Below are positions 1 through 64,000 of a stretch of DNA of 64,000 bases, piece by piece. The position numbers were made by a program, and so were the translations under genes. Source of the DNA: an uncultured Tolumonas sp. (GTDB lineage Bacteria > Pseudomonadota > Gammaproteobacteria > Enterobacterales > Aeromonadaceae); NCBI RefSeq assembly GCF_963676665.1, contig NZ_OY781371.1, positions 761,001-825,000 on the forward strand. Reading direction: 5' to 3'. The notes beneath the pieces are model-generated. The model had not been told where the DNA came from. It saw nothing but the letters and a program-made list of their open reading frames with translations, and made no database searches. Positions within the stretch are counted from its first letter, which is position 1. Every line of letters starts with the position of its first letter.

Positions 1-2831
1 TTCTTATTCGCAATGATAAGGGCGATGTTCTCGAAAGCGACGGCGTTATTCCTGCACAGCAAAAACAATCGATAACTCTGTTATCCCGTCCATATCGGCA
101 GCAAGTCGTGTCACTTTTCCACCAGTCATCAAATGGTTCTCATCATTTGATTGGTTATTTGGACTTGTACTCCAATCAGAGCGTCCTGTGGGATCGCATT
201 AAATATAGCCTTTCGGTGATGTTATTAAGTTCAGTCATCGTCACCACCTGTCTCTGGTTTATTTTCTCTTGGGCAATTCGTTTTCGGTTATCGGATAGCG
301 TAACCCTGATGGCTAAAACGGTCGCAGGTTGGCGATATAAGCCCAAAGAGATGCGAGTCGAGAAGATCGAATATCCATATCAAGATGAATTAGGTGCGCT
401 CGTTGATGTGCTGAATGAAAGCCAATCGCTACTTTTTGAATCGATACAAAAACTCAATGCAGTGAATCTGAATCTTGAGCAAATTGTTGCCGAGCGGACA
501 CAAGAGCTGCGGTTGGCTAAAGACTCAGCAGAGCATGCCAACCTCGCTAAAAGTCAATTTCTGGCCAATATGAGTCATGAAATTCGCACGCCAATGAATG
601 CTATTTTGGGCATGCTTTATCTTGCCCTCAAAAATGATTTACCGTCCAGTTTGCATAACTACCTTTCAAAAGCACAAGGTGCTGCCCATTCTCTGCTGGG
701 CATTATTAATGACATTCTCGACTTTTCTAAAATTGAGGCGGGTAAGCTGGAGCTGGAAAGTATTGAATTCAGCCTTGATAGTGTATTGGATCAACTGACT
801 GACGCAATCAATTACCAGGCTGAACACAAGGGTATTGAGTTTCTTATTCGCTACGATACGGCTATTCCGTCGATTTTACTGGGTGATCCACTGCGCCTTG
901 GCCAAGTGTTACTGAATTTATGCGGCAATGCGGTGAAATTTACTGAGCAAGGTGAGGTAGAACTGGCTTTTCATGCTCTTTCTATCACTGATACTGAGTT
1001 AAATATTCAGGTCAATGTTCGGGATACGGGGATCGGGATGTTGCCTGAACAACAAAATAAATTGTTCCAGAAATTTACTCAGGCTGATCAATCAACAACC
1101 CGTCATTATGGCGGCACCGGGTTAGGCTTAGCGATTTGCAAAAATCTGGTTGAGCTGATGGGCGGGACAATATGGATCGAAGATACTCAATTGGGGAAAG
1201 GAACCACCATCTGTTTTACTGCCCAATTTAAAATGGCACCACAAGTAAAGTCTCGTCGTCATGAATTACTGGAACAAGCAGGCCCATTACTCAACGGTAT
1301 TCGGGTGTTGGTGGTTGATGACAATGAAATGTCGCGTGAAATTTTGGCTGGTATGCTGAGTTATTTCGGTGTGCTTGTTCGTGTGGCGCATAATGGCGCC
1401 GCCGCATTAGCAGCATTGCAGACTGAGAATGAAAGACCGTTTGATGTCGTGTTAATGGACTGGAAAATGCCCGGTATGAACGGGGATGAAGCGGCACAAC
1501 GCATTCATAACGAGATAGTTCATCAGCCTAAAATTGTCATGGTAACGGCCTATGGTCGTGAGGATGTTATCCGGCTGGCAGAACAGGCCGGCGTTGATGG
1601 TTTTCTCATTAAGCCCGTTTCACCGTCCTCGTTGCTCGACACAATTCTTTCCGTCCTTGGGCGGGGGCGAATTTTGGGAGTCCCGGATCATCTGCCGCAA
1701 AAAACAGTTACATTAGCGAGTCATAATAATTTGGCTGGCATTCATTTATTACTGGTTGAAGATAATGACATCAACCGTGAATTTGCGGCCGAATTGTTAC
1801 GTAGCCAAGGGATTGTGGTTGATGAAGCACTCAACGGGGAAGAAGCCGTCTATAAGGTTCAACGCCAGAACTATGATGGTGTATTGATGGATATCCAGAT
1901 GCCGGTCATGGATGGATTAGAGGCCGCTCAACATATCCGTGCTTTGGCAAAAACACCTGATGGTGCGCGTTTCGCTTCATTACCTATTATTGCTATGACC
2001 GCATTGGCAATGGTACAAGATGTAGAAAAAAGTCTGGCGGCCGGTATGAACGATCATATAACCAAACCGATGGATCCAGAACGTCTGATGTCGTCTTTGG
2101 CTAAATGGGTGCATAGTTCTTCATCATCCAATACCGAAGCGGTTTTGAGCTCAACAGCCAGTTTTTCGCAGCAATACGCCAATGATTTGCAACTTTTGAC
2201 GAGTCTGGATATCCGGCAAGGTATCCGCCGTATTGGTGGTAAAGAAGACGCTTATCGCAAACAACTCAGCCGCTTTCGGAAACATTATGCAGATGCTGAT
2301 ATCCGGTTACAGCAACTGATTTCTGAATATGGAGCACAGAAGGCGGAGGATTATTGTCATGCGCTGAAAGGCGTTTCCGGCAATATCGGTGCCGTCCGGC
2401 TTTTTGATTCGGTGAGTCGCATTGATGCTCAGCTCAAACAAGGTCAACAACCTGAGCCTGCACAACTGAAAATCATGCAGCAACAGCTACGACAAGTTAT
2501 GAATGATATTGATAGTTTGACTAATCCGGTAGTGGAACCATCAATTCAGCCAACGAACCGCTTGAGTCGAGATGAAGTCTTGGCGCGGTTAGATAAGTTA
2601 GCCTATTCGTTAGAATATGACTTAGGTGCCGTAGAGCCCTTGTTAACTGAAATCCGAGCCAATTTAAGCGGTTATGAAGTTGAATCATTGGTCGGTGATA
2701 TTGTCGCTAAGACCGATATTTTTGCCATCGATGAAGCATTGGCTTTGTTAACGACATTACGCAATCGATTACACCCGGAAAACGTTGGTGATGTGTTAAA
2801 GAATAAACGTAGCGGTGATCAATATGAGTGA
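1..2831 (+). CDS. Hybrid sensor histidine kinase, BarA-like (5' end outside window)
   Basis: The frame is open from base 3 to the TGA at 2829-2831, so the true start lies upstream. In order one sees the end of an extracytoplasmic sensor region, a membrane helix (about bases 205-275), a HAMP-type linker, a coiled coil, HisKA with phospho-His in [10 protein letters not shown] (codon 576), HATPase_c with DTGIGM and GGTGLGL boxes, receiver 1 (Asp codon 1458 in LMDWKMPG), receiver 2 (Asp codon 1890 in [11 protein letters not shown]) and an Hpt domain (His codon 2358 in [12 protein letters not shown]). About 100 helical residues after the Hpt match nothing I recognise. The family runs a His-Asp-His-Asp phosphorelay at the inner membrane. 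It overlaps the next gene by 8 bases, so that protein, with two receivers of its own, is the likely phosphate acceptor (inference). The signal sensed is not visible. Confidence 0.93.
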
Positions 2832-5802
2832 GCACTCGAATAAACGCCCCAGGATCCTCATTGTGGATGACGTTAATGAAAATCTGCATGCATTAATGAA
2901 TATTCTGCGCGATGACTATGTTATTTCTGCGGCCACCAGTGGGGAAAAAGCACTGGAAATCGCGCAACGCCAGCCACAGCCTGAACTGATCCTGCTGGAT
3001 ATAAAGATGCCTGGCATGGATGGTTATTCTGTTCTTGCCAGACTTAAAGCTGAACCCGCCACCGCCGATATTCCGGTGATATTTGTCACTGCGCTTGCGG
3101 AAGCTATTGATGAAGAAAGAGGGCTTAAACTGGGCGTTGCAGATTATATAACTAAACCCGTTAATGCTGAATTGTTGCGCTTACGTGTGCAAACCCAACT
3201 GGAGTTAAAAGAGTATCGTAAAACGCCTATATTGTTGGATACCATGCGGCGCCTTCCACCTGGTGAAGTGCCAACCATATTGGTCGTAGATGATATACCG
3301 GAAAATATTCATGCACTGTTAGAAGTGCTGAAAGACGACTATCGGATCATGGTGGCTAATAATGGGCGTAAAGCCATCGAGTTGGCACAAGGTGCTACGC
3401 CGCCAGATCTTATTTTGCTCGACATCGTGATGCCAGACATGGATGGTGTAGAAGTTTGTCGTCAGATAAAAATGACACCAGCGGGTAATCGGATCCCGAT
3501 CATTTTCATTACAGTCGTGGATTCATCAGAAGACAAAGTGCACGGTTTTGATGTTGGGGCGGCCGATTACATCACTAAACCATTTGATATTGATGAAGTC
3601 CGGGTTCGTATTCGAACGCATCTTGAACTCAGCCGATTAAGATGTTTTCTTGAGCAATTGGTGGCACAACGCACCGCCTTGCTGGAGAAAAGCGAAGAAA
3701 AATATCGCACTCTCGCAGATTATTCACCTAACTGGGAATATTGGTTGGCACAAGATGGCAGCTATCTCTATGTTTCACCTGCCTGTGCCGATATTTCTGG
3801 ATACTCTCCAGCCGACTTTTTTGCTGATGCTCAGTTGATGGATAAAATAATCTATCCGGAAGATCTTCCCGCCTGGAACCGGTATGGCCCAACAAATTGT
3901 GCGGACAAGAGTAAGCAAACGCCATTGATTTTCCGCATCCGACGACAGGATGGCGCTGAGCGCTGGATTGAGCACGTATGTCTGTTTGTCTATGATGCGA
4001 TGGGGAATTATACCGGATGTCGTGGTACCCATCGTGATATCACTGAACGGCGACAGGCGGAAGAGAACCTCCATTTGGCGGCTGCGGTACTTGAAAATAC
4101 GACGGAAGGGGTCGTTATCACTGATGCACATAACAACATTTTGAGTATCAACAATGCCTTTACTGAAATCACCGGATTTAATGCACAAGAGGTTGTAGGG
4201 TGTAACCCTAGCTTGCTGAAATCTGGCCGACATGAACGTGATTTTTATCAGGCAATGTGGCGAGCCATTGATATAACAGGCGCTTGGCAAGGCGAGATCT
4301 GGAACCGACATAAGAATGGTTCGATTTTCCCTGCACTGTTTAATATAAGCGTGATCCGCAATGCACAGGGTGTGCGCACACACCATATCGCTGTTTTTTC
4401 AGATCTGAGTCAGATCAAACGAACAGAGCAAAAACTCGACTTTCTTGTTCATCGCGATCCGTTAACAGAGTTACCCAATCGCGTTCTTTTTCATGAACTT
4501 TTATTTCATGCAATTCAGCAAAACGAGCAAAACCATACCCGATTTGCGCTGTTATTTCTCGATCTTGTTAATTTTAAAATGATCAACGAAAGCTTGGGCC
4601 CGAGTCTGGGCGATAAGCTATTGATTGAAGTCGCTAATCGGTTCCGAGAGTTGTTTCCGAATGTGAATGCCATTGCTCGCGTGGGTGGTGACATATTTAA
4701 TATTATTCTTGAACAAAACGAGCATGCGCTCGGCCCTGATTTGGTAGCACAACAGATCATTGACGCATTTAATGAACCGTTCGAAATTGATGGTCATCAG
4801 GTCTATAGCGGCGTGAGTATAGGGATTGCGCTATACCCGGAAGATGGTCTGGATGTAGAAACTTTGCAATCCCATGGTGATGCAGCGCTTCATCAAGCTA
4901 AATCACAAGGTCGTGGTCTGTTGCGCTTTTTTTCGCCAGAAATGACAACATTAGCTAAGGCTCGGTTGGCGTTGGAAGCGGATTTACGACGAGCAATAAA
5001 AGGAAATGAACTGCGGTTATTTTATCAGCCACAAATCGATCTGGTTAATGGTCAAATTGTCGGGTTCGAAGCGTTAGTTCGTTGGCAACATCCAAGCCGG
5101 GGTATGATCCCGCCATCTAGTTTTATTCCCTTAGCCGAAGAATGCGGGCTGATTGTCCCACTCGGTGAATGGGTGTTGAAAACAGCTTGTTATCAAATTA
5201 AAGCATGGTCGCTTTCCCGACCAGCATTTGGACAAATTGCAGTTAATGTTTCTGCAGCTCAATTAGGGCGGGGCAATTTTGCCGCCATGGTTAAAACGAT
5301 CATTAATGAAACCGGCATTCAACCCGGAAGTTTGGAGATTGAAATCACTGAAAGTTCTGTCATGTCAAATCTAACGAGTGCTATCGAATCGTTTAGTGAG
5401 TTGAAGGCTTTGGGCGTTCGCCTGTCAATTGATGATTTTGGCACTGGTTATTCTTCACTGGCATATCTTCAACAACTGGCTGTGCATAAGCTCAAGATTG
5501 ATATCTCGTTTGTGCGAAAAATATTGGTGAACAGTGCTGATGCATTGATAGTTCAGGCGGTTATTGCGTTGGGCCATAGTCTGGGGCTAGAAATAATTGC
5601 GGAGGGTGTAGAGGAATTAGCCCAGGCAAAATATCTGCGCTTCCTGCAATGTGATGTTATGCAGGGCTTTTTGGTTAGCAAACCTTTGCCACTTGATGAA
5701 ATTGAAGTGTTTTTGAACTGTTATGAACCGCTGTCGATCCCAGCAGAGGATAAAGGCTCTCGCTCGGTGTTGTTTGTTCACTCTGAACCCTTCAATCAAT
5801 GA
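2824..5802 (+). CDS. Response regulator REC-REC-PAS-PAS-GGDEF(degenerate)-EAL, probable c-di-GMP phosphodiesterase
   Basis: The protein has 992 residues from the ATG at 2824; an in-frame GTG at 2815 is an alternative. Receiver 1 (about 9-125) has phospho-Asp59, and receiver 2 (about 155-270) has Asp200. Two PAS domains follow (about 290-410 and 415-530), then a GGDEF domain whose signature reads GGDIF (621-625), then an EAL domain (about 715-960). The EAL residues are present: Glu749 in EAL, Asn in NVSAAQL, Glu in EITES, Asp870-Asp871 in DDFGTGYSS, and Lys in HKLKID. The expected activity is therefore c-di-GMP hydrolysis in the cytosol, with the GGDIF domain as an inactive or GTP-sensing module (inference from the family). 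The start overlaps the stop of the upstream kinase, which implies translational coupling and a shared pathway. Confidence 0.92.
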
Positions 5803-5994
5803 TTTAATACTATGTGCAGCCATAAGATTGCGAAAAGAGGCTATGGCTCTATCTTTGGTAAGGAGTGATATTCGAAGTTCGTGAGGGAAGCCAAGCTGTT
5901 TTAATTCAAGCGGGAAGGGGACACGGGTGTAGTAGTTACCGTAACGGTTTCGAAGCAAGTAGCTAGCCGTAGTTGTGACACCCGATTGTGACAC
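5803..5994 (-). pseudogene. Tyrosine integrase, N-terminal fragment
   Basis: Reading from a GTG at 5994, about 64 residues resemble the N-terminus of phage-type site-specific integrases: YLLRNRYGNYYTRV, then PLELKQLGF, then ISLLTKDRAIASFR. The similarity stops where the antisense of the EAL gene begins, so the catalytic Arg/His/Arg/Tyr domain is absent. The fragment abuts the stop codon of the EAL gene, which suggests the integrated element once ended here. It is a relic with no expected function. Confidence 0.6.
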
Positions 5995-6031
5995 TCGCTA
6001 ATTCAGATGCGCCAAAAACAAAAAGACACAC

Positions 6032-6783
6032 CAAAATGATATCCGTGTAGAAAAAAACTCACTCCAGTCCATGATTAGTCTTGGAATAGAAGGGCTGTTC
6101 TGGGTACCTACCAGCAATGAGCCAGCAATGGTTGATCTACTACAACGTAGCTCTGCTAGAACGGTTGTTATTACTCAACGTTCAAAATTTTTTGATTCTG
6201 TATTGGTAGACAATCGTTTAGGCGCATTACTTGCGGCACAGCATCTTATTGAACTTGGTTATAACAATATAGGATTTATTGGTCAAACAAATGTCGATGA
6301 TGAAAAATATTCGGTCTTCAACCACTGTCTTGAGCAAAATGGCCTTAAAGTTGACTCTAAAAATTTACTCTGGGTAAACAAAGGTGCAGGTGAAAGTCTA
6401 ATAAAACAGACGGAAGACGTGCAGAAAACAGTCAAGGCTATTGTCGAAAATTTTCAAAGTAATCTCGCTTTTTGGGTTTACAATGATGTATTTGCAGTTT
6501 GTCTAAATTCGACAACTTGCTGAAGCAGGTATAAGAATACCGGATGATTTGGCTCTGATCAGTCTCGACGATACCTATTTATCTCAATTACTTAACATAA
6601 CCAGTGTCACTCACCCCATCCGTGAGATAGCAAGATTAGCTTTTAATTAGAGAGAAAAAAACGTCAAATGAAATTAATTGTATCGAATTACGACCTAGGT
6701 TAATTGCCAGAGAAACAACACTAAAGCTCAATAAAACGAGAATAACTTTACAGCCAAATAAAAATACAAATAGGGTTGTGTAG
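6032..6783 (+). pseudogene. LacI/PurR-family regulator, headless and twice frameshifted
   Basis: Three frames together encode the sugar-binding (periplasmic-binding-like) domain of a LacI-family repressor. The first frame has IRVEKNSLQSMISLGIEG, FWVPTSN and LVDNRLGALLAAQHLIELGY (about 6041-6505). After a shift near 6500-6510 it continues with RQLAEAGIRIPDDLALISLD to about 6645. After a second shift between 6648 and 6670 it continues with CIELRPRLIARETT to the TAG at 6781. The N-terminal helix-turn-helix is missing, so it cannot bind DNA as a normal LacI protein. It belongs to the debris between the integrase fragment and the IS element. Confidence 0.8.
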
Positions 6784-6923
6784 TGATGTTACTCCCTGAT
6801 TAATGCAATACATAAATTATGGTACTGTAAATTCAAATGGTCAAAGCAACAGTGACTAGAGATCGCAGTGAATCATGCATATGTGTTATATGCCATGTTT
6901 TTTCTGCCGTGACATATAACGAG

Positions 6924-6964
6924 ATTATTACTGGAATACAATAAATTGATATTCCAGTAATAAT
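6924..6964. terminator. 15-bp perfect hairpin, probable bidirectional terminator
   Basis: Arms ATTATTACTGGAATA (6924-6938) and its exact complement (6950-6964) flank an 11-base loop. It lies between the broken LacI gene (+) and the epoxide-hydrolase fragment (-), converging on it from both sides. The arms are AT-rich with runs of T/A at the outer ends, which suits termination in either direction. The rest of 6784-7023 shows no gene. Confidence 0.45.
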
Positions 6965-7023
6965 TTGCATTAATTTAATAAAGAAAGCTTACTAGTTTTA
7001 TTGTTGTTCAATGCACAAATCAA

Positions 7024-7300
7024 CTAACGCTTGATCTCGCTAAGCTGCTTTTCAAAATCGGTCGGATCAAAATAGTCACGCCAGATAGTTATCATCCCGT
7101 TTTCAATCGTGAGTGCACCCATCACAGGTAGAGAGATTGTTCCGCCACTAGTGTGGTAAAACACGTCAAGTCGTTCACTTAACACCACATTACCAACAAC
7201 GGCAATGTTGATGACATTAAATTCCGCTCTCCAATCTTTGCCGAACCCAAAATCAATGTGAAACTGGCGTACGCCGTCCCGGCCAATAATTACAGGGAAT
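7024..7300 (-). pseudogene. Limonene-1,2-epoxide hydrolase family protein, 5' part removed by IS
   Basis: About 91 C-terminal residues remain, ending at the TAG whose complement lies at 7024-7026. The pattern ERLDVF...GALTIENGMITIWRDYFD matches the C-terminal half of the LEH/SnoaL-like fold. The Arg-x-Asp pair in ERLD and the Asp in WRDYFD correspond to the catalytic residues of limonene epoxide hydrolase. The frame is cut exactly at base 7300, where the inverted repeat of the IS21-like element begins, so start codon and N-terminal half are lost. An NTF2-like protein of another subfamily is the alternative. Confidence 0.7.
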
Positions 7301-7361
7301 TGTTGATTTGCGCTTAAAACTGACCCACTTTTTGCGTTGAATTTTGACCCACCCTAATTCA

Positions 7362-8150
7362 CTATTTTACGGGTTTGGGTTGTGGATAAACCGGTGTCTT
7401 TTTCTCCTTTTTCCCCTTGGTTGAACTTTCTTTAAAACGATAGCTGTCATTCCCAGTTTCAACAATATGGCAATGGTGTGTCACCCGATCTAACAGGGCT
7501 GTTGTCATCTTCGCATCACCAAATACATTCGACCATTCCGCAAAATTCAGATTGGTCGTGATGATCATGCTGGTACATTCGTATAGTTTACTCATCAAGT
7601 GAAAGAGTAAGGCGCCACCCGTTTGACTAAAGGGTAAGTAACCCATTTCATCCAGTACAACTAAGTCGGTGTGCATCAATCTGGCCGCGATTTGTCCTGC
7701 TTTGCCTTGCTGTTTTTCTTTCTCCAGCGCATTCACCAATTCAATGGTCGAAAAGAATCGAACGCGTCGGTGAAACTGTTCAATGGCCTGTATCCCGATG
7801 GCGGTAGCAAGATGGGTTTTACCGGTTCCCGGGCCGCCCACTAAAACCACATTTTGTGCATTATCCATAAAGTCACCTTGGCATAGTTGCCGGATAAGCG
7901 CCTCATTAGCCATGCTCTCAGTAAAGTTAAAACCATTCACATCTCGATAGGCAGGAAACTTAGCGGCTTTTAATTGATAGGCCACCGAGCGAACTTCTCG
8001 CTCTGCCAGTTCTGCTTTCAATAAATGATCTAATACCGTGATGCTGGCCTGAAATGCCGGTGAGTCTTGTTCCGCAAGATCTGCCAGCGCGTGAGCCATG
8101 CCATATAACTTCAGTGATTTAAGTACGGGGAGCATGGCATTAGTGAGCAT
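7362..8150 (-). CDS. istB: IS21 helper ATPase IstB
   Basis: 262 residues, the usual size for IstB. This AAA+ ATPase forms a filament on target DNA and recruits the IstA transposase. The sequence has an N-terminal helical region ([13 protein letters not shown]), Walker [12 protein letters not shown], Walker [10 protein letters not shown], and a C-terminal [15 protein letters not shown] typical of the family. The start at 8150 overlaps the 3' end of istA by 11 bases, the usual translational coupling in IS21 elements. No disruption is seen. Confidence 0.96.
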
Positions 8151-9657
8151 GATGATCTCCTTGCAGTCTCAGATTGTCATAGCGGGTCACGTTAGCCAAC
8201 GGCTCGATCTTCAGTGTCAGCTCGGGTGGGACATCTATCGGTGCCAGCGGTGTTTTATCCAGTAATCGACTCAAAATATTGAGGACAATTTGCTTCGAGG
8301 GTGCGCCCGTCTCCAACGCTAATTCAACTGCCGTCAATACATCCTGTTCATCGTGCAGCAATACCAGCGCTAAAATGTCCACCATCTCCCGATCACCTCC
8401 TATGCGCTTGAGTAGAATGGATTGCAATGTCCGGAAGGCTTGAGGCAATTCGACAAACGGCGCACCGTTACGCAATGCCCCCGGCTTTCGCTGTAATACA
8501 GAGAGATAATGTCGCCAGTCGTAGATGATGAGTGGGTGTTCATGTTTGCGATTAAACAACCGTTGATGGACCGCGATAATGCCGCCTTCTGCAATCACCT
8601 CGAGACGGTCATGATAAATGTGCAAACTCACCGGGCGGTTGGCAAATGACGAGGGCACGCTGTAACGCGTGCGTTCAAAGGTCAGCAAACTCGTGGGAGA
8701 GATCCGCTTTGTTTGCTCGACGAATCCATCAAAAGGCTGGCCAACTGGCATCAGGAAGGGACGTTCATCATCCAGTGCGGCCTGGATTGTTCTGGCTTCA
8801 GTAGGATGGGTTGATTCATGCCAGAGCGCGACACAACGTGCAGCCAACCAATCGTTCAATGCCGTCAGTGACGGCATCTCAGGCACTTTTTGCCACAATC
8901 GTCGCCGGGCATCCTGTACATTCTTCTCGATCTGACCCTTTTCCCAACCGGCGGCTGGATTACAAAACTCAGCATCAAACAAATAGTGACTAACCATGGC
9001 CGCAAACCGGGCATTCACATCGCGCTGCTTACCCTGTTTTACCTTATCTACGGCGGTCTTCATATTGTCGTAGATGCCCCGTTGTGGAATACCACCCCAT
9101 GCCGTAAAGGCATGGTAATGCGCATCAAACAGCATCTCATGGGTTTGCAGCGGATAAGCGCGAACGAAGAAAGCACGGCTGTAACTCAATTTACAATGAG
9201 CAACTTGCAGCTTGACGCGTTCACCCGCAATTACCGCCCAATCCTCGCTCCAATCAAATTGAAATGCTTCGCCGGGCGAAAACTGCAAAGGGATATAGGT
9301 GTGCTTGCTAGCACCGTGAGTGGATTCTAATTGCCGACGACGCCACTCGCGGGCAAATACCGCTACGCGATCATAGGAGCCATCAAAACCGAGGGTACAT
9401 AAATCAGCGTGCATCTGTTTGACGGAGCGGCGTTGTTTACGAGAGGTTCTGGCTGCATCGGTTAACCACTGCGTCAGTTTATCGGTAAAAGCATCGAGTT
9501 TACTGGGTGTTTGCCGTTGAGGATAAAGGGGTTCAGCAATCTCAGTTCTGAGATAACGGCGAACTGTATTGCGGGAAAATCCGGTACGGCGGGCGATCTC
9601 CCGGATCGAGAGTTTATCGCGGAAATACCAACGTCTGATCTTGCTCAAAATGGCCAC
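8140..9657 (-). CDS. istA: IS21 transposase IstA
   Basis: About 505 residues from the GTG at 9657, which follows an AGGAG box by 8 bases; the frame stays open up to 9729, inside the IS end. An N-terminal helix-turn-helix ([22 protein letters not shown]) is followed by an rve-type DDE integrase core with FQFDWSEDW, then YDNMKTAV, and a Glu in the [11 protein letters not shown] segment. The Mu-like C-terminal region is present. IstA catalyses copy-out and integration of the element and acts with IstB, encoded directly downstream. Confidence 0.94.
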
Positions 9658-9764
9658 GTTAATCACTCCTAACTCCCGCTCATAAAATAAGCAGGATAGT
9701 CTGTTTACGTGGGTCAAATTTCGACGCAAATATGTGGGTTTAGTGGGTCAGTTTTAAACGCAAA

Positions 9765-10769
9765 TCAACAGTTTGTGTTCAGAATGCGATCAGAAGGGCC
9801 ATGCGAGTTAGTGTTTAATCTCGAATAGTCTTTTACTTCTTTTATGTGTATTTCTTCAGTGGACAATGAGAACGGATTTAATTTTGAGTTTCCTCTTAGA
9901 TTATATGCTTCAGATAAATGACTCTCGGTTATTGTCTCATCGTTCTGAGATAGAGCCAGATACAAAGCATCATTTAACAAATGTTTTAGAGAGCGCATCT
10001 GGCCCGCACAAATATAAAAAAGTGCTTTTATGGTATGAGCATCATTTAGAATGGGCGGTGTTTGAAATCCCATTCTCATACAAAGTCCATTGATGATTTT
10101 AACAAAGTGATCTTTTTGTTCTTTGTCAGATACTTTAAAATAAGGTAAGAATTGAGTGTAAGTTATTCTGGATTGCCATTGCGGATCTTCAAGTATTTTT
10201 TCTGCCCAAGGCATTCCAACGAAAACCAATGGCACACCTGATTCTTCGCTAATGTATTTTAATCTGTTCGATATGGCTGTACATTCTTTAGGTGTCTTAT
10301 ACTCAATTAATTCTTGAACTTCATTAATAATTATCAGTTCGGTTTTTTTATAATGCAGAGATTTAAATAATGCTTTTGTTAATCCAAGCTCTTTTGAACG
10401 TCCCAATCTGTATTCAGCACCAAAATGTCCTAATTCATTAAGCATATGAGCCAAAAGCTTTTCTAGCTCTGGTATTTCTGGAATTCTTACGACTAAAACG
10501 GGGATGTTTTTTGAGGCTATATCTTGAGACGCTTCTGTAACTTTTCGATAATGATTAATTAAAGCAGATTTCCCTGAACCTGAATCTCCAGACAATAACA
10601 TACAAGGCACATCTGCACCTTGATTGTTCGATAATGCAGTATGCCGTCTTTGGAAAAAACGTAGCCTATCGAAACAATCATAAATTTCTCTAATGTGTGG
10701 ATATTCTATAAAGCAACTTAGGAAATCATCATATTGTTTTTGCTGCGTAGTATTAAGTTCTATTATCAT
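9765..10769 (-). CDS. tnsC: Tn7-like transposition regulator TnsC (TniB-type AAA+ ATPase), C-terminus clipped by IS21
   Basis: 334 residues with Walker A LLSGDSGSGKSALI and Walker B LIIINEVQEL, then a sensor region (PLVFVGMPWAEKIL) typical of TnsC/TniB. In Tn7-type elements this ATPase links target selection (TniQ/TnsD) to the TnsA-TnsB transposase. The ATG overlaps the tnsB stop by 4 bases (ATGA). The TGA at 9765-9767 and the last Cys codon lie inside the IS21 inverted repeat, so the native C-terminus is gone, probably only a few residues judging by family length. No tniQ/tnsD follows; the IS occupies its expected place. Confidence 0.88.
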   Translation of the reverse strand: MIIELNTTQQKQYDDFLSCFIEYPHIREIYDCFDRLRFFQRRHTALSNNQGADVPCMLLSGDSGSGKSALINHYRKVTEASQDIASKNIPVLVVRIPEIPELEKLLAHMLNELGHFGAEYRLGRSKELGLTKALFKSLHYKKTELIIINEVQELIEYKTPKECTAISNRLKYISEESGVPLVFVGMPWAEKILEDPQWQSRITYTQFLPYFKVSDKEQKDHFVKIINGLCMRMGFQTPPILNDAHTIKALFYICAGQMRSLKHLLNDALYLALSQNDETITESHLSEAYNLRGNSKLNPFSLSTEEIHIKEVKDYSRLNTNSHGPSDRILNTNC

Positions 10770-12616
10770 TCGTAAGCATCCTCAGTTGGCTGATAATCAT
10801 CCCAAGAGTCATCTTTATCATTTTTTTGAATAGAAGTTGAACTATCTAAATTCAATGATAATGAACTTATATTGTCACTGCCAATATCATGATATTTGGC
10901 TAATTTTTTAGCACTGTTTATCTTGCCCTTTCTTTTATTTAATAGATTGGTGACCTCTGTGATCTCCCGCATAAGTCGTTCATGCAAATAAACTTTCGCT
11001 TCAGCAAGATGTTCTGTTTCCGTTTTTGATTTTATATAGCATCTTACAAATCGGATATTAGTTTGGTGTTGCAATAATGTCAGACCTTGTGCATATTCTT
11101 GATCTACACAAGGTACTTTTATGTATCTTTTTTCAGTATCAAGATATACATATATTTCAGCTATGGATGTATGTATCGTTTTCACCTTCACTTGTAGATT
11201 TTTTTTACCTTGTTCAAGCGGTGTGTTTTTACGATATTCGGTTAGTTCATCAGAGCTATATCTGAGATTGTTTATGTTTATACCATCATGACCTAAAGAA
11301 CAGATATCGACCTTTGCTAAATCGATTAATAGTTTTTCTGCACTATAACCCCTGTATGTTTGAATGCTGATTCGTTCAATACTTTCATTCCATTTTATGA
11401 TTGGTATTTCCGTTCCACTAGAATTCGGTTCATAATGATAGATATCAACGATCCATTTATATAATTGCTCCATGAATGTCGAAAATCGCATCACAGCATC
11501 TTTATCTGGTTTATATCCTTTGAGTTCTGAAGCACTAGAAAATGTTTTCCCTGGAATTGAGACAAGAAATTTTTTGTTCAGAGTTCCAAAAAATCGTTCA
11601 ATTAATGGTTTGAGCCAAGGTTTTCCAACTTGATTAAAATCAATGTCTCCGACTTGTGACAAACAGGCATCATCTAAACTTGAAGACCAAAATTCAGTGG
11701 CATTATCTGGTACTAAAATGCCTATTTTCCCTTCACATGGCCAAGTTTTCTTAATACATGGATATTTGTTGGTGATCCATTCTTTTGATAAGCAAGCATT
11801 CACCAATGCTCTTCGAACAGAGTCATAACTAGGTTCTTTATAACCGACATACACGCCAATGATGCACTTACTATAACAATCTATTAATACCGTGATGTAA
11901 GGGCGACCAAGAGCTAGCAAAAGGTTGTCATCAACTATGATTAAATCTAACGGAGTATGATCTATTTCTACACGCTCTAATACTCTAGATACTTTAGGTA
12001 TTTGTCGGACAGTTCTGAATTTTCTATCTGCATAATCTTTTCCATAGCGTTTGAGAGTTTTTTCATAAGGGGATAATTTTTTAATACGATAAAAGAATGC
12101 ACGCCGGCTAATAGCTATTAATCTATGATCCGAAAATTTTGTGTTTTCATTAGTAATGTAGCTATCGTACAATTCGTAAGAGCTAGCTATTGTTGGTCTT
12201 GTTGTTGTCAAATAATGTTCTTTCAGAACTTTTTCAAAGAAAATGCCATCGTCTCGTTTCTGATGTCCCGATATGCCTTTTAAATGGTGTTTCGGAACTA
12301 ATGACTCAATTGCTTTTCCTGATTGATTGTACTCTGCATGCCAACGAGTTACTGTTCTCCAATTTGGTAACTCAGATTTAAAATGAGATTGGGCCTGATC
12401 TAGTAAAGGTAGTAAGTTTTTCTTTGTCCAACCACCCGCAATTCGTTTTTCTAGCCACTTAATTAGTGCTAATTTTTTATATGCTGTCTTTTTGTTTTTT
12501 TCTGAATACTGCTCTATGTCAGGAGGAATGTATTCTATTTGTTGTTCAGAATTTTTTTCCTCGTATTCATTTGTATCAAATTCATCATTAAAAATACCTA
12601 ATTCATTATTAATCAT
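10766..12616 (-). CDS. tnsB: Tn7-like transposase TnsB (DDE recombinase)
   Basis: 616 residues. The DDE core is visible: Asp in RVEIDHTPLDL, Asp in LVPDNATEFW, and Glu in GKPWLKPLIERFFGTLN. An N-terminal helical DNA-binding region precedes it, and a Mu-type beta-barrel (KVKTIHTSIAEIYVYLD) follows. TnsB binds repeats at the transposon ends and makes the 3' cuts and strand transfer. It sits 2 bases after tnsA and overlaps tnsC, forming a tnsABC operon. The protein looks intact. Lengths of the three proteins are close to those of the Tn7-like clade that includes type I-F3 CRISPR transposons (from memory, not a search). Confidence 0.92.
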   Translation of the reverse strand: MINNELGIFNDEFDTNEYEEKNSEQQIEYIPPDIEQYSEKNKKTAYKKLALIKWLEKRIAGGWTKKNLLPLLDQAQSHFKSELPNWRTVTRWHAEYNQSGKAIESLVPKHHLKGISGHQKRDDGIFFEKVLKEHYLTTTRPTIASSYELYDSYITNENTKFSDHRLIAISRRAFFYRIKKLSPYEKTLKRYGKDYADRKFRTVRQIPKVSRVLERVEIDHTPLDLIIVDDNLLLALGRPYITVLIDCYSKCIIGVYVGYKEPSYDSVRRALVNACLSKEWITNKYPCIKKTWPCEGKIGILVPDNATEFWSSSLDDACLSQVGDIDFNQVGKPWLKPLIERFFGTLNKKFLVSIPGKTFSSASELKGYKPDKDAVMRFSTFMEQLYKWIVDIYHYEPNSSGTEIPIIKWNESIERISIQTYRGYSAEKLLIDLAKVDICSLGHDGININNLRYSSDELTEYRKNTPLEQGKKNLQVKVKTIHTSIAEIYVYLDTEKRYIKVPCVDQEYAQGLTLLQHQTNIRFVRCYIKSKTETEHLAEAKVYLHERLMREITEVTNLLNKRKGKINSAKKLAKYHDIGSDNISSLSLNLDSSTSIQKNDKDDSWDDYQPTEDAYE

Positions 12617-12618
12617 GC

Positions 12619-13239
12619 TTAGCTCCAGACTAGGCTTGATTTACCTAGCTCCGTCACATGGATATCTGCTTTCAGATTTCCATTTGCAATCAAACTTACA
12701 CTGGCAGAAATTATGTCAGCTTCAAGGTGATTTGATTCGTCGATCAGGTCTTGGATTTTTATTTGTCCATTTTTTTCAACAAAATGCAATATCCAGTCAT
12801 GCAAAGGCGTTATGGAGCTAATACCAGCATAGTGGTGCATAAGTTTTAAATTATTCAATAGTGGATTTTGGCAAATTTGACGTTCAGTAATCAGAATAAT
12901 TTGAAGCCCATTCAATGCCGGAGCATTTCTTCTCAGTTGAAATTTGTGGCGGAATTTAGGATTTGATATTTTGCTGGAGTGTTTAACTTCAAGTAGATAA
13001 GTGGAGTTTTTAGCGCTGTCTACCCAAAAGTCGGGAAAGAAGTTTTCTGGTTTACCATCAAGTAGATATTCAATAGGACCAGGTTGCGAGATATAGGCTT
13101 TAACATCAGAAGAATATTCAAGATGAAAACAAGCGAAGTATTCAAGAGAAGATTCAAGTTTAAACATTCGGCCCATCTTAGGGCTTGCAAACTTGAAGAT
13201 ACTTTTGGTTGGAGAAGGCCCGATGTGGTGAAACTTCAT
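12619..13239 (-). CDS. tnsA: Tn7-like endonuclease TnsA
   Basis: 206 residues. The N-terminal PD-(D/E)xK nuclease fold is recognisable from LESSLEYFACF (Glu), FFPDFWVD (Asp) and LLEVKHSSK (Glu-x-Lys), matching the TnsA catalytic triad order. TnsA cuts the 5' strands at the transposon ends, giving cut-and-paste rather than replicative transposition. A GAGG box lies 7 bases before the ATG at 13239. It is the first gene of the operon and lies about 45 bases inside the TnsB-type end repeats, the usual arrangement at a Tn7 right end. Confidence 0.9.
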   Translation of the reverse strand: MKFHHIGPSPTKSIFKFASPKMGRMFKLESSLEYFACFHLEYSSDVKAYISQPGPIEYLLDGKPENFFPDFWVDSAKNSTYLLEVKHSSKISNPKFRHKFQLRRNAPALNGLQIILITERQICQNPLLNNLKLMHHYAGISSITPLHDWILHFVEKNGQIKIQDLIDESNHLEADIISASVSLIANGNLKADIHVTELGKSSLVWS

Positions 13240-13281
13240 GACAAAGCCTCGATGTTGTAAACTTACAACTTAAACGTAGAC

Positions 13282-13350
13282 TATGTCAGTTTCTTTTGCA
13301 ATTTATGTCAACTTCTTGCACTTCTATGTCAACATTAATTGCACACCACA
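13282..13350. repeat. Tn7-like transposon end with three TnsB-type repeats
   Basis: Three direct repeats with the pattern TATGTCA...TTGCA occur at 13282-13300, 13304-13320 and 13325-13343, with a 21-22 base period. Read inward from the element edge each is roughly TGCAA-n-TTGACATA. The block ends at 13348-13350 in ACA, the complement of the TGT that starts Tn7-type ends. Position upstream of tnsA and repeat spacing fit TnsB binding sites. The exact boundary could be 13345 or 13350. Confidence 0.65.
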
Positions 13351-13376
13351 CCAACTTATGGCTTAAACCAGAAAGA

Positions 13377-13405
13377 TGGCGGTGAGGGAGGGATTCGAAC
13401 CCTCA
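13377..13405 (-). repeat. 3' end of a tRNA-Ser gene (T-arm and acceptor only), att remnant
   Basis: On the minus strand this reads as a T-arm (GAGGGTTCGAATCCCTC) followed by CCTCACCGCCA, the 3' end of a bacterial tRNA-Ser including CCA. Upstream on that strand there is no anticodon, variable or D arm and no matching 5' acceptor strand, so it is not a functional tRNA. Such fragments are what integration into a tRNA 3' end leaves behind. It begins about 26 bases outside the Tn7-like end. The surrounding non-coding stretch 13406-13630 shows nothing else. Confidence 0.7.
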
Positions 13406-13632
13406 CTTTTACGTCATTATCTTTAAAAATCAAATAGTTCTGATGCGTTGCTATGGAATTGTTGTCGAAATAACGTTAACAATTAACATCTTTATTAGTC
13501 GAGTATATTGCAAAATTTGGATATTGGAAGAGAAGAATGGCTTTTGATAGAAGTCTTTTATGTTGTGATGTTTACTAGTTTTTATGCCATCAGCACGCTG
13601 ACTAGAGATCCGTTGAATTGGCCACATCGGGT

Positions 13633-13680
13633 TTGACTTATAGCTTGTTCATGATTACTGTTTGTTCATGAATCATGAAC
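13633..13680 (+). promoter_or_regulatory. Promoter and palindromic operator of the AbiE-like pair
   Basis: A TTGACT -35-like hexamer lies at 13633-13638. A half site GTTCATGA at 13647-13654 is followed 17 bases later by the full palindrome GTTCATGAATCATGAAC (13664-13680). The palindrome ends 11 bases before the likely GTG start at 13692 and would cover the transcription start region. Type IV antitoxins of the AbiEi class commonly repress their own promoter through inverted repeats, so this is the probable autoregulatory site. Confidence 0.6.
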
Positions 13681-13691
13681 GGAGTTTTATC

Positions 13692-14678
13692 GTGAACAGA
13701 TGTCATGAACTGATCTCAAATACACTTATACATATTCCTGAGCAATACCAGGCTCGTATTGAGTGTCCAGACGGCGGCAATGATGGCGAATTGCAGTTAG
13801 TAATAAATGAGCAGACATTGAAATTTAGGCTATCTGTGAAGCACATTCATAGGAAGGAATCTCTGAATGCATATATGCAATACACGGATAAAAACCAAAT
13901 TTTGATCTGCAATGCTTTGTCAGAGTCTCTGTCTGAGTACTGCGAGAAAAATCGCATCAATTTCATTGATGAGGCCGGTAATACGTTCATTTCAACAGAC
14001 GGTATATATTTTCGTGTATCTGGCCGTAAATTGAAGCCCGGACATCTCAATATCAATACAAAAAAGCGCTTTACTGTTGGTGTGATGAAACTGCTTTTTG
14101 TTTTGTTAACCAATAACGATGCCGTCTCATTGACTATGAGAGAATTGGCTGCGCTGGCTGGTATTTCTCTTGGGATGGCGAGTAAAGCATTCAACCAGCT
14201 AAAATCGGAAAACTTTATACGGATAACGGGATCCGGTTACCGTATAACTGACCTTCCTGGGCTTACTCATCAGTGGCTTAGCGAGTATGCAACAACATTA
14301 AGACCAAAGTTGGGTGGTGTTGTTTTAGGACTGACAGGTAACTGGCACGATGTGGTCATCCGGGAACATGAATACTGGGGCGGAGAAGTGGCTGCGGAGC
14401 AGTTAACTAATCATTTAAAACCAGAGTATATGCAACTTTTTACGTTCAACCCTATACCTCAACGTATTAGTGAGCTAAAGGTTAGACCAGATGCTCAAGG
14501 TCGATTTTGGCTGGTCCCGGCATTTTGGGGAAAGGATCTTGAATTGGATCAAAAGGGAAAAGCGCTGTTGTCAGTTGCAGAATTACTCGCAAGCCAAGAT
14601 GGTCGTAATTATGAGGTCGCACAGTTAATAAATGAACAATATCTACACCTTGCAGAATTTACTCCGGCCGGAATTTGA
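13692..14678 (+). CDS. AbiEi-type antitoxin/transcriptional regulator
   Basis: 328 residues from a GTG at 13692 with GGAG 7 bases upstream; the frame extends to 13662 but those codons lie inside the operator. A winged-helix motif (TMRELAALAGISLGMASKAF) sits near the middle, and a C-terminal domain contains GLTGNWHDVVIREHEYW. The layout and the nucleotidyltransferase gene overlapping its 3' end by 47 bases match type IV toxin-antitoxin (AbiE-like) systems, in which this protein represses the operon and counteracts the toxin without binding it. The family assignment rests on architecture and context, so the exact subfamily is uncertain. Confidence 0.7.
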   Translation: MNRCHELISNTLIHIPEQYQARIECPDGGNDGELQLVINEQTLKFRLSVKHIHRKESLNAYMQYTDKNQILICNALSESLSEYCEKNRINFIDEAGNTFISTDGIYFRVSGRKLKPGHLNINTKKRFTVGVMKLLFVLLTNNDAVSLTMRELAALAGISLGMASKAFNQLKSENFIRITGSGYRITDLPGLTHQWLSEYATTLRPKLGGVVLGLTGNWHDVVIREHEYWGGEVAAEQLTNHLKPEYMQLFTFNPIPQRISELKVRPDAQGRFWLVPAFWGKDLELDQKGKALLSVAELLASQDGRNYEVAQLINEQYLHLAEFTPAGI

Positions 14679-15453
14679 GCCTATTTTAAGACACATTGTT
14701 GATGTGAATGACAAATTAGGTATTCCCTATTTTATTGCAGGTGCTACAGCAAGAGAGTTACTGCTATTTCATGTGTTTGGTCGCGATCCAGGAAGACAAA
14801 CAAAAGATATAGATACAGCTATATTTGTCTCGGGATGGGCTGAGTTTGATATGGTAAAAAATGTCATGCTCTGTGCTGGATTTGAAGCAACAAAAATTGC
14901 ACATCGTTTAGTCTATGAAGCTAATGGATTACCCGTCGATATTATTCCTTTTGGCGACATAGCGGATGAGCATGGCGATATCCAATGGCCGCCAGAGCAT
15001 ACTACGACGATGTCCGTTATGGGATTCAAAGAGGCTTATGATGCTGCCGTATTAATTGATATAGGCCAGCGTTATACACTGAAAGTTGCTTCATTGGCTG
15101 GAATGGCTTTATTGAAATTAGTGGCTTGGAGTGAACGTAGCAGCAGTAAAGATGCGTCGGATTTTCTGATAATTCTGCGTGAATACGCTGTCATTTATAG
15201 TGACCGCCTATGGGATGACGAGATACCGTCTAGCGCATTAAATTATGATATCGATCGACAAGCCGCATTTTTGCTTGGTAGTGATGTCAAATCGCTGTTG
15301 TCGGATGAAACGAAAGCCTTTTTGTGCGACTTACATCGCTTGCGAGCAGAAGAATTGGTAGACAGTATGATCCGAGTGCCAACACGAATTTCCGATAACG
15401 AGAAGTTACCGATGTTATTCGATGATTTTTGGCTCGGTGTTGGGGTGGGTTGA
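14632..15453 (+). CDS. AbiEii-like nucleotidyltransferase toxin
   Basis: 273 residues. The N-terminus carries a polymerase-beta-type nucleotidyltransferase signature: GIPYFIAGATAREL followed by RQTKDIDTAIF, the paired Asp-Ile-Asp being the metal site. The usual Gly-Ser of the family reads Gly-Ala-Thr here. Later come LPVDIIPFG and a helical C-terminal region. AbiEii-class toxins transfer nucleotides to tRNA or other targets and mediate phage abortive infection; the substrate of this one is unknown. It starts inside the antitoxin gene (47-base overlap), so the pair is co-translated. The lineage may be a DUF1814-like relative rather than classical AbiEii. Confidence 0.72.
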   Translation: MNNIYTLQNLLRPEFEPILRHIVDVNDKLGIPYFIAGATARELLLFHVFGRDPGRQTKDIDTAIFVSGWAEFDMVKNVMLCAGFEATKIAHRLVYEANGLPVDIIPFGDIADEHGDIQWPPEHTTTMSVMGFKEAYDAAVLIDIGQRYTLKVASLAGMALLKLVAWSERSSSKDASDFLIILREYAVIYSDRLWDDEIPSSALNYDIDRQAAFLLGSDVKSLLSDETKAFLCDLHRLRAEELVDSMIRVPTRISDNEKLPMLFDDFWLGVGVG

Positions 15454-16013
15454 TATAATAGCTATGTCTTTTTGAATGACTGACGTAAGACTTCAGGTGT
15501 CGGCGTTAGTTTATCTAATGCTATTTTTTCGGCGATTAACGTCGAGGATTTATCGTTTTGCAAACTAGAGCTGTTTTTTTGGGGATTACCGTCAATCCGA
15601 CCCCTTTTCCGAACGCCATGCAATCATCATCAAAACGGATTACCTGTTGTAGCGTGTAAAATGCAGTTTACACGCTACAGCGTGTTGTTTAGCCCTTGCC
15701 GCAAGCGTTGCTTGCGAAGTAAACCCATATTCAATTTGTGCTATTGGTGGCAGTGCTTTTGTCATTTTTGGCACGCAAATGCAGAACTTCTGAACATGCA
15801 TGCCATTACTGGCAAGCAAATATACAAAAGGTGAACATACTTGACACTGGAGTCCTGCAATAACCATTCAAATCCGCACTACAGTTTTGCAAACCAATAA
15901 ACAAACAAAATTATCCGCAATAGGGGAGTGCAAAGCAAAAAAGATGAAATTTTGTTTACTCTCGGTCTTTGCAAACAAAAATGAATTCGCAGCACTAACA
16001 AGTAAAAATAATA
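15454..16013. other. Intergenic region with a strong hairpin, no gene recognised
   Basis: 560 bases without a convincing gene. A perfect 12-bp hairpin occupies 15649-15678: arms GTAGCGTGTAAA and TTTACACGCTAC, loop ATGCAG, with one further T-A pair outside. It is followed by GC-rich text rather than a T run, so it is not a typical terminator. A 75-codon minus-strand frame spans the hairpin, but its composition (rich in Cys and low-complexity turns) argues against it being real. Confidence 0.5.
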
Positions 16014-16214
16014 ATGAAGCTCAATATAAAATCATACGAAAATTTTACGCATGATGATTTAATGTTATTTCTGAATGAGTGTTTATTAATGGTAAAAAAT
16101 AAACGATTGACTGATGTTAATGGCGTGTTTTTAATTGAAAAAATCAACAGATATGTTCGGATGACACTAGCTGAAAAACCAACTTACAAAGGGAAGAGAC
16201 GAACAAATTATTAA
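16014..16214 (+). CDS. Small orphan protein, family A copy 1 (66 aa)
   Basis: I do not recognise the family. The first 34 residues (SYENFTHDDLMLFLNE, LLMV, KR) are nearly identical in protein and DNA to those of the gene at 21129, including the AATAATA just before the start. The C-terminal half then diverges and is shorter and basic. No ribosome-binding site is evident, as with the second copy. It may be a truncated duplicate of the longer protein, whose extra part contains a helix-turn-helix-like segment. Confidence 0.5.
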   Translation: MKLNIKSYENFTHDDLMLFLNECLLMVKNKRLTDVNGVFLIEKINRYVRMTLAEKPTYKGKRRTNY

Positions 16215-16364
16215 GTAAAAAAAGAAATGGCCTAGATGCTGACAGTGGTCAATCTTTGTTATTTTGTTAAAAATTCACCACATGCTGTGTAATTGCCAAG
16301 TTTTCAAAGCAGGTATAATTTGGGGTCTTTGTCACTTGTCATTAAATATTTTGTCGATAATTTG

Positions 16365-17249
16365 TTAATCCATAATTTCAAGTCGATTTCTTCCAGATTT
16401 TTTAGCCTGATAAAGTGCTGTATCGGCTTTTTCTATCAGATTTAGGCTTGTTAAGTTTTTTTTATCCAACGATGCCATGCCAACACTGACAGTCACCATT
16501 TGATTGTTAGGTAACCGAACTGATAACTTCTCTTGTATTCTTTTGGTGATTATTGTGGCATCAGAACGATCCGTTAATGGTTGTATTACCACAAATTCTT
16601 CGCCACCATATCGACAGCAGATATCAGCATCTCTGGCTGTATTTAAAAGAAGTTGTCCCATTAACGATAAAACACGATCACCTTCCTGATGCCCCCAAGT
16701 ATCATTGACCTGCTTAAAATTATCAATATCAATAAATGCGAGAGAAATCGGCAGCTGATAACGTTGAGAACGTTTTATTTCTAATTCAATTTGTTCTGCA
16801 AAGAAGGTGCGATTAAATAATCCCGTTAAACCATCTCGTAACGATAATCCTATTAGCTCTTCAATGTAGGATTCACCAACCAGTGTAGTCGAGATCAAAT
16901 TGGTGGTGATATTTGACAGATAATCTAGTGTAGCAACCGTGATCCTGACATTTCTTCCCAATGAGGTAGATAACCGCATTTTATGCTGTTGCACATCATT
17001 CCACAGTTGAACGGCAGTTTCTGGTGGAAAGAATTGATGTGTAATGGCATAAAAAAGATCTGAATAAAACCGAAGTCCACGATTTATTTTAAGTTGATTT
17101 AGATGAGTCATCTCATGATCAGATAGAAGCCTGTCACCGGAAAATGCAGATACCATATCCAGAGAGAGTGCACTTTCATTGAGGATACTCCGTTTCCGGT
17201 CTGCATCGGTTTCATCATTGTTCAGGGAAGATTGTGTTTGCTCGGCCAT
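16365..17249 (-). CDS. Diguanylate cyclase (GGDEF)
   Basis: 294 residues. An N-terminal helical region of about 130 residues without a recognised sensor domain precedes a GGDEF domain. The catalytic signature is RYGGEEF, and an I-site RDAD lies five residues before it, so product inhibition by c-di-GMP is expected. DGLTGLFNR and DIDNFKQVND are the other conserved blocks. The enzyme condenses two GTP to c-di-GMP in the cytosol. GGGG lies 8 bases before the ATG. It follows the mgtA-like gene and a small gene on the same strand and may read through from them. Confidence 0.93.
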   Translation of the reverse strand: MAEQTQSSLNNDETDADRKRSILNESALSLDMVSAFSGDRLLSDHEMTHLNQLKINRGLRFYSDLFYAITHQFFPPETAVQLWNDVQQHKMRLSTSLGRNVRITVATLDYLSNITTNLISTTLVGESYIEELIGLSLRDGLTGLFNRTFFAEQIELEIKRSQRYQLPISLAFIDIDNFKQVNDTWGHQEGDRVLSLMGQLLLNTARDADICCRYGGEEFVVIQPLTDRSDATIITKRIQEKLSVRLPNNQMVTVSVGMASLDKKNLTSLNLIEKADTALYQAKKSGRNRLEIMD

Positions 17250-17318
17250 GGTCGACCCCAGAAGTTAATCATTGAACAACGTTTCAAACACGGTTCTTAT
17301 GACCCGTGCTCAATGGCA

Positions 17319-17609
17319 TCATACATGCCATGCCTGATGTTTCGGATACCGGTTTCTTAGGTATTCAAACCGAGTCGTATCTTTGTCTAAATGTTTAAGA
17401 CGAGCGATATCAGCATCAGTGAGTTCATAACTAAAATAATTAGTTAATTCTTGATTTATCGTGGTTGTGTTGTGCTGCGGATAGGAGTTAACGGCTTCAT
17501 TCACTGCCTTTTGTGAATCGATAGCTTTCACTACATCGACTTGATGTGTCGCGATGTTCACAATCGCATACGTTCTTATCAGTGCAACAGTATCCGATTT
17601 TTTAAACAT
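17319..17609 (-). CDS. Hypothetical 96-aa protein downstream of the Mg2+ ATPase
   Basis: A strong ribosome-binding site (GGAGGAG, 11 bases before ATG 17609) supports translation. The protein has no membrane segment or signal peptide. It starts MFKKSDTVALIRTYAIV and has a charged, helical C-terminus ending in KHQAWHV. I recognise no family. It lies 67 bases downstream of the P-type ATPase on the same strand and could be co-transcribed with it. Confidence 0.65.
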   Translation of the reverse strand: MFKKSDTVALIRTYAIVNIATHQVDVVKAIDSQKAVNEAVNSYPQHNTTTINQELTNYFSYELTDADIARLKHLDKDTTRFEYLRNRYPKHQAWHV

Positions 17610-17676
17610 ATGATTTTTGCTCCTCCGCGAAGATCTCAGTTATTTCTTTGGTCTATATTAGAGCTTAGCTCTTAGT

Positions 17677-20208
17677 TCATCTGGTTGCAGACCATCGGTA
17701 GAAAATCTGTTTAGCAAGTTCCGCCATGCCGAGATAAGCCACCACCATCACACCAAGAATTAAATAGAATTGGAACGGTGGTGGTACAAAACCAAAATAC
17801 GTTCCAATTGGTGTAAAGGGGAGGCCGATTGCGACGATAACAACGACTAATGAGGTTAAGGTGAGGAGTGCATGCGCTCGGCTTTTTAATGGATTGCCCC
17901 GCGTCCGAATAATGAAGATAACCAAGGTTTGTGTACACAATGACTCTACAAACCAACCGGTCTGAAAAAGCGATTCATTCGCTTTGAACACTCCCAACAT
18001 GATGTAAAAAGTCAGGAAATCGAACAATGAGCTAATAGGGCCAATGACCAACATAAAATTACGAATGAAATTTAAATCGAGTACCCGCGGCTTAAGTATT
18101 TCAGCGGCATCCACTTCATCCAATGGAATGGGTATTTCGGATATGTCATAGAGAATATTATTAAGCAGAATTTGGGTTGGCAACATTGGAAGAAAGGGTA
18201 AAAATAGCGAGGCACCTGCCATGCTGAACATATTGCCAAAGTTAGAACTCGTTCCCATCATGATGTACTTCATAATGTTACTAAAAGTTCGTCGTCCTTC
18301 CAAAACAGCGGCATGAAGAACATGCAGGTCTTGTTTTAATAAAATCATATCTGCCGCTTCTTTCGCCACATCAACCGCAGAGTCGACAGATAATCCCACA
18401 TCAGCTGAATGCAACGATGGTGCATCGTTAATGCCATCGCCTAGATAGCCAACCACATGACCTCTTGCTTTGAGTGCTAAAATAACCCGATTCTTCTGCG
18501 CCGGATTAACCCGGCAAAATAAGTTAACCGTTTCAACTCTCGCCCGCAGGGCATAGTCATCCATCTGCGCTATCTCTTTGCCGGTCAATAATCCTATCAC
18601 TGGGATCTTCAATTCAGCACAGACATGGCGAGTAACCAGCTCACTGTCACCCGTTACAATTTTGATTGTAACGCCGACATTTTTTAGTGCGTCGAGAGAG
18701 GACGCTGCGCTTTCTTTGGGGGGATCGAGAAAAGCGGCAAAACCAGCAAAAACTAATTCAGTTTCATCACTGACGACAGCATGGGGGTGATCCATCACCA
18801 CTTGTCGCCAGGCAACCGCTAAAACACGAAAACCTTCAGCCTCCAAAGCATGGTATTGTGCTTGAAGAGCCCCCAAAGTCGCATGATCCATCGCTTGCTG
18901 ATGGGCGGTATTGTCAATTTCTACGTGTGTACATAGCCCTACGATTTCATCGGGCGCTCCCTTTACGATCAACCACCGGATCCCAGCATTATCCAGTAAT
19001 ACAGAAATGCAACGACGTTCGAAATCAAAGGGAACTTCATCAATCTTTTTCCAGGCACTGACATCAATATGCTGGTGAGCAAGAATGGCTTCATCCAGCG
19101 GATTTTTTAACCCACTTTCAAAAAAACTGTTGAGATATGCTAATTTCAAGACCCAATCACTGATCTGCCCTGTGGCATTGACATGTTGTTCCATTCTTAT
19201 TTTAGCTTCAGTCAAAGTGCCTGTTTTATCGGTGCACAAAACATCCATCGAGCCTAAATCCTGGATCGCGGAAAGGCGTTTGACGATCATTTGCTTTTTC
19301 GCCATTCGAAGAGCGCCGCGAGCCAACGTGACAGAGACAATCATGGGTAACAATTCTGGCGTCAAACCAACAGCAAGGGCTACTGCAAACAAGAATGACT
19401 CCAGCCACGGTTTGTGGTTCATCATGTTAACAAGGAGAACAAACATCACCATTAACACCGTCAGACGCATGATCAACATGCCAAAACGGCGGGCTCCCAG
19501 TTCGAATGAAGTAGGAATAGTGGGACGTGAAATACTCTCTGCTATTTCTCCGACCGCCGTTTCTGCACCGGTTTTTATTACGACTATTTTTGCACTACCA
19601 CTAATAACTGAAGTTCCCATAAATACCGCATTCGTTGCATCCTGAAGGTCTATCGCGGTATCTGGTAATATTCCGGCTTTTTTTTCAACAGGGTACGTTT
19701 CACCAGTTAACAATGCTTGTTTAACGAAAAAATCAGAGGATTCAATGATAATTCCATCAGCTGGAATTAGATCCCCTGCAACAAGTAAAACTACATCGTC
19801 AGGGACAATGTTGGCGATAGGAAGCTCCACTTGTTTGTTATCCCGCAGCGCTTTTGCTTTTACTGCTACAGATTGGCGCAATTTATCCGCCGCGGCATTA
19901 GCCCGGTATTCCTGAATGAAATCCAGCGTAACACTAAGCAGGATGATCACACTGATGATGAAAAAATTGGTAATTTCCCCAGTAAATGCGGAAATAGTAC
20001 TAGCAATAAGCAGGATGATGACCAGTGGATTTTTAAAACGGGAAATATACTGTATCAGAAGGGATTTATGGTGTTGTTCACGGAATGTATTAGGCCCAAA
20101 TTTAGAGAGTCGTATTTTAGCTTCGCTGTCCGATAAACCGGATCCATCGATATCTTTTTGAGTGAGTGGTTTTAACCACCACGAATGGTCTAATGCATTT
20201 TGAGACAT
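17677..20208 (-). CDS. mgtA: Magnesium-transporting P-type ATPase, MgtA/MgtB type
   Basis: About 843 residues from ATG 20208 (GTG 20214 is the alternative). P-type ATPase landmarks are present: LLTGETYPVEK in the actuator domain, DKTGTLTEA with the phosphorylated Asp, MVKGAPDE-like IVKGAPDEI in the nucleotide domain, and GDGINDAPSLHSADVG. Two membrane helices lie near the N-terminus, two flank the LTPELLPMIV segment, and six are C-terminal. The motif LTPELLP replaces the CPC of heavy-metal pumps, as in MgtA/B, so Mg2+ import at the inner membrane is expected. At about 843 residues it is somewhat shorter than enterobacterial MgtA. The upstream leader is short, with no sign of the long MgtA Mg2+ riboswitch. 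Confidence 0.9.
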   Translation of the reverse strand: MSQNALDHSWWLKPLTQKDIDGSGLSDSEAKIRLSKFGPNTFREQHHKSLLIQYISRFKNPLVIILLIASTISAFTGEITNFFIISVIILLSVTLDFIQEYRANAAADKLRQSVAVKAKALRDNKQVELPIANIVPDDVVLLVAGDLIPADGIIIESSDFFVKQALLTGETYPVEKKAGILPDTAIDLQDATNAVFMGTSVISGSAKIVVIKTGAETAVGEIAESISRPTIPTSFELGARRFGMLIMRLTVLMVMFVLLVNMMNHKPWLESFLFAVALAVGLTPELLPMIVSVTLARGALRMAKKQMIVKRLSAIQDLGSMDVLCTDKTGTLTEAKIRMEQHVNATGQISDWVLKLAYLNSFFESGLKNPLDEAILAHQHIDVSAWKKIDEVPFDFERRCISVLLDNAGIRWLIVKGAPDEIVGLCTHVEIDNTAHQQAMDHATLGALQAQYHALEAEGFRVLAVAWRQVVMDHPHAVVSDETELVFAGFAAFLDPPKESAASSLDALKNVGVTIKIVTGDSELVTRHVCAELKIPVIGLLTGKEIAQMDDYALRARVETVNLFCRVNPAQKNRVILALKARGHVVGYLGDGINDAPSLHSADVGLSVDSAVDVAKEAADMILLKQDLHVLHAAVLEGRRTFSNIMKYIMMGTSSNFGNMFSMAGASLFLPFLPMLPTQILLNNILYDISEIPIPLDEVDAAEILKPRVLDLNFIRNFMLVIGPISSLFDFLTFYIMLGVFKANESLFQTGWFVESLCTQTLVIFIIRTRGNPLKSRAHALLTLTSLVVVIVAIGLPFTPIGTYFGFVPPPFQFYLILGVMVVAYLGMAELAKQIFYRWSATR

Positions 20209-20647
20209 CTGCACATTTCCCTGTCAGATTTATTTCTTTTGGAGTAGTGAATCGAAATTGGAATGCAACACATTCATCAGTTAACTATAGTCGATAACTG
20301 AGCATTGAATATCGGTAAATAAATTATATAAACCAAATGGAATCACACGATGATCAGCTATTTTAACCCCAACATATCAAGTCTGAGTTAATTGGATTCA
20401 TGCATCTTAGTCGGTTGATAAATATGATTATTTTGCGGTAATTGCTATATCCTGGGTGCTTAGTTTATCGCAATCTATGATATTGAATATTTCCGTATGA
20501 GGTTGTGTTTTTAGGTGGAGTGGTGGTCGAGAATAAAATAAAGAGTGATTTGATATATACTTTATACTTCTGTTTACGATTAAAACAAAAAATAAGTTAC
20601 CCATTTTCTGCTATAGTGTAATCATCTTGCCATAAAGGATGATTTTC
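20209..20647 (-). promoter_or_regulatory. Divergent promoter region of mgtA and a small orphan gene
   Basis: This 440-base AT-rich region separates two divergent genes. On the minus strand a perfect TATAAT lies at 20323-20328, overlapped on its outer side by GGTTTA (20329-20334), which resembles one half of a PhoP box; a second good half is not seen. This is a weak candidate for the mgtA promoter. I see nothing else in the interval. Confidence 0.3.
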
Positions 20648-20848
20648 ATGCTGGACTTACATTTGACTGAAATAAAAAATGCCCATCTATTTATGGAGTA
20701 TCTGATGACGTCAGGTGTAACTTTACCAAGTTCCCGTAATGATAATTGGGAATTATCAAACAAAGAACAGGTGATCGCGCGGATCAAAAAAGATAGTGAT
20801 GGAGTGGCTAGGTTTTTTATTTGCGCGGCTGAGGTTGGATGTAAATAA
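20648..20848 (+). CDS. Small orphan protein, family B copy 1 (66 aa)
   Basis: Unrecognised family, but clearly homologous to the 65-residue protein at 59229. Shared blocks are HLTEI-NAHLFM-YL, SR-D-WE, K-QVIARI and FFICAA. AAAGGA precedes the ATG at 20648 by 8 bases. There is no signal peptide or membrane helix. The C-terminal FFICAA-x-x-G-x-K strand is conserved. Two diverged copies 38 kb apart, each with a ribosome-binding site, argue that both are real genes. Function unknown. Confidence 0.65.
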   Translation: MLDLHLTEIKNAHLFMEYLMTSGVTLPSSRNDNWELSNKEQVIARIKKDSDGVARFFICAAEVGCK

Positions 20849-21128
20849 AACTATTGCTGTTTAAACTGATTATGATATACAGCGAGCTTGGTTGTTAATT
20901 GGAGTATTTTATTTATAATAATTCTTGATATGTATGTCTGCTGGTTATAAGCAAATGCAATTGAAATATGCCATCCATAGTTTGAATAACAATTCAAAGT
21001 AGTACTATAGGCTTAAACCTATAAATACAACTTGCAGTGAAAAATACTAAAAGTAGTAATTAAATTTATTGCTTGCATTAGCAGTTAGTAAATAACGCTG
21101 GTAATATATACATATAATAAAAATAATA

Positions 21129-21488
21129 ATGAGAGTATATATGAAAGCATATGAAAATTTTACGCACGATGATTTAATGTTGTTTCTGGATGAATATTTG
21201 TTAATGGTTCAAGACAAGCGCTCAACTGATTTTAATCAGTGCATTCCAAACTATAAAAAATTAGCTGAAATTTGGGGTTGTTCAGTAGGGCATGCCAGAG
21301 CAATTTTGGCTAAAGAAACCCAGCTTAAAAAGCATCACTACCTACTGCTAGCTGTACACTCTGGTAATATTCAACCTGCTTTGAAAATAAAGAAAACCGA
21401 TTTGCAAAACATTTTTGAAGATGACGAAATGAAGATGGCGCTATGTACCACCTTTCTTTGTCAGCATTTACCGATAAATCAGAATTAA
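21129..21488 (+). CDS. Orphan protein, family A copy 2 (119 aa) with helix-turn-helix-like segment
   Basis: The N-terminal 34 residues (AYENFTHDDLMLFLDE) match the gene at 16014 almost base for base. Here they are followed by NYKKLAEIWGCSVGHARAIL, which has the spacing of a helix-turn-helix, and a further 60 residues. No known family is recognised. The upstream 280 bases (20849-21128) are very AT-rich and contain an inverted repeat TATAGG-CTTAAA-CCTATA at 21006-21023 but no other gene. It lies 100 bases before hns on the same strand. A DNA-binding role is inference only. Confidence 0.6.
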   Translation: MRVYMKAYENFTHDDLMLFLDEYLLMVQDKRSTDFNQCIPNYKKLAEIWGCSVGHARAILAKETQLKKHHYLLLAVHSGNIQPALKIKKTDLQNIFEDDEMKMALCTTFLCQHLPINQN

Positions 21489-21587
21489 CTTTTACTAACC
21501 AGTTTGTTTTATTTAAAACGGCAATATACAATCAAAGGGCAGGCTAATACAGCCTCCCATTTAACTATTTCTTTGAAGGCAATCTCT

Positions 21588-21986
21588 ATGTCAGATTTTT
21601 TACGTACTTTTTTAAATGCTCGAAGCTTAAAAGCAATTACTCGTGAGTTGACTTTAGAACAACTGAATGAAGGTTTTGAAAAGTTAACTGCGATTGTTGA
21701 AGAACGCCGCGTACAAGAAGAGTCAGTTAGAAAGAGCCAAGAAGCTCGTTTGCAGAAAATTGAAGAATATAAAGCACTGCTGCAAGCAGATGGTATCGAT
21801 TTAGCTGATCTAGTTGCGGGTGTGTCTGCAACTGAAAAAACCAGCAAACGCGAACCACGCCCTGCTAAATACCAATATACGGATGCAGAAGGTAATGTTC
21901 AGACTTGGACTGGTCAAGGACGCCAACCAGTACCTATTCGTGAAGGTATTGCAGCGGGTAAAACTCTGAATGACTTTCTGATCTAA
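21588..21986 (+). CDS. hns: H-NS family nucleoid protein
   Basis: 132 residues from ATG 21588, with GAAGG 8 bases upstream; frames opening earlier are not needed. The N-terminal oligomerisation helices (MSDFLRTFLNARSLK, then RVQEESVRKSQEARLQKIEEYK) lead to a linker and the C-terminal DNA-binding domain. The AT-hook-like loop is TWTGQGRQPVPI, the H-NS signature. H-NS silences AT-rich, horizontally acquired DNA, which is plentiful around it. I cannot tell whether it is the main chromosomal H-NS or an acquired paralogue. Confidence 0.95.
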   Translation: MSDFLRTFLNARSLKAITRELTLEQLNEGFEKLTAIVEERRVQEESVRKSQEARLQKIEEYKALLQADGIDLADLVAGVSATEKTSKREPRPAKYQYTDAEGNVQTWTGQGRQPVPIREGIAAGKTLNDFLI

Positions 21987-21999
21987 GTTAGTTCAAATG

Positions 22000-22029
22000 T
22001 GCTGCATGTATATAAAATTACATGCAGCA
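22000..22029 (+). terminator. Hairpin downstream of hns
   Basis: Perfect 11-bp stem TGCTGCATGTA / TACATGCAGCA with an 8-base AT loop, 13 bases after the hns stop. It is followed by AATTTGC rather than a long T run, so the terminator role is likely but not classical. Confidence 0.6.
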
Positions 22030-22550
22030 ATTTGCTTGCAAATTCCCTATATTAAATTTATATCACATCGAATAATTAGCTTCTGTTTTTTTTGTATGTG
22101 TCCAGAGTCTAGTATAAAGATATGGCTAGTTAGCGCAGTAGTCATTATAAATAACAATTTCACTGTAGATATCTATTTATAATTTTTTAGCATACTAATA
22201 CGTAGGGCAGTTAGATGATAAATAAATACTCTGAGTTCATATGGGATCTTTTTGGTTTCAGTGCACCACGAAAAATAAAACTCATCTATGAACTATTTTG
22301 GTAAGAATAATACTAGATTATCGTTGGTGATGTTTTAAATCATACAAAGCTTTAATGTCATGATGTCTATTTATTATGGCTGTCAATTGGTTTATGATTT
22401 TCCTGTTCAAAATTAAAACTGTGTGTTTTCTTTGTGCGCTACTGTGGGCGAGCTAAAGTCTGCATCTCAAAGTATTAATATATTCGAATATTTAATTTAG
22501 TATCGTATCAACGATACTGATTCACATTTCTCTTGATCAACCATTAAATT
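22030..22550. other. AT-rich intergenic region
   Basis: About 520 bases between hns and the convergent SDR gene. Apart from one possible micro-ORF at 22215-22304 I see no gene, RNA or repeat. Other short frames here have poor starts and hydrophobic, AT-driven composition. Confidence 0.4.
22215..22304 (+). CDS. Possible 29-aa micro-ORF
   Basis: ATG at 22215 with AGGG about 8 bases upstream and a TAA at 22302. The peptide is amphipathic and aromatic-rich (contains FIWDLFGF and a C-terminal ELFW). There is no homology evidence. It could be a small membrane-active peptide or chance. Confidence 0.25.
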   Translation: MINKYSEFIWDLFGFSAPRKIKLIYELFW

Positions 22551-23321
22551 TCATGGTTGAAATAATCTCATTTCTGTTAACTCGGCTAATTTTACCATCA
22601 AAGAATCCTGAAACTGAATATCCGAAGCTGCTCTATGAGGTAGCTGTCGCTGAAGGTGGTGCCAGTAGCCACCGTTATTACCGATTTCAGAAGCTGGTGC
22701 AACGGCGAGCCAGCTTTGTGTTAAATGACCCATTGTCTGGTCATCCGGTGCATTCGCTCCTCCCATACGGGTTGGTACCCAACCGGGATCAACTGCGTGA
22801 CTCAACACGTGAGGCCATTTACGGGCAACAGCCAGAGCAAGTGTTGTGACAAACAGTTTACTGTCGGAATAAGCTGCACTGCTATTCCAACGGCGCAATT
22901 TCCACTCAATATCTTGCAATGATACATTTCCTTCATAATGCATACTGCTGCTCAGATATATCAACCGTTCAGGCTGCTGGATCAGGGCGGTTAATAAATA
23001 GGGAGCTAATGTATTCACCATGAATGTGCTGGAATAGCCATCGGCATTGAGCGACATCTCAGAAGCGTAAACACCGGCATTGTGGATCACCGCATTCATT
23101 TGTCCAATTTTATTCACCTGCTCTGCAATCTGATAAATGCCTGATATTTCATTGAGATCTCCAACAACGACATCGCATGCTTTGGGCCTTATATCCACTA
23201 TGCTGGCAAGTCGTTCCGTTGAACGTGCGTGTAACACAACCTGATGACCCTGTGCTATTAAATGCTCTGCTGTCGCGCGTCCAAGACCCTGTGTACTGCC
23301 AGTGAGAAAAATGATGCTCAT
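22551..23321 (-). CDS. Short-chain dehydrogenase/reductase (SDR)
   Basis: 256 residues with the classical Rossmann motif TGSTQGLG near the N-terminus, HNAG in place of NNAG, and the catalytic YSDSK. Ser in YLSSSMHYE completes the triad. NAD(P)-dependent reduction or oxidation of a small carbonyl or alcohol in the cytosol is expected; the substrate is not predictable. AGGATG precedes the ATG by 9 bases. It is the last gene after DUF3737 and malY on the minus strand, 20 bases after malY, so probably in one operon. Confidence 0.88.
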   Translation of the reverse strand: MSIIFLTGSTQGLGRATAEHLIAQGHQVVLHARSTERLASIVDIRPKACDVVVGDLNEISGIYQIAEQVNKIGQMNAVIHNAGVYASEMSLNADGYSSTFMVNTLAPYLLTALIQQPERLIYLSSSMHYEGNVSLQDIEWKLRRWNSSAAYSDSKLFVTTLALAVARKWPHVLSHAVDPGWVPTRMGGANAPDDQTMGHLTQSWLAVAPASEIGNNGGYWHHLQRQLPHRAASDIQFQDSLMVKLAELTEMRLFQP

Positions 23322-23341
23322 TGCTGCTTCATCCTTAAGAT

Positions 23342-24535
23342 TTAAATCAAAGATAGTGATTTGTCAGATGATGAGATTACATTCAGACCTGATTTTAGCC
23401 GTACTAATCCTTCAGTTAAAACTTGTCTGGGGCAGGCGATGTTTAATCTGATAAAACCTTCTCCTGCCCCACCGTAAAGTGTACCTTCATTGACCCGCAG
23501 ATGAGCTTTTTCGGATAGTTGCTGCGTCATGACCGCAGAACAAACACCTAAACTACGGCAGTCAATCCAGGCGAGATAGGTGGCTTCTTGTTTTGTCAGC
23601 CTAAGTGCAGGCAATTCTCTGCTGAGAAAATCTTCGACCAGTAGATAGTTTTCATAAAGATAATGCCGTAGTGCATCTAGCCATTCTGTACCTTTTGTAT
23701 AAGCGGCAATGGTTGCTGTGACACCAAAAGGGTTTACATCACATACCTCGTGAATATTGAGGGCTTTATCGATGCGACTGCGTAAAGCTGGATCTGCGAC
23801 CACAATATTGGCGATCTGTAATCCGGCTATGTTGAATGTTTTGCTGGGTGATAGGCAGGTAATGGATTGCGCTAGAAAATCAGCGCCCAGTGTGGCATAG
23901 GGTTGATGCTTCTGATGGGGAAACACCAGATCACAATGAATTTCATCACTGATCATCAACACTTTATAGCGTTGGCAAATTTCACCGAGTCGACGCAGTT
24001 CTGTTGCTGTCCAGGCCCGACCAACCGGGTTATGAGGATTGCATAAAAGTAACGCTTTCACACCCGGTAATGACGCTTTTTGCTCTAAATCAGCAAAATC
24101 CATCTCGAATCGGCCATCAATTTGTATAAGCGGATTTTCGAGGATCTCGCTCCCCATATTGCGAATGGACGAAAAAAAACAGTTATAGACTGGTGTCTGA
24201 ACCAGCACTTTGTCTCCGGGGTTAGTGACCGCACGTAATATGGCAGAAAGGGCTGGGACTACACCTGACGTATAGAGTATCCACTCGCGCGCTATTTCAA
24301 ACTGGTGACGTGTTGTAAACCAATGTTGTATCGCCGAAAAATAGGTTGCTGGCACTTTGGTGTATCCAAAAATCCCATGGCGTACACGTTGCTCTAGTGC
24401 TTCGATAATGGCTGGTGCTGTTTTGAAATCCATGTCGGCAACCCACATGGGTAACAATTTGGGGTCATCAGAGATATCCCATTTATAAGAGCTGCTATTT
24501 TGCCGTGGCGTGATACTGTCAAAATCAAAGTTCAT
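23342..24535 (-). CDS. malY: PLP-dependent C-S lyase/aminotransferase, MalY/PatB type
   Basis: 397 residues from ATG 24535, close to E. coli MalY (390). Fold-type I landmarks are present: KWDI...LPMWVADMDF at the N-terminus, NPHNPVG, SDEIHCDL, and the PLP lysine in SPSKTFNIAGLQ. Family members cleave cystathionine or cysteine conjugates to pyruvate, ammonia and a thiol. The frame extends upstream, but the ATG at 24535 overlaps the stop of the DUF3737 gene by one base (TAATG), which indicates coupled translation and fixes the start. The MalY-specific regulatory role seen in E. coli is not implied. Confidence 0.9.
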   Translation of the reverse strand: MNFDFDSITPRQNSSSYKWDISDDPKLLPMWVADMDFKTAPAIIEALEQRVRHGIFGYTKVPATYFSAIQHWFTTRHQFEIAREWILYTSGVVPALSAILRAVTNPGDKVLVQTPVYNCFFSSIRNMGSEILENPLIQIDGRFEMDFADLEQKASLPGVKALLLCNPHNPVGRAWTATELRRLGEICQRYKVLMISDEIHCDLVFPHQKHQPYATLGADFLAQSITCLSPSKTFNIAGLQIANIVVADPALRSRIDKALNIHEVCDVNPFGVTATIAAYTKGTEWLDALRHYLYENYLLVEDFLSRELPALRLTKQEATYLAWIDCRSLGVCSAVMTQQLSEKAHLRVNEGTLYGGAGEGFIRLNIACPRQVLTEGLVRLKSGLNVISSSDKSLSLI

Positions 24536-25413
24536 TATGAGGCTACCTTTGAATTTGCGAGCTGAATTTCGCAAGCGCCAGGATTAAGACAGTGTTCATC
24601 AATGATGATTTCATCAATGTGTTGTGCACGAATGTACCCGCCTTTCGGATTACGCACACTGACGATCCCGGAACAAATATCCGCCTGTACGGTGGAATAT
24701 TCAAAACAGAAATTTGTGTTTTCCATCTTGCAGTTTTCCATCACGAGATCAGTGGCATAACACAGCGGCTGTTCACCTCGGATGGTGCAGTTGATTAATC
24801 GTAGGTTTTTCGAATGCCAGCCAAGGTATTCACCATCTAAAATACTATCGTAGACGGTTATATTCTCAGCTCCCCAGAAGGCATCTTTTGAATCAAGAAT
24901 GGAATTCCGGATGACAATATTTTTTGCATCTTGAAATGAGTAATTGCCCTGCAATTTCATATTCTTGATCTCGATGTTTTCACCATTCATCAAAAGATAA
25001 TCCGCATTGCTGAACTCGACGTCTTTCATGCGAATGCTCCGGCAGTTCCATAATGTTTCTCCAGCATTTGGAAAACGGGAGTTTTCAATAGTGAGATTTG
25101 ACGCCTGACGGAACATTTTTGGCGCATCAACAGTGCTATATCGCATGCAGAGATTTTGTGTGTACCAAATAGCAGCTCGGGCAGAAACAGTAAAATGGCT
25201 ATGTTCAATAATGATTTCGTCACTGTGCCAGAAGGGGTATTTACCCATAAATTCGCATTCCAGTGCCGATACCTGATGCGTGTGTTTAAGTGGAGATTCA
25301 CCCGGCAGAAATTGTACGTTTTGTAAATGTAGGCTGTCTTTCGCGTATAAAGAACGTTCACCCTCAAAAAAGCAATCACGGATAATTTGTTTTGCAGAAA
25401 TGCGATGGGTCAT
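24535..25413 (-). CDS. DUF3737 family protein, right-handed beta-helix
   Basis: 292 residues made almost entirely of short repeating strands (for example ENITVYDSILDGEYLGWHSKNL), the pattern of DUF3737 proteins with a parallel beta-helix. Typical family blocks include FEGERSLYAKDSL, AAIWYTQNL, ETLWNCRSI and FCFEYSTVQADI. No signal peptide is seen, so it is cytosolic. The biochemical function of DUF3737 is unknown to me. It overlaps malY by one base. This pairing with malY suggests a shared pathway. Confidence 0.9.
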   Translation of the reverse strand: MTHRISAKQIIRDCFFEGERSLYAKDSLHLQNVQFLPGESPLKHTHQVSALECEFMGKYPFWHSDEIIIEHSHFTVSARAAIWYTQNLCMRYSTVDAPKMFRQASNLTIENSRFPNAGETLWNCRSIRMKDVEFSNADYLLMNGENIEIKNMKLQGNYSFQDAKNIVIRNSILDSKDAFWGAENITVYDSILDGEYLGWHSKNLRLINCTIRGEQPLCYATDLVMENCKMENTNFCFEYSTVQADICSGIVSVRNPKGGYIRAQHIDEIIIDEHCLNPGACEIQLANSKVAS

Positions 25414-25444
25414 TCTGATTGTCCAATGTGGTAGCTGAAAAGTG

Positions 25445-25474
25445 AAACAGCCGGGAGATAATTCCCGACTGTTT
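25445..25474 (-). terminator. Rho-independent-like terminator after the alpha/beta hydrolase gene
   Basis: 12-bp stem with one mismatch (AAACAGCCGGGA / TCCCGACTGTTT) around a 6-base loop, between the hydrolase gene and DUF3737. It has A/T runs on both sides. It likely separates the two transcription units on the minus strand. Confidence 0.6.
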
Positions 25475-25509
25475 TCTCGTAGCCTGATGAAATGGATCTG
25501 TTAGGGGGG

Positions 25510-26549
25510 TTATAAGTTCTTGGTAAAGAAACCAGTCAATTTGGCAAACGGGATCAAATCAACACGATCATATAAATCGACATGACCAGTGTTCGGCACC
25601 AGATACAGCTCTTTAGGTTCACCTGCTAATTTATAAGCATTATTACTAAATTCGCGGGAGTGCGCGTTTTCACCAGCAATAAACAACATCGGGCGCGGAG
25701 AAATTGTCTCGATGTCATTGAACGGATAAAAATTCATGAATTTCACGTTGCTGGTCAGTGTCGGGTGGGTTGTCACCAGACGTGATGAGCCTTTTTGTGT
25801 GAATTCACCGCGAGGTGTACGGTAGAAATCATAAAATTCCCGCTGGATTGCCGGTGTATCTTTAGTGATTTCATGGGTGGTTCCGCCGGTATATTTGGTT
25901 GCGCCACCAGTAAATTCGACATAACGTTGCTCTGCCGCTTCAGCAATAATGGCCTTGCGCTGTGTGACGTTCATTGGCTTAAATTCTTTGTAATGAGTTA
26001 GGCCTGAGCGGTTCACCTCGCCCATGTCATACATGCTGACGGTCGCAATCGCTTTCATGCGCGGGTCGATTTTTGCTGCGCTAATGGCAAAGCTGCCACT
26101 GCCACAAATACCTAAAACGCCAATTTTATTGCGGTCGATATCATTGCGTGTACCAAGGTAATCAACGGCAGCACTGAAATCTTCTGAATAAACATCAGGT
26201 AAGACCGCATTCCGCGGATCACCTTCGCTTTCACCCCAAAAAGAGAGGTCGATTGCCAGAGTGACAAAACCCGCTTCCGCCAGTTTTTGCGCATACAGAT
26301 TTGAACTTTGTTCTTTCACCGCGCCCATTGGGTGACCAACAATAATGGCTGGATGTTTGTTTTTTTATCCATGCTTTTTGGCATAAATAGATTACCGACC
26401 ACATCCATTTTATACAGATTTTTAAACGTCACTTTTTGCATTGTAACTTGCTCACTGTGGTAAAAGTTATTTGCTCCATGTGACATATCCGCCCCCCAAC
26501 TCATAAATGAGAGGAAAGAAAGCATCAGGCTCGTCATTAGTTTTTTCAT
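25510..26549 (-). pseudogene. Secreted alpha/beta hydrolase, frameshifted in an A7 tract
   Basis: The N-terminal part begins MKKLMTSLMLSFLSF at 26549, a signal peptide with cleavage expected after the SWGA region, and GAGGCGGAAA lies upstream. The frame breaks near 26345-26372 at a run of seven A. The downstream frame restores PAIIVGHPMGAVKEQ and continues to 25510 with LSFWGESEG, LGICGSGSFAISAA and GHVDLYD. One extra A would give a single continuous protein of about 346 residues. The nucleophile elbow reads Gly-Ile-Cys-Gly-Ser, Cys in place of the usual Ser, as in dienelactone-hydrolase-like relatives. It is either a real disruption or a sequencing error. Confidence 0.8.
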
Positions 26550-26731
26550 TTTCCGCCTCATTATTAAAAACATGAATTCATAATGTGAATTAATCACCTT
26601 GTTAATTTCAGGAATATTGACACTATTGTGAATTCCATTATCAGGAGTTGATTATTCCTATATCTGGAAAAGAATATAAAAATGAATGTGGTATGCTAAA
26701 AGCTAGTTCCAAAGCAATAGCAAGGTTGAGT

Positions 26732-27085
26732 ATGGACGTCAGTTTTGATGTAAACCATGTCACGGTTGTGATTGAATTGATGGAGCATGAAACTTCTCAT
26801 GATCTCATTCGATTATTGCCTCGAAAATTAGAGTTAGAAGATTATGGTTCAACCGAAAAAATTAGTTATCTGCCAGAAAAATTATCAATTAAAAATCAGC
26901 CGTCGGGTTATAAGCCTGTTAAAGGTGATGTAGCTTATTATGCCCCTTGGGGGAATCTTGCCATATTTTGCCACGATTTTTCATTTTCGCCGGGGCTGAT
27001 TAAATTAGGCCGAGTAACACAAGGTTTTGACATTGTTTGTCAACCTGGCAAATCAATCATTGAATTAAAATCGCATATGAAATAA
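26732..27085 (+). CDS. Cyclophilin-like fold protein
   Basis: 117 residues from ATG 26732, with AAGG 6 bases upstream; the frame opens earlier at a TTG (26648) but the family begins near MDVSFDV. Conserved blocks are LPRKLELEDYGSTEKISYLP, then GDVAYYAPWGNLAIF, then GLIKLGRV. These match the small cyclophilin-like domain (Cyclophil_like family) of bacteria, usually without known peptidyl-prolyl isomerase activity. It is divergent from the hydrolase gene and converges on a LysR gene. Confidence 0.82.
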   Translation: MDVSFDVNHVTVVIELMEHETSHDLIRLLPRKLELEDYGSTEKISYLPEKLSIKNQPSGYKPVKGDVAYYAPWGNLAIFCHDFSFSPGLIKLGRVTQGFDIVCQPGKSIIELKSHMK

Positions 27086-27106
27086 CACCATGCCTCATGA
27101 TTATTT

Positions 27107-28012
27107 CTAATAAGTAGTAGGGAAGTATTCTGGATCTGAAAAATATTTCACCAGCATGTCATATACGAGCCTGACTCTCGCAGGGACCGGGCCGCTTTGT
27201 GGACGATATAAAAATAAATCAAGTTCACCACTGTCTTCGAAAGCTTGTAAGACCGGAATCAAAAGCCCTTTTTTTATCGCCGGTGCGGCAGTGTAAACAG
27301 CAATTTGACCAAATCCGATCCCCGCACAAACGGCATCGAACTCAGTTTCTGAATCATCCGTGGTAAAAACAGGCCGAGCAGGGATGAGGTTTTGGTGATC
27401 AGAAAAAAACCAAGGCCAGACCTGTTTTTTATTCTTATCGAGTAATGCTGTTGTTGGTAAATGATGTAAATCTGTCGGAGTGGAGGGTATGCCACAGCGT
27501 TCAATGAGCGTAGGCGTTGCAACAACGACGTGTTTTACCTTACCAAAGGTTCTGGCAATAAAACGGGTATTAGTGAGGTAGGCACCGACACGAATACCAA
27601 TATCAATTTTTTCTTCAACAACATTGGTAAAGGTATCACTGGGTCTAAGATCAAAACTTATATCAGGATATTCGGCCGTTATTTTTCCTATAATTGGCAA
27701 AATAAATGTCCGGCAGATAACAAGAGGCGCCGTGATCCTAACAGACGGGTTTTCTTCTGTTGGTGGAGAAAACATATCATCCAGCATCCGAAGTGTTTCT
27801 AATGCTTTTTCATAAAACTGAGAACCAAAGGTAGATATCTGAATGTTTCTCGTACTACGTATAAATAATATCTCTCCAAGTTGAGACTCGAGTTCTTGAA
27901 TGCAACGAGTAACCACTTGTGGTGATACATTCATTTCTATGGCGGCATCCTTGAATGTTTTATGTTTAGCCGCAGAACAAAATAATTTCAGATAATCAAG
28001 ACGGTTAAGCAT
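27107..28012 (-). CDS. LysR-family transcriptional regulator
   Basis: 301 residues. The N-terminal winged helix reads LKLFCSAAKHKTFKDAAIEMNVSPQVVTRCIQELE, and the C-terminal domain has the two-lobed inducer-binding fold. GGA lies 6 bases before the ATG. It is divergent from an MFS exporter gene, and a 23-bp palindrome lies between them, the usual design for LysR control of its neighbour. The inducer is unknown. Confidence 0.92.
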   Translation of the reverse strand: MLNRLDYLKLFCSAAKHKTFKDAAIEMNVSPQVVTRCIQELESQLGEILFIRSTRNIQISTFGSQFYEKALETLRMLDDMFSPPTEENPSVRITAPLVICRTFILPIIGKITAEYPDISFDLRPSDTFTNVVEEKIDIGIRVGAYLTNTRFIARTFGKVKHVVVATPTLIERCGIPSTPTDLHHLPTTALLDKNKKQVWPWFFSDHQNLIPARPVFTTDDSETEFDAVCAGIGFGQIAVYTAAPAIKKGLLIPVLQAFEDSGELDLFLYRPQSGPVPARVRLVYDMLVKYFSDPEYFPTTY

Positions 28013-28131
28013 AGTTGATCCAAGAGAGTGTTGGTTTCTTAGTTTTTAGTGAGTATCACTACAAGTATTGTGTTCAAGGTAGCATAAATGTAGTTAAGTG
28101 GAATATATAACTCTGCTTATATTGGGAATTA

Positions 28132-28154
28132 ACTATTCCATTATATGGAATAGT
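28132..28154. promoter_or_regulatory. Palindromic operator candidate between lysR and MFS gene
   Basis: Perfect inverted repeat ACTATTCCAT-TAT-ATGGAATAGT with 10-bp arms, 119 bases before lysR and about 126 before the exporter. It contains the T-N11-A geometry of LysR boxes. No other strong repeat is seen in this divergent region. Confidence 0.55.
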
Positions 28155-28279
28155 AGATGAAGTAGGTTGAATATTACATTCCTAATATGTTTTCACAGTT
28201 TTTTTAAGTTTTGATTTGTTTTTTATTTAACAATAAATCAAACCTAGTGTTCATCTGCGATAATTTTCAGGAAAAACTT

Positions 28280-29497
28280 ATGCTTGGCGAATCTACTACT
28301 TCTACGGTTTCTGAAGAAAATACGGCAAATTGGGGCGCAGTCTATGCTATGTCTCTCTGCGTATTTGCACTAATTACATCTGAATTCTTACCTGTCAGTT
28401 TGCTAACCCCGATTGCGTCTGATTTGATGATGACTGAAGGCCAAGCTGGGCAGTCGATTACAGTTTCGGGAATTTTTGCTGTGGTCACTAGTCTCTATAT
28501 TGCGCTGTTGAGCAAAAATCAGGATCGCAAGATTGTCATGATATCGCTGACAGTACTCATGATCGTTTCAGGTAGCGTGATCACCTTTGCGCCCAATTAT
28601 TACGTATTGATGCTCGGTCGAGCGTTACTAGGCATTGTAATTGGCGGTTTTTGGTCTTTATCCACCGCAACGTTAATGCGTTTGTTACCTGCCAGTGAAT
28701 TACCAAAAGGTTTAGTCATATTAAATGCAGGCAATGCTCTGGCTGCTACGATTGCTGCTCCCGTTGGTAGTTTTCTTGGCGCGCATATTGGTTGGCGCGG
28801 CGCTTTTTTTTGCATTGTACCCATTGCGCTCATCTCGTTGATATGGCAATTAGTTAGTTTTCCAAGCATGCAAGCAGAACATCAAAAACCGTTATCATGG
28901 AACGTGTTTAATTTATTAGGCCGTCTTGAATTTTTAATTGGCATGCTTGCCGTACTCTTTTTGTTTATGGGACAATTTGCACTATTTACTTATTTACGCC
29001 CATTTCTTGAGACTGTTACCAACGTTAATGTGTCCCAACTCTCTGTGATCTTATTAGTGTTAGGTCTTAGCGGATTCATCGGGACTCTCTATATCGGAAA
29101 GCTGCTCAGAAAAATCTTGTTTCCGGTGTTAATTATATGGCCGTGCATATTGGCACTGACTGCTTTGGGTTTGATTCTTTTCGGAGCTCATCTTTATGGC
29201 AGTTCAATGCTGATTGCTATTTGGGGATTTATTGGTACATCGTCCAGTGTTGGTTGGTATGTCTGGCTGGCAAAAGTTGCTCCAAATGATTCAGAGCAGG
29301 GTGGTGGAATTTTAATTGCGATCATCCAACTGGCTATTACTTTAGGCGCAGGCGTTGGTGGTCTGTTGTATGACTCGCATGGTTATCAGGCCAGTTTTGG
29401 TTCTGCCGGAATATTATTGTTTATTAGTGCTGTATTTAGCTTTTATGCGGCACGGCTTAGATGTCGGGCGGAACATAACGAAAAAGAGCGAGAATGA
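28280..29497 (+). CDS. MFS exporter, NepI-like
   Basis: 405 residues from ATG 28280 with AGGA 8 bases upstream; the earlier in-frame start is not supported. About 12 membrane helices. ITSEFLPVSLLTPIASDL, GRALLGIVIGGFW and GSFLGAHIGWRG closely follow the E. coli NepI purine ribonucleoside efflux pump pattern (DHA1 drug/H+ antiporter group). It probably expels a small organic compound across the inner membrane in exchange for protons. It is controlled, by position, by the divergent LysR. Confidence 0.88.
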   Translation: MLGESTTSTVSEENTANWGAVYAMSLCVFALITSEFLPVSLLTPIASDLMMTEGQAGQSITVSGIFAVVTSLYIALLSKNQDRKIVMISLTVLMIVSGSVITFAPNYYVLMLGRALLGIVIGGFWSLSTATLMRLLPASELPKGLVILNAGNALAATIAAPVGSFLGAHIGWRGAFFCIVPIALISLIWQLVSFPSMQAEHQKPLSWNVFNLLGRLEFLIGMLAVLFLFMGQFALFTYLRPFLETVTNVNVSQLSVILLVLGLSGFIGTLYIGKLLRKILFPVLIIWPCILALTALGLILFGAHLYGSSMLIAIWGFIGTSSSVGWYVWLAKVAPNDSEQGGGILIAIIQLAITLGAGVGGLLYDSHGYQASFGSAGILLFISAVFSFYAARLRCRAEHNEKERE

Positions 29498-29674
29498 TGC
29501 TTTCACTAGTGACAGGGTAGTGAATAATGCTGTTTCAATTCGGGTTTTAAATGTTGTCTAATTATTACAATTCAATAACTGAAAGGATTATTTAGATTTG
29601 TAGATTTGATTATTCGTGAATTGTTTATCTCACTGCTCTTAGCTAATGACAATCACTGCACATCCTTGTGCAAT

Positions 29675-29701
29675 AAGAACTAACCAAAAGAGTTAGTTCT
29701 T
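29675..29701. terminator. Bidirectional terminator between MFS and SDR genes
   Basis: Perfect 10-bp stem AAGAACTAAC / GTTAGTTCTT with loop CAAAAGA, 13 bases after the end of the convergent SDR gene. It can serve both convergent transcripts. Confidence 0.7.
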
Positions 29702-29714
29702 AGATCATCAGCGA

Positions 29715-30458
29715 TCACCAAGGTACTTCTTCTTTTGTATCAAAATCCTCGAAGAATTTGCCTGTTGGGCCGTCTTCACCTATAAGTGCAAGGCTAATCG
29801 CTGTTTTGGCTCCTTCTGATATGGGACGGCCTCCGACTGCCCCTGGGACCAAGTCAGTATCAGTAAAATTAGGATTGGCGGCATTTACTTTGATGGCAGT
29901 ATCTTTCAGCTCCCAAGCAAGCTGAACAGTCAGCATGTTTATTGCCGCTTTTGACGTGTTGTAGCCAATCAATTTGGTTCCTGCAAATGCCCAGTCAGGG
30001 TCCTCATTTAATGTTATTGATCCAAGGCCACTTGAAATGTTCACGATACGAGCAGCAGGCGCATCTTTCAATAAAGGAAGCATTGCCTGAGTCACAGCCA
30101 ACGTACCGAAAAAGTTAGTATCAAACGTATTTTTAACGGTGTTTATACTGGTGGAGCTTGGTATTCCATCATTAGGATCAATAATGCCAGCATTGTTCAC
30201 TAAAATGTCCAAACGACCATCAATTAGTTTGATACTTTCTGCTGCTGAATAAATTGAATCATAGTTATTTAAATCAACCAGAATAAATTGAGCAGCAATA
30301 CCTTCATTCCTAAGTTTTTGAGCTGCTGCTTCTCCTCGATCAGCATTTCTTGCCCCGATATAAACTTTTATACCTTTACGGCCAAGTTTAGTCGCAATTT
30401 CAAAGCCAATGCCTTTGTTAGCACCCGTGATTAATGCAATTTTATTGGAATAAGACAT
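29715..30458 (-). CDS. Short-chain dehydrogenase/reductase (SDR)
   Basis: 247 residues. The cofactor motif TGANKGIG, then GARN with an Arg that favours NADPH, NNAG, Ser in NISSGLGS and the catalytic YNTSK are all present. It resembles plant- and bacterial-type carbonyl reductases of the SDR family. It is the last gene of the minus-strand group yqhD, DUF1330, quinone reductase and SDR, 58 bases after the reductase gene, so a role in carbonyl detoxification is likely by association. Confidence 0.9.
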   Translation of the reverse strand: MSYSNKIALITGANKGIGFEIATKLGRKGIKVYIGARNADRGEAAAQKLRNEGIAAQFILVDLNNYDSIYSAAESIKLIDGRLDILVNNAGIIDPNDGIPSSTSINTVKNTFDTNFFGTLAVTQAMLPLLKDAPAARIVNISSGLGSITLNEDPDWAFAGTKLIGYNTSKAAINMLTVQLAWELKDTAIKVNAANPNFTDTDLVPGAVGGRPISEGAKTAISLALIGEDGPTGKFFEDFDTKEEVPW

Positions 30459-30516
30459 GATAATTCTTTCGCTATCCAGAATTTAAAGTTTTTACGTATA
30501 GATGAATACGTGAATA

Positions 30517-31041
30517 TCAAGCCATTAAACGATTAATTAATAGCGTTTTAAATTCTGATAATTTACTGTCAGATGCACCCATTGCTTCATAGAAGGAGAG
30601 TGGTTCTAGATAACTCATTCCTACATATAATGCGCTGGCTTTCATTGGTGTAAGCACATCTTGCATGGTGCTTTGCACTAAGCCTGAAGAGGAATAGGTA
30701 AACTCAGTTGCGCCAGCAGTCGTCACCACAAGCATTTCTTTTCCTTTCAAGGCATTACCTTCAGGGCCAAACGCCCAGCCATATGCCCATACCGCATTCA
30801 GGTAAGCTTTGAGCATGGGTGTAAGGTTGAACCAATGGATTGGGAACATGAACACAATTCTGTCTTTTCCTTCACAGGCTGCTTGCTCTGCGATGACATT
30901 AATTTTGCTCATATCATTGCCGTAAAGAGACTCTAAATTTCTAACGGTGACATCAGATATATCTAATGATGCATTTTCCAGCGATTTAATGGCTGTTGAA
31001 TTATCTGGGTAAGGGTGTGAAACAATGACTAATGTTTTCAT
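30517..31041 (-). CDS. NAD(P)H-dependent flavin oxidoreductase, KefF/quinone reductase family
   Basis: 174 residues from ATG 31041 (GGA 7 bases upstream; a TTG four codons earlier is less likely). The flavodoxin-like fold is seen in MKTLVIVSHPYPDNS, FMFPIHWFNLTPMLKAYLN and GKEMLVVTTAGATEFTY. Relatives such as KefF and MdaB reduce quinones and other electrophiles using FMN or FAD. It lies between the DUF1330 and SDR genes in what looks like one operon led by yqhD. Confidence 0.9.
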   Translation of the reverse strand: MKTLVIVSHPYPDNSTAIKSLENASLDISDVTVRNLESLYGNDMSKINVIAEQAACEGKDRIVFMFPIHWFNLTPMLKAYLNAVWAYGWAFGPEGNALKGKEMLVVTTAGATEFTYSSSGLVQSTMQDVLTPMKASALYVGMSYLEPLSFYEAMGASDSKLSEFKTLLINRLMA

Positions 31042-31077
31042 AATAAAATCCAAATATTAAAAGTGAAATAACTGTTA

Positions 31078-31389
31078 TTAAATAGTTTCAGCAAGACCTT
31101 CGACTAACCATCCGTTCGCCTGTGCACCGGCATGGCGATATGAAATAATGGCTTGATAGCTGTCTGATGCGTACCAAGCTTTCGCTTTTTCCATATTATC
31201 GAAGCGAAGAACGACGATAATTCCTTGCGGTGCGTAGCCTTCAAATACTTCCAATTTACCGCCCTGAACAATTAATTTTCCACCGAAAGGCTTGTAGGTT
31301 TCTTCAACCTTTTCAATATAAGGTGCCAAGGCTTCTATATTTGTTATTTTTGAATCGAAAATAAAAAATGCTGGTTTTTGATTTTCCAT
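31078..31389 (-). CDS. DUF1330 family protein
   Basis: 103 residues from ATG 31389, with AGAGGTGG just upstream; the longer frame overlaps yqhD and is not needed. The ferredoxin-like DUF1330 pattern is visible: PAFFIFDSKI, YKPFGGKLIVQGGKLEVFEG, FDNMEKAKAWYASDSYQ. The function of this small stress-associated family is not known. It lies 16 bases after yqhD. Confidence 0.88.
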   Translation of the reverse strand: MENQKPAFFIFDSKITNIEALAPYIEKVEETYKPFGGKLIVQGGKLEVFEGYAPQGIIVVLRFDNMEKAKAWYASDSYQAIISYRHAGAQANGWLVEGLAETI

Positions 31390-31405
31390 ATTCCACCTCT
31401 TTTGA

Positions 31406-32566
31406 TTAAAGACTTGCTTCAAGAATAAGACGGCTGATTTCAGGCGTAATATCCTGATGTTCGCCAAGTTGGGTCATGCCATGTTGAGTTAATTGTTCAA
31501 TGATTGGATCGAGATCATGTGCAGTGATGCCATAATCAGACAGACGAGTTTTGACGCCTAACGCTTCAAAGAACTCACGGGTTTTCTGAATCGCTTGATC
31601 GATACAAATATCTTCATCACCATCGGTGATATTCCATACACGCTGGGCATATTGCAGTAGCTTAGCTCGTTTACTGTCACGGCGTAAATTCATGATGGCA
31701 GGCAAAACAATGGCGAGAGTTCGACCGTGATCAATTTCATGTAACGCAGTCAATTCGTGACCGATGAAATGGGAAGCCCAGTCTTGTGGAACACCGGCCC
31801 CAATAAGACCATTCAGTGCTTGTGTGGCTGTCCACATCAGGTTTGCACGGGAATCATAATCGGCAGGTTCGCTGACGACTTTCGGACCAATTTCAATCAA
31901 AGTCTGAAGAAGCCCTTCGGCATAACGATCTTGAACTCTGGCATCAACCGGGTAAGTTAAATATTGCTCTATCGTATGCACAAAAGCATCGACTACACCA
32001 TTTGCTAATTGACGAGCGGGCAACGTAAAAGTCTTTGTTGGGTCTAATACTGAAAACTGAGGAAAAACAAGAGGATTAGCTAATAAAGCTTTAGTCTTTG
32101 TTGAGCTGCGGGTAATAACAGCTGCGCTGTTCATCTCTGAGCCGGTTGCTGGCAGGGTTAAAACAACACCAAATGGTACGGCTTTAGTAATGTTACTTCC
32201 CCATGCTTCAAGAATTTGCCAGGTATCTTCACCTTCAAAGTGAGCCGCAGAAGCGACAAATTTAGTGCCATCAATGACGGAACCACCGCCGACTGCCAAT
32301 AGAAAATCAATGTTTTCTGCGCGAACCAACGTTACAGCGTTAGATAGTGTTTCAAACGTTGGGTTTGGTTCAATGCCACCAAACTCATGAACTTCTCGTT
32401 GTCCCAGCGCCTGACGGACTTCTGCCAGCGTACCTGTACGCTCTGCACTGGCTCCGCCATAAAGAATCAGAACACGCGCATGTTCAGGGATCAGCTCATT
32501 AATTTTTGCAACGGTATCCTTGCCAAAAACAATGCGAGTTGGATTGTAAAAATCAAAGTTAAACAT
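31406..32566 (-). CDS. yqhD: NADPH-dependent aldehyde reductase YqhD (iron-containing ADH family)
   Basis: 386 residues, matching E. coli YqhD (387). The N-terminal dinucleotide-binding region has LILYGGASAERTG and AVGGGSVIDGTKF; the metal site residues lie in NGVVDAFVHTIEQYLT (Asp and His) and HELTALHEIDHGRTLAIV (two His). YqhD reduces short aldehydes such as butanal, acrolein and malondialdehyde with NADPH. In E. coli it is controlled by the AraC-type YqhC; here the divergent neighbour is a LysR regulator instead. It is the first gene of a four-gene operon. Confidence 0.94.
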   Translation of the reverse strand: MFNFDFYNPTRIVFGKDTVAKINELIPEHARVLILYGGASAERTGTLAEVRQALGQREVHEFGGIEPNPTFETLSNAVTLVRAENIDFLLAVGGGSVIDGTKFVASAAHFEGEDTWQILEAWGSNITKAVPFGVVLTLPATGSEMNSAAVITRSSTKTKALLANPLVFPQFSVLDPTKTFTLPARQLANGVVDAFVHTIEQYLTYPVDARVQDRYAEGLLQTLIEIGPKVVSEPADYDSRANLMWTATQALNGLIGAGVPQDWASHFIGHELTALHEIDHGRTLAIVLPAIMNLRRDSKRAKLLQYAQRVWNITDGDEDICIDQAIQKTREFFEALGVKTRLSDYGITAHDLDPIIEQLTQHGMTQLGEHQDITPEISRLILEASL

Positions 32567-32690
32567 ATACGACTCCTACGGTGGTGGTATTGAGTTCATT
32601 GCCTAACAAGGATTAGCTGGAACTCAATTTGTAAGAGAAGTATGAATAAATTCACTTATAACTTTAATGGCACGCTTGGTTGAATTATCT

Positions 32691-32705
32691 GTAACCATAG
32701 GTTAC
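32691..32705. promoter_or_regulatory. Palindromic operator candidate between yqhD and lysR
   Basis: GTAACCATAGGTTAC, a perfect 6-3-6 inverted repeat, 86 bases before the LysR start and 125 before yqhD. Its size and central spacing fit a LysR-type T-N11-A box. Confidence 0.5.
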
Positions 32706-32790
32706 TAATAGTGTCGTGTATTTGAGTTGTCTTTTGCTCTATAGTTGGTTCGCTTAAATAAATATATAAAACAATATATTGGAGACAAAA

Positions 32791-33741
32791 ATGGAAGTAT
32801 CACAGCATGTAAGAGCCATACTTTCATTCGTTGAGGCTGCTGATGCCGGTAGTTTTTCGGAAGCAGCAAGAAAGCTTGGAATTAGTGCGGCCGCAGTCAG
32901 CAAAAATATTGCCGGGTTAGAACAAGTTTTGGGTGTTCGTTTGATGAATCGAACGACACGGAAAATCAGTCTCACCGAAGAGGGGAGCACATTTTTATTT
33001 CAATCTCGAATTGCACTAGAAGCATTAGAAAACGCCGTTGATAGCATTGTTGCAGGAAAAATGGAGACAAGTGGTCATGTGCGTATTTCAACGAGCGCAG
33101 CATTTGGACGTGAACAGTTGCTTCCTGCGCTTCCTGGATTAATGACTCGTTATCCTGGCTTATCTGTGGAGGCAGATTTTGATGATCGCGTCATAGATTT
33201 AATTAAAGATGGGTACGACATTGCGATCAGAGGTGGGCGCATTGTTGATTCTTCACTCATTACCAGACCCGTCTGCCGCTTAAATTCTGTACTCGTCGCA
33301 TCCCCTGAATACCTTGCACAAAACGGCGTTCCAAGCACTCGTGATGATTTGAAGAAGCACCGCCTTCTGGCAAGGCGATTCTTGGGAGGGCGAATCAGCC
33401 CGTGGGGTTTCAAAAGTTCAGATGGCAGTCTTTTTGTATTTGAACCTGACTTTGCTGCGATTACGCTTTCAGCGCCAGAGGCTTTAGCTCAGGCGGCTGC
33501 CTCTGGCTTAGGCATTGCTCAAGTCGGGGTTCATCATGCCTATAAATATCTGGTAGAAAATAAATTAAACGTGGTGCTCTTAGGGCAGCACGATCCAGGA
33601 AATTATGAGATGGTTATTCAATACCCTCATCGTTCATTGATTGCGCCTAGAGTAAAAGTGACCGTTGATTACTTACTAAAATATTTTGAAAAGGATGTTT
33701 CATTACATATTCCGTTGGATAAATTAAAAGCATATGAATAA
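32791..33741 (+). CDS. LysR-family transcriptional regulator
   Basis: 316 residues from ATG 32791, with GGAG 7 bases upstream. The winged helix is AGSFSEAARKLGISAAAVSK followed by the helix NIAGLEQVLGVRL. The effector domain is of the CrgA/DsdC-like subgroup (RISTSAAFGREQLLPALPGL). It is divergent from the yqhD operon and is its probable regulator. Such regulators often respond to reactive aldehydes or quinones, but nothing in the sequence shows the ligand. Confidence 0.92.
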   Translation: MEVSQHVRAILSFVEAADAGSFSEAARKLGISAAAVSKNIAGLEQVLGVRLMNRTTRKISLTEEGSTFLFQSRIALEALENAVDSIVAGKMETSGHVRISTSAAFGREQLLPALPGLMTRYPGLSVEADFDDRVIDLIKDGYDIAIRGGRIVDSSLITRPVCRLNSVLVASPEYLAQNGVPSTRDDLKKHRLLARRFLGGRISPWGFKSSDGSLFVFEPDFAAITLSAPEALAQAAASGLGIAQVGVHHAYKYLVENKLNVVLLGQHDPGNYEMVIQYPHRSLIAPRVKVTVDYLLKYFEKDVSLHIPLDKLKAYE

Positions 33742-33790
33742 CCATTAACTGCTATTGGTCAGAAAACCACTCCACACTAAACGTGATGCT

Positions 33791-34747
33791 TCATTCCGCT
33801 GTTTGCGCAGGAATACGTTGTTTTATTGTGAATGTTTTGATGACACCAAGCATCAGTGTAAAAACACCAATGATCGTTAATATTGGCGGATATTCCTGGC
33901 GTAACAAAAAGGCGTAAGCCAACCCAGCCAGTGTTTCAAACACAATCAATTGACCGACAAGAGAAGTCGGTAACCGCTGGCTGGCTTGGTTCCAGCAAAG
34001 CGTTCCTACCCATGAGCAGAGTAATCCGATAGCGAACATTAAACTGATAAACACCCATGGTCGAGGGCCGAATGGCATGTCGAATGATGATTGCGTTATG
34101 TGTAATTGCGCCCATATCAACCCATAACCTATGATGGCTAAAGGCAGTGTTGCTATTCCTTGCGCAGTAGCCCATGTGATAGGGCTTTTTGTCTTATTGA
34201 GGCGAAGCCAATTGGCATTTCGCATTGGATACCATGTCCAACATGCGACCGCCATGAATGCGAACAAAATACCCAGCAAGTAGGTTGGTAGGTCATATTT
34301 GGCGGTATTCCCCCTAAGCTCTGCCAGATTGACGCACCCTAAACCGATCAGGATCAATATTAACGATGGAAATAGCTGTTTCCAGGCAAACTGACCGTCT
34401 CGATGGCTGTAGTGAATATTAGAGAACACGGACACAACAACCGGCAGTATTCCTATGATCATAGAAGAGATCGGTGCTCCAACTTTCTGGATAGCACTTG
34501 ATAGACAGAAGTAATAAAGCAAGTTACCGATGGCGGCGAGTTTCAACGCCTCTAACCAGTCATTTTTACTCAACATCGATAACCGTTTTCTGTCTTGCCA
34601 CGCAATTGGTAAACAAATGAGCCCAAACGCCAAGTAGCGTCCTACCGACTGCAATGCAGCCGGATATTCTGGAATTAGCATTGGGCCGACAAAAATCAAG
34701 CCCCAAATTGCCCCTGCAACTAAGGCAAACAACACCCCGATCAACAT
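33791..34747 (-). CDS. DMT-superfamily transporter (EamA domains)
   Basis: 318 residues with about 10 membrane helices arranged as two EamA repeats; the first begins LIGVLFALVAGAIWGLIFV and the second covers LLGILFAFMAVACWTWYP onward. Members export amino acids, metabolites or drugs across the inner membrane. It lies 47 bases downstream of an AraC-type regulator on the same strand and is probably controlled by it. Confidence 0.88.
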   Translation of the reverse strand: MLIGVLFALVAGAIWGLIFVGPMLIPEYPAALQSVGRYLAFGLICLPIAWQDRKRLSMLSKNDWLEALKLAAIGNLLYYFCLSSAIQKVGAPISSMIIGILPVVVSVFSNIHYSHRDGQFAWKQLFPSLILILIGLGCVNLAELRGNTAKYDLPTYLLGILFAFMAVACWTWYPMRNANWLRLNKTKSPITWATAQGIATLPLAIIGYGLIWAQLHITQSSFDMPFGPRPWVFISLMFAIGLLCSWVGTLCWNQASQRLPTSLVGQLIVFETLAGLAYAFLLRQEYPPILTIIGVFTLMLGVIKTFTIKQRIPAQTAE

Positions 34748-34794
34748 CCAATAACCTTATCGTTTTCAATTCGTGGGAATGATCGTAGGAAAAT

Positions 34795-35652
34795 CTAGAA
34801 AGGAATTCTTGTACCAGATTGCGGTTTAGTTGGATAAATAGATTTCTGATATCTGGAAGGGGTAGTGCCATAACGGCGTGTAAATGCTTTTATCAAATGT
34901 GATTGATCCGTTAAGCCGGTGTCTGCGGCAACGGTGGCAGAAGGGATCCCCAATGCGAGTAACTGCTTTGCTTTGAAAAGTCGATAAGCCATCAGCAGTT
35001 GCTGTGGTGTCACATGAAATTGCATCACAAACTGTCGTAAAAAATGATACTGGCTTAAATTAACCAGCGATGCGAGTTCAGGCAACGTGATCTGTTTACT
35101 GAGATTGTCACGCAGGTACTCTTTCACTATGTCGAACCGGTGCTTTGGTTCATGAGCCGTTCGCTTGCTCGTAGAAATATACGGCAGGATCTGTGAAATC
35201 AGGGTCATCAATAGACAATCGATAGTCAATGCATCATCAGATTGCCAAATTTGATTTAGAAGAATAGAAACCGCGTTAGCTTTTTTCTGATCATACTGAA
35301 GCACTTCAGGAAACCATAAATCACGTAGTCCAGAGATGTTTTCTAATGACGCTTGATTGATGTATATCATTTGGTAGCGCCAGCCATTGTCAGTTTCAGC
35401 CTGGCCGGTATGAAGTTCATCAGGATCCATCAGCACTAAGGCATCCGTGGATGCGATATGTTCTGAGCCTCGATAACGAAACCGTTCAGCACCCTGAATA
35501 ATGGTGCCGATCCCGAATGCTTCATGGGTATGCGGTTCAAAAGTATGTTTTTCAATATGAGCGCGGTAAAGTTCGATCGAGGAACGGTTAGCCAGCATAC
35601 GAAATTGGGCTTGGTCCTTTTTAGACTCAAAAATATCAGGTACACCTTGCAT
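34795..35652 (-). CDS. AraC-family transcriptional regulator
   Basis: 285 residues. The N-terminal cupin-like sensing domain (HTHEAFGIGTIIQGAERFRYRG) is followed by the paired helix-turn-helix of AraC proteins (ITLPELASLVNLSQYHFLRQ and TGLTDQSHLIKAFTRRYG). It precedes the DMT transporter on the same strand, a common arrangement for a regulator and the exporter it controls. The ligand is unknown. Confidence 0.92.
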   Translation of the reverse strand: MQGVPDIFESKKDQAQFRMLANRSSIELYRAHIEKHTFEPHTHEAFGIGTIIQGAERFRYRGSEHIASTDALVLMDPDELHTGQAETDNGWRYQMIYINQASLENISGLRDLWFPEVLQYDQKKANAVSILLNQIWQSDDALTIDCLLMTLISQILPYISTSKRTAHEPKHRFDIVKEYLRDNLSKQITLPELASLVNLSQYHFLRQFVMQFHVTPQQLLMAYRLFKAKQLLALGIPSATVAADTGLTDQSHLIKAFTRRYGTTPSRYQKSIYPTKPQSGTRIPF

Positions 35653-35800
35653 GACGAAACCATCGCATAATTTGGGCTATACACCCATCATAATTCAGAG
35701 ATCAAATCGGACGAATGAGTTGTGTGATAATAATACTTGAATATCATTTTGACTCATCGGTTGAACGGGTTTTTATTGTTCCAGCCTTGCAGGCTGAAAA

Positions 35801-36673
35801 TTACCCATTTGCTTCGTGGTTTGTCGATGAGTTTGCAGTGAGGAGGATCTCTTCCTGCTGATCACTCTTTGCTGCCACCTTGAGTGGATCAAACATAATT
35901 ATCTCTCCTGCAACACGTGTTGTTTGCTTCGCCTGAACTGCATTGACTATTTTTTCATTGATGCTCTGTAGATCAATTTCCAACTGTTCGATCTGAGTTA
36001 ATGCATATTCGTCGGTGTATCGCTGCCGCATTTTACGCATTTGCCAGTGGTCCGGCTTATTGATCAACATTTTGAATTGACGAAGATCAGCGCGAATTTC
36101 ATTCCGTTCACTTTTCAGGACATCAATCAGCGGTAAAGTAGCTGCGGTCACTTGGTAGTCTTGTTGTGCTAGTTCAATTTTCTTTTTCAGTACCTGGATT
36201 TGTTCCAATGGTGTACGCGGTATCCGTTTACCTGTTCGCTCCGGGCGTGTTGAGGCACTCGTTGTTTCATTTAGCTGTACAAGTTCCAATTCAAAAATCA
36301 GTACTTCTTGTTGTCTTATATAACGGCGAAGGCGGTCCAATTCGTTCATGCCTGGCCGTCCTGCATTGTCTTTTACTTTTGTTAACGCAATTGTAGCAAA
36401 GGGAACAGGCTCTACTCCTTCCGCTTTTTCTTGTTCTTGGTATTTCTTCAGTGCATTTTCAAAGTTTTTTAATGCGCGTTCGCGTTTTATCTTTATCGAT
36501 AGGGCTGGACGCCCCATTTTTCCTTTGGCGGTATCATATTGGAGGTGTTTTTCTTCCAAATCAGCATCACTGAGTCGCATGAGATTTTGATATTTCAAAA
36601 AAAGACGAGAAGTCAGAGAGCGAAGACGTTCCAATTCGGTTTGTTTTGGTCTTCCTGCGCCGTTCTTGCTCAT
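35801..36673 (-). CDS. Coiled-coil protein with three GRP (AT-hook-like) motifs
   Basis: 290 residues from ATG 36673, with AAGG 5 bases upstream. Three short motifs around Gly-Arg-Pro recur: GAGRPKQTELERLR near the N-terminus, KMGRPALSIKIKRER about 50 residues on, and NAGRPGMNELDRLRR further on. Each is followed by a charged helix. Gly-Arg-Pro is the core of AT-hook minor-groove binders. The remainder is long charged helix, likely coiled coil. I recognise no named family. It is divergent from the helicase gene at 37080 across 406 bases and may bind that AT-rich region (inference). Confidence 0.7.
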   Translation of the reverse strand: MSKNGAGRPKQTELERLRSLTSRLFLKYQNLMRLSDADLEEKHLQYDTAKGKMGRPALSIKIKRERALKNFENALKKYQEQEKAEGVEPVPFATIALTKVKDNAGRPGMNELDRLRRYIRQQEVLIFELELVQLNETTSASTRPERTGKRIPRTPLEQIQVLKKKIELAQQDYQVTAATLPLIDVLKSERNEIRADLRQFKMLINKPDHWQMRKMRQRYTDEYALTQIEQLEIDLQSINEKIVNAVQAKQTTRVAGEIIMFDPLKVAAKSDQQEEILLTANSSTNHEANG

Positions 36674-37079
36674 ATATACCTTGTTTTGCCGTCTTTTTGC
36701 TTTGTATCTAAATAATATAATAAAAAATAAATTAAGTGAAATTGCTTGGTACAAGACTGTGAATGATGTTTGATTATTTATAGCTAAATTAATGTGTGTT
36801 GTTTGGATGTGGCACATCCATTTTATGTCTAGATTCTGATGTAAATTTCAGTTTTCTATATATATAACAAAGACAAATAAAACAGAGAAATCTAGACATT
36901 ACAGTTAATGCGAAAGGATATAAAAATATGGTTTCCTTCATGCCAAAGGCATGGAAAGGATAAAAATAATCAACATAAATTAATATAATAATATGTATTG
37001 TAATCGAGAAGATGTTGTGAGATGCTATTAATGCGAAATATAAAATAACTATTACAATAAATAATGAACAGGGGTAAAC
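36674..37079. other. AT-rich divergent intergenic region
   Basis: 406 bases, strongly AT-rich, between the GRP-motif protein and the helicase. It must hold both promoters. A short inverted repeat CATGCC-AAA-GGCATG lies near 36940. A 100-codon minus-strand frame here is hydrophobic and AT-driven and I do not accept it as a gene. If the helicase is a replication initiator, this is the most likely place for its origin, but I see no clear iterons. Confidence 0.4.
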
Positions 37080-39590
37080 ATGATACAAAGGAATATTGCG
37101 TATAAAATATATACAAACGGAACAGAAGAAACAGCCACACAGGTTATTATCGCTACAACGCCAACGGCTGATGATTTGAACGAAATTGCCTCATTTCCTA
37201 ATGCGTATGATGCCGCAAATTACGCCAATGCCATTTTCTCCGCGCAAGCTATTTTAATTCTGTCTCCATCTGATCGAGCTATTTCGTTGATTAAAACAGC
37301 GAAGAAATTCGAGCAAGTCATCGAAATCAATGAGCAACGCTTTGATCTGAAAACTACGTCAATTCGTGATGTCGCGGTATTAATACTAAGGCATGCTAGT
37401 TGCCATGATGAGATCATGGATGCACTGAGCATCTTTGTTGATACGCTTGCGACAAAAGTGTTAAAGCATGTTGTGACTGAAGATATAGCAAGAGAAGAAA
37501 TTAACGAGATTGCAGCAGAAAGTGGAAGTCAGCTCGATGTGGTTAGCATCGGAACTGAACACTTGAACCATGTGATCACGGAAAAAAAAGAAGCGTTCAG
37601 ACCGCTGCACACAATTACGTTGTTAGAGAAAAACGTTAGTCTATTAAGTCCGCTATCAGGGCCTGAATTCGTGGCATTGGCGGTACAGGCGTATCGAGCA
37701 GGGGAAAAAAGAGTGTTTGCTCTTTCCGGATCGATGGGCAGTGGTAAAACATCCAGTAAGTTGATCCCACTTTTCAATGAAATGACATCACTGGGTGCTG
37801 ATCCGCTGTATCTGACGGCTCGACGCTCACTCGTTTCATCGTTCATTGATGATCCGCGGCATTATAGGTTCGAGGGTGAAAAGTCCAGCCAAGGCACTAT
37901 TGGGGTAATTAACACCGTATTAAGTGATTTTGCTGATAAGAAGACGCATGGACTGTTAGTAATTGATGAACTGATGTGTTTACGTGCTCATCGTGCTTAT
38001 CATAATAAACATATTACCACTTACGCAAAATACTGGCGGGAACTGGAAGCCTTGATCCGGAGAAGCCAGATCGTGGTAGTCGCAGACGCTAATTTAAATG
38101 ATGACGCTGTAAACTGGTTGCACGAACTCACTGGCCAAGTCGTCAACGTATTGGCTGATGATGTTACTCAAAACATATTATTAAATTATTATAAGTCCAG
38201 TCATCAGTTGTTTAATGATGCCATAGCAGAGTTGCAAGCAGGAAAAAAAATCGTTCTCTTTACAGATGAAAAGCGGGAAAAAGCATTTGAATATAAAGCT
38301 ATTTTTGAAAGGAATATCTCGGGAATAAACGTAAAAGTGATTGATAGCTATTTTGTTACGACTATGGAAGGGCAACAATTTGTTCAGCAGATCAACGAAA
38401 AAAGCATGGAATATGACTTACTCATTATCACCCCGGTGATCAGTAGTGGTGTGAGTATTACCAATGACCACTTCAGCAAGGTGTATCTATTCAGTGCAGG
38501 TACGTTGATTGCCCCAGACTTACTACAAAGTATGCGTCGGTTTCGAAAAGTCAGCACTATTGCTTTCGCTTTTATTGGTTGGCGAGTTCAACCGATGCAG
38601 ACATTGCCAATCGCCATTGTTACCAGTGAACTGAATAAAATAACGTGTATTGAGAACTATAATACCCAGCAATATCACGACAGGATGAACGATCCGTGTG
38701 TCCATAAAGTGGCAGCACAAATCGCGTTTGAAAATGATCTTCGAAATAACCATATTGCCGCAGTTCTGACGATGGCAGAGCAAAAAGGATTCACGGTTGT
38801 TGACATAGAAACAGACTCTACCGTATCAAAGGAAGGTCAAAAAGCAGTACGAAAAGGCAAAATTGAACACAAACAAGAAAAGAATAGCGTCATTAAAGCA
38901 GCGCCACATTTAACCAGCAAACAATGTGCGCAACTGGATAAAAAGAGTACAAAAACGCGGGCTGAAAGGCTTATTTTGATAGCACAACGTATTCGGACGG
39001 TACTTAACATTAAAGAGATCACCGATCCTGACATTGCTGCTTATGAAAAAGGTATTGGCAAAACAATAGAAAATCTTCACTCAATGAGGGGCTTTTCGGG
39101 GCAAATCAGTGACAAGATTAGTACTCAGCAAGCAGCTAGAGAGACATTGGTTCAGATAATATTTAGTCGGTTGGGGATCGACATAAAATCGATGACTGGC
39201 ACGTATAACAATGAAAAGGCGATGGATGTACTCACCTTCATCAAAGAGGGTGAACTGAGCATAAAAACGCAAGCAGGGCGGGTGAGCAATGTGTCAGCCA
39301 GAACAGCGTATGAAGGTAATTTCGGCAAACTGAGCGCGTTCACTAACTCCGTTAAATTTATGAGTCATTTTTTAAGTCATTTCGGCTTGAGCCATGAAAC
39401 AGGACCGAAAGAAAAAGACGCTAATGGAAAAAGAAACTATACATACCGAATCAAAACAACGGCACGATACGACTTAGCGATGCATTATCTCAATCCATGT
39501 GCAACTAAACCCAGGCCCATGGATCTTGCAGTAAATGTTAGGGATACAAGCAACAAAGAGGGAAAGGCTGTTTTAGCGGAAATGGCTTAA
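37080..39590 (+). CDS. Superfamily 2 helicase of the origin-binding/plasmid replication type
   Basis: 836 residues. An uncharacterised N-terminal region of about 200 residues precedes a helicase core: Walker A GSMGSGKTSSK (Lys223), Walker B VIDELM (Asp296-Glu297), a motif V-like VISSGVSITND, and motif VI LLQSMRRFRK (about 483-489). This combination resembles origin-of-replication-binding proteins and the CyRepA1-type plasmid replication proteins. A basic C-terminal region of about 300 residues has no domain I know. It is likely an initiator or remodelling helicase of an integrated plasmid- or phage-satellite-like element. No primase motif is obvious. Divergent from the GRP-motif protein. Confidence 0.72.
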   Translation: MIQRNIAYKIYTNGTEETATQVIIATTPTADDLNEIASFPNAYDAANYANAIFSAQAILILSPSDRAISLIKTAKKFEQVIEINEQRFDLKTTSIRDVAVLILRHASCHDEIMDALSIFVDTLATKVLKHVVTEDIAREEINEIAAESGSQLDVVSIGTEHLNHVITEKKEAFRPLHTITLLEKNVSLLSPLSGPEFVALAVQAYRAGEKRVFALSGSMGSGKTSSKLIPLFNEMTSLGADPLYLTARRSLVSSFIDDPRHYRFEGEKSSQGTIGVINTVLSDFADKKTHGLLVIDELMCLRAHRAYHNKHITTYAKYWRELEALIRRSQIVVVADANLNDDAVNWLHELTGQVVNVLADDVTQNILLNYYKSSHQLFNDAIAELQAGKKIVLFTDEKREKAFEYKAIFERNISGINVKVIDSYFVTTMEGQQFVQQINEKSMEYDLLIITPVISSGVSITNDHFSKVYLFSAGTLIAPDLLQSMRRFRKVSTIAFAFIGWRVQPMQTLPIAIVTSELNKITCIENYNTQQYHDRMNDPCVHKVAAQIAFENDLRNNHIAAVLTMAEQKGFTVVDIETDSTVSKEGQKAVRKGKIEHKQEKNSVIKAAPHLTSKQCAQLDKKSTKTRAERLILIAQRIRTVLNIKEITDPDIAAYEKGIGKTIENLHSMRGFSGQISDKISTQQAARETLVQIIFSRLGIDIKSMTGTYNNEKAMDVLTFIKEGELSIKTQAGRVSNVSARTAYEGNFGKLSAFTNSVKFMSHFLSHFGLSHETGPKEKDANGKRNYTYRIKTTARYDLAMHYLNPCATKPRPMDLAVNVRDTSNKEGKAVLAEMA

Positions 39591-40175
39591 CTATTTTTGT
39601 GGCGGTTGACCCAAGGAGGGGGACTGAACTGCGAAATCATATGACTAATATTACAGTTCTGTTGGGTTAAATCAGTGTGGAACAGTGTGCAATATAGCCA
39701 TATGTTGAGATGAATGACGTACCAGCTGGATGATGATACATCTTCAGCGTTTGGTTTCTGGGTGGCCTCATCACCAAAATCGTAAAATTATCGTGTTGAC
39801 GAGCTTCGCTGAACAAAACATCCAAGAAGGTGGCTCTTGCCATTCATCATCAACTCAGTTCGTTTTCATGATATCAAATAACGAATATACGATATCAAAT
39901 TATGCTAATGAAATTTATTAATGTATTCATGGTTATGTATTTAAGTATATTTATTGATTACGAAATAGATCTTAATTATAGATCGAATTGTTTATCTGCA
40001 TAATATGATTTAAATCTCATTTATTTAAAAAAACAAATGATATTTAAATAAGGCTGATATTTAAATATATCAATTGACATGGTGGTTTTTATATTAATTG
40101 GTTTGACAAATTCTTTGTGTGGAGTTAGCTTTTAAATGTCACGTTGATTTAATTTGTTGCCTTACTGGAGGCCGT
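39591..40175. other. AT-rich intergenic region upstream of a small operon
   Basis: 585 bases between the helicase and the operon starting at 40176. It contains paired direct repeats (GATATCAAAT twice near 39870-39900, and TGATATTTAAATA at 40038-40050 and 40055-40067) and TTGACA hexamers. Short frames here have no ribosome-binding sites. No RNA gene is recognised. Confidence 0.5.
40038..40131 (+). promoter_or_regulatory. Promoter with tandem 13-bp direct repeats
   Basis: TGATATTTAAATA occurs at 40038-40050 and 40055-40067, a 17-base period. A TTGACA lies at 40103-40108 with a weak TAGCTT 17 bases downstream; another TTGACA is at 40074-40079. The repeats could bind an activator or repressor of the operon beginning at 40176. 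Confidence 0.45.
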
Positions 40176-40397
40176 ATGCAAATTATTAGTGTTATATTCT
40201 ATGTTGTATACCTTTCATTAATACCCACGATATCGAGCTTTATGGGGGTATTATTTAGCTGGACGCATATTGTTTTTTTTCATTCGGCGATGAGCTGGGT
40301 ATACCGGCATGATGATGCAACAATAGGTATCTTGCTTGTTCCCACGATGCTATATATCTGGCCCTATTGCCGTAATAACATCCTTCGGTATTATTAA
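40176..40397 (+). CDS. Small membrane protein (73 aa)
   Basis: ATG 40176 follows GGAGG by 4 bases. Two hydrophobic segments (IISVIFYVVYLSLI and a stretch around IGILLVPTMLYIW) separated by a short loop suggest two membrane helices. No family is recognised. It starts an apparent operon with the genes at 40410 and 40855 (12-base gap to the next). Confidence 0.6.
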   Translation: MQIISVIFYVVYLSLIPTISSFMGVLFSWTHIVFFHSAMSWVYRHDDATIGILLVPTMLYIWPYCRNNILRYY

Positions 40398-40409
40398 AAA
40401 GGGATCGAC

Positions 40410-40787
40410 ATGTGCAGCGACACGGTTTTAAGTATCCGTCATGCAAATATTCATATATTTCATATATTAAATGATGAGTCCTACTGCCCATTAACGAATG
40501 AACAGGTCTTCTCTCGTATTACTAAAAGGCTTATGCAGCGCTTTAACGGTTACGGCAATGAGTGGACCGTTAATTACACACAGTTACTGCTACAAAGCGT
40601 GATAGATAGTGCGTTAGTGCCTCTGTACGACGCTGATATTTGTAATTGCGGTTATATTAAAGATAACAAGCTACGCACAGTCTGTTGGCGTGCATCACTG
40701 TGCGAGGATGGTCGAATTCAAGTGCTATTCATGACTGAATATGAATTTGATAAAATAAATGAAAAAGAGATTTGGTTGTTTAAATGA
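40410..40787 (+). CDS. Hypothetical protein (125 aa)
   Basis: AAGGGA lies 5 bases before the ATG. The protein is soluble, with Cys-rich patches (DADICNCGYIKD and TVCWRASLCEDGR) and an acidic C-terminus. I recognise no domain. It lies between the small membrane protein and the phosphatase-like gene on the same strand. Confidence 0.6.
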   Translation: MCSDTVLSIRHANIHIFHILNDESYCPLTNEQVFSRITKRLMQRFNGYGNEWTVNYTQLLLQSVIDSALVPLYDADICNCGYIKDNKLRTVCWRASLCEDGRIQVLFMTEYEFDKINEKEIWLFK

Positions 40788-40854
40788 TATCGAATTAAAA
40801 ACCAAACAAATTTAAAAATAATATATTTATTCCATTTTTATGGAAGGAGTTTCT

Positions 40855-41550
40855 ATGTGCGGACTAACACAACACAAACAAATCCCATTAAACAATACCA
40901 GCGGGAAAGATTATTTTGTCGGCCCCATCCAAGGGGACTGGATGATGTTGTTAGATCACCTCGATGATCGTGGTTTTAGATATGATCAAGATAGGTTATT
41001 TAGTACCGGCAATATCATTGGGCACGGCATTGACTCCTTTGGCGCGACCAAATTACTAGAGTTCGACTGGTTTTATTCCGTGCATGGTCAGCAAGAGTTT
41101 TGGTTATTAGTCGGCGAAACAGACTCGGATACCAGAAAGGAACATATTACCAACCAAGGTGGAAATTGGATAAAAGATGCCAACTACATGCAGTTGGACA
41201 AAATTACCAAAAATATCCGTCAGAAAATGCCACTTGCAATTACCATTGAACAGACCTGGGGGCAAATTGGCTTAGTGCATTCACAAGCGCCAAGCCATTG
41301 GGATTTGCTATCAAAATCTTATTTAACCAAGCAAAGCCGCCTGCCGTTTTTTACACGGAATGAAGAGTTTTACCATGCAAGACGGGGGAGTGGACTCGTC
41401 ACCAGTGGAGTTGATTTTGTCATTCTGGGGCACGAACAACAGGACCGAGTTGTGCGAAGCGGAAATCGTATTTGGCTAAACGGACATAATAAGGACGGAT
41501 TTACTGTGTTGGCTGCGGAAGAGTTAGTGTCAGTTTGTGCGGCTGCGTAA
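40855..41550 (+). CDS. Lambda-type Ser/Thr protein phosphatase homologue with inactivated active site
   Basis: 231 residues from ATG 40855, with GGAAGGAG 5 bases upstream. The sequence follows the lambda phosphatase (PPP) fold end to end: IPLN-n-T-n-GKDYFVG, then DRGFRYDQDRLFS, then DWFYSV, GGNW, GLVHSQAP, GHEQQ and GNRIW. The metal and catalytic signatures are replaced: GDxHG reads GPIQG (Pro24, Gln26), GDLVDRG reads GNIIGHG (Asn53, Gly56, His57), and GNHE reads GQQE (Gln79, Gln80). His142 and His193 remain. With four of six metal ligands changed it should not hydrolyse phosphoesters and may instead bind or shield a phosphoprotein (inference). Confidence 0.8.
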   Translation: MCGLTQHKQIPLNNTSGKDYFVGPIQGDWMMLLDHLDDRGFRYDQDRLFSTGNIIGHGIDSFGATKLLEFDWFYSVHGQQEFWLLVGETDSDTRKEHITNQGGNWIKDANYMQLDKITKNIRQKMPLAITIEQTWGQIGLVHSQAPSHWDLLSKSYLTKQSRLPFFTRNEEFYHARRGSGLVTSGVDFVILGHEQQDRVVRSGNRIWLNGHNKDGFTVLAAEELVSVCAAA

Positions 41551-41680
41551 AATCGGAACATGGGTAATTCGCGAAGCGGCAATAAAAAATTCATCCAATC
41601 CAACTGGAATATTGCTGCCTAAAATCGTTTTTTCTTGAGCTTCGGGCCAGTATCATGTGGCTCAGTAAGCGACACAAAAC

Positions 41681-41914
41681 ATGGATGACACAATGTTTTA
41701 TGAGATAGAAAATGCGGTCATGAAAAAATTTAGCAAAGATGCACTGCTTGAAATATGCGGCCATCTAGCTAATGACGGGGCTGACAATGCTGACCTTGTC
41801 GAAGCATTTCGTGAACTGAATGCATCATTGATGGATAGTACTTATCGTTCAGTAGTTGATGACGTGATATCTGCTTTAGATGCTTATGATATAGCTAAAT
41901 CTCTAGAAACCTAG
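41681..41914 (+). CDS. Hypothetical acidic protein (77 aa)
   Basis: A short helical, acidic protein (HLANDGADNADLVEAFRELN). No convincing ribosome-binding site precedes ATG 41681. No family recognised. The following 245 bases to the LysR gene hold no gene I can support. Confidence 0.4.
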   Translation: MDDTMFYEIENAVMKKFSKDALLEICGHLANDGADNADLVEAFRELNASLMDSTYRSVVDDVISALDAYDIAKSLET

Positions 41915-42159
41915 CGTTTGACATACATTGATCGATTCGATCATATCGATTAAATCGAATGATATTTTTTGGCGAGTACAAAGAATACGTTGACTGTTAA
42001 CGAAGCAAAAAAACACTTCGGCTGATTGTTGCTACCAAATCTCTAGCTTATTTTTGCCCCAAAGTGAGTTTTGAATGTGGCCTGAAGAATTCAGATGAAC
42101 TAAATTTGACTAGTCAAATATCACCACCTTTACTAGGCCACACTCTGTTTTCGCAGCAA

Positions 42160-43086
42160 TCAGAGCTGTATATTCCCTTCAATATCTCCCCGGATAACCT
42201 CAATGAACTCTTTCAATCCAGGGGGAATACTGCGATGACCTGGATAGTACAAATACATGGGCGGTTCTGTTGGTGCCCAGTCAGGCAAGACTTCTCGTAG
42301 TTGGCCTGACGCTAAAAATGTAGCAGCCCGCATTTCAAGGCAGTAACCAATGCCAACACCAGCAAGTGCTAACTCAAGTACTAAGCTCGTGTCATTCACA
42401 CAAACTTTTCCCGGTACATCAACGGCCCGTTGCTCACCAGCCTTCTCGAATTCCCATCGATAGATTATACCTTGGCCTGTACGCATTTGAATACAGTTGT
42501 GATTATTCAAATCCTCGGGTTCACGAGGTGCTGTGTGCCGGTACAAATACGCAGGTGATGCAACAGTGACCCATTTCAAGGGCGGCGTCACTTTAACAGC
42601 GACTAAATCAGCAGGAATTGTCCCGCCGAAACGAAATCCGGCATCAAATCCCGCAGCGACAATATCAACCATTTTATCTTCAACAGAGATCTCGACTGAC
42701 ATTTCCGGATATTTGTGAAGATACATCGGCAAATATTTAGCAATGACCAAACGAGCACCATCTTGTAAAACATTCAATCTGAGACGTCCAACCGGACGTT
42801 CCCGGTGACGATTGACTTCTGCAAGTGCATCACCGATTTCTGAGAATCCTATCTCCAGCCTTTTCGCCAAACTAATACCAGCGTCTGTCGGAGAGACCGT
42901 TCTGCTTGTTCTGTTTAGTAAACGAACTCCCAACCGCGATTCTAGATTTCGGATGGAATGACTTAATGCGGATGTGGTTACGCCCAGCTCTTTCGCTGCC
43001 TGCGTAAAATTACAAAACCGATAAACCATAAGGAATGAATTGAGATCGGCTAAATCGGCTCTAGAAATTTTGGAGATGGGAAGCAT
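42160..43086 (-). CDS. LysR-family transcriptional regulator
   Basis: 308 residues. Winged helix: FCNFTQAAKELGVTTSALSHSIRNLE; effector domain with RLRLNVLQDGARLVIAKYLP and GFRFGGTIPADLVAVKV. It is divergent from a four-gene SDR-MFS-MFS-AKR operon, with a 19-bp palindrome close to its own start, so it probably controls both. Ligand unknown. Confidence 0.92.
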   Translation of the reverse strand: MLPISKISRADLADLNSFLMVYRFCNFTQAAKELGVTTSALSHSIRNLESRLGVRLLNRTSRTVSPTDAGISLAKRLEIGFSEIGDALAEVNRHRERPVGRLRLNVLQDGARLVIAKYLPMYLHKYPEMSVEISVEDKMVDIVAAGFDAGFRFGGTIPADLVAVKVTPPLKWVTVASPAYLYRHTAPREPEDLNNHNCIQMRTGQGIIYRWEFEKAGEQRAVDVPGKVCVNDTSLVLELALAGVGIGYCLEMRAATFLASGQLREVLPDWAPTEPPMYLYYPGHRSIPPGLKEFIEVIRGDIEGNIQL

Positions 43087-43104
43087 GCATCACACCAGCA
43101 CTAT

Positions 43105-43123
43105 TGTTGAATAACATTCAACA
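43105..43123. promoter_or_regulatory. Palindromic operator candidate between lysR and the SDR operon
   Basis: TGTTGAATAACATTCAACA, perfect 8-bp arms around a 3-base centre, 18 bases upstream of the LysR start codon and about 120 before the SDR gene. It has the T-N11-A form of a LysR box and would allow autoregulation. Confidence 0.6.
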
Positions 43124-43242
43124 AAACATCGATATAGATTCAATAATAGCGATCTTCATCCGATGTATCATTAAAATAATTCAATGATCACCTATTTATA
43201 TTGAGAATTCACTTCTGATCCATTTCATCCTTAGGAGGGGCC

Positions 43243-44088
43243 ATGTTTTCTTGCGTCAAAAAAGGATCTGTCGCTGTCATCACTGGCGCAGCAGTGGGAA
43301 TTGGTTATGCGATTGCTGAAAAACTCGCACATGAAGGAATGAAACTCGTTTTATTGGATAAGGATCCTCTTACCCTAACAAAAGCTGTCCAACAGCTCCG
43401 AGAAACATATCCACAATTGGCCATCAATTATCTCGTTGGTGATGTTGCTACATCTTCGGTTCAAGACCAACTACTTCGAATTGCAATTTCAACAGGGAAA
43501 ATTAGCTTACTTATCAACAACGCAGCCATTCTTCATGGTGCAAACCCTTGGGAAAACGTTAGCCAATGGCGAAATATCATAGAAATTAATTTCTGGTCAT
43601 TATTGATGCTACAACAAAAATTTATACCGATTCTGAGTAAACAATCAGGATACAGTGCCATTGTAAATCTTGGATCTAAGGAAGGAATAACTACGCCACC
43701 GGGTAATGCTGCATATGCCGTATCAAAAGCGGCTGTCCGTGTATTAACTGAACAATTAGCTCATGAACTTAGAGAGACGTTTGCAGGGAAAATTAGAGCA
43801 CATTTACTTATTCCAGGTTATACCTTCACTCCGATGAACTTTCCTGAAATGAATAAAGAAACAATTAAACCAGATTCACCATGGACTGCTGAACAAGTTG
43901 CAGAAAGGCTCATTCAAGGCTTAAGAGCCGGAGATTTCTATATTTTCTGCGAAGATAATGAAGTGACCCACGAATTAGATCAGCGGAGGATGCAGTGGTC
44001 TATCGATGACCTCATTCATAATCGCCCTGCTTTATCGCGCTGGCATCCTGACTGGCGTGAAAAATTTAACGATTTTATTAGTAGATAA
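43243..44088 (+). CDS. Short-chain dehydrogenase/reductase (SDR)
   Basis: 281 residues, ATG preceded by a strong AGGAGGGG. Cofactor motif TGAAVGIG with Asp in LLDKD at the end of strand 2 (NAD preference), INNAA, Ser in NLGSKEG and YAVSK. It extends about 35 residues past the usual SDR core. It is the first gene of an operon with two MFS transporters and an aldo/keto reductase. Substrate unknown. Confidence 0.9.
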   Translation: MFSCVKKGSVAVITGAAVGIGYAIAEKLAHEGMKLVLLDKDPLTLTKAVQQLRETYPQLAINYLVGDVATSSVQDQLLRIAISTGKISLLINNAAILHGANPWENVSQWRNIIEINFWSLLMLQQKFIPILSKQSGYSAIVNLGSKEGITTPPGNAAYAVSKAAVRVLTEQLAHELRETFAGKIRAHLLIPGYTFTPMNFPEMNKETIKPDSPWTAEQVAERLIQGLRAGDFYIFCEDNEVTHELDQRRMQWSIDDLIHNRPALSRWHPDWREKFNDFISR

Positions 44089-44095
44089 AATCGCG

Positions 44096-45340
44096 ATGAA
44101 CAATCATGTTATTGCCGCACAGCGTGCCACTATGGTCGTTTTATTCTGTAATGGACTTCTCTACTCAGCTTGGGGGGTCAGCGTACCCATCATCAAAAAA
44201 TTACACCATCTGACGGATGGTGTTCTTTCACTGTCAATGGCTTCAGTTGCTATAGGCGGTATCGTTACTATGGGTTTTTCTGGTCGTTGGATCTCAATGA
44301 TTGGCAGTGCCAGAGCCTGTCATCAAAGTGGATTATTAATGGCATTTTTTGCTGCACCACTGTTGATGATTACAAATTATCCTATCTTACTGTTTGTACT
44401 GATTGGTTTTGGGTGCGTAGTTGCAGCTAATGATGTTGCAGCTAATACTCAAGTCGCCTATTTAGAAAAATTGTCCGACCGTTCGCTGATTGGTTTAGTT
44501 CATGGTAGTTTCAGTATCGGTGGATTAATCAGTGCGTTACTGGCGAGCATCTGGTTTAGTTCACCGCTGCCCTATGAAATATATTTTGTTGTGATTGGGT
44601 GTTTCTCGCTGCTAGGAGTGTGGATTGCATCGCGCTTTCAAATCAATGAAGTTAAGCAACAGCCTACATCTCCAGAACAAAATCCACTAAAGATCGTAAT
44701 TGGCACGACTCAGATAAAACGTCGACTACATATTTTTGGCATTTTAGCTTTCGCTGCGTTAGTGATTGAAGGTGCGATTTATGACTGGGCCACAATTTAT
44801 ATAAAAGAGGTTGTAAAAGCGCCTTCGTTTTGGAGTGGTACTGGCTATGCCGCTTTTGCAATTACGATGGCTTTAGGCCGTTTATTCAGTGACCCAATAA
44901 AAAATTATTTAACACACCAATGTATTGTGGTCTGGAGCAGTTTAATCAGTCTGATTGGATTTTCTCTCATCCTTTCCAATAACTCATTACAAGGCGTGAT
45001 CCCAGGATTTTTGCTTGCAGGTTTTGGCGTATCAAACCTCATCCCACTGATTTTCTCATCCGCTGGAAAACTAGCAACATCTGTCAATTTTCCGGCATCG
45101 CAAGCACTTGCTGTTACAACTCGCATTGCATATACCGGTTTGCTCGTCGGACCATTACTGATTGGACCGCTTGCTGAAACGATCGGTCTTCGTATGTCTT
45201 TCCTGGTTTTGCTTTTTATGGTGGTAACGATATGTGGCGGTTGGTTGTTATTAAGTTATGTAACTAACGGAACACCGTGGCGAATTACCTCTGAGCCAAT
45301 AAAACAGACACATTTATCTCAATCATCTAACGAGTCCTAA
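44096..45340 (+). CDS. MFS transporter, YbjJ-like
   Basis: 414 residues from ATG 44096, 7 bases after the SDR stop; the frame extends back into the SDR gene but the membrane protein begins here. About 12 helices. AANDVAANTQVAYLE and LVHGSFSIGGLISALLAS resemble the YbjJ/inner-membrane MFS group. Substrate unknown. Its stop overlaps the next start (TAATG). Confidence 0.82.
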   Translation: MNNHVIAAQRATMVVLFCNGLLYSAWGVSVPIIKKLHHLTDGVLSLSMASVAIGGIVTMGFSGRWISMIGSARACHQSGLLMAFFAAPLLMITNYPILLFVLIGFGCVVAANDVAANTQVAYLEKLSDRSLIGLVHGSFSIGGLISALLASIWFSSPLPYEIYFVVIGCFSLLGVWIASRFQINEVKQQPTSPEQNPLKIVIGTTQIKRRLHIFGILAFAALVIEGAIYDWATIYIKEVVKAPSFWSGTGYAAFAITMALGRLFSDPIKNYLTHQCIVVWSSLISLIGFSLILSNNSLQGVIPGFLLAGFGVSNLIPLIFSSAGKLATSVNFPASQALAVTTRIAYTGLLVGPLLIGPLAETIGLRMSFLVLLFMVVTICGGWLLLSYVTNGTPWRITSEPIKQTHLSQSSNES

Positions 45341-46575
45341 TGATGCAACAACCTTCTGAACAAACTATTTCCGCAACGATGGAAAATAAACTATCTCCAA
45401 CATACAGCACTGCTTTGGCAATTTTGACACTCTCTCTTGGCGGTTTATTTCTTGGCAGCGGTGAATTTGCCTCGATGAGCTTGCTTCCCTCCATGGCAGA
45501 CAGTACGGACGTCTCAATTCCTGTCGCAGGGAGTTATATCAGTGCTTATGCGCTTGGCGTTGTGATTGGCTCTCCTGTCATCGCAGCTATCGGAGCAAAA
45601 TGGTCACGAAGAACATTGCTATTAACCTTAATGCTTATTTTTGTGATTGGATATATATGCAGCGCATTGGCTTGGAATTATTCCAGTCTAATAGCGGCTC
45701 GCTTTCTGTCCGGTTTACCTCATGGTGCTTATTATGGGGTTGGTGCTTTAGTTGCAGCCTCTTTGGTTCCAGAGAATCGTCAAGCACAAGCGATCGGGTA
45801 TGTGATGATGGGGTTAGCCGCCGCAAATGTCGTGGGTGTACCTGTGATCACCTGGTTAGGACAGCATACAAATTGGCGGATCGCTTTTGCTGTCATTGCC
45901 GTGGGCGGTTTACTGACTGCATTCATGTTATTGACGTTTATTCCTCCGATGTCACCACAAACAGGAACGAATGCTAAAGCAGAGTTATCGGTACTTAATA
46001 TCCCTCAGGTCTGGCTAACATTTGCCGTTGCATCCATTGGTTTCGGCGGTATGTTTGCTGTGTATAGTTACATCACGCCGACACTGACCGAAGTCACGCA
46101 TATGAATTTAACGTATGTGCCATTGGCATTAATAACGTGGGGATTGGGTATGGTGGTCGGGAATCTTATTGGTGGTTGGCTTGCTGATCGCGCCTTGATC
46201 CCAGCTATTTTCGGCATGTTGATCTGGAATGCACTGTTCCTGACTTTGTTTTCATTCACGGCTGGTTCTACTTTTTGGGCTTTATGTACACTATTTCTAA
46301 TTGGAAATGGATTTGCGCTGGTGCCAGCGTTACAAAGCCATCTGATGAAAATTTCAGGCAAAGCACAAACTCTTGCAGCAGCACTGAATCATAGTGCCTT
46401 CAATCTTTCTAATGCGTTAGGCGCTACGTTGGGCGGCATCGCAATCTCAAATCATTTGGGTTGGGCATCAACAGGTTGGGTCGGTGGTTTGTTGAGCATA
46501 TCTGGCGTTGGTTTTATGTATTTTGAAAGAGTATTAGCTCATAAATCAAAAATGAATATCAAAACCGAAAGATAA
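45340..46575 (+). CDS. MFS transporter, AraJ/YdhP-like (DHA1)
   Basis: 411 residues with about 12 helices. The first helix has LGGLFLGSGEFASMSLLPSM; then ARFLSGLPHGAYYGVGALVA, a motif characteristic of AraJ/YdhP-type exporters. The ATG shares one base with the previous stop codon. A second exporter in one operon suggests efflux of the reductase substrate or product. Confidence 0.88.
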   Translation: MMQQPSEQTISATMENKLSPTYSTALAILTLSLGGLFLGSGEFASMSLLPSMADSTDVSIPVAGSYISAYALGVVIGSPVIAAIGAKWSRRTLLLTLMLIFVIGYICSALAWNYSSLIAARFLSGLPHGAYYGVGALVAASLVPENRQAQAIGYVMMGLAAANVVGVPVITWLGQHTNWRIAFAVIAVGGLLTAFMLLTFIPPMSPQTGTNAKAELSVLNIPQVWLTFAVASIGFGGMFAVYSYITPTLTEVTHMNLTYVPLALITWGLGMVVGNLIGGWLADRALIPAIFGMLIWNALFLTLFSFTAGSTFWALCTLFLIGNGFALVPALQSHLMKISGKAQTLAAALNHSAFNLSNALGATLGGIAISNHLGWASTGWVGGLLSISGVGFMYFERVLAHKSKMNIKTER

Positions 46576-46584
46576 GGATAAGTG

Positions 46585-47412
46585 ATGGATAATCAAAGTA
46601 GTTCTATTGAGTTGAATGACGGTAACAAAATTCCGCAAATCGGCTTAGGCGTATGGCAAGCAACGCCTGAACAAACCGCCATGGCTGTTCGTGAGGCTTT
46701 GCAGGTTGGTTACCGACATATTGATACGGCTTCAATCTATCGCAATGAGTCTGGCGTGGGTGTCGGTTTCAGGGAAAGTGGTCTACCTCGACAAGAAGTA
46801 TTTATCACCACCAAAATTTGGAATGACGATCAAGGTGATACATTAACCAGAGATGCGCTCTCAAAAAGTTTAGAACGGATGAAACTAGATTATATCGATT
46901 TATTGTTGATCCATTGGCCTGTTCCTCATCATGGTTTATTCATTGAAACATGGCAAACGATGATTGATCTTCAGAAAACAGGTCTCATCCGCTCAATTGG
47001 TGTTTCAAATTTCACTGAATCCAATCTGAAACAGATCATCGATGAAACTGGTGTGACGCCGGTATTAAACCAAATTGAATTACACCCTTATCTTCAACAA
47101 TCTGCAATGCAACAGGTACATTCAAGATTAGGCATAAAAACTGAAGCCTGGAGTCCATTAGCCCAGAACCAAGCGATCAGTGATGCGGCGATCATTCAAA
47201 TTGCGAGAAAACATAATAAAACACCAGCACAGATCGTTATTCGCTGGCATCTAGAAAATAATACGATTGTTATACCGAAATCAGTCACTCCTAGTCGTAT
47301 CAAAGAAAACATTGATGTATTTAATTTTACCTTGGATATCGAAGATAAGGCTGCTATTGCAAAACTGGATAAGAATCAAAGATTGGGGCCTGATCCATTA
47401 ACCTTTGGTTAA
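46585..47412 (+). CDS. Aldo/keto reductase, DkgA/DkgB-like
   Basis: 275 residues from ATG 46585, with AAGGAT 6 bases upstream. AKR signatures: GYRHIDTASIYRNESGVG (Asp and Tyr of the tetrad), FITTKIWND (Lys), LLLIHWPVP (His), GLIRSIGVSNF and IVIPKSV. The E. coli relatives reduce 2,5-diketo-D-gluconate, methylglyoxal and other aldehydes with NADPH. It ends the LysR-controlled operon and is followed by a strong terminator. Confidence 0.92.
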   Translation: MDNQSSSIELNDGNKIPQIGLGVWQATPEQTAMAVREALQVGYRHIDTASIYRNESGVGVGFRESGLPRQEVFITTKIWNDDQGDTLTRDALSKSLERMKLDYIDLLLIHWPVPHHGLFIETWQTMIDLQKTGLIRSIGVSNFTESNLKQIIDETGVTPVLNQIELHPYLQQSAMQQVHSRLGIKTEAWSPLAQNQAISDAAIIQIARKHNKTPAQIVIRWHLENNTIVIPKSVTPSRIKENIDVFNFTLDIEDKAAIAKLDKNQRLGPDPLTFG

Positions 47413-47427
47413 AAACTTTTCTCGCTT

Positions 47428-47466
47428 ATGTAAGGAAAAATCCGAACAGTAGATTTTTCCTTACAT
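47428..47466 (+). terminator. Strong terminator after the aldo/keto reductase
   Basis: Perfect 15-bp stem ATGTAAGGAAAAATC / GATTTTTCCTTACAT with a 9-base loop, 16 bases after the stop codon. It closes the SDR-MFS-MFS-AKR operon. Confidence 0.75.
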
Positions 47467-48132
47467 GACTTAATTCATGAGCTTTTAGATCAACATGGGA
47501 ACGTACACCAGATCCGACATCACAAGAATTGTATTAAGGAACTAACAATACATAAGCTTATTAATAGATTTCTAAATTAGCAAAACCAATAACTCAGAAA
47601 TGTCCATTACCGTGACAGCTCGATGCTCGCTGTCACAAAATTGTTCCATCTTAAATCACGTCCGTTTGTATTCTTACGCCACAAAACAGCTTTCAGTGAA
47701 CTCTTTGTTCATGCGATATTTTTTCATCATCGCGGAATATCAATTTTTCCCACAAAAGGCCAAAGAATCCTCAAATAAGTCCTTTTTCGCCAATTATGGG
47801 TGTTTGCCCATATTGACTTATATAGAGACAACTTCGGGTTACATACGATGGAAAAATGAGCATTCATTATGATTGGTTTTGTTTGGGGCAGATTGGTGGT
47901 TTATAGCAGGCTGTTTTAGGCTCAAATTGAGTTTTTTGGCGGATGGGGGGAATTATTATTTCATTTATTAATTATTTTGGTTGCACCGCAAGTAGGTCTT
48001 CGATATAATTTAATTAAATTGGGCTTTCCTTTGATTTTGCGCTTGCAAAACGCATTGCGTTAGTTTATGGTTGAATTGTGCTCGCGAATGGTCGCTTGCT
48101 ACAGAGCTAATTCATCCTAAAGGAACCTATCT
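47467..48132. other. Intergenic region
   Basis: About 665 bases with no gene I can support. An 8-bp hairpin GTGACAGC/GCTGTCAC lies at 47612-47636. A 90-codon frame across it has no ribosome-binding site and unremarkable composition. AT-rich promoter-like sequence precedes the gene at 48133. Confidence 0.4.
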
Positions 48133-48588
48133 ATGAGAAAAAATTTAAAAGCTACATCTGCTCCAAAGTTCATTCAGCTGCAACCTTTTGATACTGCTAC
48201 ACAAATCATCAACTCCTTCTCTGTTCAGGAACGTATTACGTTGCTGATGGTCTCGATAGAGACGCTTAACTCACTGACTAACCCTGACAATATCTACTTG
48301 GATGACCCGTTTGAGCTGTTTGCCAGCTGCATGGGAATTTCCGAAGATGTCCGCTTACACGCTGATGAAGCAGAACAAGTTCTGTGCGATAAAGTGCGAG
48401 CATTAAGTGATGAACAGTACAATGATCTGTTCAATACTTGCTTTTCGTTTTGGGGTTGGGAAAACAAATCCGCAATGGAGTTTTTCTTCGCAAATTCCGA
48501 AGTCGATACTGTTTCACCATTGTTACGTTGCGCTCTGTGCGTGAGTGCATCCAGGATGGCAACTACGATCCCTGCTGTTCTACGCTAG
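48133..48588 (+). CDS. Hypothetical protein (151 aa), orphan cluster gene 1
   Basis: AAAGGAA lies 9 bases before the ATG. A soluble protein without a recognised domain. The segment ALSDEQYNDLFNTCFSFW resembles ALDESDKTTLALACTSFW near the C-terminus of the gene at 50569, a faint similarity that may mean a shared domain. The C-terminus (RCALCVSASRM) is Cys-rich. It opens the orphan cluster 48.1-51.7 kb. Confidence 0.6.
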   Translation: MRKNLKATSAPKFIQLQPFDTATQIINSFSVQERITLLMVSIETLNSLTNPDNIYLDDPFELFASCMGISEDVRLHADEAEQVLCDKVRALSDEQYNDLFNTCFSFWGWENKSAMEFFFANSEVDTVSPLLRCALCVSASRMATTIPAVLR

Positions 48589-48660
48589 GCATTGATGAAT
48601 AAACAGTAGTCTCTCTTGGCTGCTTATTAAAAGTTTTTTGCACCCAATAAAATGTTTAGG

Positions 48661-48691
48661 TTATTGAAAATATTCACATTTCAGTGAAGGG
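48661..48691 (+). promoter_or_regulatory. Shared palindromic element, copy 1
   Basis: TTATTGAAAATATTCACATT (48661-48680) is identical to copy 2, and the palindrome TTCACATTTCAGTGAAGGG occupies 48673-48691 (TTCAC-N6-GTGAA, then GGG). It lies 137 bases before the P-loop kinase gene. Further similarity continues about 15 bases downstream (TTGTCC). Confidence 0.6.
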
Positions 48692-48827
48692 TTCAGTGTT
48701 GTCCAAAACAGGGATTTCCGATGATTGGAATTAATGGTCAAAAAATGAAAGAAATTAATTAACAGTGTTCTGCGGGATAAATTAGTCAGAAGTTGCCACG
48801 TAGAACACTATTTTGGAGGGGAAAATA

Positions 48828-49220
48828 GTGCGTATTTATATTGTTCGTGGGCTTCCTGGGAGTGGCAAGAGTACTAAAGCGAAAACATTGAACGGTATTC
48901 ATCTGGAAGCAGATATGTTTTTTTATCGCGATGGTGAATATTGCTTTGATAAAACAAAAGTAAGAGACGCGCATCGGTGGTGTCAGAAAACAGCTCGTCA
49001 GGCAATGGAGAGCGGCATGGATGTTGTTATTGCTAATACGTTTTGTGAAAAAAGGGAGATCCAGCCTTATCTAGATTTTGCGAAAGCGACTGGGCATCAG
49101 GTGAATGTATATACCATGAAAAATAAGTACGGCTCTATTCATGGGGTACCAGAAGAAACCATTCAGCGCATGAGTACGCGTTGGGAACATTACGAAGGAG
49201 AAGAGATATGCGTTGATTAA
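48828..49220 (+). CDS. P-loop kinase, polynucleotide-kinase-like AAA ATPase
   Basis: 130 residues from a GTG at 48828, which follows GGAGGGG by 6 bases. It starts MRIYIVRGLPGSGKSTKAK, a Walker A motif at the extreme N-terminus, followed by HLEADMFFY (Asp of the substrate site) and VVIANTFCEKREIQPYLDFA. This is the small P-loop kinase type often carried by phages and related to the T4 polynucleotide kinase domain. It would phosphorylate a nucleic acid 5' end, nucleotide or small substrate; the sequence does not say which. Orphan cluster gene 2. Confidence 0.8.
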   Translation: MRIYIVRGLPGSGKSTKAKTLNGIHLEADMFFYRDGEYCFDKTKVRDAHRWCQKTARQAMESGMDVVIANTFCEKREIQPYLDFAKATGHQVNVYTMKNKYGSIHGVPEETIQRMSTRWEHYEGEEICVD

Positions 49221-49343
49221 AACAGGTTGATTTTTGAATTTGGATGTCTCGATTGCATTATGAAGACATCTACACAGAGGCATTGCTGATCTTCTTCAGT
49301 AATGTGGTTATAGAAAAACACACAAAAACGAACTGATTGTAAT

Positions 49344-49374
49344 TTATTGAAAATATTCACATTAACGTGAAGGG
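49344..49374 (+). promoter_or_regulatory. Shared palindromic element, copy 2
   Basis: The 20 bases at 49344-49363 are identical to copy 1, followed by the palindrome TTCACATTAACGTGAAGGG (49356-49374). It lies 69 bases before the gene at 49443 and 124 after the kinase gene. Confidence 0.6.
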
Positions 49375-49442
49375 CACCGTTTTGTCTGAAATCAGAAGGG
49401 CTTGCAATCAGAACTAATTTTTATATTGAATAAGGAATATAT

Positions 49443-50333
49443 ATGGGATTTAAACGTAATGAATTTGGTGTGCTTTTAACCAGTGATTTGGGGGGCGACA
49501 GTGATCAATCAGACATATTATTAAAAGTACAAGCGAATGGACTAATTGCAAAAGCGGTACAAAAAGGCAAATTGCCTCGGGCATATGACTCATTAGCGTG
49601 GATGAAAATCAATAACTACATTGGTAAAAAAAGGATTGGAACCGCTTTGTATCACGAAATTTATGATATGACGCCAGATGGAAAATCTGTACTGGTGAAT
49701 GTCAGAGAAGTTGAAGGTACCCGCTACGGCATTAAAACAACAGCAAACACCTATTATTTGCTACATCGGCACGGTGTTGGTACCCGTGTAGAGTTAGCCA
49801 ATAAAGCTGTTGCAGCAAAAGCAGCCAAATCAGTGGGTGATGAATTAGGCATTGCAATTGATATCCTTCAGGGTAAAGCCAAACTGGTTGTTGACAGCTT
49901 AAAACCACGAAAGGGGTATAAGCTGGTTAAAAAAAATCAAGAAGAGGCGTTGGTATCTGTTTGGGATGGTAGTGAATGGGTAATGAACGTGCGCCGAGGG
50001 GAAAAGGCAAGCGATGATCATTCCAGTGGTTTTTATTACTATCGAACTATTAATGATGCATTAACAGCTGCCAAAAATAATGATGTGTTTGGCTATCGAC
50101 GTAGTCATGAAGCATTGGTGTTGATTGAGGTTGAAGCAACCGGAATTGAATATGAGTTGGATGATGGGAAGCTGTGCACTACTTATCTGAAACCTATTCG
50201 TATCGTTGCTAATCTCGATTGGGAGCCAGATGATGATGCTTTTGAGAGTTTCAAGTTATCCGATCAAGAACGACATACATCAACTCGGGATTATTCACCG
50301 GCACCTAAGCTTTTGGATGTGGTTAATATTTAA
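49443..50333 (+). CDS. Hypothetical protein (296 aa), orphan cluster gene 3
   Basis: AAGGAA lies 7 bases before the ATG. There is no signal peptide or membrane helix. The N-terminal half is mixed; the second half contains GSEWVMNVRRGEKASDDHSSGFYYYRTINDALTAA and ALVLIEVEATGIEYELDDGKLCTTYLKPIRIV, which looks like a compact beta-rich domain seen at the end of some phage proteins. No known function. It sits between shared elements 2 and 3. Confidence 0.65.
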   Translation: MGFKRNEFGVLLTSDLGGDSDQSDILLKVQANGLIAKAVQKGKLPRAYDSLAWMKINNYIGKKRIGTALYHEIYDMTPDGKSVLVNVREVEGTRYGIKTTANTYYLLHRHGVGTRVELANKAVAAKAAKSVGDELGIAIDILQGKAKLVVDSLKPRKGYKLVKKNQEEALVSVWDGSEWVMNVRRGEKASDDHSSGFYYYRTINDALTAAKNNDVFGYRRSHEALVLIEVEATGIEYELDDGKLCTTYLKPIRIVANLDWEPDDDAFESFKLSDQERHTSTRDYSPAPKLLDVVNI

Positions 50334-50392
50334 GCCAATGATCTTTATGACTATGCATGTAGTCGTTAATTAAATTTCAGATTTCGTATTTA

Positions 50393-50411
50393 TTCATCAT
50401 TCGATGAAGGG
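50393..50411 (+). promoter_or_regulatory. Shared palindromic element, copy 3 (diverged)
   Basis: TTCATCATTCGATGAAGGG, same length as copies 1 and 2: TTCA-N8-TGAAGGG, with the arms extended to TTCATC/GATGAA. It is followed by TTGTTCTTGCC, again like the other copies. It lies 158 bases before the gene at 50569. Confidence 0.5.
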
Positions 50412-50568
50412 CTTGTTCTTGCCTGAATATGCGAAAATTGGATAACGGAATATTTTTTTAAAATATTCAAAACCAGATTTTGATAAAAAATAAATATTAT
50501 TATCAATAACATAAAGTTTTATGATGAATTTACATCAAAAAATACTATTAATTTAAAAGGAAAATACG

Positions 50569-51714
50569 ATGAACGATATGAATAAAATATCTTTAAACTG
50601 CTTTAATAATGAAGAAATCGACATAATGCTGGAATTCGCCTATGACGTTGTAACTTTCTGCGAAATGGACAGTAAAGACGAGCGCATCCAATACTATGGT
50701 GGTTTGATTGAAGGGCCTAGTTTGGAAATTGGTCAGTATTTTTTGATCGGAAACCTGTTTCTCTGTGGAACCACCTTACACAAGCAGTTTGTAGCCAAAT
50801 TTTTTGCGTTATCACTGGCGGAGCGTGAGGAGTTGATGGAGTTTTTCTGCGACTGCCAGACCGATGATGATCTGATGCATTCGTTGTATGAGTATATTGA
50901 TCAACATATTGAAATCATTGATCGCCATGCGGCTAGTTTGGCTCAGGATGTGGAGATTAAAGAGGCTATACGTCTCGCTAAAACGCGAAAACCACAACTA
51001 CCGCAGGTATATCATGAACAAATGTCCATGTCTTTTATTCCTGAATATTTAAATCTCACTTGGGCAGAGCAGCACATTGTCATGCTTGCAAGCCGTCCAT
51101 TCTTTAATGCGATACAAAGCAATCAGTCAATTTCTACTACCGAATTTTTAAGGTTTTTAGCTCAAATGGTTGACCGTGAAGAGAGCTGCGGTTTTGAGCG
51201 TGGATGTGAGGCGCACCTATCTTTAATTGGGAAATTAAATGCTTTAGCAACACACCAAATGGAGCAGGTTTTTCAGTTTGTTATGTTGTCATGGCATGAA
51301 TACTTTGGTGAGCTTTCGGAAATGAATATGCGGTTTTCTGAAGAAAAATTGAAAACTATTTTGAAACCATTCCATCGCATGCAACAGATTGCGCTTATTC
51401 ATGCGGCGCAGAGCTGTAAACGTTTTGTGGCAGTAGGCCTTCAAGATTTGATGGAATGTTTCAGTAGTAGCCTTTATAGCAGTGACTGTGATTTTGGCGG
51501 ACTTATCATTTCAGAATCATATGAGCATAAAGTTTTGTTGCGTCAATATGAAGCGTTAGATGAATCCGATAAAACCACTTTGGCTTTAGCTTGTACGTCA
51601 TTTTGGGTATATCCAAACAAGCAAAAAGAGAAATTTGCATGGGTCTTTAATGCTTCATTCCCAATGACAGAAAAGAAGTATGTTCTTTCTCAGTGTTCTA
51701 AGATATACAGATGA
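50569..51714 (+). CDS. Hypothetical protein (381 aa), orphan cluster gene 4
   Basis: AAAAGGA lies 8 bases before the ATG. An all-helical, acidic, soluble protein; blocks such as FFALSLAEREELMEFFCDC and YEALDESDKTTLALACTSFW look like repeated helical units, and the latter resembles part of the protein at 48133. No domain recognised. It ends the cluster and is followed by a terminator at 51809. Confidence 0.65.
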   Translation: MNDMNKISLNCFNNEEIDIMLEFAYDVVTFCEMDSKDERIQYYGGLIEGPSLEIGQYFLIGNLFLCGTTLHKQFVAKFFALSLAEREELMEFFCDCQTDDDLMHSLYEYIDQHIEIIDRHAASLAQDVEIKEAIRLAKTRKPQLPQVYHEQMSMSFIPEYLNLTWAEQHIVMLASRPFFNAIQSNQSISTTEFLRFLAQMVDREESCGFERGCEAHLSLIGKLNALATHQMEQVFQFVMLSWHEYFGELSEMNMRFSEEKLKTILKPFHRMQQIALIHAAQSCKRFVAVGLQDLMECFSSSLYSSDCDFGGLIISESYEHKVLLRQYEALDESDKTTLALACTSFWVYPNKQKEKFAWVFNASFPMTEKKYVLSQCSKIYR

Positions 51715-52156
51715 TCTCGTGTAAAGTATTGAATTTTCATAATAATCCGAAAACTTATTGAATAAAAATAGTAAATAGAGCTTACGGTAACATGAATTTC
51801 ATTCGCTGACAGAAAGCCGTTATTTCATAGAAATGCGGCTTTTTGTCATTAAACATCCTATCCAGAATGCTTCAGCAAAATACTGGTATCAGCAATCGAA
51901 GTAACAAAAGTGCGGGCAAATAGTGCTGCCTGCGCACTAACTTAAGCTATTGATATACAATGATATATTTTTTATATCCAGATTTTAGACGATTCAATGT
52001 TGGTGAGCATTTAAAACAGCGCCTTTAGGTACAGTAACCGCTGCAAAGAGAAACATGGGCCATTTCTCGCGGCAATGGGCTGCGAGGGTGACAAAAATCA
52101 GGTTCTTCTCTGGGGCTATCATTTCAGCAACGCTGGTAAATAACAAAGCATAGTAA
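51715..52156. other. Intergenic region with terminator
   Basis: About 440 bases. Besides the terminator at 51809-51848 I see no gene or RNA. The right part shows no recognisable structure before the isochorismatase gene's 3' end. Confidence 0.4.
51809..51848 (+). terminator. Rho-independent terminator
   Basis: GACAGAAAGCCG pairs with CGGCTTTTTGTC (12 bp with one G-T), loop of 16 bases, with the T run inside the 3' arm. It closes the orphan cluster. Confidence 0.7.
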
Positions 52157-52723
52157 TTAGTGCGTGCGCTGGTTCATTTCTGTCAGCAATTCGTTAGTTG
52201 TCATGACAACGACAGGGGTCTTAGGTGTGATGAGATTAGCCCAGCTCCAGTTGTGGTGGTCAATAATTGATTTTGCATTCAAGTGCGGACGATCGGCGGT
52301 TGTATGGGCATCGGCAATCGCAACGACATTAAAATTATGACTTACCGCTGAACGCAATGTGGTATCGACGCAAAAATTGGTCGCACAACCAGTAATAATG
52401 ATGCGCTCGGGTGCCAACGCTGCCAGTACTTGGCTTAACACCGTATCGTAAAAAGAGTCGCAGATAGTTTTCTCAACAACGATATCAACGGGCTGTTTCT
52501 CTAATTCATCGAGGATGGTCCATCCTTCAGTATGCGGTGTTAATCCTTCCTCATCATGACCATTGTGTTGAATGAAGATAACTTTACCGGCGTTATTTCG
52601 AACAGCTGTTGAGAGTTGATTTATGTTCGCGATAACTGCGCTGCTGTTATAACGGGGTGTCTGGAATAGTGCTTTTTGCATATCAATGACGATCAATACA
52701 TCCACAATGGTCAACCTATTCAT
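52157..52723 (-). CDS. Isochorismatase-family cysteine hydrolase
   Basis: 188 residues. Catalytic Asp in LIVIDMQKALF, Lys in VVEKTICDSFYDT, and the Cys nucleophile in ITGCATNFCVDTTLRSAV. The family includes nicotinamidase, isochorismatase and N-carbamoyl hydrolases; the exact substrate is not clear. A GTG at codon 8, with AGG upstream, is an alternative start. Confidence 0.9.
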   Translation of the reverse strand: MNRLTIVDVLIVIDMQKALFQTPRYNSSAVIANINQLSTAVRNNAGKVIFIQHNGHDEEGLTPHTEGWTILDELEKQPVDIVVEKTICDSFYDTVLSQVLAALAPERIIITGCATNFCVDTTLRSAVSHNFNVVAIADAHTTADRPHLNAKSIIDHHNWSWANLITPKTPVVVMTTNELLTEMNQRTH

Positions 52724-52763
52724 GAATAAGAGAGTTCAAAATACGGAATTTGTATTATGTAAA

Positions 52764-53228
52764 TCAAACAAATGCGCGGGAGAGAGTGGCCGGATTACCG
52801 ATATAGGTACCTGGCGTGGTGATATCTTTCGTTACCACGGCGCCAGCGCCAATAACAGCACCAGAACAGATCTTGACCGGCAATATAGTCACATTAGAAC
52901 CAATGGTGACATTATCCGCGATGCTCGTTTTTCCCCAAGATTGCGGATCAGGATTGGGTACGCCTGTTTTGAATAAATCATTGGCAAACATGACGCCATG
53001 CCCGATGAAGCAATCATCGCCGATCGTGACAAATTCGCAGATAAAAGTATGCGATTGCACTTTGGTCCGTTTACCGATAACGACGTTTTTCTGGATCTCA
53101 ACAAATGGACCAATAAAGACATCATCATCAATCTGGCTGCCATACAAATTCACGGGTTCGATAAGGGTGACATTATGACCAAACTGCATGTTGTGAATAC
53201 CGGATCGACGCACTATTGGTTCTGCCAT
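52764..53228 (-). CDS. Hexapeptide-repeat acyltransferase (left-handed beta-helix)
   Basis: 154 residues built of hexapeptide repeats (IDDDVFIGPFVEIQKNVVIG, VTIGDDCFIGHG, IGSNVTILPVKICSGAVIGAG). FANDLF and the IGNPA ending resemble WbpD/WbbJ-type sugar N- or O-acetyltransferases, which form trimers and use acetyl-CoA. No surface-polysaccharide genes are nearby, so the acceptor is unknown. Confidence 0.88.
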   Translation of the reverse strand: MAEPIVRRSGIHNMQFGHNVTLIEPVNLYGSQIDDDVFIGPFVEIQKNVVIGKRTKVQSHTFICEFVTIGDDCFIGHGVMFANDLFKTGVPNPDPQSWGKTSIADNVTIGSNVTILPVKICSGAVIGAGAVVTKDITTPGTYIGNPATLSRAFV

Positions 53229-53278
53229 TTTTTGGCTCCGTTGTTGTGTTCTTTTTTTGATATTCAGGATCGTTATTT

Positions 53279-54073
53279 TTAAGCTTGAGCAAAAAAGGTT
53301 TCCTGTTTCTTATGCGGCCCATCATTACCGTCCAATTGCATAAGTGCTAACACTGAGGACTGAGCTAATGATGCAACCATCTGTCGATTGAAGAGGGCAT
53401 TTTTTTCGTCACTAATGTATTCGGAAATAGATACCCATTTCGCATCCGCGATCTCGTCCGTATCCTGAATACAGATCTGCTCGGATAGTGGCGTTAATCG
53501 ACACACAAAATAGAGGTTAGATTTTCCAAACTGGAATGGATGTTTAGTGGTAAAGCCGACTATCGATCCAAACGTTGATTCAACTCCCGTTTCTTCCAAT
53601 ACTTCTCGGACTATAGCTGATCCAATACGCTCGCCTAGTTCGATATGACCGCCGGGTAATTTATATCCCTTCATGCCGTGTTCTTTGATCACTAAGATCT
53701 GCTGGTGTTGATTGCACACGATCGCGCCAGCCCCCAAGGTATGGGTCGGGATGAAAGGAATAAATGTAGTTGAAGGCGCTTTACGGATCAGTATTAATTC
53801 TGATTCCAGACAGTTATGAAAAACAAAACCCAGATCGGTGGCGGGTTTGATCAAATGTGATTTATTAATTGGTAGCGTCAACCAGATCAGGTTTTTATTT
53901 TCAGTGATAGCAAAGTGTGTGATTTCAGAGAGGTGTTTATGAAATTCATCAGCACAGTCAGGAATAGAAAACGGATCGACAATAACACCATTGAATTTAT
54001 CTAACTCAAATTTCACAGCAGAGTCCTTTTGAAGATTTAAAGCAAAAGCGTTCAAGATGAAGGCAGGTATCAC
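53279..54073 (-). CDS. Nudix hydrolase with NUDT6-like N-terminal domain
   Basis: 264 residues from a GTG overlapping the TGA of the acetyltransferase gene (GTGA). Residues 20-110 (KFELDKFNGVIVD, then TLPINKSHLIKPATDLGFVFH) match the domain found before the Nudix fold in NUDT6-like proteins. The Nudix box is complete: GGHIELGERIGSAIVREVLEETGV contains the Gly, Glu, Arg-Glu and Glu-Glu pattern. It cleaves a nucleoside diphosphate linked to another group; the substrate is unknown. Confidence 0.9.
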   Translation of the reverse strand: MIPAFILNAFALNLQKDSAVKFELDKFNGVIVDPFSIPDCADEFHKHLSEITHFAITENKNLIWLTLPINKSHLIKPATDLGFVFHNCLESELILIRKAPSTTFIPFIPTHTLGAGAIVCNQHQQILVIKEHGMKGYKLPGGHIELGERIGSAIVREVLEETGVESTFGSIVGFTTKHPFQFGKSNLYFVCRLTPLSEQICIQDTDEIADAKWVSISEYISDEKNALFNRQMVASLAQSSVLALMQLDGNDGPHKKQETFFAQA

Positions 54074-54504
54074 TCATTGCTGATGATGTATCCCTGCGCG
54101 ACAGCATTTGCTTCATTTTCAAAGATAGCCATCGCGGTGGTCATGGGTTTAAAGCCTAATTTTTGGTAAAAAGGTTCTTTCCCAGGAACGGCATAGAGGA
54201 TGATTTTTTTGTGGCCTGCGGATAAAGAGATCAATCGTGAGACGATCTCTTTGCCGATGTGTAACCCTTGATATTCAGGTAAAACGGCGACATCACAGAT
54301 ATAAGAACAGTCAACTCCATCCGCTAATGCGCGCCCCGCCGCCACTAAGTTATCTGCATCATAAACAAAACATTTAAACATACTGTTGTTGAATGCGATT
54401 TTTAAACCGTCTGCGGTTTTGTTGCCAAGTGGTGCTGCACGGTACATGGCAGCTAGTGCGTGCCAGTCCAGGTCATCAGATACGAAACGCCATGTTAATT
54501 CCAT
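54070..54504 (-). CDS. GNAT-family N-acetyltransferase
   Basis: 144 residues. The acetyl-CoA-binding motif is VLPEYQGLHIGKEIVSRLI (the Q-x-x-G/A-type loop), followed by YAVPGKEPFYQKLGFKP typical of GNAT C-termini. It is translationally coupled with the Nudix gene. Substrate unknown. Confidence 0.9.
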   Translation of the reverse strand: MELTWRFVSDDLDWHALAAMYRAAPLGNKTADGLKIAFNNSMFKCFVYDADNLVAAGRALADGVDCSYICDVAVLPEYQGLHIGKEIVSRLISLSAGHKKIILYAVPGKEPFYQKLGFKPMTTAMAIFENEANAVAQGYIISNE

Positions 54505-54585
54505 CTTATTGACCCAACCAAAATGACATTGAGCACAATAAGACGGATGCAGTCATGTTGGTGTGTCGTGAGGTAACAGGGCATC

Positions 54586-54870
54586 TTATTGGAGTGACAC
54601 AACGATAACTTTTTCAATGCCATGTTCTTTTACTCGCAAAGTCGATGAGTAGTGCATGTGGTTTTTGTTTGCCTGAATAATGGCAGATAAGTCGATCCCT
54701 TTATCGGCTAATGCAGACAGCATTGATGTAGGCATAAGTTTCTTTGCTGTCCTAACAACGAAGAAAGGAATGTTGGTTGTTGAGTTGCATTGACCATTGA
54801 TGAATTTTTCAATAACAAGAGTACCCATCTTTACCTCATCGAATGATTGACCCACAAAAAGCTTTTCCAT
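54586..54870 (-). CDS. Hypothetical protein (94 aa)
   Basis: A small soluble protein beginning MEKLFVGQSFDEVKMGTLVI and ending KVIVVSLQ. Not recognised. It lies 82 bases before the acetyltransferase gene, and its upstream region is split by a group II intron. Confidence 0.5.
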   Translation of the reverse strand: MEKLFVGQSFDEVKMGTLVIEKFINGQCNSTTNIPFFVVRTAKKLMPTSMLSALADKGIDLSAIIQANKNHMHYSSTLRVKEHGIEKVIVVSLQ

Positions 54871-55004
54871 AGACGCCTCGTTTTATCATGCCGAAGGACA
54901 TTTTTGTTAGCAAATGAAACCTGATAATTCATAGACGTATATTTTTGTGAGCATCTGAAGTAATGTCGGATAGGCGACACCTGTTACCAAGTGCCGCCCT
55001 CCTA

Positions 55005-55039
55005 AGAACCGTACGTGCAACTTTCACTGCATACGGCTC
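55005..55039 (-). ncRNA. Group II intron domain V
   Basis: A 35-base hairpin: GAGCCGTATGC pairs with GCACGTACGGTTC across a central bulge and a GTGAAAGT loop region. This is the catalytic core of the ribozyme, located between the maturase stop and the intron 3' end. Confidence 0.85.
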
Positions 55040-55080
55040 AAGCCTCCGCTAAGGCGTTTTACGTTACCCAGCAATTTCTC

Positions 55081-56556
55081 TTATAAAGCAGCTAATACAG
55101 GTTCAAACCAAGAGTTTCTGCTTTCCTTTTTCGGTTTCCTCTCCGCCAAATAGGATTGGTATTGAGGATCGTAAGGCGTTGCTTCACTTCTGATTTTCAC
55201 ATGTCGTTTTATCGGCGTTTGAGCAATCTGAATCAGATTAAAGTGACAATCCATATTGGTGATTTTCTGCCAACCGTGGAATTGCCATTCACCTCTACTG
55301 TTCATGTAGTATTTTCGACGTACCCAGTCTTTGTTTTTCGTTGGGTGACGTCTTACCGCCCACCGCCATAACAACCAGAAAAGTTGATGGCCTACATAAC
55401 CGAAAGTTCGCTTTGCCACACTGTGACGATAATAATTCGCCCAACCTCTCAGCTTCGGATTCAGAATTTTAATCAGATCGTTTACTGGCGTGGTTGCGTG
55501 TTTTCTGATGAGTTCGCGTAAGTTACTCAAGAATGACAGTACATTGCTCTTACTGGGTTTGATCAGCAGTTTGCCGTTGTACTTTCTGAGGTTGAACCCC
55601 AGAAAGTCAAAACCATCATTGATATGGGTGACATGCGTTTTCTCTTCAGAAAGTGTTAAGCCCCTTTCTTGTAGAAAACCAATGAGCTGCGGTTTGACTT
55701 CGTTCAGCAGGACTTCTTGCGAAGTTCCTGTGATCACAAAATCATCTGCGTATCCAATGAAGTGGATCTTATCGCCAGTTTTACCCGCTATCGACGTGAC
55801 CAGTTTTTCTAAACCGGCCAGTGTCAGTAACATCAGCGTTGGGGAGATGATACCGCCTTGCGGCGTTCCCTCTGCCGTATGGTAAAACATACCTTTATCG
55901 ATAAAACCACATTTCAGCCATTGCCTCAGCATTCGTTTATCCGTTTGAATGTTGTCGATCAACCATTGATGACCGATCTTATCGAAGCAGGCTTTAATAT
56001 CACCCTCAAGAACCCATTGCGCCGAACGTTTTAAACACAAACATTTAAAGCATTGTGCAATCGCATCCGCAGTACTCCGATTTGGTCGAAAACCGTAACT
56101 GTTTGGGTCGGCAATCGTTTCAGAGATAGGCTCCAAGGCAAGAAGATGGAGTGCCTGTTGCGCTCTATCTATCATGCACGGAATGCCTAGCGGTCTGAGT
56201 TTGCCGTTTTTCTTAGGGATATAGATACGCCTGAGCGGTTTGGCTTGATAGCCTTTTCTGCTCAGTTGATTAACCGCCGCCATACAACGGGCATCCGTAT
56301 TCCAAATGATGCCGTCGATCCCGGGTGTTTTACTGCCTTTATTTTGAGAGACTCGTTTCACAGCAAGAAGTTTTGCTGCTTTTGAGTGAGTCAGTATCCA
56401 CTGCAACGCTTTCGCTTTGCTGTGTTTACCTTCTCGGGTTGCTTTTGCAATGCGCATTTGAAGCTTTAAAACGTGCTGCTCAATCGCCTTCCAGTTGATG
56501 GATTGCCATGGGCTGCTACTGTCAGGAGAGGCACTAACTTCAGCAGAAGTTACCAT
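55081..56556 (-). CDS. ltrA: Group II intron reverse transcriptase/maturase
   Basis: 491 residues from ATG 56556, preceded by AAGGAG. RT domain blocks include SKTPGIDGI, PLRRIYIPKKNGKLRPLGIP, GTPQGGIISP and the catalytic YADD in FIGYADDFVITG. The X/maturase region (LRGWANYYRHSVAKRTFGYV) follows. No HNH endonuclease domain is seen at the C-terminus. The protein splices its host intron and reverse-transcribes it into new sites. It appears intact. Confidence 0.95.
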   Translation of the reverse strand: MVTSAEVSASPDSSSPWQSINWKAIEQHVLKLQMRIAKATREGKHSKAKALQWILTHSKAAKLLAVKRVSQNKGSKTPGIDGIIWNTDARCMAAVNQLSRKGYQAKPLRRIYIPKKNGKLRPLGIPCMIDRAQQALHLLALEPISETIADPNSYGFRPNRSTADAIAQCFKCLCLKRSAQWVLEGDIKACFDKIGHQWLIDNIQTDKRMLRQWLKCGFIDKGMFYHTAEGTPQGGIISPTLMLLTLAGLEKLVTSIAGKTGDKIHFIGYADDFVITGTSQEVLLNEVKPQLIGFLQERGLTLSEEKTHVTHINDGFDFLGFNLRKYNGKLLIKPSKSNVLSFLSNLRELIRKHATTPVNDLIKILNPKLRGWANYYRHSVAKRTFGYVGHQLFWLLWRWAVRRHPTKNKDWVRRKYYMNSRGEWQFHGWQKITNMDCHFNLIQIAQTPIKRHVKIRSEATPYDPQYQSYLAERKPKKESRNSWFEPVLAAL

Positions 56557-57219
56557 TTGCGTTTCTCCTTGAATAAAGTTCCTCAAATCATCTTGCAACG
56601 GGAGACCAGCCGGAAGTCAGCTCGCTTTCGCGCCAGATAACAACCTGTATCCGCATCATTACAATGTGGCATTCGCTTTTTCCAGCATCCTTTACCTGCA
56701 TTACTATCGGCTATCTTCGCAGACAGCTTTCCCAGAGGGAGCAATACAGGCTTACCCTGTTCCGTATGTCACGCAATGTCAGGTTAGATGCCCACTATAG
56801 TGCGGAGAGCGTATCGATCACGAAAGAGTATTGTCCAACCTCATTCCAACTCTCATGCCTTTTGGCCACAGCGTATTAACCACTTCCGCTGTTTCTCATA
56901 TAACGCACCTTGCATGGATTCACTTACGTTCATCATACTGACTCCCTAGCACTTACCCGAATTGTGGTTATCAGGAGGAGCATCCTCTCGCGATTCTGTT
57001 CCCGTTTGGCTTTTGCCGAACTTCGTTACATTGTCAGGCTCGCTGCTTTATTCAGAGCCTTAGGGTCATCTGGTGATACAGATGGTTCACTCTTATCGCG
57101 GTGAACAGCGCTTCATACGACCTCAGGTCGCACGAACAAAATTGAGTCATTTGAGTTTTCTTTTGTAAAATTAAAGCCTATAAATGTCAGCGTTTAATGA
57201 TCAACTTATTGGAAGAATA

Positions 57220-57528
57220 ATGAAAAAAATCGGGTTATTACTGGTCGCAATGCTGCTCTCAACATCGGTGTTGGCAGAAGGGGCTATGCGGTGTGGTAGT
57301 TCAATCATTTCGGTAGGGGATACCAAATCAGAAATGTTGATGAAATGCGGTACACCGATAAGTACAGATGTGAAAACGACAATCGCAGAGAATGAAAACG
57401 GGACGAAATCAGTCATTCAAACGGGCGAAATTTTCACTATGGATATGGGAAAAGATAAATTCATGGCGCTAGTGACGGTCGAAAATGGAGTCATCACGCA
57501 TATTGAAGATGGCCCGCGTAACGAATAA
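57220..57528 (+). CDS. DUF2845 family exported protein
   Basis: 102 residues from ATG 57220 (GGAAG upstream). Signal peptide MKKIGLLLVAMLLSTSVLA with cleavage before EGAMRCGS. The mature part has the DUF2845 pattern MRCGSSIISVGDTKSEMLMKCGTP and a pair of Cys that may form a disulfide. Periplasmic; function unknown. Confidence 0.85.
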   Translation: MKKIGLLLVAMLLSTSVLAEGAMRCGSSIISVGDTKSEMLMKCGTPISTDVKTTIAENENGTKSVIQTGEIFTMDMGKDKFMALVTVENGVITHIEDGPRNE

Positions 57529-57854
57529 TCAAAACATCACTGGCTGGGATAGATCCTAAGCCAGAATTGGCATTCTAAAATTTGTAGCTGAGATTTAATC
57601 GACAATCATTGTAATTAAAGTCGTAAAGATGTTTTAAGCTCAGCGCCATTGATTCTATTCATTAGAATTTTAAACAATAAAATGGTTTTTCTTTGATTGT
57701 TCCACTTTTAGAGATAGTCAATTCAGGAATGCGTGGTTTATCTCCACATGTCGGCATCGTATTCTTGCTCCAACGAAACGTGATGCGTTTCACAAAACAA
57801 AAAGAAACACGGCTGATGCCGGTTTATAAAATGACTATCTGTGGAGTAAAAAAT
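57529..57854. other. Intergenic region
   Basis: About 325 bases between two exported-protein genes. The frame of the downstream gene stays open to 57693, but its signal peptide begins at 57855. No other feature is seen. Confidence 0.4.
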
Positions 57855-58163
57855 ATGAAAAATACATTCGCTCGTTTTGCTGCTGTTGCTGCGTTATCAC
57901 TGGTTGCACTGTCTTCTCAGGCTGCTGTTGACACCTATAAAGCCCACGGTTCTGTTGTTGCAGTTAATGCAGCAAGCCAGACAGTGACAGTTAAACAAGA
58001 TGCGGTATCTGAATTAGGTTGGCCAGCACGTACCATCACTTACAAAGCTGACGGTAGCAATATTCTGAAAGGTGTGACTGCGGGTCAGACTGTTGATGTG
58101 CAATTCACCTCAACAAACGCATTCAATGCCGATGCTCACTTTGTAACACCTGTATTTCAATAA
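57855..58163 (+). CDS. CusF-like periplasmic protein lacking the Cu/Ag ligands
   Basis: 102 residues from ATG 57855 (GGAG upstream). The signal peptide ends at SSQA-AVD. The OB-fold body aligns with CusF: AHGSVVAVNAASQTVTVKQD, then LGWPARTITYK, then LKGVTAGQTVDVQF. CusF binds Cu(I)/Ag(I) with His36, Met47, Met49 and the nearby Trp44. Here the matching positions are Gln48, Arg59 and Ile61, with only Trp56 kept, so metal binding in the CusF manner is not expected. No cusA/B/C genes are present. Confidence 0.75.
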   Translation: MKNTFARFAAVAALSLVALSSQAAVDTYKAHGSVVAVNAASQTVTVKQDAVSELGWPARTITYKADGSNILKGVTAGQTVDVQFTSTNAFNADAHFVTPVFQ

Positions 58164-58687
58164 TTACGAAAACGTGTTCAAGGGGTTATGTTGTTTGACA
58201 TAGCCCCTTTTGTTTTTCTGGAACACGAGCATGTGGGGTGCGTAAATTAGTGTTTACTTCTATTCTTAGCTCATCGTTTCGTCTGCGTTTACCGCACGTT
58301 TAATAACACTGATTTTAAACTCCACTGTTCCCCTAGTAATGGGGGCTTTTTCGTATGATAAACAATACATATTGGCGTTGTTAGAGTACATGCAGAGACG
58401 AAAATTATAACGACCCAGTAACTCAGAACTGGACAAAAGTGAGTTTAAACCTGTACTCGAATTAGCGTGCTTCAGATTATTATTTTTTATGGGTTATTAC
58501 TTTGATCGATTTGAAAAGAAGCTAACCCGCGTCTATTTTTTAAGTGCAACTAACTAGTCATAAGTTGTCTTTTTATAACGGTTTCGTGGAGCTACCGCTC
58601 GATTTTAAAGTAGCCAAGGATGAGCTGTACCATTTGAATCAAGTTGTTTCATTTTATGTCGTGGTATCGCAGTGGATGTTTTTTCAC
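58164..58687. other. Intergenic region
   Basis: About 520 bases. It holds the terminator at 58180-58209 and a weak GC hairpin with a T run (CCCC...GGGGGCTTTTT) near 58330-58352. No gene is supported; a 68-codon frame at 58544 has no ribosome-binding site. Confidence 0.4.
58180..58209 (+). terminator. Rho-independent terminator after the CusF-like gene
   Basis: AAGGGGTTATG pairs with CATAGCCCCTT (one G-T), 8-base loop, followed by TTGTTTTTC. It lies 16 bases after the stop codon. Confidence 0.8.
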
Positions 58688-58873
58688 TTAAATATTGCTT
58701 ACCATTGCATAGTAAATAGCGACTATCAAAAATACAAAAAATACCACTGAATAAAGTTTAACGGCATGTTTACTACCCGGCCGATCTTCCTGTGGTTCTG
58801 GTATTGCACTGCCAATCAACGCGGATACCACTAAAACAATGCTAACCCACCAATACCATCCTACCCATGCCAT
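58688..58873 (-). CDS. Small membrane protein (61 aa)
   Basis: ATG 58873 follows GAGAG. Two hydrophobic helices (VGWYWWVSIVLVVSALIG and YSVVFFVFLIVAIYYAM) are joined by a polar loop (EPQEDRPGSKHAVK). The clean two-helix design supports a real gene. No family recognised. Confidence 0.6.
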   Translation of the reverse strand: MAWVGWYWWVSIVLVVSALIGSAIPEPQEDRPGSKHAVKLYSVVFFVFLIVAIYYAMVSNI

Positions 58874-59228
58874 AACCAACTCTCTTTCATTAGAAATTAC
58901 ATCGTTTGAATCCTGCGCTGCATACTATCACTACTGCTGAGTGATTGATCCATTCGCGCTCATATAACATCACTCGTATCTATATTGAAACGTATATCCA
59001 TCTGAGTTCACGGGCTAAGTATAGACAGATGAGGCTGCGGAAGGGCAAAAAATGGGTGGTTTCACAACAGTGATCTGCCTATATAAGTAAATTTTGAGTG
59101 CCCCGATAGTGTCGTTTGACCGTGAGACACCCATCCATAAATAGCCAAACTATTTCAATTTGTAACCAATTCGTAACGAAACACTGATAAATTTGCTGAA
59201 CGTTGTTCTGAATAGCGGAGTTATGATG

Positions 59229-59426
59229 ATGGATCCACATTTAACTGAAATAAATAATGCGCACTTGTTCATGGATTATTTGCGTTGTTCAGGGATCAGA
59301 TCACCTGGATCACGGAGTGATGATTGGGAATGTGTTGAAAAAGATCAAGTGATTGCCCGGATCACGAATGATAATAACGGAAAGATAAAGTTTTTTATTT
59401 GTGCCGCCATGCTCGGTCGAAAGTGA
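59229..59426 (+). CDS. Small orphan protein, family B copy 2 (65 aa)
   Basis: GGAG lies 8 bases before ATG 59229 (ATGs at 59223 and 59226 are in frame). The protein matches the one at 20648 over its whole length: HLTEI-NAHLFM-YL, SRSDDWE, KDQVIARI and FFICAA. No known domain. Its conservation at two distant sites suggests a functional family. Confidence 0.65.
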   Translation: MDPHLTEINNAHLFMDYLRCSGIRSPGSRSDDWECVEKDQVIARITNDNNGKIKFFICAAMLGRK

Positions 59427-59483
59427 CAACATAGTTTGCCGTGAAGAGTTGATCCGCACCAACGATTTTTATCTACAGAATAG

Positions 59484-59528
59484 CTAACGATACTCGTGCG
59501 ATATCCAATGAGCCTAGAGTATCGTTAG
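59484..59528. repeat. 12-bp inverted repeat
   Basis: CTAACGATACTC at 59484-59495 and its exact complement at 59517-59528, separated by 21 bases. It lies between the small orphan gene and the convergent pyruvate-kinase-like gene; terminator or operator role unclear. Confidence 0.4.
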
Positions 59529-59612
59529 TCAAGTTTCAGAATGCGCTACTAGCCCGAGGTTGATATTCTTCTGACAAGGAAGTAAGTAACCTATCTATCA
59601 TGCACCAACAGT

Positions 59613-61496
59613 TTAAATTGCCAAAATGTGGGCAATTTGAAGCTCTCTTAGCATCGATTGCTTTTTAGATTGATGCGTTTGCATGCGACGTAAAATATCA
59701 TCCAGCACCTGCACTGCGTTGAGGATATAAGGCCCTTTATTTAGCATGACACATTCCGCCCGATGTCCCATGGCCGCATCGGTTACCTCAGCGCGGGATG
59801 GAATACCCTCTTTCGCCAGTGATTCCAAAACCTGAGTTGCCCAGATCACGGGGATATGTGCAGCTTCACAGATCCATAAAATCTCTTCCTGGACCTCTGC
59901 TAAGCGTTCAAATCCACACTCAACGGCTAAATCACCACGCGCGATCATGACTCCACAGCAAGGTGCCCGCATCGCGGTTAGCAGCATCTCAGGCAGATTT
60001 TTAAACGCGCGTTTAGTTTCAATTTTCAACACAATGGCTGGCGGGTTATTACTGAGTTTTGCCATCTGTTGCTGTAATAATTCAACATCATCAGCACTGT
60101 TAGCAAAAGACAGCTCCACCACATCAGCGTGTTTTACTACAAATGGCAGCACTGCAATATCTTGTGCGGTTAAGGCGGCTAACTTCAACTGGCTATCAGG
60201 CAGATTTATGCCTTTATCACTGCGTAATTTTTCGCCCAGCAGATGTGCCAATGTTATTCGAACATGGATCTGGGCCGGTTCTACTTTTTCGATAACACCA
60301 CCGATTTTTCCATCATCAAAGCGGATGGCTTCACCAGCCCGAATATCGTCAAATATTTCAGGCAATGTGCAACCAATATGGGCGGGAGTTAATAGTTGTC
60401 CTGAACTGTCATAGGTTGCTGCACGTCCCGGTTCCAGATCTCGGGTAAGCAGAAGCAAATCGCCTTGTTTTAGTAGAATACTATTTTCGGTGTGTGGTAA
60501 TGCACCAACAGTCGCTTTGCGCTCTTTATTTTCACTGTCATTGCTGTGCAATAACGTGCCAGTGACGATATAAGCGGATTTCGTCGTTTCTGCCCAGCAG
60601 CCGTGGGGCGTGACATCAACAATAGTGAGTGAGCGTTTGGTATCGCGGGCATCATGAAAACTGACACATGCATCCACATGAAGCGTTTTGAGCCATTTTT
60701 CTGGAACAGGTAGTGAGGCATCCGCTGGTGAGGGTGCTCGGTATCGTTCTGGGTCTGAAGATAACCAGATCCTTGCCGGGCTAATGACTTTGCCATAACT
60801 ATCATGTTTTGGGCGGACATGAACTACCGCAGGACCAGACGCCATCGGACCTGTTCGCAATTTCGGTCCTGCTAAGTCCATCACAACACGGCACGATAAA
60901 TTCAACGATTTCTCTGCCATCTTCAAATATTGGATCATGTTTATCCAGGCGGATTCATCATCATGGGCGCAATTGATCCGCATGCAGTTCATGCCTTGCT
61001 TTAATAAGTTATGCACTAATGTGTAATCGTCGGCAGCTTCGCTGGGCATCGTGACCATGATCCGGACATCACGCTCAGACACTGTGGGACCTAAGAGTGT
61101 TTCAGTATGCTGTTTTAGTAATTGTTGGCCTTTAGAAAAATCTAACGCGTGGTCTATTTCGAGCGAGGGATGCTCTTGCGAAGACAGGAGATACAAATGT
61201 TCGAGTACTTTATTCAGTGATTTCAATACATGAGCTTCTGCGCGTCCAAGAGACGACAGCCCCAATTCAGCTAGCTGGCACTGTAGCTGACGAAGATCAT
61301 GTCGCCGGAAAGCGAGGTACTGTAATAGGTTTTGTGCACTGTCGTAAAAAGACGAATGAATGGCAGCAAGATATTTTTGCGCACAGTTTGGGGCGGCGAT
61401 CATATCGGCTCTTATTGTGGCAAGTTCATTGGTCAGGTGCTCAATAATGTCGCTGTGTTCTGACGTGTTTTTTCGATTACTTTTTGTGGCTGTCAT
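59613..61496 (-). CDS. Pyruvate kinase-like protein with N-terminal extension
   Basis: 627 residues. About 135 helical N-terminal residues precede a pyruvate kinase barrel: VRIMVTMPSEA, CMRINCAHDD (for RINFSHG), MDLAGPKLRTG, SDKGINLPD, VLKIETKRA, GVMIARGDLAVECG and WATQVLESLAKEGIPSRAEVTDAAMG. The middle holds an enlarged B-domain. The usual SGET near the end of the barrel is LNKGP, and the C-terminal regulatory domain is missing. The Lys and most metal ligands of the active site are present, so a phosphoenolpyruvate-related activity is possible, but this is unlikely to be the housekeeping glycolytic enzyme. Confidence 0.85.
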   Translation of the reverse strand: MTATKSNRKNTSEHSDIIEHLTNELATIRADMIAAPNCAQKYLAAIHSSFYDSAQNLLQYLAFRRHDLRQLQCQLAELGLSSLGRAEAHVLKSLNKVLEHLYLLSSQEHPSLEIDHALDFSKGQQLLKQHTETLLGPTVSERDVRIMVTMPSEAADDYTLVHNLLKQGMNCMRINCAHDDESAWINMIQYLKMAEKSLNLSCRVVMDLAGPKLRTGPMASGPAVVHVRPKHDSYGKVISPARIWLSSDPERYRAPSPADASLPVPEKWLKTLHVDACVSFHDARDTKRSLTIVDVTPHGCWAETTKSAYIVTGTLLHSNDSENKERKATVGALPHTENSILLKQGDLLLLTRDLEPGRAATYDSSGQLLTPAHIGCTLPEIFDDIRAGEAIRFDDGKIGGVIEKVEPAQIHVRITLAHLLGEKLRSDKGINLPDSQLKLAALTAQDIAVLPFVVKHADVVELSFANSADDVELLQQQMAKLSNNPPAIVLKIETKRAFKNLPEMLLTAMRAPCCGVMIARGDLAVECGFERLAEVQEEILWICEAAHIPVIWATQVLESLAKEGIPSRAEVTDAAMGHRAECVMLNKGPYILNAVQVLDDILRRMQTHQSKKQSMLRELQIAHILAI

Positions 61497-61661
61497 AGAG
61501 TGTACTCTTTGAGCCTAAGATCTAAGTGGCCTAAGGGTATTAGCACCACAGATAACAACAGATATGTGTAAAAAAGCTTAGAACATTGGCGGTTAAAAAT
61601 AAGTGACCGTCATGTTAGTACTGATCTTAGTCACAAAAAATCAGTTCTGGCGGATAATTCA

Positions 61662-62225
61662 TTAACGAACAATAAATCCTGGATCGTTACCAAGTGGTAT
61701 TAACGGCGAAGTATCGGTTTTAACATTGTGCGCCATGGAAGAGTCGGCGATTAAATATTCCTTTAATCGGAAGCAATAGGTATCCATTATCTCTTTATTA
61801 TCGTAATCATTATAAAAACCTAAAAATAATGGAATTTTCTCTCCGGATTTCAATTTTGCGACGACAAAATAATGCACATGGCTACCTTCCCAGTTACCAA
61901 GTTCATCAACAAAATAGTCTTGTATTTCCTGAAAATGAACACTATGTTTTCTTTTCCCATACAAACCGGCTTGTTCAAATATGAGTTGACGGGTATCAGG
62001 GTCAATAATAATGATTTGTTTTGAGCCGATAAGTAATGTGATGGCACTCATACTGAGGACAATCAAACCTAGGAAAAAAATAGTCAAATCATGTCTAAAA
62101 CCAACCTCGCTGAAATGACACGAGCCAATAATAAAAAGCAAACCTATGGTGACACCGAACAATGAGAAACAAATTTGTTTAGCCGAGTTATTTTTAATTG
62201 TCCATCGGTAGGGTGTTGTTGTCAT
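61662..62225 (-). CDS. Membrane protein with PH-like domain (187 aa)
   Basis: ATG 62225 follows AAGGAG by about 8 bases. Two membrane helices (ICFSLFGVTIGLLFIIG and FFLGLIVLSMSAITLLIG) are followed by a beta-rich soluble part (IIIIDPDTRQLIFEQ, HYFVVAKLKSGEKIPLFLGFY) that resembles bacterial PH-like domains. It lies 66 bases after phoU on the same strand and may be co-transcribed. Function unknown. Confidence 0.75.
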   Translation of the reverse strand: MTTTPYRWTIKNNSAKQICFSLFGVTIGLLFIIGSCHFSEVGFRHDLTIFFLGLIVLSMSAITLLIGSKQIIIIDPDTRQLIFEQAGLYGKRKHSVHFQEIQDYFVDELGNWEGSHVHYFVVAKLKSGEKIPLFLGFYNDYDNKEIMDTYCFRLKEYLIADSSMAHNVKTDTSPLIPLGNDPGFIVR

Positions 62226-62291
62226 CTTTTGTCTCCTTCTCTGATGAAGTAGAAAATAACAATTAGGACATGACTCGAAGAGGTTGAACAA

Positions 62292-62984
62292 TTATCTCAA
62301 ATCGGTCAGATGCTCGATTTTGGTATGACGAACATCCTTGCCTTGTATGTAGTAAATAATGTAATCACTGATATTTTGGCAACGATCACCTATTCGTTCT
62401 ATCGAATGTGCGCATCGGATCATCTCTAGTACCTGCGGGATCGCTTGCGGGTGTTCTGTCATGTAATTCATGAGTTCATAGATCAGTAACTCATACTGTT
62501 CATCAATTTTGTCATCTTCTTTATATAACTTTACGGCAGCTTCAACATCCATCCGGGCGAATGCGTCCAGAACACTTCGTAGCATTTGTTTCGCCTGTTC
62601 ACCCATCTTATGAATATATAAAGGTTGTAGATGAGGGAGACCGACATTTTTGCGGACAAACCGGACAATTTTTCGAGCCACATTGCCAATACGTTCCAGA
62701 TCAGAAACCGTTTTTATCACTATTTGAATCAAACGTAGATCACTGGCGGCAGGATGACGGAGGGCAAGCACACGCGTGCAGGCTTCGTTTATTTCTACTT
62801 CCATCATGTTGACCTGACGGTCCGTTTCTATGATCCGTCGAACTTGTTCAATATTTTGCGTGCGTAATACCTGTAATGCATCATGCAACTGCTGCTCTAC
62901 AACACCACCCATAGCTAATAAGCGGTTGCGGATGCTCGTCAGCTCACTATTAAACTGAACTGAAACATGGTTTGTTAAGTTCAT
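62292..62984 (-). CDS. phoU: Phosphate signalling/transport accessory protein PhoU
   Basis: 230 residues from ATG 62984 (GAGAG upstream; a start at 63017 lacks one). Two three-helix repeats with the metal-binding motifs: HPAASDLRLIQIVIKTVSDLERIGN and RCAHSIERIGDRCQN, each E/D-x-x-R-I-G-D-like. PhoU restrains PhoR/PstSCAB signalling when phosphate is ample. No pst genes lie next to it in the window, unlike in the E. coli pstSCAB-phoU operon. Confidence 0.95.
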   Translation of the reverse strand: MNLTNHVSVQFNSELTSIRNRLLAMGGVVEQQLHDALQVLRTQNIEQVRRIIETDRQVNMMEVEINEACTRVLALRHPAASDLRLIQIVIKTVSDLERIGNVARKIVRFVRKNVGLPHLQPLYIHKMGEQAKQMLRSVLDAFARMDVEAAVKLYKEDDKIDEQYELLIYELMNYMTEHPQAIPQVLEMIRCAHSIERIGDRCQNISDYIIYYIQGKDVRHTKIEHLTDLR

Positions 62985-63371
62985 TTTCGACTCTCGGGAT
63001 CTGGATCTTTTACTCATATCATTATAGGTGGATGGGATGACGTATTTATGAACAGTATTTACTTCTATCGGGGTGAATTGTGTTGAATTGTTTTGTTGCT
63101 CAGTTCTTTATAAAAGAAGTCTTACGCCTGTTTTCTATACAAAAAAATGATAAAAATATAATTCTCCAATTATTTACACTGTGATATCTGATTGATGAAA
63201 TGGGGCTGTTTAGCCCAATAGAATGAGCTATCCGAGACGAGAGATGCAGTTTTAAGCCCGAATAATGGTTGTTGCAGCGGAGTCTTATGGGTTCTATCAT
63301 TCTTGAAATATGGCATTTTTACGGTAGCATGCAAGGCGCCATAACAATCCTGAACGGAATTTCGGATAAAA
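62985..63371. other. Divergent intergenic region upstream of phoU
   Basis: About 390 bases. It must contain the phoU promoter and that of the gene at 63372. No Pho box, RNA gene or repeat is recognised. Confidence 0.4.
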
Positions 63372-63638
63372 ATGAAGCTGGATAAATGCACGGCCACCAT
63401 TGTGAGTTGGATGAAAAAATGTGGCTATATCAACCTCGATGATCTTGTTTGCGAACGCTTGATCAATGATTTTTCTGATAATAAGGTGATCCGCAGTCTG
63501 GATTGGTTAGCGAAAAATCAGCTCATTCAGGAACGCCACGAACGGCCAGATTGTGAACCCTATATTTTGGTGCCGGGTGGTGTTGAGTATTCAAGCGATG
63601 AGTGGTGTCTGAGCGAACTTGGGAAAATGCTTCGTTGA
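63372..63638 (+). CDS. Hypothetical protein (88 aa), possible winged helix
   Basis: GGAT lies 4 bases before the ATG. The pattern of helices (IVSWMKKCGYINLDDL, VIRSLDWLAKNQLIQERHE) and a following hairpin suggests a small winged-helix fold. Not identified further. It converges on rpoS. Confidence 0.6.
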   Translation: MKLDKCTATIVSWMKKCGYINLDDLVCERLINDFSDNKVIRSLDWLAKNQLIQERHERPDCEPYILVPGGVEYSSDEWCLSELGKMLR

Positions 63639-63682
63639 TAAGACTCTGTATTATTTATTCTTTTTTATATCATGTATTTCAT

Positions 63683-64000
63683 TTAGCTGAACAAGGCCTG
63701 GGCGGAAAGCCCTTCTTCACAAAGAATACTTTTTAATTTTTCTAAGGCATCAAGCTGGAGCTGACGGACGCGTTCACGTGTGAGCCCGATGGCATGCCCA
63801 ATAGCCTCTAATGTTTCTGGTTCATACCCCATTAGCCCAAAGCGACGACAAAGAACTTCCTGTTGTCGATCATTCAGTCTGGCTAACCAAGGCGTTATTT
63901 TATTAGCCAGGTCATGATCCGCCGTATGTTCTTCCGGTGTTGCCCGCTGATCGTCATGCAATATGTCAACGAGCGGGTTAGAACCGTCAATAGCGAAAGC
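63683..64000 (-). CDS. rpoS: RNA polymerase sigma factor RpoS (C-terminal part only)
   Basis: 106 C-terminal residues; the gene continues beyond base 64000. Region 4.1-4.2 is clear: WLARLNDRQQEVLCRRFGLMGYE, then ETLEAIGHAIGLTRERVRQLQ with the -35-recognition helix. The preceding NPLVDILHDDQRATPEE matches the RpoS linker rather than RpoD or RpoH. RpoS directs the general stress and stationary-phase response. Confidence 0.92.
   Translation of the reverse strand, partial: AFAIDGSNPLVDILHDDQRATPEEHTADHDLANKITPWLARLNDRQQEVLCRRFGLMGYEPETLEAIGHAIGLTRERVRQLQLDALEKLKSILCEEGLSAQALFS

Follow-up and report, generated by a model that had tools for sequence, protein, structure and literature searches.

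The window under study is a 64,000-nucleotide stretch of a contig from an uncultured Tolumonas sp., in which four genes form a block on the forward strand. Gene A (48133..48588) encodes a protein of 151 residues and gene C (50569..51714) one of 381 residues, neither of which belongs to a known family. Between them lie a P-loop kinase of 130 residues (48828..49220), of the AAA_33 or phage polynucleotide-kinase type, and a gene of a phage-borne family (49443..50333), part of whose 296-residue protein model resembles predicted phage proteins. The initial annotation had placed a motif, TTCAN8TGAAGGG, before three consecutive genes, and all of its parts were found at 48673-48691, 49356-49374 and 50393-50411, upstream of 48828, 49443 and 50569, respectively. 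Element copies 1 (48661..48708) and 2 (49344..49391) carry the palindrome TTCAC-N6-GTGAA at 48673-48688 and 49356-49371, while copy 3 (50393..50411) carries TTCATC-ATTC-GATGAA, with arms of 6 bp vs 5 bp in the other two; all three lie on the forward strand. Each palindrome is followed by GGG and then by the TTGTC-like hexamer reported earlier (TTGTCC, TTGTCT and TTGCCT for copies 1, 2 and 3), and copies 1 and 2 indeed have 20 identical bases in common, TTATTGAAAATATTCACATT.

Exact matches to TTCAN8TGAAGGG number four in the 4.2-Mb genome, three at the block and one on contig C11, rather than hundreds at unrelated sites, and the motif read backward as a control gave no match in the whole 4.2-Mb genome. 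With up to three mismatches allowed, a 24-mer core matched the genome at copies 1 and 2 only, so the element is no dispersed repeat, a reading ruled out by the two genome-wide scans together. An element-like match elsewhere (genome G009, locus L014, 2 mismatches) showed no blastn similarity to the window and was taken as chance. Copies 1 and 2 are identical at 39 of 48 bases (81%), which none of 200 dinucleotide shuffles reached (best shuffle, 29). For copy 3, the motif and the longer arms stood, and the 24- or 48-base match did not, being at or near shuffle level; the relatedness of this copy is based on the short motif. Between regions 1 and 3, the 24- and 48-base matches, which are in the element's register, were equalled by 101/200 and 10/200 shuffles; between regions 2 and 3 the figures were 25/200 and 18/200, with the best 24-mer lying off the element. 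The motif, picked post hoc, was present in 4 of 20000 shuffles of the third intergenic region. Palindromy of the elements by itself is unremarkable: in the 160 bases upstream of 48828 the element is the top dyad and 85/100 shuffles equal it, and upstream of 49443 and 50569 the top dyad is not the element (equalled by 33/100 and 6/100 shuffles).

The occurrence of one short element before each of three genes suggests that these genes may be switched together, in which case the elements would be operators of a putative common regulator. Control by one regulator had been claimed from the start; no regulator was identified, and neither promoter scanning nor RNA folding gave the claim clear support. 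A scan for consensus sigma-70 promoters returned 6 sites in the region vs 15.2 expected, none at an element, and folding gave z-scores of -0.6 (copy 1), -0.5 (copy 2) and -2.05 (copy 3), those of copies 1 and 2 being unremarkable. Rfam searched over 47400-52200 yielded four matches up to E 5, none covering an element (the nearest, sR58, E 3.1, is at 48717-48737), which ruled out the elements as a known cis-acting RNA.

The block is present in three of 11 genomes of the genus (G000, G061 and G006), the left neighbours differing between carriers, and the spacing of copies 1 and 2 is 683 in all three. Against G006, identity is about 95% in the elements, higher than in the adjacent stretches; compared with G061, element 2 is the less conserved part (59/66 identical, surroundings 97/105 and 51/51), and one of its palindrome arms is altered there. 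G006 retains element 2 and the leader to the start codon, where a gene other than 49443 follows, and has gene X at the place of gene C. Homology to G006 resumes 3' of gene C at 51756..51798 (forward strand, 86% over 43 nt), and at the left edge of the homology common to the three genomes lies a perfect hairpin with 8-bp arms (47612..47636). A 47-bp relative of this hairpin occurs elsewhere in G006. The block may move as a unit; in both G006 and the window it lies some kilobases downstream of one shared stretch (window 37343-42060), and mobility is therefore not proved. No DNA copy was found on plasmids.

Kinase 48828 matched AAA_33 in Pfam with an E value of 4e-11 (43.8 bits, exceeding the curated cut-off of 27) and phrog_2071 with 7.9e-32, and members of its kinase family turned up in 615 out of 50,697 phage records. 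Relatives of 49443 are carried by 13 IMG/VR contigs, and of the 7 that were tested, 6 have a terminase or portal gene close by. The phage derivation proposed in the initial annotation was supported by both families. No match to the 49443 family was obtained in Pfam, PHROGs or NCBIfam; across 14 of its members, no Pfam entry matched more than 3 (best E 0.0037). The model of 49443 had no solved-structure relative at E 0.001, and nothing below E 0.1 was found in the PDB for 49443 or for 50569/gene X. Phage records gave no relatives with either 49443 or a phage member as query, nor did viral contigs with 49443 alone, and samples of the class and the phylum had it in 1/369 and 1/398 genomes, each time its own. 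This phage gene family is previously undescribed.

A partner of about 145 residues is encoded within about 450 bases downstream of the 49443 relative in all 13 IMG/VR contigs, and in two near-identical contigs the partner stands behind a different first gene. Searched by hmmsearch, the partner profile A12 retrieved AcrIE10 at E 7.4e-6 (9m71) and 7.7e-6 (8ji9), and with the predicted fold of the partner (pLDDT 91) AcrIE10 was Foldseek rank 1 at probability 1.00 (TM 0.58 by query and 0.73 by target, E 0.084). A13, the companion alignment of A12, excludes locus L039, for which the coordinates used ran into stop codons, and the leader alignment A14 excludes L039 and L046. The partner profile also gave one weak match (E 0.48) to CdbA, a DNA-binding protein, and this match is no more than a lead for a possible DNA-binding N-terminus.

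In the window, 50569 follows 49443 and thus occupies the position of the partner in phages. A weak C-terminal motif appears to be common to the phage partner family, 48133 (residues 82-109) and 50569 (residues 320-347, probably also 71-98 and doubtfully 216-243). That 48133 and 50569 share a faint motif had been noted before; the motif is present, and weak, one comparison giving a BLASTP E value of 0.004. With phage-only profiles, it was equalled by 5/2000 shuffles in 48133 and 32/2000 in 50569 (4/500 and 0/500 in a separate run), by 916/2000 and 546/2000 in the kinase and 49443 as controls, and by 277/2000 in gene X. Column shuffles equalled the profile match in 0/100 cases for 48133, 0/100 for residues 245-381 of 50569 and 7/100 for the middle repeat of 50569, which went unrecovered with the phage-only profile. 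The hhalign probabilities against the partner family were low (7.1 for 48133, 0.9 for 50569). Neither protein matched AcrIE10 directly up to E 10, and a search of the three carriers (G000, G061 and G006) with the partner profile gave no match within the same limit; 48133 and gene X gave a BLASTP E value of 0.64. No relatives were found on viral contigs for 48133 or 50569, in plasmids or phages for 50569, or in plasmids for 48133. The best PDB profile match of 48133, an influenza hemagglutinin chain (E 0.008), was taken as chance. Judged by the motif, 48133 and 50569 may be members of the partner family. It is doubtful, and at most a tentative proposal, that relatives of the AcrIE10 fold occur here as single (48133), double (gene X) and triple (50569) repeats that, with a phage-borne companion protein, have been placed singly behind copies of a shared operator, an arrangement that would let counter-defence genes be swapped and still obey one switch.

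We favour, with a probability of roughly 0.5, the reading of the block as an accessory cassette of phage origin, set in a variable part of the chromosome, with elements under a common regulator and a phage-side job. Transcription of the four genes would begin separately near the three elements; every element would hold a dyad for one regulator, and such separate dyads would allow genes to be exchanged one by one with co-regulation kept. The job would most likely be to defeat the defences of the host or to modify its functions, 49443 and the protein following it acting as a pair. Counting against the cassette, TTCAN8TGAA was found upstream of the phage relatives of 49443 at none of 12 loci. The block perhaps has a counter-defence role. 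Against an anti-CRISPR role in particular, which is at best putative, stand the lack of Cas7e in the carriers (PF09344; 0/3 carriers and 1/11 genus genomes, G061 being 87% complete and the control positive in 2/14 named genomes) and the lack of direct AcrIE10 matches for 48133 and 50569. In view of the relation between the phage partner family and AcrIE10, an anti-phage role is less likely than a putative phage-side accessory or counter-defence role.

We regard it as unlikely, if still conceivable, that the block is a chromosomal anti-phage defence island built from captured phage genes and used against incoming phages. Its chromosomal setting fits such an island, as do the Tn7-like genes and AbiE-type pair elsewhere in the window, the 33% identity over 161 residues between gene C and gene X at the same place, and the absence of Pfam matches to integrase or virion proteins among its four proteins. 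However, PADLOC assigned none of 48133, 49443 and 50569 to a family, its matches to the kinase were limited to one partial and one weak, and among characterised proteins the phage partner family comes closest to an anti-CRISPR. That AcrIE10 is the best structural relative of the partner also speaks against 49443 and 50569 as a toxin-antitoxin-like pair with passengers and autoregulatory palindromes, which we consider improbable. The two-gene order in phages is regular (13/13), promoter-like sequences ahead of L037, L038 and L040 contain palindromes (equalled by 1, 7 and 2 of 100 shuffles) and the CdbA match points the same way, but dyads in 6/12 upstream regions were equalled by at least 25/100 shuffles, the partner can follow another first gene, and neither the two window proteins nor the phage pair matched a toxin or antitoxin family.

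Rather unlikely, too, is an origin of the elements as remnants of local duplication, in which upstream pieces were copied along with genes and have no regulatory function. The similarity of copies 1 and 2, the divergence of copy 3, the missing promoter signal and the ordinary folds of copies 1 and 2 would be expected from it, but the elements precede genes that are not related to one another, both arms differ between copies (TTCAC/GTGAA, TTCATC/GATGAA) with complementarity kept, and the elements exceed the adjacent stretches in identity to G006. Should the elements be operators, the block would illustrate how, within a bacterial chromosome, accessory phage genes can be exchanged under one shared switch.

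Compared with known systems, 48828 has a kinase domain matching that of the phage polynucleotide kinases (AAA_33; phrog_2071, phrog_505), with up to 47% identity among the 15 phage matches listed, but it comprises only 130 residues, with no phosphatase or ligase part in Pfam. A phage protein labelled DUF7666 resembles part of the 49443 model (rank 10, E 3.2e-3). The phage partner family is similar by profile and predicted fold to AcrIE10 (type I-E anti-CRISPR; PDB 8JI9, 9M71), which binds Cas7e and so blocks Cascade assembly (PMC13131331). With this family, 48133 and 50569 appear to share just a short motif, of which 50569 may carry two or three copies. A neighbour of the 49443 type receives no mention in the passages on AcrIE10 that were consulted. 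The 49443-like family is tied to a regular partner from an AcrIE10-related family, and with the target complex of AcrIE10 solved, the link opens the function of the pair to direct test. Anti-CRISPR operons can sit inserted in phage structural gene clusters; the phage pair likewise adjoins terminase and portal genes and has its own promoter-like sequence in most contigs.

Gene 49443 belongs to a phage-borne family. Among plasmids, a single relative turned up, WP_011798254.1 of Polaromonas pPNAP03 (27%), and an alignment of the two matched three viral contigs from IMG/VR; the enlarged alignment matched 13 viral contigs, including the first three, and 12 of these 13 entered the alignment, at 34-51% identity. 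Terminase or portal genes were recognised by Pfam in six of the seven contigs tested (L036, L037, L038, L040, L043 and L044), and the terminase/portal identity of an L042 protein was unconfirmed by Pfam. These viral relatives support a phage-derived module, one of the readings offered in the initial annotation. A pattern search of bacterial genome contigs for the 49443 family returned L005 only, and in genome samples of the class (369) and the phylum (398) the family was found in the window's own genome only. The predicted model of 49443 (pLDDT 79.5, pTM 0.54) had no relative among solved structures at E 0.001; for part of the model there are similar predicted phage proteins, one of them labelled DUF7666, a name with no mention in the literature searched, which was largely non-subscription.

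Downstream of the 49443-like gene, on the same strand and within at most about 450 bases, all 13 contigs encode a partner protein of ~145 aa (located by reading frames in L034, L044 and L045); the 13 are not independent, several being close to one another. A small ORF separates the two genes in L037 and L041, and in L040 the partner forms the C-terminal portion of a longer frame (246 aa); two near-identical contigs carry a different first gene before the partner. The predicted partner structure is confident (pLDDT 91.4), with AcrIE10 as Foldseek rank 1 (probability 1.00, E 0.084), and the partner profile matches AcrIE10 at E 7.4e-6, so that modelled fold and sequence profile both point to this anti-CRISPR. 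Relatives of the partner also occur on conjugative Xanthomonas plasmids (6 records; e.g. L054:2845-3378 and L055:3001-3474), and no 49443-like neighbour was seen in these two plasmid stretches. No description of the gene pair was found among the titles and abstract starts listed for the literature searched, which was largely non-subscription.

A conserved leader precedes the start codon of the 49443-like genes in L034-L038 and L040-L045 (L035:3221-3277), with the layout CCT..GCC-hairpin-GGC..AAGGAG, in which the ribosome-binding site pairs with CCT; most contigs have a further hairpin upstream of it. A model built from 11 leaders also finds the leader in L039 (3415-3483) and, at E 3.2e-7, before the different first gene preceding the same partner in L049 (3124-3189) and L050 (1077-1142), with no match in the window or before the L046 gene. 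An Rfam search of seven contigs, up to E 0.5, gave nothing that matched the leader, and covariation support is small (2/7 pairs). The leader may be a phage RNA controlling translation that has yet to be described. L037, L038 and L040 show, some 100 bases ahead of the 49443-like gene, promoter-like hexamer pairs, located by a search without shuffle control, with a palindrome in the spacer; these spacer dyads were equalled by 1/100, 7/100 and 2/100 shuffles, respectively, and a palindrome in L043, similar by eye, lies at shuffle level (65/100). The palindrome in the former three is a possible candidate for an operator inside a promoter.

In the window, 50569 directly follows 49443 and thus takes the partner's position, and a weak 28-residue motif ending in FW or SW may be common to 48133, 50569 and the partner family. 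With a phage-only profile, the score was reached by 5/2000 shuffles for 48133 (residue 82), 32/2000 for 50569 (residue 321) and 277/2000 for gene X, the gene behind element 2 in G006, another genome of the genus; the controls gave 916/2000 (kinase) and 546/2000 (49443). Profiles from the other window-type proteins, whose segments were chosen by eye, gave 0/2000 for each of 48133, 50569 and gene X, and a profile combining phage and other proteins gave 44/2000, 0/2000 and 20/2000, respectively. When single units of 50569 were scored with the others removed, the first was equalled by 13/1000 and the third by 0/1000 shuffles, with no recovery of the middle one. With a profile HMM built from the phage units, the counts were 0/500 for 50569, 4/500 for 48133 and at least 6/500 for gene X. 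In profile-profile comparison the register was nearly the same for 48133 and for three parts of 50569, with shuffles at least as good in 0/100 cases for 48133, in 0/100, 7/100 and 0/100 for 50569 residues 1-150, 150-255 and 245-381, and in 2/100 for whole 50569 with gene X. The hhalign probabilities with the partner family, however, were only 7.1 (48133) and 0.9 (50569), and direct searches with 48133, 50569 and the partner profile, covering AcrIE10 and the carrier genomes, gave no match linking them. As far as sequence goes, membership of 48133 and 50569 in the partner family is suggested.

The sequence TTCAN8TGAAGGG has four exact matches in the 4.2-Mb genome (23 contigs), all on the + strand, three of which are the elements that the initial annotation had placed ahead of 48828, 49443 and 50569, ending 137, 69 and 158 bases before the respective start codons; its backward control has none. 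The wider 24-mer core, with up to three mismatches allowed, was located at copies 1 and 2 only. These two copies are identical at 39/48 bases, a level reached by 0/200 shuffles. For copy 3, the motif, picked after inspection, is present in 4/20000 shuffles of the third intergenic region; its 24-mer and 48-base matches to region 1 were equalled by 101/200 and 10/200 shuffles, and those to region 2 by 25/200 and 18/200, with the best 24-mer off the element. Copies 1 and 2 are clearly related; the significance of copy 3 comes from the short motif only, its longer matches being at or near shuffle level. Dyads as good as those of the elements are common in such DNA by shuffle comparison.

Elements 1 and 2 are present in the window's genome, in G061 (same species) and in G006, with a spacing of 683 in each. 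Relative to G006 they are identical at 67/70 and 63/66 positions, and the adjoining stretches at 51/57, 91/99, 95/105 and 44/51. Relative to G061, element 1 is identical at 69/70 positions and element 2 at 59/66, below its neighbours (97/105 and 51/51), and conservation of the elements is therefore mixed. Copy 2 in G006, TTCACATTAATGTGAA, is a perfect 16-base palindrome, and in G061 one arm is altered (TTCAT/GTGAA); in copy 3 both arms are altered yet still complementary. No consensus promoter was found at the elements. Predicted RNA folding was unremarkable at copy 1 (z -0.59) and copy 2 (z -0.53) and gave z -2.05 for copy 3. We infer that the elements are DNA operators more readily than RNA.

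The block is patchily distributed, 47600-48132 and the kinase gene 48828 being present in 3/11 genus genomes. In the comparisons with G006 and G061 alike, homology sets in on the left at 47600-47601, and a hairpin at this edge (47612-47636) has a 47-bp relative elsewhere in G006. The nearest left neighbour, named by eye from translations, is of aldo-keto-reductase type in the window, MFS type in G006 and sensor-kinase type in G061. Farther left, however, G006 stretches match window 37343-42060, which places the block in the same broad, variable region of both genomes; the block may have moved as one unit. In G061, 47974-48083 has diverged and 48084-54943 is common with the window at 98.1%. Homology with G006 (48133 85% identical, kinase 95%) ends at the ATG of 49443 and returns for 43 bases at 51756-51798, the gap holding one gene, gene X (273 aa; over 161 residues 33% identical to 50569). 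G006 thus either lacks 49443 and copy 3 or the window genome has gained them, and the gene behind element 2 differs in G006. Just past the end of the G061 alignment (54943) lies a group II intron with reverse transcriptase (54965-57085). Elsewhere the window carries Tn7-like transposition genes (TniB-like, Mu-transpos_C and TnsA-like; 9765-13239), an adjoining IS21-like pair identified by eye, and an AbiEi/AbiEii-type gene pair (13662-15453), the AbiEii score being just under its cut-off.

The family of the kinase 48828 is present in 615/50,697 phage records, and the block looks like a set of phage accessory genes. Our best guess for its role is counter-defence, because an anti-CRISPR is the one relative in reach that has been characterised. 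Cas7e (PF09344) was found in 0/3 carriers and 1/11 genus genomes, which argues against the block acting as an anti-CRISPR in its current hosts, other targets or hosts being possible. Passages from three AcrIE10 papers mention no 49443-type neighbour; in those of a review (PMC13131331) and of PMC12740422, AcrIE10 is described as binding Cas7e and so blocking assembly of the type I-E Cascade.
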